From positions 1 to 24,218 of IMG/VR virus record IMGVR_UViG_3300047562_003032: DNA of 24,218 nucleotides, one strand, 5' to 3'. Each line of letters starts with the position of its first letter. Within the stretch, counting starts at the first letter, position 1. Below are positions 1-24,218 of the stretch, piece by piece. This DNA comes from a virus. The notes under the pieces are model-generated. The model was not told where the DNA came from. It did not search any database and saw only the letters and a list, made by a program, of their open reading frames with translations. A program made the position numbers and the translations under genes.

Positions 1-973
1 CGTTGATACCCTCAGACAGGATGCTATAGTGGAAGATCACAAACTTACGGTTAGGATCTTTGCCCCAAGCATTGAACGTATCAAAGAACTGCTCACGGTT
101 GACCTTAGTCTTGTTCACATAAGCACCATACTTGCTGGTGATGTGAAGCACATCGTAACCTTTGTCATGGAAGAACTGAAGGATGCTAGTCTTAGACAGA
201 AGGTTGAACATGATCTTGCTGCTAGGAGCAGCGACCAAGATCTTATTGCCAGCAGCATCAATATCTTCGATCAGGTTGGTGAGAGTGTCTTTGTCAGATT
301 CATAGGAGAACTGACCCTTGACACGTTCGAAGTCAACCTCATAAGAGATCACCTCAGGAGCAAGAATGCTACCGTTGTTGACCAGTTCAGGAGCAGGAAC
401 AGACTCAAGCACAGGACCATAAACAACACGGTTGTTCATACCACGACCAGTAGAACGGGTGTGCTTAGGAGTAGCAGTGAAGAAATAATAGTTGGTAGCG
501 TCAACGTTGAGCACAGACTCAAAGAAGTGACGTTGAACAGCATTGTGTGCTTCATCATAATAGATGACATCGATCTCGATCTCTGCCTCTACAATACGAC
601 GAAGAGAATTGTAAGTGGTGAAAATGATCTCATGAACACCAGCAACTTTACAGATAGCGTGGTGGCATTGAATTTGCTGAACTTTGGTGCTGCTAGCAAA
701 GGAAGTCTCACCACTGTGAACGTGGAAGACCTCAGCATTCACAGTGCCGTTGAGAGCAGACCAGAACTCATCACACAGTTGGTTTGCCAGTAGAATACGG
801 GGGGCAACCACAACGATGGTCTGAGGGGTTTCAGCAGCGAGCAGACGACGCTCAGTGTCTTTAATCATCACAAGAGTCTTGCCGCCGCCCGTAGGGACGA
901 TAACCTGACCGTGAGTGTTGTTCTCAAGAGCAGCAAGAGCACGCTGCTGGTGAGGGCGTAGGGTGAGGGTCAC
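1..973 (-). CDS. SF2 DEAH-box helicase (partial, 3' end outside window)
   Basis: About 324 codons read without a stop and run off the left edge. The protein is an ATP-dependent superfamily 2 helicase. Visible motifs, numbered from the GTG start, are HQQRAL near residue 8, Walker A PTGGGKT at 27-33, motif Ia APRILLANQ at 57-65, the Walker B/DEAH box YYDEAH at 138-143, motif III FFTATP at 164-169, and ILSEGIN of motif V in domain 2 at the edge. Phage relatives (UvsW, Hel-type and type III restriction-like helicases) remodel branched DNA or unwind duplexes. An in-frame TGA lies 12 codons upstream of GTG, so little can be added at the N-terminus, and the extra N-terminal domain of T4 UvsW is absent. 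GTG at 973-971 is the only common start codon; no good ribosome site precedes it. All the arginine codons I checked are CGT/CGC, unlike the AGA-rich neighbours. Assignment to the helicase superfamily is firm; the exact family is not. Confidence 0.9.
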   Translation of the reverse strand, partial: MTLTLRPHQQRALAALENNTHGQVIVPTGGGKTLVMIKDTERRLLAAETPQTIVVVAPRILLANQLCDEFWSALNGTVNAEVFHVHSGETSFASSTKVQQIQCHHAICKVAGVHEIIFTTYNSLRRIVEAEIEIDVIYYDEAHNAVQRHFFESVLNVDATNYYFFTATPKHTRSTGRGMNNRVVYGPVLESVPAPELVNNGSILAPEVISYEVDFERVKGQFSYESDKDTLTNLIEDIDAAGNKILVAAPSSKIMFNLLSKTSILQFFHDKGYDVLHITSKYGAYVNKTKVNREQFFDTFNAWGKDPNRKFVIFHYSILSEGIN

Positions 974-997
974 AGGTGACTTGCTGATTACCTTGTA

Positions 998-1003
998 ATT
1001 ATA
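998..1003 (-). promoter_or_regulatory. Possible -10 element (TATAAT) before the helicase
   Basis: A perfect TATAAT lies in the 67-base gap between the small unknown gene and the helicase, about 24 bases before the GTG start. A start site 6-7 bases downstream would give a leader of about 18 bases. The hexamer 17 bases upstream (CACACA) matches the -35 consensus at only 3 of 6 positions, so a classical sigma-70 promoter is weakly supported. No terminator hairpin was found in the gap. Confidence 0.4.
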
Positions 1004-1040
1004 GGGTGCTCAGTGTCTGCTGTGTGGATTGGTGTGACAG

Positions 1041-1430
1041 TTATTCTACTGGTTCTGGGGTAGGCTCCTTCAGACCATTCATTCCATCATTCCCACGAAC
1101 ATATGATCCATTGCTAAAAATAACATATTGAATAAACCAATCAGTATCAGCCACCTCATCACGATTAATTGGGAAGTTGTCTCTACAAAACTCCCAAGCA
1201 GATTCTTCATCAGTAAACTCAACAAATGTGAATTCGTTATATAATAGTTTATCAAAAATTGCTGGATTTTCTGACTGTAAATTCATATAGTAAGCAGAGT
1301 AAACTTGATTCGCTTTAGTAGCGTCATCAACACCATCAGGTCCAACTGTTCTAAGCAAAACAACCGTAGATTGAGTCGCTTCTGTGTAGTGGTATAGCCA
1401 CTGCATAAAGTTTCTACATGTTACGTACAT
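1041..1430 (-). CDS. Small protein of unknown function
   Basis: The gene encodes 129 residues, starting MYVTCRNF and ending EPTPEPVE. I do not recognise the family. The start at 1430 is preferred over a TTG at 1445 because ATG lies one base after the stop of the upstream chaperone-like gene and a GGAG site sits about 8 bases before it, inside that gene's last codons. This arrangement suggests translational coupling. The protein is acidic, rich in aromatic residues, has no signal peptide or membrane segment, and has a central FTFVEFTDEESAWEF stretch suggesting an alpha/beta fold. The C-terminal tail is proline- and glutamate-rich. Coupling to the chaperone-like gene suggests a role in fibre assembly or as a minor virion protein, but that is inference from position only. 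Confidence 0.75.
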   Translation of the reverse strand: MYVTCRNFMQWLYHYTEATQSTVVLLRTVGPDGVDDATKANQVYSAYYMNLQSENPAIFDKLLYNEFTFVEFTDEESAWEFCRDNFPINRDEVADTDWFIQYVIFSNGSYVRGNDGMNGLKEPTPEPVE

Positions 1431-1431
1431 A

Positions 1432-2364
1432 TCAGTTCTCCACAATGTTTAGATTTTCAATAACTGCTGTTGTCAGTCCACTATTCAATTTATACTCCGA
1501 AATCTTATCCCAAATTTGCTTAGCAACTGGAATACCAGCGGTTACTCTTGCTCTCTCAATTTGAGCAGCTTGCTTTACACTTCCTGTAATTTGATCTGCT
1601 GCCCATCTACCACTCCCGACAGATGTTCTGCTATAGTGTAAAGGATCGGAAAGATATTCTACGCTGTGCTCTGGATCAATAGAATGATAGTGAAGAGGAT
1701 CAATAGGCCATTGGAATGTTTCTTCCCAAATTAAATAATCTAAAACATCATCAAAATCGGCAGGCGTTTTTACTTCATCTCTTAAATACTGTCTGTATTG
1801 TGTCCATAAGGAAACTTCACCATCAAATGTTTCTGGAGCATCAGGAAGTTGTGACCAATCAGATGATCTAAGTAATCTATCTCTTTCTGCTGTTCGGAAG
1901 GCATCATACTCTTCAATATATGCCTGAGTTGTAGCAATATCTACGATGGCTTTTGAAAGTTCAATTTCACTATCAAGACGTTGTACTTCAATTGCTGCTT
2001 TTACAATAGCAAACAGTTCTTGTACTTGACCGTAGGTAAATTCTTTATATTGATATCTAATCCATCTAGATTGTTTTGTAGAAAAATCAAACTTTAGTTT
2101 TTCTTTTTCCAAAAGATATTCGCCAGTTTCATATACAGAGAAGGTGATAATTCTATCGTTTTCATTAGACCACTCATTCGGCAAATTATCTCGTAAATTA
2201 GCGTTTACTTGAGGAGATAATTTAGTGGCAGCATACACATATTCACCATCAAAAGTAGTTCTAACAACAATAAGACGGTGTAAAGCATCCCACTCCAGAA
2301 TAGGTTTTTTCTCTTCTGGAGGAAGAATTCTCTCAAATTGGAAATCGTCTGGATTGAATGCCAT
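1432..2364 (-). CDS. Tail-fibre assembly chaperone-like protein
   Basis: The protein has 310 residues. Residues about 153-222 carry the signature of phage tail-assembly chaperone/tail-fibre assembly proteins (Phage_tail_APC type): RTAERDRLLRSSDWSQLPDA followed by a W-x2-YRQYLRD segment and then a conserved WP. Such proteins help fold or trimerise fibres and are usually encoded right after the fibre gene, as here, 24 bases after the 1947-residue tip protein. The first 150 residues are an additional beta-rich region followed by a helical stretch (about 110-152, probably coiled coil), so the protein is longer than simple assembly chaperones. Beyond the APC motif, DPLHY occurs twice (222-226 and 240-244), followed by a helical C-terminus. 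ATG at 2364 is the natural start; no strong ribosome site is visible. The family call is good; the specific client is inferred. Confidence 0.8.
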   Translation of the reverse strand: MAFNPDDFQFERILPPEEKKPILEWDALHRLIVVRTTFDGEYVYAATKLSPQVNANLRDNLPNEWSNENDRIITFSVYETGEYLLEKEKLKFDFSTKQSRWIRYQYKEFTYGQVQELFAIVKAAIEVQRLDSEIELSKAIVDIATTQAYIEEYDAFRTAERDRLLRSSDWSQLPDAPETFDGEVSLWTQYRQYLRDEVKTPADFDDVLDYLIWEETFQWPIDPLHYHSIDPEHSVEYLSDPLHYSRTSVGSGRWAADQITGSVKQAAQIERARVTAGIPVAKQIWDKISEYKLNSGLTTAVIENLNIVEN

Positions 2365-2388
2365 TGCTATCTATACTTTATTAACTAT

Positions 2389-5300
2389 TTAGAATGCTTT
2401 AATTAGCCACTTCGCCCAAGTATATGGTGTTAGCAGAGGAACCTGAGTTTGTGGTGCTAAAGCAGGAGTAGGAATCAACTGTTTAGATTCACTTAATGTA
2501 AATGTACCAGGAAGAACCTGAATACCTATGTTTGCTGCGCCAAATGGTACAGTAACACTGGAAGTTGTTGGGGCACCGTTGCTAGTAGTACCACCATCCT
2601 CAGAATTACCATAAGAGTATGTTTCACCTGGATTAGTCAATGAAATGTAATGATTGTGATATAGTTTCTCCTCTGGGTTCCATGCTCTAACAATAACTTC
2701 TCTAGTTGGAATATCAATAGCAGAAATAAATTTCACAATCGTATCATCACCTTCAGCAGTTTCTGCTCCAGAAAATGGTACTGTACCCAAATTGATATAT
2801 GTATCAACTTCATTATAATTTGCCGAACCAGCTGTCATTTGGTTGTTTCTAATCGTAACTGTTGGGAACAGTTGTCTACTGCCAGGATCATACCCTTCAT
2901 AACCAGGATTCGTTCCACAAGGCCATTCACCAATATCTTGAATCCACCCAAATCCAGAAGATTCAGAATCTAAATTACAATTCGTAGAATCTGGAAGATT
3001 TTCTTTCCTCAACTCGTAATTTGCTGTGGCATATCCCCACAAATTAACAAAGAACTGACTAGTTTGTAAGAAAGCGGTAGAATTCTGTCCTCTAACATTT
3101 TGCCCAGCTCTAAATCCAGTTCTTCCACCACCATATCCACCAGCAGAATTCCATCTCACACGACCCTTAAATCTACCAGGATCTGCCTGACCAACAACAA
3201 GTTCGTGGAAATGTAGTGGAACATCATAAATCTTTTCCCTATTAATGGAAATTGGAGCGCCAGCAGTTCCACTAGTTTGGAATTCAATGATACCACTAAC
3301 GTCACTGTATCCAGTAGTTCTAACCTGGGCAATTCCAAAATAATCAGATGTTTGTGCTGGCTGTCCAGTAGCAGGGGTAATAACCTGTTCCAATTCAGCT
3401 ATACCAGGATCAGCAATCGTATCAATAAACCACATACCACCAAAAGATCCTGGGATTTCATTACCAGGAGATCCAGGAAGTTTTGTTGCTCTATATTCTG
3501 GTGTCAAACCAGGCGAAGCTAATTGATTGCCATCAATAACTCCAGTTCCTTTTACGTATCTGTTCCTCATGTCAGGAATTCTGAAGTCAATTCTTGGCGA
3601 AACTCCATCAGACAAAGTTTCACCAGGAACAGTTTCAGAACCATAGGTGAATCCTAAAACTTCAAACAATTGAGGATATTCTTCCGTCTTTAAATATGAT
3701 CCATCACAGTAAATAAATCCATGGAATCTAGAAGCTAGATTACCATCCAAATTACCCCAACCATCAGATTCAGTAAAGTCTTGGAATACAGGAATTATTG
3801 AACCGAGTGGAAGAGAGTCATATTTAGTTGCCAACCTAATAGGTTGATTAAATTGAGGATCTCCATTACTATCAACTAGATATTTAATTGGTTGAATAGC
3901 ACTATACCACTGACCGAAGATTGGGTCAGAAACACTAGCGGGAGACTGTACAGTAAAAGTTGTACTAAATGATCCAACATATATGCCAGCTGTTCTAGTT
4001 AATCCAGGGATTGGAGAAGATACAATTCTCACTCTAATAGTATCACCAGAAGAAACTGATCCTTGATTAGAGATTGTATAAGAATTGTATGCTCCACCGT
4101 TAATGCTGAATTGTGCTCCATTAGTACCAAACAAAGCAACAGGAATAGCAAGACCAGTAATCGTAACTGTATTAGAAGATTCTGTTACAGCATTAACAGA
4201 AGCAGCAAGAACAGTTGGGAATGAGAATGGAGTTGGATCAGTGCCAAACGTACCAGAAGTAGAAACACTCCATGGTGTTTCATAATATCCTTCAGTAGAT
4301 CCAGCAACACCAGACTTAGTGTTAAAAATCCTAGTCTCACCAACCACGCCAGTAGTTGTATATTTTAATTGAATATAGTCAAACAATCCAACTGTTGTTT
4401 GGGAAACACCGAGATCTACACCATTTTTAATAATTGTTGCTAGTCCTCCAGTAGATGTCTCACTGTCACCATCACCAGCTTCTACAATAAAATCAATTAC
4501 AGCAGTTCCTTCAATACCTTCAATTCTAACTGTATTACTAGTATATGTTTCATTTAAGTCAGCGCCAACAACATAAATCCAGGCATATCCTTCTGGAACT
4601 GTATCAACTTCTTCTAAAGTCGTGACAACCCAAGTTACAGTATCCCCTAATCCGATAGTAATATCAGTATCAACGCTTCTTAAATATTCTTCCGATGATC
4701 TAATTCTAAATTGAACCTCATCACCATTTTCTACTACTAATTCGGGTACTTGACCATTACTACCAGGAATCCAATCGCCACCATTAATAGAAACTTCCGC
4801 TCCGTTAGTAGCATTAACATATACTGGAACGGTGATGCCAGAAATAACTATGACTTCAGACTCGACTAACGTATCTAATGGAGCATCTTCTACATTAGGA
4901 ACGGTATAATCATTTGGTTCTTGATCTGGAGGAGAACCAGTATTGATAATCCAATAATTTTCTACCGTACCAACAGTTACTTTAACACGATATTCGGTAT
5001 CATATCTAGCTCCAACAGTAGCTCTAACTTGTAAATATTCATTGTTTCTAACTTGAGTAGCACCAAGAGATCCCCATGGTCCACAACTAGCATCATCTGT
5101 ACCAGAGCAAACTCTGGCGTTAGCAGTAAATCCAGATGTTTCCAAACTTACATTAACAGCACCAGTAATACCAGTGATTTGTGTTTTGGAAGAAACATAT
5201 TCGGTGAGTGGTTGAGCACCATCAATAATATCAAATCCAAATGGATCTGGAGTAATATCTTGCGGAGCAAATTCAATAAAAAGTGTTCCTGCTTGTCTGG

Positions 5301-8232
5301 GTGGAGCACCATTTGCTGAAACGGGATTAGTTCCTTCTAATGGTGTTACCCAATCAGCATTATAGTAAACACCACCACCACCGCCACCAGCAGCGTCCAA
5401 ATCAGTTGTCTGAATTGTTCCAATTAAAGTGCTTCCATCAAACTGCTGATATGATGGCAATACATCACCAGGCACACCATAACCACCACCGCCGCCGCCA
5501 CCACCAGCGCCCTCACCAGTATTATCATTAGCAGATTGACCATTCAAATATAATCCAGAAGTAGTAGTGTTGGCACTTCCATTGCCAGAATTATTGCCAA
5601 ATAATTCTGCTGATGGAATTCTAGTATCGTTACCAGATCCACCGCCACCACCACCGCCACCAGCGAGAGCAATTAACGTACCATCTGTCATAGTTATAGC
5701 AGTGGCACCACCACCACCGCCACCAGCTCCAGAGTAATCATTAGGACCAGCATTACCACCGTCACCACCATAAGCATAACCAAATCCACCAGCGCCGCCA
5801 CCAGAACCAACTACAAAAGACTGACCATTTCTACCACGATCTCCAGAATAAAGTCTTAATCTTTTGTCTCTAATAGTAGTTCCTTCATAGAAAGGCCAAT
5901 TTTCTTCTGGTATGCCAACTCTAGCTCGTAATAGCATACCAACGCCACCCGATCCACCAGTACTGTTAGGAACATCAGATCCACCATCTCCACCACCAGC
6001 ACCCAAGAGAGTAATATAAAATTCTTCAGAAGCATAATCAGCAAAAGCATATTGGAAATAAGTTGTAGTACCATCACCATCCCAATTAAAACTAGTAAAT
6101 GCTTCTTGATCAGCAGTATATCTTCTAGTAATAACTCTAAAAGTATCAGTTTGAGTTCCAATTCGGTATGCTACATCAATAACACCACCAGAAGTATTGG
6201 AAGCAGTTGCTCTAATATAAAGAAATTGAGATGAAGGTAATACTGTAACTGTGTTTGCCCAAGTAACACCGTCAGCACTAATTTGTGCCGATGCCCCAGG
6301 AGTTTGAGACGTAATGGTAGCAGTAGTTGATACGTCCAAACCAAGCAATTCAATAGATCTAGATACCTGAGTACCAGGATCCGCTCGATATCTATTCTCA
6401 GCTTTAAATTTATATGGGGAAGTTCTAGACTGTCTCGTGACCAATGTCATTGTGATAGTCTTATCATCATATGTTGGTGGGTTTGGACCAGCAGTTGGAT
6501 TTCCATCTGGACCAGCATCAGGTGGCCCTTGAAGAACCAAAGTAGATGATAAAGATGTACCAAATACTGTAGAAGATTTAAACCTAAAGTTAACAGTATC
6601 TCCGTTTGTAACAACTAACTGACTTACCCAACTACCAGTATTATTTTTTCTAATTTCAGCAGCACCAGAGCTAATAATAGCTGTTAGAGATACTTGCTGA
6701 TTTTGTGTATTAAAATTTGTTGCTCTGGCATCATTAACTGTTCCCTCCAATCCATTATAAGGAGATTCCAAATCATCATAAACTCCATCTGGATATTCTG
6801 TACCTAATCCAGAAATTGGGAAGTCGGCAAAATACCAAAATCCAGGTTCTGCTCTAACATTACTACTGTTTAGAGATTGTATTACTGGTTCCCATTCATC
6901 AATAACAAATATAGCATCATACTGTGAATCATTTAAAGGAGAAACTGCTCTCACAGTTTCTCCCACTTGATACCCAACGCCAGGGAAAATTATAGTAACT
7001 CCCCTAGCAAAAGTAGAATCACCACCAATAACATCGAATTGCTGGATTATCATTCCACTGCCACTGCCACCAGTGACAGCATAAGTATTTGTAGAAATAA
7101 ATCCAGCTCCATTGCTGGTTGGTCTAAGCTTAGCACCAATAGTATAAATTTCATCAATACTAATTGGATCTGGATATCTATCTACTTCAGTCCACGATTG
7201 CCAATCATCAGTAACTGTTCCTAGAGTTTGAGTAACTTGAGAATTTCCAGATCCATATGTACCAGAAGCAGTATTTTCATAGTTAGAAGAATTCCTAGTG
7301 TAAGTGTCGCCACTTTCAGCATACACATTTATACCACCACTTCTTTTCTGGGTATAATTAGGACCCAATCTAATTCTAGAATATAAAGTGTCATTTAATA
7401 CTAATTGGGCACCAATACTTTGACTCCAATTAACATTATCAGCTGATAATTGAACATCACCAGAAGAAGAGGCTCGTAAAACTACATCACCATCAATTCC
7501 AGTAATGGGAATATTCTGATACCAATAATCTTCGGCAGATATAGGTCCATCCACATCATTAGAATTTGGATCGGCAGTAGCAGGAGCATCTACCTTATCA
7601 ATTAAAGCATATTGGGTAATATCTTGATCTTGAGCTCTAGTTGTTACAGACCATGTTCTAGAAAAAGATGCTGTGCCATTATTAATATTTTGTCCCCAAG
7701 TTTCATCAGAAACTGTAAAAGTAACTAATGTATTAGTTACATACCAATCTGGCGTAGTAAATCTTATCTGTACTTCATCTCCAGGTCTCAATCCTCCAGT
7801 ACCAGTAGTAAAATCTACAGAAATAGATGTCAACCAAGAACTGAAATTACCATTTCTCTTATATCTAAACTGAGCAGTAGTATTGTTAGTATTACTATTC
7901 TTAGGTCCATTTGATACAGCAGAAATAGTTGCAGGAATAGCAACTTCAATCCCATCAATAGTAATAATATCAGAATAATATGTAGTATTTCTCTGGAATG
8001 TTGTTACTGTAGCTGCTGTTGTGCTGCCAGCGGTTGTATATGCTCGCTGATCAGTAAAAGAAAATGTATTTGGTGTAGCGTCTGGAATTTTTGTACCAAA
8101 AGTAATTCCATCCGTACCAGTACCAATTTGCACCGTAACCGATACCGACTCATTCCAATAATCTGGCGTCGGATATCTTACCTGTACTCTATCTCCAGAT
8201 CCTACATATACGGGCGTAGTACTAAATGGCAT
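2389..8232 (-). CDS. Large mosaic tail-fibre/adhesin protein: Ig-like repeats, glycine-rich block, tail-collar end
   Basis: The protein has 1947 residues, with no signal peptide or membrane segment. Residues 1-720 contain degenerate beta-sandwich modules of the form GDxVxxR...W-x-VTTR, and a segment near 415-440 with GVGYQVGETV. Residues 744-954 are a glycine-rich block with runs of up to nine glycines. Residues about 1000-1430 hold four more regular Ig-like modules of roughly 105-120 residues, with ISINGG- and VxxGDxVxxR-type signatures. Residues about 1472-1562 form a phage tail-collar domain (LPLGSIIPVF, FIYCDG, RIPDMRNRY). HxH pairs follow at H1674/H1676 and H1859/H1861, as in metal-binding short-tail-fibre tips such as T4 gp12. 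The likely role is a receptor-binding fibre or adhesin on the baseplate or tail. It follows the two small genes by 23 bases and precedes the chaperone-like gene. Structural class is confident; which fibre it is remains unknown. Confidence 0.85.
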   Translation of the reverse strand: MPFSTTPVYVGSGDRVQVRYPTPDYWNESVSVTVQIGTGTDGITFGTKIPDATPNTFSFTDQRAYTTAGSTTAATVTTFQRNTTYYSDIITIDGIEVAIPATISAVSNGPKNSNTNNTTAQFRYKRNGNFSSWLTSISVDFTTGTGGLRPGDEVQIRFTTPDWYVTNTLVTFTVSDETWGQNINNGTASFSRTWSVTTRAQDQDITQYALIDKVDAPATADPNSNDVDGPISAEDYWYQNIPITGIDGDVVLRASSSGDVQLSADNVNWSQSIGAQLVLNDTLYSRIRLGPNYTQKRSGGINVYAESGDTYTRNSSNYENTASGTYGSGNSQVTQTLGTVTDDWQSWTEVDRYPDPISIDEIYTIGAKLRPTSNGAGFISTNTYAVTGGSGSGMIIQQFDVIGGDSTFARGVTIIFPGVGYQVGETVRAVSPLNDSQYDAIFVIDEWEPVIQSLNSSNVRAEPGFWYFADFPISGLGTEYPDGVYDDLESPYNGLEGTVNDARATNFNTQNQQVSLTAIISSGAAEIRKNNTGSWVSQLVVTNGDTVNFRFKSSTVFGTSLSSTLVLQGPPDAGPDGNPTAGPNPPTYDDKTITMTLVTRQSRTSPYKFKAENRYRADPGTQVSRSIELLGLDVSTTATITSQTPGASAQISADGVTWANTVTVLPSSQFLYIRATASNTSGGVIDVAYRIGTQTDTFRVITRRYTADQEAFTSFNWDGDGTTTYFQYAFADYASEEFYITLLGAGGGDGGSDVPNSTGGSGGVGMLLRARVGIPEENWPFYEGTTIRDKRLRLYSGDRGRNGQSFVVGSGGGAGGFGYAYGGDGGNAGPNDYSGAGGGGGGATAITMTDGTLIALAGGGGGGGGSGNDTRIPSAELFGNNSGNGSANTTTSGLYLNGQSANDNTGEGAGGGGGGGGYGVPGDVLPSYQQFDGSTLIGTIQTTDLDAAGGGGGGVYYNADWVTPLEGTNPVSANGAPPRQAGTLFIEFAPQDITPDPFGFDIIDGAQPLTEYVSSKTQITGITGAVNVSLETSGFTANARVCSGTDDASCGPWGSLGATQVRNNEYLQVRATVGARYDTEYRVKVTVGTVENYWIINTGSPPDQEPNDYTVPNVEDAPLDTLVESEVIVISGITVPVYVNATNGAEVSINGGDWIPGSNGQVPELVVENGDEVQFRIRSSEEYLRSVDTDITIGLGDTVTWVVTTLEEVDTVPEGYAWIYVVGADLNETYTSNTVRIEGIEGTAVIDFIVEAGDGDSETSTGGLATIIKNGVDLGVSQTTVGLFDYIQLKYTTTGVVGETRIFNTKSGVAGSTEGYYETPWSVSTSGTFGTDPTPFSFPTVLAASVNAVTESSNTVTITGLAIPVALFGTNGAQFSINGGAYNSYTISNQGSVSSGDTIRVRIVSSPIPGLTRTAGIYVGSFSTTFTVQSPASVSDPIFGQWYSAIQPIKYLVDSNGDPQFNQPIRLATKYDSLPLGSIIPVFQDFTESDGWGNLDGNLASRFHGFIYCDGSYLKTEEYPQLFEVLGFTYGSETVPGETLSDGVSPRIDFRIPDMRNRYVKGTGVIDGNQLASPGLTPEYRATKLPGSPGNEIPGSFGGMWFIDTIADPGIAELEQVITPATGQPAQTSDYFGIAQVRTTGYSDVSGIIEFQTSGTAGAPISINREKIYDVPLHFHELVVGQADPGRFKGRVRWNSAGGYGGGRTGFRAGQNVRGQNSTAFLQTSQFFVNLWGYATANYELRKENLPDSTNCNLDSESSGFGWIQDIGEWPCGTNPGYEGYDPGSRQLFPTVTIRNNQMTAGSANYNEVDTYINLGTVPFSGAETAEGDDTIVKFISAIDIPTREVIVRAWNPEEKLYHNHYISLTNPGETYSYGNSEDGGTTSNGAPTTSSVTVPFGAANIGIQVLPGTFTLSESKQLIPTPALAPQTQVPLLTPYTWAKWLIKAF
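3940..5230 (-). repeat. Four tandem Ig-like protein modules in the mosaic adhesin
   Basis: Four successive modules of about 105-120 residues end near positions 4945, 4625, 4265 and 3950, each closing with a W/F-x-V-x-T-like strand (WIINTG, WVVTT, WSVSTS, TFTVQS). Several contain the pair TNGAxxSINGG and VxxGDxVxxR. Earlier degenerate copies end near 7640, 6440 and 6127, and related modules occur in the two glycine-rich proteins. This is a protein-level repeat; the DNA copies are diverged. Confidence 0.65.
5371..6003 (-). repeat. Glycine-codon-rich block in the mosaic adhesin
   Basis: Residues 744-954 of the 1947-residue protein contain many GGGG to G9 runs separated by short polar or aromatic segments. 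This resembles the glycine-rich (polyglycine II-forming) domains of phage adhesins. On the plus strand it appears as long cca/ccg/acc runs. Confidence 0.8.
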
Positions 8233-8255
8233 GGATTATTCTAACGCTCTTATTC

Positions 8256-8432
8256 CTATTTTTTATTTAGGTCACTAGGTCTAACATTAATCCAAGGACC
8301 ATTATTAATTCTTACTTGAATTGGTTTGTCAGCAGTAATTTCACCTGCTTCTTCTTCACCAATTTCAAATATAGTAGATTTGTAATATGGATCATCGGGA
8401 TTCATATCATAAGTTTCAGGAAACTTTCTCAT
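8256..8432 (-). CDS. 58-residue protein resembling the C-terminal module of the glycine-rich adhesins
   Basis: ATG at 8432 overlaps the TGA of the preceding gene (ATGA), with GGAG about 11 bases upstream, so I prefer it over a TTG start at 8447. The protein starts MRKFPETYD and ends SDLNKK. It matches the last ~65 residues of both glycine-rich proteins: a FP-x-x-(Y/D) beginning, a D/N-PD-P turn, an I-x-VR-I strand (QVRINNGPWINVR here, QVRIRR...W-QDIR and QCRIRR...W-TNVR there). It therefore looks like a free-standing copy of that terminal module, perhaps a detached or exchangeable cap. It has no signal peptide and is acidic overall. Function is unknown; translational coupling to the 70-residue gene suggests the two are made together. 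Confidence 0.75.
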   Translation of the reverse strand: MRKFPETYDMNPDDPYYKSTIFEIGEEEAGEITADKPIQVRINNGPWINVRPSDLNKK

Positions 8433-8641
8433 TGTAGAGTACTCCAATAATAATTAGCAATCGACTGTAGTAAAGGATCTTCATCAGAAAGATCATCTTC
8501 TTTATTAATAAATTTAGTGGCATTAGAAGATAGTACCACTTCACCATCAACTTCAGTATCAATACGATATCTAACAAATATTTGAGATAGTTGTGGTCTT
8601 ATCTCAATACCATCCAATTTTTTAATTCTTTGAGTTGCCAT
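8429..8641 (-). CDS. 70-residue protein of unknown function
   Basis: The protein begins MATQRIKKLDGIEIRP and ends NYYWSTLQ. I do not recognise the family. It is a mixed alpha/beta sequence: a likely beta-hairpin (IFVRYRIDTEVDGEVVLSS), then an acidic linker (EDDLSDEDP) and a short helix (LLQSIANYYW). Its ATG follows the upstream stop by 15 bases, and in that gap sits a copy of the 16-base AT-rich late-promoter-like motif. Its stop overlaps the start of the 58-residue gene by four bases. Position between adhesin genes suggests a small virion or assembly protein, but this is inference. Confidence 0.75.
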   Translation of the reverse strand: MATQRIKKLDGIEIRPQLSQIFVRYRIDTEVDGEVVLSSNATKFINKEDDLSDEDPLLQSIANYYWSTLQ

Positions 8642-8657
8642 TTTTATTTGTATTTAT
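8642..8657 (-). promoter_or_regulatory. Late-promoter-like 16-base motif, copy 2
   Basis: The minus strand reads ATAAATACAAATAAAA immediately before ATG at 8641, and the motif's first base is the last base of the TGA of the upstream glycine-rich gene. ATAAATA matches 7 of 8 positions of the T4 late promoter TATAAATA. The same 16 bases occur before the 497-residue gene. A promoter here would leave a leader of only a few bases with no visible Shine-Dalgarno site, so a role in translation is also possible. Confidence 0.5.
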
Positions 8658-10150
8658 CAGTCAGCTTGACGAACATTAGTCCACGATCCATAAGCACTAC
8701 TTCCATTTCTTCGAATTCTACATTGAATATCACCTTGAGCTGCTTTAACTTCTGTAGCACTATCAGTATAAAGCAATTCTATGTCATTTACAAGAACTGT
8801 TCCACTCTCAATATATTGGAATGAATTTGGATCAGGAACAACGTCAATATCAGTGTATGGAAATTCATCAATATCATCAGGTATATCAAAAGTTTCTCTA
8901 ATTTTGGGTGCTCTCGTAGTAATAGATACATTAAAACTAACAGTGCCAACAGTTACTGAGACTGTTTTAGTATTAGTTTTACCAAATTCTTGTCCTTCTC
9001 TACCAGAAATGTCAGTATTAAATGGAAGTGTTGTTGTTCTTAAGTAAACACTATTTCCATTATTAAACAACCTACTAGAACTAAATGTTCCACTACTACT
9101 TTCACCCAAAGCATTACCACTTCCAGATGTTGATCCTCTAGTAGGCATATCAACACATTCTATTGTTCCTAATAACACATTAACTTCCGTAACAGGTTCA
9201 AAAGGACCATGTGATGTAGTCCAACTATTACTAGGAGTATTATCATTTCTGACAGAAACTGTAGCATTAGCACTAACACTTCCACCTGGACCAGTAACCG
9301 TCAGTGTATATGTTTTTGTTGCTGGAGAAGTGCCACAAGCATTCGAAGTAATACCAGCATTAACATTTGTATTACCGCTTGCGGTCACAGTTCCAACGCC
9401 TTGATTTATGGATGCCGATGTAGCATAAGTTGAAGCCCACTCTAGTCTAACTACATCAGATGGAACTCCAGTAGTGCTGTTTTGCTCGCCTCCATTAAAA
9501 TAACTGATTGTAGGGGGAGAGTAAAAATATGCCCATCCTACCCACCCATCACCGCCATCACCAGCGCCACCGCCATCATGCCCAGCTCCACCGCCACCGT
9601 TATTTCCTCCACCTTTACCACCAGGACATTGACAACTAACACTTGCACTGCCAGTGCTACTAAAAGATACCCTAGCTCCAGCTCCCCCAGTTTCGTTTCC
9701 ACAACGTCCACATGGGCCAGCGCCCCCACCTTCTCTCGAAGCATCATCATCAGTTCCACTTTGTCCACCATTAGTATATTCATTACCATTGGCAGAACCA
9801 CCAGATCCTCCACCCCTATCATCAGTTCCATGGTTTCCGCCATTACCACTACATATTTGACCACCGCCCCGTATTCTCACATAAGACTTTTGACCATTAT
9901 TACCACCATCACCACCTGGAGCATTGCCTCCACGTCCAACATCATATTCAATAGTACCACCTGGCGTTACGGTAGCGGTTCCTCCGCCAACAGCTCCTCC
10001 TCCACCACCAGAACCTAATTCATCACCATCCCCGTCTTTCCACCCAGATCCACCACCACCGATAGCATATGCTCGTACAGAAGTAACAGCAAACGGTATA
10101 GTCCAACTACCGCTGCCACTACCTGCTGTAACTGTTCCCCCAAAAGTCAT
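8657..10150 (-). CDS. Glycine-rich adhesin-like tail protein (paralogue 2)
   Basis: The protein has 497 residues. Residues 1-30 form an N-terminal beta segment (SWTIPFAVTSVRAYAI), typical of the lead strand of phage glycine-rich domains. Residues 31-203 are glycine-rich and contain five cysteines (C100, C147, C150, C173, C175) forming CGRC and CQC pairs. Residues about 210-305 are a bacterial Ig-like domain (KTYTLTVTGPGGS), 310-415 a second beta module ending in SITTRAP, and 428-497 a C-terminal module (DIDVVPDPN, QCRIRR, W-TNVR). It is a clear paralogue of the protein encoded just upstream, with the same domain order. Glycine-rich domains of this type form polyglycine II sandwiches in T-even gp38-type tips, so receptor binding is the likely role. 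ATG follows the previous stop by 18 bases containing a late-promoter-like motif. Confidence 0.85.
   Translation of the reverse strand: MTFGGTVTAGSGSGSWTIPFAVTSVRAYAIGGGGSGWKDGDGDELGSGGGGGAVGGGTATVTPGGTIEYDVGRGGNAPGGDGGNNGQKSYVRIRGGGQICSGNGGNHGTDDRGGGSGGSANGNEYTNGGQSGTDDDASREGGGAGPCGRCGNETGGAGARVSFSSTGSASVSCQCPGGKGGGNNGGGGAGHDGGGAGDGGDGWVGWAYFYSPPTISYFNGGEQNSTTGVPSDVVRLEWASTYATSASINQGVGTVTASGNTNVNAGITSNACGTSPATKTYTLTVTGPGGSVSANATVSVRNDNTPSNSWTTSHGPFEPVTEVNVLLGTIECVDMPTRGSTSGSGNALGESSSGTFSSSRLFNNGNSVYLRTTTLPFNTDISGREGQEFGKTNTKTVSVTVGTVSFNVSITTRAPKIRETFDIPDDIDEFPYTDIDVVPDPNSFQYIESGTVLVNDIELLYTDSATEVKAAQGDIQCRIRRNGSSAYGSWTNVRQAD
9542..10060 (-). repeat. Glycine-codon-rich block in paralogue 2
   Basis: Residues 31-203 of the 497-residue protein, with many GGGG/GGNGG/GGGAG runs. 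This copy differs from the other two glycine-rich blocks in having a CxxC and a CxC pair. Plus-strand reading frames here are artefacts of glycine codon use. Confidence 0.8.
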
Positions 10151-10153
10151 AGC

Positions 10154-10169
10154 TTTTATTTGTATTTAT
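10154..10169 (-). promoter_or_regulatory. Late-promoter-like 16-base motif, copy 1
   Basis: The minus strand reads ATAAATACAAATAAAA between the TAA of the upstream glycine-rich gene and ATG at 10150. Its first base is shared with that stop codon. ATAAATA matches 7 of 8 bases of the T4 late promoter. The identical 16 bases occur before the 70-residue gene. Distance to the ATG is 3 bases, with no clear ribosome site. Confidence 0.5.
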
Positions 10170-11767
10170 TAAATTTCTCTAATATCTTGCCATTGTCCAA
10201 AAACAGAATCTCCAGATCTTCTAATTCTCACTTGAACATTAGGATCATCTGCTTTAACTTCTAGACCGTTAGAACTTGGAAATTCAATATCATCCATAAG
10301 AACACTATTAGTTTCCAAATATTCGGTGGTATTTGGATCTGGAACAACGTCAATATCTTCGTATGGATATGCTTGTAGTGTTGCTGCTAAACTAAAATCT
10401 TCTTGAGTTTCTGGTGCTCTAGTAATATAATAAAAAGTCTTAGTCACTGTTCCTATTGTAATAACCAACTCTTTGCTGTTTGTCTGTGATGTACCATCAG
10501 AATTTAAAGTATAATTAAATCCAGCAGAAAATGCTCGAAGATATAAAGTTTGACCATTAGAAATAGTACCAGTTGAGTTCCAAGTACTTTGATTAGTGCT
10601 GAAGTTCAACCCAGTTCCACATGTTACAGGAACATTATAATCAATACCATTAATAGTAGCAGCGGAAAAAGTATGTTGAATACTAGGTTCTAGACCTGTT
10701 TGATCTTCGATATTAAAATTATCTGGACTATTATCATTATAAAAATTAACTGTTAAAGGACTAGAAGCATCACAAAATGATCCAGCGCAAGCAGTTAATG
10801 TAAAAGTTCGTGATCTAGGAGAATTAGATCCAGCAACAGATTGCAATCCAGTGTTGATTGTTATAGTGGTGTCATCAGTAACATCCCAAGAATTACCAGC
10901 ATTATCTGTTAACGTTAATGTCGTATAGTCAGCTGCCGAGAATGCTAAAGTAACGCTAGAAGATCCATACACAGGATTAACAACAGCAGAAAATTCCGTT
11001 ACTTCAGTATCATATCTAATATAACTAACAGTTACATAACCATCATCAAAAAATGTTCCATTATCGGATGATAACGAAACAGCCGTAGAATCATATACAG
11101 ATCCGCCGCCGCCTCCACCACCAGAAGCATATCTACCAGATCTATCATCAGCACCTTGCTGACCACCACCGCCACCTCCAGCACCAGCTCCGCCGCCGCC
11201 GCCACCACCACCATCTCCTCCCTGAGATGATCCAGTTCCACCGCCGCCATTATTTGTTATCCCGCCATTATTAGAAGACCATCCCCCACCATTGCCGCCT
11301 GTACCACCATTTAAATACGAATCTGGATAACTACCTCCACCACCACCGCCACCAGCGCCAGCAACAATAATATTTTTAGATCCGCCAGGAGCATTGGTCC
11401 AAACAACAGCAGAAGATCCTCCGCCACCAGCACCTCCACCAGAACAACCTTGAGGTCCAGTAGCTCCACCTAGCCCACCACTATTCAAACCACCGCCACC
11501 ACTTCCTCTCCCACCTCCAGAAACACATCCCGAACCATCACCACCTCTACCTCCAACATAAATGTCATAATCTCTAGAGGTAAAATTAGAATTAGATAAT
11601 GAAGTAAAAGTTCCTCTACGACCACGCCCACCAGAACCCCCAGCCGCGCCATCATTTCCGCCATTACCACCTCTAGGTGAAGATACAACGAAAGTTACCG
11701 TACTAGCATTATCAGGAACAGTCACACTAGTAGAAGAAGTATATGTAGATGATACGTTAGTTGGCAT
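10169..11767 (-). CDS. Glycine-rich adhesin-like tail protein (paralogue 1)
   Basis: The protein has 532 residues. Residues 1-30 are a Ser/Thr-rich beta start (SSTSVTVPDNASTVTFVVSS). Residues 33-223 are a glycine-rich domain with runs up to eight glycines, closed by the strand GYVTVSY near 243-249. An Ig-like domain spans about 255-345 (a TFTLTACAG strand), then a beta module to about 450 ending YYITRAP, then the C-terminal module 462-532 (DIDVVPDPN, QVRIRR, W-QDIR). Domain order and several motifs are shared with the downstream 497-residue protein, so the two arose by duplication. The start codon overlaps the stop of the collar gene as TAATG, implying coupled translation. As with T-even gp38-type glycine-rich tips, receptor recognition at the cell surface is the likely job; the target is unknown. 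Confidence 0.85.
   Translation of the reverse strand: MPTNVSSTYTSSTSVTVPDNASTVTFVVSSPRGGNGGNDGAAGGSGGRGRRGTFTSLSNSNFTSRDYDIYVGGRGGDGSGCVSGGGRGSGGGGLNSGGLGGATGPQGCSGGGAGGGGSSAVVWTNAPGGSKNIIVAGAGGGGGGGSYPDSYLNGGTGGNGGGWSSNNGGITNNGGGGTGSSQGGDGGGGGGGGAGAGGGGGGQQGADDRSGRYASGGGGGGGSVYDSTAVSLSSDNGTFFDDGYVTVSYIRYDTEVTEFSAVVNPVYGSSSVTLAFSAADYTTLTLTDNAGNSWDVTDDTTITINTGLQSVAGSNSPRSRTFTLTACAGSFCDASSPLTVNFYNDNSPDNFNIEDQTGLEPSIQHTFSAATINGIDYNVPVTCGTGLNFSTNQSTWNSTGTISNGQTLYLRAFSAGFNYTLNSDGTSQTNSKELVITIGTVTKTFYYITRAPETQEDFSLAATLQAYPYEDIDVVPDPNTTEYLETNSVLMDDIEFPSSNGLEVKADDPNVQVRIRRSGDSVFGQWQDIREI
11099..11671 (-). repeat. Glycine-codon-rich block in paralogue 1
   Basis: Residues 33-223 of the 532-residue protein. 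It includes GGGGGGGGAGAGGGGGG-like stretches encoded by GGT/GGC/GGA runs, the most repetitive DNA in the window (11160-11220 and 11335-11355). Confidence 0.8.
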
Positions 11768-12657
11768 TAGATTTTAATTAAATATTCCATTAAAATGTAA
11801 GGAGGAGTTGCCTCATCTAATTTATAGAGATTATTAGTTGTAACTGTAATCTCAGTTTCTAAACCAAAAGCTTCAATCTGTGTATTAAGATATTCATATC
11901 TTAATCCATTATTTTCTCTTGCTGCTGATGTGGATGGAAAATTAATTCTATGTGTATGTGATACAGTAGCAGAGGATCCTGGAGGAGATTGAACTAAAAC
12001 CAAGTTATTAGATCCCTCATTCTGACCCTCATTATCACCACCAGAAGCTCCATCATTATCAAAAAAGAAACTATCGTTCCATTTTCCAAGATAAGTGAAG
12101 ACACCAACATTAGAATCGTGACCGTGAGATTGGAAATTTTGCTCAGACAATTGAGCAGCTAAAGTAGCACCACCAGATCCTGTTGTTGAATAAGATGGAT
12201 TTCCAATAAATTGTTCTAGACCACTAGCAACTACCTCAAAGTAACCATCATAGGTAATTGTTTCAGTTTCGCCAATCAAAGAGGTTACATTAACTTCACA
12301 ACCAACTCGATATCTACCATCATCATCTCTAATAACAGTATCATTAAGATATGCTCCTGAAGAATTAGCACCCAGTACATACTTAGATCCCAAATCTGGG
12401 AGTTGAAATTCATTAGATTGAAGTGTTACATCTGCTTTTTTAAATTTAGAGTCAGATCCAGTTCCTAAAACTTGTGCTAGAACAGGATATTGATCTGATG
12501 TTAAAACTTCTCCATTACAACGTAAGAATCCAGCTGGCAAATAAATTCTCCAGTTTCCTTGATCAGGAGCATTAGCGGTAGGCATTTGCCTTGGATAAGG
12601 GACAATTGTCCCTGTAACACCACCATATCTTGCTTTTTCTTTACTGTAAAATGCCAT
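11767..12657 (-). CDS. Phage tail-collar domain protein with HxH motifs
   Basis: The protein has 296 residues. The tail-collar domain occupies about residues 15-105: an aromatic IYLPAGFLRCNGE segment, DQYPVLAQVLG, and FQLPDLGSKYVLG. HxH pairs follow at H178/H180 (SHGHDSN) and H234/H236 (SHTHRIN), the arrangement known from metal-coordinating receptor-binding tips of T4 gp12 and gp37. The C-terminus (PPYILMEYLIKI) resembles the hydrophobic closing strand of such tips and matches the WLIKAF end of the 1947-residue protein. It starts one base after the stop of the 560-residue collar gene and overlaps the next gene by one base, so the three are probably translationally coupled. A short-tail-fibre or baseplate adhesin is likely. 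It is shorter than T4 gp12 and has little shaft. Confidence 0.85.
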   Translation of the reverse strand: MAFYSKEKARYGGVTGTIVPYPRQMPTANAPDQGNWRIYLPAGFLRCNGEVLTSDQYPVLAQVLGTGSDSKFKKADVTLQSNEFQLPDLGSKYVLGANSSGAYLNDTVIRDDDGRYRVGCEVNVTSLIGETETITYDGYFEVVASGLEQFIGNPSYSTTGSGGATLAAQLSEQNFQSHGHDSNVGVFTYLGKWNDSFFFDNDGASGGDNEGQNEGSNNLVLVQSPPGSSATVSHTHRINFPSTSAARENNGLRYEYLNTQIEAFGLETEITVTTNNLYKLDEATPPYILMEYLIKI

Positions 12658-12658
12658 T

Positions 12659-14341
12659 TTAGTAAGCTCTAATTAAATTTGTTACGGATAAAGAAGCAAC
12701 TCTAGTGGTAAACGTAATTTGGAAAGCATTAGGAATGTTGTTCGGAGTAACGTTTGGTTGAGCAATAGCAGGTATTTGCTCAGGAACACTCATAGCAGAT
12801 CCGTCATAAACAACATTAAACTCCCCTTCATGATCATGTTCTTCAATTCTATCAAAAACTCCACCTCCAGTATTAGTATTTGTGGTAAAGTCAATACCAG
12901 CATGATTAAACAAAGATTTAGTTGGCCCTAAAGAGTCATCAGATCCACCAGTTCCTGGGTCATAATTAGTAGAATCAATCCCACTATTACTATCAGAAAA
13001 AGGAATTAGCATACCAACGAGTAATCTACCATTATCTCTAATACTAGTCATATTAGCATCACCAGGAGAAGTATTTCCAGATTTATCTCGTAAATTTTTA
13101 GCAGAAGTAAACCAAGGCTTAGCGATACCATGCCCACCAGAAGCAGTTCTAATAGGTCTATGGTCAGCAACTGGTTTTGTACCAGCAACAGAACCTAAGG
13201 CATATCTACCAACACCAGCATCAAAAGGAGTATTATTGAAAGCGGTGATAGTATTACTGGGACTATCACCAATCCAATATCCAGCAGTATGGCACGATAA
13301 CTGACCTCTACCAGAAATAGGGCAAGGGAATCGAAACTGAACATCGACATATCCACATGGACATGGATCTTCTCTGTCATAATAGTCTGCTGCCTGAACT
13401 TCTGGGTTTTCCCAAACAGTAACACCAAATCCTGGTGTTTCATCAGCATCATTTAAATTTAGAGTTTCAATTCTATCTTCATGAAAGTGTTGGGGAAAAT
13501 GATTTCTACCCAATTTTCTCGGAACAACATAAACTGGTTCAATACCAAATCCAGGAATAATAGATTGTCCTGTAATATTTCCTTCAAAATAAGAATTTCC
13601 AATAGATTCTACAGTAACTACAATATCATTAGCGGTTGTAGTACCACCATCATCATCAAATTCATTTCCACGAATAGTAATAGTATCCCCAACTTCGTAT
13701 CCTTGTCCTCTTAATCTAACAACAACTTCATAATAAGATGACTGACCTGCTTCAAGTGGTGGGTTTATAACTACGGTAAAAGTCGCCCCAGTGCCAGATA
13801 CACCAGAACCAGAAACTCCATCAATATCACGATAAACTTTTGCCGTAGTTACTGGTGGAGCAGTTCCAGCAATAGAGATTGTTCTAATAGTTCCTTGTGG
13901 GTCAGGTGTGTAACTCAAGTTTAAATCTGTTCTGGCTTGAACAGTATTTGGAGGAGATAAATCCCCTGGTTCATTTCCAGGAACACTATCACCAATATAT
14001 TGTTCAACAATTGTTAGTGCTTCTTCACTATCAATAGGAGAAGGAATAGATGGATCAGTAGTGTAATCACCAAAGTATCCCGTTGAAATATCAGCTAGTG
14101 CTTTATTAGTTGTAGGAGGAAGTCGGATAGTTCCTTCGTAATTTGGAAAATTCCCAGTAAAATCAGTACCACCATAAGTGTTTCTAAGAACACGAGATAA
14201 TAAAGGGTATTCATTTGCCTGAATTTCCGCTCCATTACATAACAACCACCCAGCTGGAATATCCGAGAGGTTTCCTCCCCATGGTTGTACAGAACCAATA
14301 GGGAGTGCTCTTTGTGTTTTTACTACGTTGTAACCTGGCAT
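12659..14341 (-). CDS. Phage tail-collar domain protein with HxH and cysteine cluster
   Basis: The protein has 560 residues. The collar domain lies at about residues 11-80 (LPIGSVQPWGG, IPAGWLLCNG, NEYPLLSRVL, IRLPP). A module near 180-250 has SGTGATFTV and GYEVGDTITIRG, shared with the 1947-residue protein. HxH pairs are at H285/H287 (HFHEDRI) and near 502-504 (EHDHEG). Between them a segment with PCPCGY, PCPISG and LSCH (about 320-355) contains five cysteines and could form disulfides or a metal site. The C-terminus is beta-rich. Its ATG lies one base after the stop of the giant gene, so expression is tied to it. By domain content it is a gp12-like short tail fibre or collar-type baseplate fibre; the exact T4 equivalent cannot be fixed from sequence. 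Confidence 0.85.
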   Translation of the reverse strand: MPGYNVVKTQRALPIGSVQPWGGNLSDIPAGWLLCNGAEIQANEYPLLSRVLRNTYGGTDFTGNFPNYEGTIRLPPTTNKALADISTGYFGDYTTDPSIPSPIDSEEALTIVEQYIGDSVPGNEPGDLSPPNTVQARTDLNLSYTPDPQGTIRTISIAGTAPPVTTAKVYRDIDGVSGSGVSGTGATFTVVINPPLEAGQSSYYEVVVRLRGQGYEVGDTITIRGNEFDDDGGTTTANDIVVTVESIGNSYFEGNITGQSIIPGFGIEPVYVVPRKLGRNHFPQHFHEDRIETLNLNDADETPGFGVTVWENPEVQAADYYDREDPCPCGYVDVQFRFPCPISGRGQLSCHTAGYWIGDSPSNTITAFNNTPFDAGVGRYALGSVAGTKPVADHRPIRTASGGHGIAKPWFTSAKNLRDKSGNTSPGDANMTSIRDNGRLLVGMLIPFSDSNSGIDSTNYDPGTGGSDDSLGPTKSLFNHAGIDFTTNTNTGGGVFDRIEEHDHEGEFNVVYDGSAMSVPEQIPAIAQPNVTPNNIPNAFQITFTTRVASLSVTNLIRAY

Positions 14342-14342
14342 A

Positions 14343-17300
14343 TTAGATCTCTACTAACCACCAACCTTGTGTTTGTGATGGAGCACTGGTAGCAGTTCCA
14401 TCATAGTTTGTGCTTCCAAGATAAATCAGACCAAAACCAGCATGTGGAGTCTGGACAACCAATTCACCACCATCATAATCAACTCCAGACAGATCAGGGA
14501 TATTAGCGTTTGTAACATCACCTTGTACAAGAATTCCGTTAGGTGCTCTCATTCTCAGTGAAATATTATATGTTAAGTTTCCACCAACATCAACAATTCT
14601 AATCATGTCGCCTGTAACTGGATTTTCTGGTAGTTTGAGTGTAAGATCAGAAGATGGAGCAACGAAGTAATTGACATTGACATCAACAAATGCTTCGCTT
14701 TCTCCAGCACCAATAAAGACCCACTTTCTAGCACCATTTGGTGTGAAGAATCCTTCTTGACCAGCAAAGTCCATAGAACCATCACGATCAACTTGGAATA
14801 GTTGTTGCTCAGTATTTGCTCTCAAGAATGTTAGAGAGATATCACCATTAACAACAGTTCCAGTTGTATGAGTAGGAGGTGTGGTTCCAGAAGATCCATT
14901 TCCTACTACTTGATATACGTTATTATTGTAAATAACGGTATTTCCATTATTATAAGAAGTACTTGCTTGCCAATCTGGAGACTCATCAAACTTATTAAGT
15001 GTTAGAGTTCCGCCATTGATCTTAACATCACCAGCAAATGTATTTAGAGCATTACCCTCAATAGTAACAACACCACTTAAAGTCAGATTACCAGTGCTGT
15101 TCTGAACGATCATCTTTTCGTCAGTTAGACTATTACCAGTAATCAGGAAGTTTCCTCCACGTAATGTTGTATTACCACTAGATCCAAGAACTTCAAATCT
15201 ATCACAGTTTGGACCACCAGCATTGAAATTTCCCTTGAGACATACATTGCCAGTGGCTGAATCAACCATAAAGGTTTCGGTTCCAGCACCATTCGTAACA
15301 ACTAATCTCTGTGATCCAGCAGTTGTAGATCCAAGAAGAGTAATGCTCCTATTGACTTCGAGGTTGCCAAGAATTGAAGTATTTCCATTTGTAGAATCAA
15401 CTACAAATTGCTCAACTGGATCACTGCTGTTTCCATCGTTAACAACAAATCTTTGTGGAGATGTGGTGTTAACATCAGTGATGAAAGCAAGTTCAGTGTC
15501 AGTAAATCTGAGGATGTCTCCATCACCAACAGCACCAGAGAAATCACCAGTATTAACATCTTCCAGTGTTCCGCTAGTTACAGCATTTAGACCGTTGACA
15601 TCTTCAATGAAACTGACATTCTCTGCTAGGTTGTAACGAACGAGAACCGTGTTGTCAGGGTGATCAGTTCTTAGGAATCTATAAGAAGATGGTTGAGCAC
15701 TGCTTGGTAATCCACTAGGAGTTCCAGCAATTAAAGTTCCATCAGAATTTAACTGATTTTGTGCTCTTCTAACCTTGATTCTTAGAGGAAGATCACTGAT
15801 ATTGTTGAGGTTTGTCAACTCAGTAATCAATACCAATTCACTATACTGTTCACCGACTGGGGCATCTCCCTGAGTAGAACCAGAGTTAGCATCTACAGCT
15901 TCAATAGATCTGTCGAGTAAGAGGTAGGCACCAACTTCGAAAGAATTAACATCAGAAACTTGACCCAATGGTAGATAATATTCACCAGCAGGATTTGCAG
16001 GATCAACAAGATATCTATTATCACTCACACCACCTTCTAGTACGCCAGGAGCACCCCAGAAAGAACCACCCTCAGCGTCAAGTGTCTTACCAATTTCAAC
16101 TCTTTCGAAAAGGTCAATATTTGGTTCATCACTAGATCCTTCATCGTGAGCAACAGCATCAGTTCCAAATGAACCTCTTCTAACTTCAAATTCACCAGAG
16201 TTTAGACCACCTGATAGTGTGACATCACCTTCTAGAATTGAAGCTGCTTTAACAACTAAAGTATTGTTAATGGTTGTCGTACCACCTTGAGCGCCGATGC
16301 TCATTCTAGATACAGAGTTTCCAAACTTAAGTCTAGAAGTTGTAACGTTAAAGAGTTGAACTTCTTGTGCTGGAGAAGAAAGTCTAGCAATTCCAGTTCC
16401 AGTAGCAATCGCTGCTCCAATAGCAGCGTCTCCGTCAGCTTCGAAGAACGAACTTCTTACCTTCAAGACAGAACCATCTACTAGAGAGTTAGATTTCTTA
16501 AGGTAAGCACCACCTAATTGAATTACCGAAGTATTATTAGTATTAGTATTGAGAGTGGTGCCAATAGCAACAATAGAAGATGTTGGATTAGCGTGAATAT
16601 TCAATACTCCTTCTTCAGCAAATCTACCAATATTAACTTCCTGAGTTTCTGTAGAATTACCGATATTAATTACTTGATCAACACTAGTTGTGTTGGCCAT
16701 ATTCAATGTTTCAGCGAAGGAGAAAGCGTTAATAGTAACAGCATTTCCGTCAAGTAGATTGAATGCTGTATTTGTAGTTCCTAAAGATCCACCATCAACT
16801 CTTAAATTAGAATCGAAGAATACATCTCTGGTTACCTTAACATCACCATCAACACTCAATGTGTGGAAAGTGCTTCCTTGATCAATGTTAATACCAACTC
16901 TACCGCCAGTGATAGTTCTTGGTTGTCCTTGCTCATCAAATCCAGAAGTTGTAGATACTCTAAAGACTGCTTCCGTATTTGGTGAAGTAGAATCTCCTCC
17001 AACTAAGAAGGCATTATCTTGCTCTACGAATGTTCTGCCAGCAAGGGTAGCATTGTTATTAAAGTTACCAACTGGTAATCTCTTTCCACTGATCCAAGCA
17101 TTACCAACAACATCCAAGTTAGCTCTTGGATCAGTTGCTCCAGAAACAAAAGCAGTATCAGCATCGCTATGTGCTGCTCTTGCTACGGTATTAATACCAA
17201 GTTTGTAATCACCATTTTCATCAGTATTTGTTCTAAGTGTTTCTGCTCCAAGTACTCCAAGTTCTTTCCAAGTGGATGTAGAAAGAGAAATTACGACATT

Positions 17301-20300
17301 AGATGGAATAGCAGTACCACCATTATTATCATCAGAACTTGTATCAATAATTAGAGAAGCATTGAATTGTAGTGTGGAACCTGTTGTAGCAATAACTTCA
17401 ACAATTCCATTAGCGTTTAGGAATCTACCAGTAAAACCATCAATTTTGATGAAAGATCCTGGAGAAATGCCAAGAGATGCTGGTGAAATTCCACTAGCCG
17501 TGTTAAGTTGTACTAAATTACCACCAAGAGCAATAACAGTAGCAAACCCACTGCTAACATCTTGATAATAGTTGGCATAAATCCATCCAAAAGATCCGCT
17601 TCTACCAACTGACTCACCTTTAAGTAGAATATCTCCAGATAAAGGATCAGATCCTGCTCCTGTTCCAAATCTAACTTCAAATCCTAAATCAGAATTAGCC
17701 TGATTAGGAGATTTGTTTGTAGGAGTGTTACCATTTCCCTGATCAATGTGAGTTCTGATGCTGTAATTTTGACCAGTTAGCAGATTGCTTCCTCTTGGAT
17801 TGAATCTATAGATAGCAGAGAATATTTGGTTCTGGTTAATAACTACATTACCTTCAGAAGCAATCGTGCTTCTGTTAAATGAGCTACTATCTAGACTTAA
17901 GTCACCACCAAGACTTGAATCAACATTAGATACAACAGTGAAAGCATTGCCTTCATCAGCATCAACGTTAATTGTTACTGGGTTATTAAACAAGGCGTCG
18001 CCATCTACGGTGATTTCTTGTTCAAAAGCAACAGGTAGTTCAAAGGTTGTAACTAGACCGCCAATATCTCCCTCATCATCATCAGATGAAAGAAGTTCCG
18101 CTCTTTCTAGGAATGTCTCTTCGCCTGTAATAGCATTGATCTTACGGTTACCAATATAGAGGTCACCATTAGAGTTTAGACCAGTGTAGAAAACGATACC
18201 ACCATCTTCACGCTTTGCCTGGGCATAGAAGTCTTGGATTGGTTCTAAAACAACTTCCTGACGTAGTGGGAAACCTGTTGAATAGTTACCAGGACCGAAA
18301 CCTAGATATTCAAATGTGTGGTTACCAGATCTAGCAATAGATGGTCTACGTAGTTCAACATAAAGTCTACGCTCTGTTGGATATGGCGAATCACCAGAAA
18401 TAGGAATCAATCTATCTTCTGAACCAGAGGTAGCATTACCATCTTGTGCTGTAATTGGATTATTTACATATTCATATCTGTTAAGAGCTGGATTTTCAAT
18501 TAGATCAAAGATAACTTCCTTAGTTTGACTTCCCTTATAATCGTTATTTGTAACGAGACCATGAATAAAGTTATCAGCAGCACAAATAGTTGCTGGAGTA
18601 TCAAGAATTGTTGTGTCTCTCGTGCCATCAGCACGAACTTGGAACCACAATGGATCGTTCTTATAATCAAGAGGATACAGGGAAGAAATTGGTTGAGAGA
18701 ACTTAAAGTTTCTGAAGTTTGTACCAACACCAGGACCAGTTGGATATGGAGAGATATTACCCTTAACACATGTTAAGTAGTAAATACCTTCTTGCTGGTT
18801 AGGAATTCTTCTTTGAATCTCATCAATATCAAAGATATAGAAGGTATCTTCAATCTGACCAGCATCAACAACACTACTTACTTCATACTGAATACCATCA
18901 TCATCACGAACAATATCTCCAGGAGTCATTGTAAGAACGTTAGCATTCTTATCACTGTACAGATAATCTCTTCTATCAGACTTACTGAGAGAATTGTTTG
19001 GAGATCCTACGCTATTTGGTTTTGCTAGCAAAGTAGCATAGATTAAAACTTGATTACCTTCGCCGTCGAGAACAGGATCATTATCAGCATCTAGAACAGG
19101 TTGTGAGAATACAGTAGCAACATTGCTGTTGTATTCAATCACATCTTCATCCAGACCTTTGATAACTAAGTAATGCTCGTCGGTTCCATCTGGATTAAAG
19201 TATCCCTGAAGATAACCAAATCCAGAAGAGAATCCATTCCAGGTAATTCTGTTATTCTCAATGCTCGTAGAAGTATTAATTCTAAAAGCGCCGCCCTGAG
19301 GAGAATTAATCTTAACAGTTACAAACTGCTCATTTCTAACAGCATCATCAGTAATTCCAAGGTCGAATACTGTAAGTTCTAGATACTCAGTACCAGCAAT
19401 TTCAGTTTTTCTAGCAGATTGAATACTAAATGATGTCTTAGAATCTGTTCTCTCACTACCAACAATCTTAACTTGATTTACATTGTAAGGATCATATGAG
19501 AACTGAGAGTTTAGTTCAGAATCTGGCAATCCTAATTGTTGTGAAATTGTACCACCACCAGCTAATTGAGTTTGAATCTCAAATCTAGCAACAGAAGCAG
19601 ATCCAGCAGCAACTGGTTTTAAAACAATACGCTGTGGTAGTAGTTTTCTAGTCTCGTCAGTTCTCGCTTTGAGAACAAAACCATTTAGAGGATCACGTAC
19701 ACCTTCCGAATACTCAGGAATAACGTAACGTAGACGATAGATTCTATCTTCGGCACCCCTTTCATCTTCAAGTCTCTGGTAGAAGGTGTTCTTAGATCTA
19801 GCATCTTTGAGATCTTCACCAATCTCATTCATCCTTGCCTGAATATTTACAGCAGGATCATAAGCATCAGTAGTTTGAATGTACCATTGACCAGTAGTTG
19901 TCTCTCTGTTGTCTGGAAGTAAAGCACTATCATCTCTAGTAGCATCAAATCTCACAGGAGAGACACGCTTATCGGCAAAGACGTAGAAGTTTTGTCCAAA
20001 TCCAGGAGCAAATGTAATTCTAGGAGTTCCAGCAACAGCTTCAGATTCAGTATTAAATACAGCAAATGTCTTAGGAGTTACAAATCTAACATAATAATAT
20101 TGATTTGGATTTACTTCCGTGGTTACATTGTTTACCGTAATTTGTGGCAATGATGACTCAGAAGGATCGCCAAAAGTTCTAAAGAAAACTTTTTGTACAA
20201 CTGGATCGTAACCAGTTAGATCAAGAGGAACATCAAAAATATGTGGTACATCAGTTTCCACAACATCGGTTAGACCAGAACCAAAATTACAGAGATATTG

Positions 20301-23300
20301 ATGTAATCCGAATGTTTCATCAAGAACATACTGCTGAAGTTCAATTTCAATATTTTCATCTACAGACTCTGTTTCAGGCGAATACATGTAGATGCCAGCA
20401 GCGGCATTTTCTTTGGTAGTCGCCAACATCAACTTAGTGGCGGACTGATTAGTAAATGTGTTTGGATAATCAGCACCATTCGAATAATCTTCTGGTCTAG
20501 TAGTTCTACCAGGAGCGATTACATAGTAGATTGTGTTAGTAGAGAATCCTTTTGGAAGTCTAATTACACGCTTATCAACAGTGGTTGGATCTACACCATC
20601 ACGAACTTTGGGAACTAGTCTCACAGGAGTTCCAGTTTCAAAGTAATGAGGATCTGATGTGGATGATCCAGTATTGATAGTGAACAGAGTAGCTCTAGCA
20701 GCAAGATTAGCAGTGTCTACAATTGGTTCTACACGATCAACAACATTGAAAGATGGCTCAGTTCTAGTAATACCCTGTAGATTTCCTGGATTCTGCTCAG
20801 TACCAATACCTTGACTGATAATCGCTGTAAGATTAGTAATAGTTAAAGCAATTTCATCCAAACCTTCTTCGTCTAGAACTGGAGTTGGATCTAGAATTTG
20901 AGTTAAACCATGAGATCCAGCAATTCCTACCGTTTCGTTTCTAACTACTTCTGTAGCAATAGTTCTCATGTTAGTATAAACTTCAACCAACTCAGATCTT
21001 TGACCTTGGATTGCTCCAGGTTGTGTTACATAAACTCTAGCAATATCGTAAACTCTATCATTACCGCCAAATTTGATATTAAAAGCATATGCTTCTAGAG
21101 CTTCAATTACATCATCAACATATGCTTGTGTTCCGCCAGGGATCGTAAATTCAGAATTTGCTGGATTTAAAAGCATTCTTGCTACTGCTTCATTAGCAAT
21201 AAACTCTTTGTTAAGAAGAATCTGATTGGTAGACTCCGTTTCAGTGATACCAAGAGATGTTAATCCGTTGTTGAGAATTAAAAAGATGTTGACAAAATAA
21301 TCCTGAATCGTGGCAGCAACATTAACACACTCTGGATATCCATCATCACCAGCAGGTTCCCAAACTGCAAGATCTTGAAGAACTTCACTATCTCTTACAG
21401 CATTGGTGCTTGAGAAAGAACCAGAAAGTACATCCTCACTATCTGTTAAAGAATCTGTTTGTGGTAATTCAAAATGTAAATATGTTCCAGTATTTGTTGT
21501 AATTAAAGCATTTACAGATGTACCGAAAGCAGCAGATACTCTACCGTTTTCATCAACTGTCAAAGATGGGCGACTATTACCAATTTCAATTTCTTCAGTA
21601 TTAATAATTCTCTTAATATAAGCACCAGCTGGAATAGCGGGGTTTAATTGTGTTGGTACAGCAGCATCTCTATTAAGTCTACCATTGGTGAAATTAGTTG
21701 TATTGTAATCATACTGGGTGACTTTCATACCAATGAGCAATCCTTGAGTATTGCCAACATTAATTATTGAAGATCCCTGTACAGTTTCACAGTTTCTGAT
21801 GAGGTAATCAAAGTTCCTCATAGCAGCAATACAGAGATTCTTAACGTAATCGTATGCCTCAATAGACTCGTTAAGTTCTTGCTCAATGTATGCTAGTTGA
21901 CCACCAACATAATATCCTTCTGCTGCTTGAATAGTGTTAATATTACCACCAAGTCTCAAATCTTGAACAACAGCATCTACAAAATAACCGATGTCCCTTT
22001 CACACTTAGCAATAGTAATATTGGTATTTGTTTGAAGTTCTGGGTATTTAGTAATAATATAAAGATACGCCTCATTTTGAATGAATGCTTTGTTGGATTC
22101 AATCAAATTAGCAGCATCTTGAGCATAGTTATCAATAGCAATTCCAGCAGGAGTTAAAGTTTCTAAAGAAGCTGTATACTTTTTAAATCCAGAAGGAGAA
22201 ACAGTTGCTTCATAGAAATCAGTTCCACCACCAAGTTTTGGTAGTTTTAAGAACAGTTTATCATTAGTTCTAGCGCCAAGTCTATATCCATCAATAGAAG
22301 TTGCTGGTTTTGAGAATGGAGTATATACATTATCTCCACTATAATATAGTCTGGTTCTATTACCATCTGCTTTGGTTGCCTGGTTAGAAAGAGGATAGTA
22401 CTTAAGATCCTTTAGATTAAATTCACTAGTATCAATTTTTTTAACAGGAACAATATCAGTAATGTAACCACCCTTATCCTGGTTAAAAGAGAATCCTTTG
22501 AAACCAATAGCATGTAGGGAAGTATTACCAAAGTTCGAGTTAGAGTTGGTGATCGACATGTCACCACCAGACTCCATCAAGAAGTGATCGAAGAATCCAA
22601 CAGCGAAGACCGAAACACACTGAATAAACGAGTCATCAGAAGCACGAATGTGGAAGTTTCTCCAGTCATCCTTCCAATAAGCATCGCCCTTGGTGTGATA
22701 AGCAACAGTAGCAAAAGCGTCAGTTAGTGATGCCTGGTTCCAAGTGTTGCTAAACTCATCATAACGGATGAAGGCACGGTCGTCTTTTTGTAGGGAAACA
22801 CCCGTGTACTGGGCAACAACCATCGACTTAAATCCAGTCGCCTTCGATCCATCTGCCCACATACCACACTGACCCCAGGTGGAACGAATTGAGCAGTTAA
22901 AGACGTATGGAGAAGCAGACTCAACAGAGTCAATTTCTGCCTGTGCTCTAGCAGATAGACTCAAATCTGGTACACTATAACCAGTTTCATTAATGTCTAA
23001 ACCTAACTGCTGTGGGGTTAGATCAACTTCATAACTGAATACTTTTGGATCTGTATCTGAGATAGAAGTAATCTTAAATGTACCATTTAGTCCTTCATCA
23101 AGACCATTGTCGATAATGGCAACATACTGCTCTCTAAAGTATCCATGAGCAACTTTAGTTGTGGCTTCAATAATTGTTTTGCCAGAAGCAGTTTGTCCAG
23201 CAAGTCTGAGTTTTACAATACTTCTAGTATCAGATAGAGGACCAACGATTCTATTTTCCTGTGGAAGTGCTTCCAGATCACCATCATCAATAGATGGTTG

Positions 23301-24218
23301 GAATAAAGCAAATGCTCTTCCAACTTTATCATAGTACAGTTCTAGATCATCCCTATCAGCATAGGTCATGATCGTGATCTTGTGGTGAGAATACTCTGGA
23401 ATAGCAAGAGTGCTGTTATTGCCAGCCTGGAAGTAAACTTTACCTACATTAGCAACTGGATCAAATAGTGGAGAGTTTGAGGATAGATCACCATCCTTAA
23501 TAGTAAATTGCCACAAATAGCAACCACCAGTTAGATTAAAGATAGAAGTTCTTGCCTGAGTTCCATCAGCAGGATCTGGAACATACAGAGGACGAACAAT
23601 AGTACGACGAAGGTCATAACCAATTAGAGAACAACCTCTAGGTACGATAGCACCACCACTAGAAGCATTAAATTTGTATAAAACGTTATCTGGGTTGGAA
23701 AGATCTAGAATAGAGTTATCTTGCCATTCCTGTAATGCTCTATTATAATTAAATACTGGAATATCACCAGTGATAGCAACAGAAGAAAGACTTGTTAGAT
23801 CACCTTCTTCAATTACAGTTGTAATAATACCAATTAGGTTGTCAATTGATGCTTGTACATCAATACAAGTGGCAGAATTGCCAGATGGAAGATTTGGTAC
23901 AAAAGATTCATCAGTCTCATATCCAGCATACTCAGCAGGACCAGAGAGAATAGTTAAGTCCTTTCTATAAAGCTGGTTGGTTACAGCTTTCTTCATCATT
24001 ACTCCAGCATAACTGAAAGCAATAACAGATTGAGACTCTTCACCGAGCAATCCGTTGCTGATGGGAAGTCCATTTTTATCAAAGTAAGACTTAGCAGCAG
24101 CAACGATATTAGCGTTACCACCGTTATTCAAGTCAGCAGCAACAGCATCAACAATATAACCAATATCACGCTTACACTTGCTTTCTCCAGGTTGTGTATC
24201 AGCAACAACTTCTGGTAC
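14343..24218 (-). CDS. Giant tail-fibre/structural protein (partial, 5' end outside window)
   Basis: The frame is open from the right edge to TAA at 14345-14343, giving 3291 visible codons with the true start outside. Visible parts in N-to-C order: a CKRDIGYIVDAVAADL helical motif at the edge; a right-handed beta-helix-like region (about 23700-22500; VPRGCSLIGYDLRRT, WADGSKATGFKS) as in pectin-lyase-fold phage proteins; two more helical motif copies (22004-21942, 21122-21060); long beta-rich modules; from about 17300 fibre repeats with VGIN- and LDVVGNAWISG-type sequences; beta-helical T/S-GN-x-x-L-x-G repeats at 15440-15000; a carbohydrate-binding-like module (14985-14830); and a tip with LKLPENPVTGDMIRIVD. 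No S74 autocleavage chaperone motif is present. The likely role is a giant virion fibre or tail-associated protein, as in cyanomyoviruses. The two collar genes follow by 1-base spacings. Confidence 0.85.
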   Translation of the reverse strand, partial: VPEVVADTQPGESKCKRDIGYIVDAVAADLNNGGNANIVAAAKSYFDKNGLPISNGLLGEESQSVIAFSYAGVMMKKAVTNQLYRKDLTILSGPAEYAGYETDESFVPNLPSGNSATCIDVQASIDNLIGIITTVIEEGDLTSLSSVAITGDIPVFNYNRALQEWQDNSILDLSNPDNVLYKFNASSGGAIVPRGCSLIGYDLRRTIVRPLYVPDPADGTQARTSIFNLTGGCYLWQFTIKDGDLSSNSPLFDPVANVGKVYFQAGNNSTLAIPEYSHHKITIMTYADRDDLELYYDKVGRAFALFQPSIDDGDLEALPQENRIVGPLSDTRSIVKLRLAGQTASGKTIIEATTKVAHGYFREQYVAIIDNGLDEGLNGTFKITSISDTDPKVFSYEVDLTPQQLGLDINETGYSVPDLSLSARAQAEIDSVESASPYVFNCSIRSTWGQCGMWADGSKATGFKSMVVAQYTGVSLQKDDRAFIRYDEFSNTWNQASLTDAFATVAYHTKGDAYWKDDWRNFHIRASDDSFIQCVSVFAVGFFDHFLMESGGDMSITNSNSNFGNTSLHAIGFKGFSFNQDKGGYITDIVPVKKIDTSEFNLKDLKYYPLSNQATKADGNRTRLYYSGDNVYTPFSKPATSIDGYRLGARTNDKLFLKLPKLGGGTDFYEATVSPSGFKKYTASLETLTPAGIAIDNYAQDAANLIESNKAFIQNEAYLYIITKYPELQTNTNITIAKCERDIGYFVDAVVQDLRLGGNINTIQAAEGYYVGGQLAYIEQELNESIEAYDYVKNLCIAAMRNFDYLIRNCETVQGSSIINVGNTQGLLIGMKVTQYDYNTTNFTNGRLNRDAAVPTQLNPAIPAGAYIKRIINTEEIEIGNSRPSLTVDENGRVSAAFGTSVNALITTNTGTYLHFELPQTDSLTDSEDVLSGSFSSTNAVRDSEVLQDLAVWEPAGDDGYPECVNVAATIQDYFVNIFLILNNGLTSLGITETESTNQILLNKEFIANEAVARMLLNPANSEFTIPGGTQAYVDDVIEALEAYAFNIKFGGNDRVYDIARVYVTQPGAIQGQRSELVEVYTNMRTIATEVVRNETVGIAGSHGLTQILDPTPVLDEEGLDEIALTITNLTAIISQGIGTEQNPGNLQGITRTEPSFNVVDRVEPIVDTANLAARATLFTINTGSSTSDPHYFETGTPVRLVPKVRDGVDPTTVDKRVIRLPKGFSTNTIYYVIAPGRTTRPEDYSNGADYPNTFTNQSATKLMLATTKENAAAGIYMYSPETESVDENIEIELQQYVLDETFGLHQYLCNFGSGLTDVVETDVPHIFDVPLDLTGYDPVVQKVFFRTFGDPSESSLPQITVNNVTTEVNPNQYYYVRFVTPKTFAVFNTESEAVAGTPRITFAPGFGQNFYVFADKRVSPVRFDATRDDSALLPDNRETTTGQWYIQTTDAYDPAVNIQARMNEIGEDLKDARSKNTFYQRLEDERGAEDRIYRLRYVIPEYSEGVRDPLNGFVLKARTDETRKLLPQRIVLKPVAAGSASVARFEIQTQLAGGGTISQQLGLPDSELNSQFSYDPYNVNQVKIVGSERTDSKTSFSIQSARKTEIAGTEYLELTVFDLGITDDAVRNEQFVTVKINSPQGGAFRINTSTSIENNRITWNGFSSGFGYLQGYFNPDGTDEHYLVIKGLDEDVIEYNSNVATVFSQPVLDADNDPVLDGEGNQVLIYATLLAKPNSVGSPNNSLSKSDRRDYLYSDKNANVLTMTPGDIVRDDDGIQYEVSSVVDAGQIEDTFYIFDIDEIQRRIPNQQEGIYYLTCVKGNISPYPTGPGVGTNFRNFKFSQPISSLYPLDYKNDPLWFQVRADGTRDTTILDTPATICAADNFIHGLVTNNDYKGSQTKEVIFDLIENPALNRYEYVNNPITAQDGNATSGSEDRLIPISGDSPYPTERRLYVELRRPSIARSGNHTFEYLGFGPGNYSTGFPLRQEVVLEPIQDFYAQAKREDGGIVFYTGLNSNGDLYIGNRKINAITGEETFLERAELLSSDDDEGDIGGLVTTFELPVAFEQEITVDGDALFNNPVTINVDADEGNAFTVVSNVDSSLGGDLSLDSSSFNRSTIASEGNVVINQNQIFSAIYRFNPRGSNLLTGQNYSIRTHIDQGNGNTPTNKSPNQANSDLGFEVRFGTGAGSDPLSGDILLKGESVGRSGSFGWIYANYYQDVSSGFATVIALGGNLVQLNTASGISPASLGISPGSFIKIDGFTGRFLNANGIVEVIATTGSTLQFNASLIIDTSSDDNNGGTAIPSNVVISLSTSTWKELGVLGAETLRTNTDENGDYKLGINTVARAAHSDADTAFVSGATDPRANLDVVGNAWISGKRLPVGNFNNNATLAGRTFVEQDNAFLVGGDSTSPNTEAVFRVSTTSGFDEQGQPRTITGGRVGINIDQGSTFHTLSVDGDVKVTRDVFFDSNLRVDGGSLGTTNTAFNLLDGNAVTINAFSFAETLNMANTTSVDQVINIGNSTETQEVNIGRFAEEGVLNIHANPTSSIVAIGTTLNTNTNNTSVIQLGGAYLKKSNSLVDGSVLKVRSSFFEADGDAAIGAAIATGTGIARLSSPAQEVQLFNVTTSRLKFGNSVSRMSIGAQGGTTTINNTLVVKAASILEGDVTLSGGLNSGEFEVRRGSFGTDAVAHDEGSSDEPNIDLFERVEIGKTLDAEGGSFWGAPGVLEGGVSDNRYLVDPANPAGEYYLPLGQVSDVNSFEVGAYLLLDRSIEAVDANSGSTQGDAPVGEQYSELVLITELTNLNNISDLPLRIKVRRAQNQLNSDGTLIAGTPSGLPSSAQPSSYRFLRTDHPDNTVLVRYNLAENVSFIEDVNGLNAVTSGTLEDVNTGDFSGAVGDGDILRFTDTELAFITDVNTTSPQRFVVNDGNSSDPVEQFVVDSTNGNTSILGNLEVNRSITLLGSTTAGSQRLVVTNGAGTETFMVDSATGNVCLKGNFNAGGPNCDRFEVLGSSGNTTLRGGNFLITGNSLTDEKMIVQNSTGNLTLSGVVTIEGNALNTFAGDVKINGGTLTLNKFDESPDWQASTSYNNGNTVIYNNNVYQVVGNGSSGTTPPTHTTGTVVNGDISLTFLRANTEQQLFQVDRDGSMDFAGQEGFFTPNGARKWVFIGAGESEAFVDVNVNYFVAPSSDLTLKLPENPVTGDMIRIVDVGGNLTYNISLRMRAPNGILVQGDVTNANIPDLSGVDYDGGELVVQTPHAGFGLIYLGSTNYDGTATSAPSQTQGWWLVEI
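14830..14985 (-). other. Carbohydrate-binding-like module in giant protein
   Basis: The segment reads PDWQASTSYNNGNTVIYNNN, then VYQVVGNGSSG, PPTH and GTVVNGDISLTFLRA. This W-x3-TxY-x2-G-x2-V-x2-NxxVYxV pattern resembles CBM5/12-like chitin- or glycan-binding modules found in phage structural proteins. It sits between the beta-helical repeats and the tip domain. Confidence 0.55.
15000..15440 (-). repeat. Beta-helical protein repeats in the fibre stalk
   Basis: Successive segments of about 30-40 residues carry a common pattern of FxV-x-(S/N)-x2-GN-x2-L-x-G, for example FMVDSATGNVCLKGNF, FEVLGSSGNTTLRGGNF and MIVQNSTGNLTLSGVV. These predict a trimeric beta-helix or beta-spiral stalk. Confidence 0.6.
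21060..21122 (-). repeat. CxRDIGY-like helical repeat, copy 3 (degenerate)
   Basis: Twenty-one residues, YVDDVIEALEAY...IKFGGN, align without gaps to copies 1 and 2. They keep the D-I/V pair, the helix pattern and the closing L/I-(K/R)-x-GGN, but lack the first cysteine. Confidence 0.55.
21942..22004 (-). repeat. CxRDIGY helical repeat, copy 2
   Basis: The 21-residue segment is CERDIGYFVDAVVQDL followed by RLGGN, nearly matching copy 1 at the right edge. It is flanked by helical sequence rich in tyrosine and asparagine. Confidence 0.7.
24114..24176 (-). repeat. CxRDIGY helical repeat, copy 1
   Basis: The 21-residue segment is CKRDIGYIVDAVAADL followed by NNGGN. It lies near the right edge, upstream of the first in-window TTG, showing that the coding frame continues past the window. 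Confidence 0.7.

Follow-up and report, generated by a model that had tools for sequence, protein, structure and literature searches.

Tandem proteins with exchangeable N-terminal heads on a shared C-terminal stem, probable receptor-binding proteins in the tail locus of T4-like cyanophages

Results

Gene order at the tail locus

The window, i.e., the whole stretch of DNA that was analyzed, corresponds to the IMG/VR virus record IMGVR_UViG_3300047562_003032 and has a length of 24,218 bases. The minus strand encodes all main genes, in the order P0006, P0005, P0004, P0003, P0002, P0001 (1947 aa), and P0007, followed by the start of a helicase gene (Table 1). As the same gene order is found in the Synechococcus phages Sf-FR1 and S-RIM44, the DNA comes from a T4-like cyanophage, a virus of marine cyanobacteria, and the window is the tail locus of such a phage. 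P0001 shares 36% identity over 89% with its Sf-FR1 homolog, and its relatives are annotated as short tail fiber. A 70-aa open reading frame is located in the gap between P0002 and P0001 (window positions 8429-8641), where small genes are also present in Sf-FR1. Genes for 2OG-Fe(II) oxygenases, possible fiber-protein hydroxylases, were found in or near the fiber locus of S-RIM44 (L002:15134-15862 and 16785-17459) and Sf-FR1 (L001:27279-27914).

Table 1. Features of the tail locus in the window, in the order of the genes.
Feature	Position	Strand	Characteristics and evidence
P0006, very large tail fiber protein	14343..24218	-	3291 aa, open at the 5' end, runs off the window; Sf-FR1 counterpart at the equal place annotated as tail protein
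P0005, tail collar/short tail fiber protein	12659..14341	-	Collar PF07484, E 3.2e-13; phrog_4591, E 1.4e-62
P0004, tail collar protein, flanks the cassette on one side	11767..12657	-	Collar PF07484, E 1.3e-7; phrog_4714 tail collar protein, E 5.7e-61
P0003, gene	10169-11767	-	
P0003, N-terminal glycine-rich head, class A (residues 1-252)	11012..11767	-	36% Gly; AlphaFold2 (AF2); Foldseek
P0003, C-terminal stem of ~280 aa: two Ig/FN3-like domains and a low-confidence tail	10169..11008	-	Homology to P0002; AF2
P0002, gene	8657-10150	-	
P0002, N-terminal glycine-rich head, class B (residues 1-210)	9521..10150	-	36% Gly; Gly_rich_2; Foldseek
P0002, C-terminal stem	8657..9520	-	Homologous to the P0003 stem
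P0001, large fiber protein with tail collar domain (residues 1504-1537)	2389..8232	-	Collar PF07484, E 2.4e-6; phrog_4924 short tail fiber, E 3.6e-98
P0001, internal glycine-rich block (residues 706-990)	5263..6117	-	26% Gly
P0007, tail assembly chaperone, candidate fiber folding helper	1432..2364	-	Phage_tail_APC PF16778, E 2.5e-9; phrog_4697, E 7.3e-42

Three genes encode glycine-rich blocks

A preliminary description of this DNA had recognized a glycine-rich block in each of three separate genes, and we could confirm this for P0003, P0002, and P0001, all of which are minus-strand genes. The P0003 block contains runs of up to eight glycines and seven runs of at least four, the P0001 block also has runs of up to eight, and the longest run in the P0002 block is five. 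The best 180-residue stretches comprised 83 (P0003), 70 (P0002), and 62 (P0001) glycines. For each protein, none of 1000 residue shuffles reached this count, which rules out chance composition as the source of the blocks, and the glycine density of the neighboring tail proteins P0004-P0007 was unremarkable in the same test. A simple DNA repeat can also be rejected, as the glycine codons are mixed (GGT, GGA, and GGC, with little GGG) and TRF detected only one short array, located in P0002. With 210-285 residues, the blocks are larger than the 170-210 residues originally given, and the interval 5371-11671 assigned to them does not cover the P0001 and P0003 blocks to their ends. The claim of long glycine runs is weak for P0002, whose five-glycine run is not unusual for its composition and was matched in 132 of 1000 shuffles.

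P0003 and P0002 belong to a cassette with a shared stem and many heads

P0003 and P0002 have a C-terminal stem of ~280 aa in common (35% identity), whereas their N-terminal parts differ. Scans of viral contigs with P0003 or P0002 as single proteins found no relatives, and in tblastn searches of phages most matches of the two proteins fell into the stem and came from Sf-FR1 and S-RIM44. A stem profile matched 39 viral loci, and the stem HMM matched ~110 distinct proteins in related loci. In 46 genomes or contigs, including those of the cultured phages Sf-FR1 and S-RIM44, one to four tandem paralogs with the shared stem occupy the interval from the collar gene to the P0001-like gene.

The heads on these stems fall into 17 classes, glycine-rich and not, a number that is only indicative as it results from a simple, arbitrary identity threshold and includes some classes of single proteins. 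Glycine-rich heads account for 66 of 107. At least two cassette genes occur in 37 of the 46 genomes or contigs; among these 37, at least one glycine head is present in 36, and glycine and non-glycine heads are mixed in 28. The combination of class A beside class B, as in the window, was found in 12 genomes or contigs.

One of the non-glycine heads is a SUEL D-galactoside/L-rhamnose-binding lectin (39.5 bits versus a Pfam cut-off of 31.4 bits), encoded at L038:7656-8969 and also present in four further loci (L034, L037, L061, and L071). SUEL lectin domains are best known from animals, and the sequence match supports a putative recognition of surface sugars at the head position. A long head in L021 matches PA14 just under the cut-off. 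Cassette proteins of 1100-1180 aa (L014:8828-12127, L021:8819-12373, and L022:8819-12373) begin with a glycine-rich part, continue with the marginal PA14 match and further sequence, and end with the shared stem; heads may thus be stacked as well as swapped.

The lectin and the marginal PA14 heads argue against the view that P0003 and P0002 are no adhesins at all and serve as tail or capsid decorations or as structural spacers. Such a role could be derived from phrog_29022 and phrog_2155, to which some P0003 relatives belong and which are listed under head and packaging as "virion structural protein", and from the P0001 block, which is conserved like a structural part (see below). However, this PHROG label is generic, and collar and short-tail-fiber genes flank the locus in all relatives inspected. 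We regard a mere decoration or spacer function as very unlikely.

The heads are predicted to adopt a known glycine-rich fold

AF2 models of the whole P0003 and the whole P0002 had a mean pLDDT of 83 each, with confident heads (mostly 76-96 in the case of P0003) and poor C-terminal tails. The disorder that would have spoken against an adhesin domain was thus not predicted for the P0003 and P0002 blocks. In terms of predicted secondary structure, the heads consist of framing strands and long glycine segments that are neither helix nor strand.

When the P0003 model was compared with the PDB using Foldseek, the glycine-rich domains of ALK and LTK gave the best match (E 4.4e-6, probability 1.00) and filled nearly all of ranks 1-18. 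For the P0002 model, the Pam3 fiber took ranks 1-2, with 7ypx as the best match (E 2.7e-6, 26% identity). The target-normalized TM-scores of these matches to solved TG domains were modest (0.33-0.41 for P0003 to ALK and 0.54 for P0002 to Pam3), and Foldseek also scores residue identity, which is inflated by glycine, so that the matches allow a fold assignment and are no proof of common descent. At the sequence level, ALK was also the best PDB match of the class-A profile (E 7e-4 and 0.0027), the class-B profile matched nothing of interest in the PDB, and PDB searches with single sequences gave linker and composition matches only. Taken together, the models suggest that the heads of P0003 and P0002 adopt a fold described in the literature, the combination of a TNF-like and a glycine-rich domain ("TG" fold). 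This fold is already known, and its kinship with ALK has been published.

With Pfam, P0002 matched Gly_rich_2 (PF21722) at E 0.0019 and 18.7 bits, below the curated cut-off of 24.3 bits, but 13 of 16 class-B relatives matched this family, the best with E 5.9e-12, and one head of class 6 matched it above the cut-off. P0003 itself gave no PF21722 match, although relatives of both classes did. As a side aspect, several phage and algal-virus proteins of the TG fold among the BFVD matches are named "receptor protein-tyrosine kinase", apparently because their glycine-rich domain resembles that of ALK.

The stem was modeled as β-sandwich domains in P0003, with residues 455-498 at a pLDDT below 50, and the last ~75 residues of each stem were poorly modeled in the AF2 monomers. 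Despite the lowest model confidence, this stem tail (residues 455-532 of P0003 and 419-497 of P0002) has strongly conserved motifs, namely YPYEDID and a W near the end. It weakly resembles a part of a repeated P0001 domain (hhalign 61%), and it may fold only together with a partner.

Most phage fibers have an N-terminal attachment part and a C-terminal receptor-binding tip. If the cassette proteins followed this usual polarity, the end of the stem would be the receptor-binding tip and the N-terminal domain the attachment part, and the low-confidence tail could then be an exposed element or one that forms only in a trimer. However, an attachment part should be shared and a binding part diverse, whereas in the cassette proteins the C-terminus is the shared part and the N-terminus is made up of unrelated folds that include a lectin. 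The usual polarity is, in our view, quite unlikely for these proteins, if slightly less so than a decoration function.

The internal block of P0001 is a near-fixed domain

The preliminary description had counted the P0001 block as a third adhesin domain. It turned out to be a near-fixed internal domain of a conserved fiber protein: the block recurs at the equivalent position of almost all complete homologs, is absent from the shorter S-RIM44 protein, and diverges like the rest of P0001. Its alignment with the class-A head profile reached an hhalign probability of 98.7% over 133 columns, which glycine bias may inflate, and a PDB search with the block profile matched neither ALK nor Pam3. We therefore treat it, on the grounds of these sequence comparisons, as a related, TG-like fixed domain within the main short-tail-fiber-like protein and not as an alternative adhesin. 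In one contig, the P0001 homolog is split into two overlapping open reading frames (L071:3245-5950 and 5863-8073), due to a frameshift or a sequencing error.

Variation resides in the class of the head

The different polar inserts between the glycine runs had been proposed as the source of variation, but alignments across related phages contradicted this, as the inserts are not hypervariable and diverge at about the rate of the stem. In pairs of relatives, the mean variability was 0.32 for class-A heads and 0.33 for stems, with a top decile of 0.77 for both, and the two parts remained equally divergent after the most conserved 30% of columns had been dropped from each. Class-B heads were more conserved than their own stems. 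Because head and stem diverge equally, hypervariable inserts can be rejected as the source of variation.

What varies is the head class that sits on the stem. The class at one slot differs between phages whose P0001 homologs are 88-95% identical: at 95% identity, a class-B glycine gene in one phage faces an 1100-aa composite gene in the other, and at 88-89% identity the third cassette gene differs. Frequent recent swapping of heads is not the general rule, as in 49 of 70 cases the nearest stem came from another phage and carried a head of the same class, from which it follows that exchange is infrequent on short time scales.

With similar P0001 homologs, the same-head stems of two phages were closest to each other. 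With P0001 homologs of less than 45% identity, stem identity was 45% within a genome, 34% between same-head stems of two genomes, and 32% in unrelated pairs. Own-genome stems were more alike than unrelated ones in 55 of 56 comparisons, which reuse the same genomes and are therefore not independent tests. Lossless descent without exchange can be rejected, since own-genome stems are more alike than stems that carry the same head in distant phages. Among the four closest comparisons of stems with different heads, two, one within a single genome and one between near-identical genomes, had a stem identity of 0.2-0.7 close to the head that increased to 0.7-0.9 at the C-terminus; the other two showed a similar but flatter rise. 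This homogenization is compatible with gene conversion or with selection by a common docking partner, as both would give such a pattern.

Discussion

A probable tandem set of exchangeable receptor-binding heads

P0003 and P0002 are likely two members of a tandem cassette of receptor-binding proteins, in which exchangeable heads sit on a common type of stem and the end of the stem attaches to the tail or to a fiber. Each head would combine a TNF-like frame with glycine-rich strands that extend from it and pack into a glycine lattice, as is characteristic of the TG fold, and would be carried by a stem of Ig/FN3-like domains. The stem tail would dock to a common tail or fiber partner on the virion, perhaps the neighboring collar and fiber proteins, with the tail assembly chaperone as a helper. 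The head could then contact the cell surface, probably a glycan or an outer-membrane component. Host specificity would change by gene replacement and by head exchange between different folds, while recombination or the docking constraint would keep the stems of one genome alike. Such a likeness within a genome is expected for a shared docking partner, although the two stems of the window itself are only 35% identical.

More tentatively, the cassette may represent a combinatorial adhesin array, in which tandem paralogs with a genome-specific C-terminal stem and exchangeable N-terminal heads of many unrelated folds (two or more glycine types of the TG fold, the SUEL lectin, and others) are displayed together, so that one virion could address several receptors and head exchange would be the main route of host-range change. 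Multivalent display is one conceivable use of the tandem heads, alternative use of single heads another.

T4-like cyanophages belong to the most common viruses in the ocean. In the open-licence literature, we found no description of receptor-binding proteins from this phage group. TG-fold phage fibers and modular receptor-binding proteins are already known; what is new, as far as open-licence papers show, is the tandem cassette of N-terminal heads and a shared C-terminal stem in T4-like cyanophages. It provides concrete receptor-binding candidates, for example in the cultured phages Sf-FR1 and S-RIM44, and most of these candidates carry no annotation beyond hypothetical or virion structural protein. 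The data suggest that viruses with this cassette change their adhesion target by replacement of the whole head and not by loop mutation, and we predict that host range tracks the head class rather than mutations in loops.

Comparison with known systems

The preliminary description had read the blocks as adhesins of the T-even gp38 type, with a polyglycine II sandwich and hypervariable receptor loops. An ordered glycine-rich fold of an adhesin sort, its presence in several copies per phage, and a very likely role in host recognition agree with that reading; membership in the gp38 type does not, as the folds match ALK/LTK and Pam3 and the arrangement differs. The S16/T2-type gp38 (PDB 6F45) and the cassette proteins are alike in their glycine-rich motifs with polar loops in between and in their origin from the tail fiber region of a T4-like phage, and Pam3 gp24, to which P0002 is similar, has a limited resemblance to S16 gp38 (PMC9608196). 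However, gp38 consists of an N-terminal helical attachment domain, a β-helix, a polyglycine II sandwich of three layers and 73 residues, and hypervariable loops (PMC6851490, PMC12892980), and none of these features was found in the cassette proteins, whose layout is inverted, with an N-terminal glycine head and a shared C-terminal stem. The models of P0003 and P0002 have no N-terminal helices of the type that caps the gp37 trimer, and their heads start with β-strands at residue 2-3. Moreover, S16 gp38 was not among the top 50 PDB Foldseek matches of either model, and no gp38 adhesin family was detected for P0001-P0003 in Pfam (E<=1) or PHROGs (E<=0.01). Together with the lack of hypervariability in the inserts, this makes it very unlikely that P0003 and P0002 are gp38-type adhesins.

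The tail fiber gp24 of cyanophage Pam3 (PDB 7ypx, 7yfw; PMC9608196) is closer to the exchangeable heads proposed here: it combines a TNF-like and a glycine-rich domain, is the best fold match of P0002, and also comes from a cyanophage. It needs a fiber chaperone, and in the window the tail assembly chaperone gene P0007 adjoins P0001. Pam3 has a single fiber gene, whose product carries an N-terminal docking helix and a C-terminal glycine head. In the cassette, by contrast, the head is N-terminal and the stem C-terminal, one to four paralogs stand in tandem, and the heads are of different folds. In a Klebsiella phage fiber of the TG fold, the glycine-rich domain is where residues changed during host adaptation (PMC12671077).

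Outside of phages, the TG domain of the receptors ALK and LTK (PDB 7lrz, 7nx1, 7lir) is both the best fold match and the best profile match of the P0003 head. ALK and LTK are animal receptor kinases that bind protein ligands. Given the TM-scores, the modeled similarity indicates, weakly, a kinship of fold rather than a demonstrated common descent or function. The cassette thereby adds naturally swapped N-terminal examples to a fold that is common to phage fibers and animal ALK receptors.
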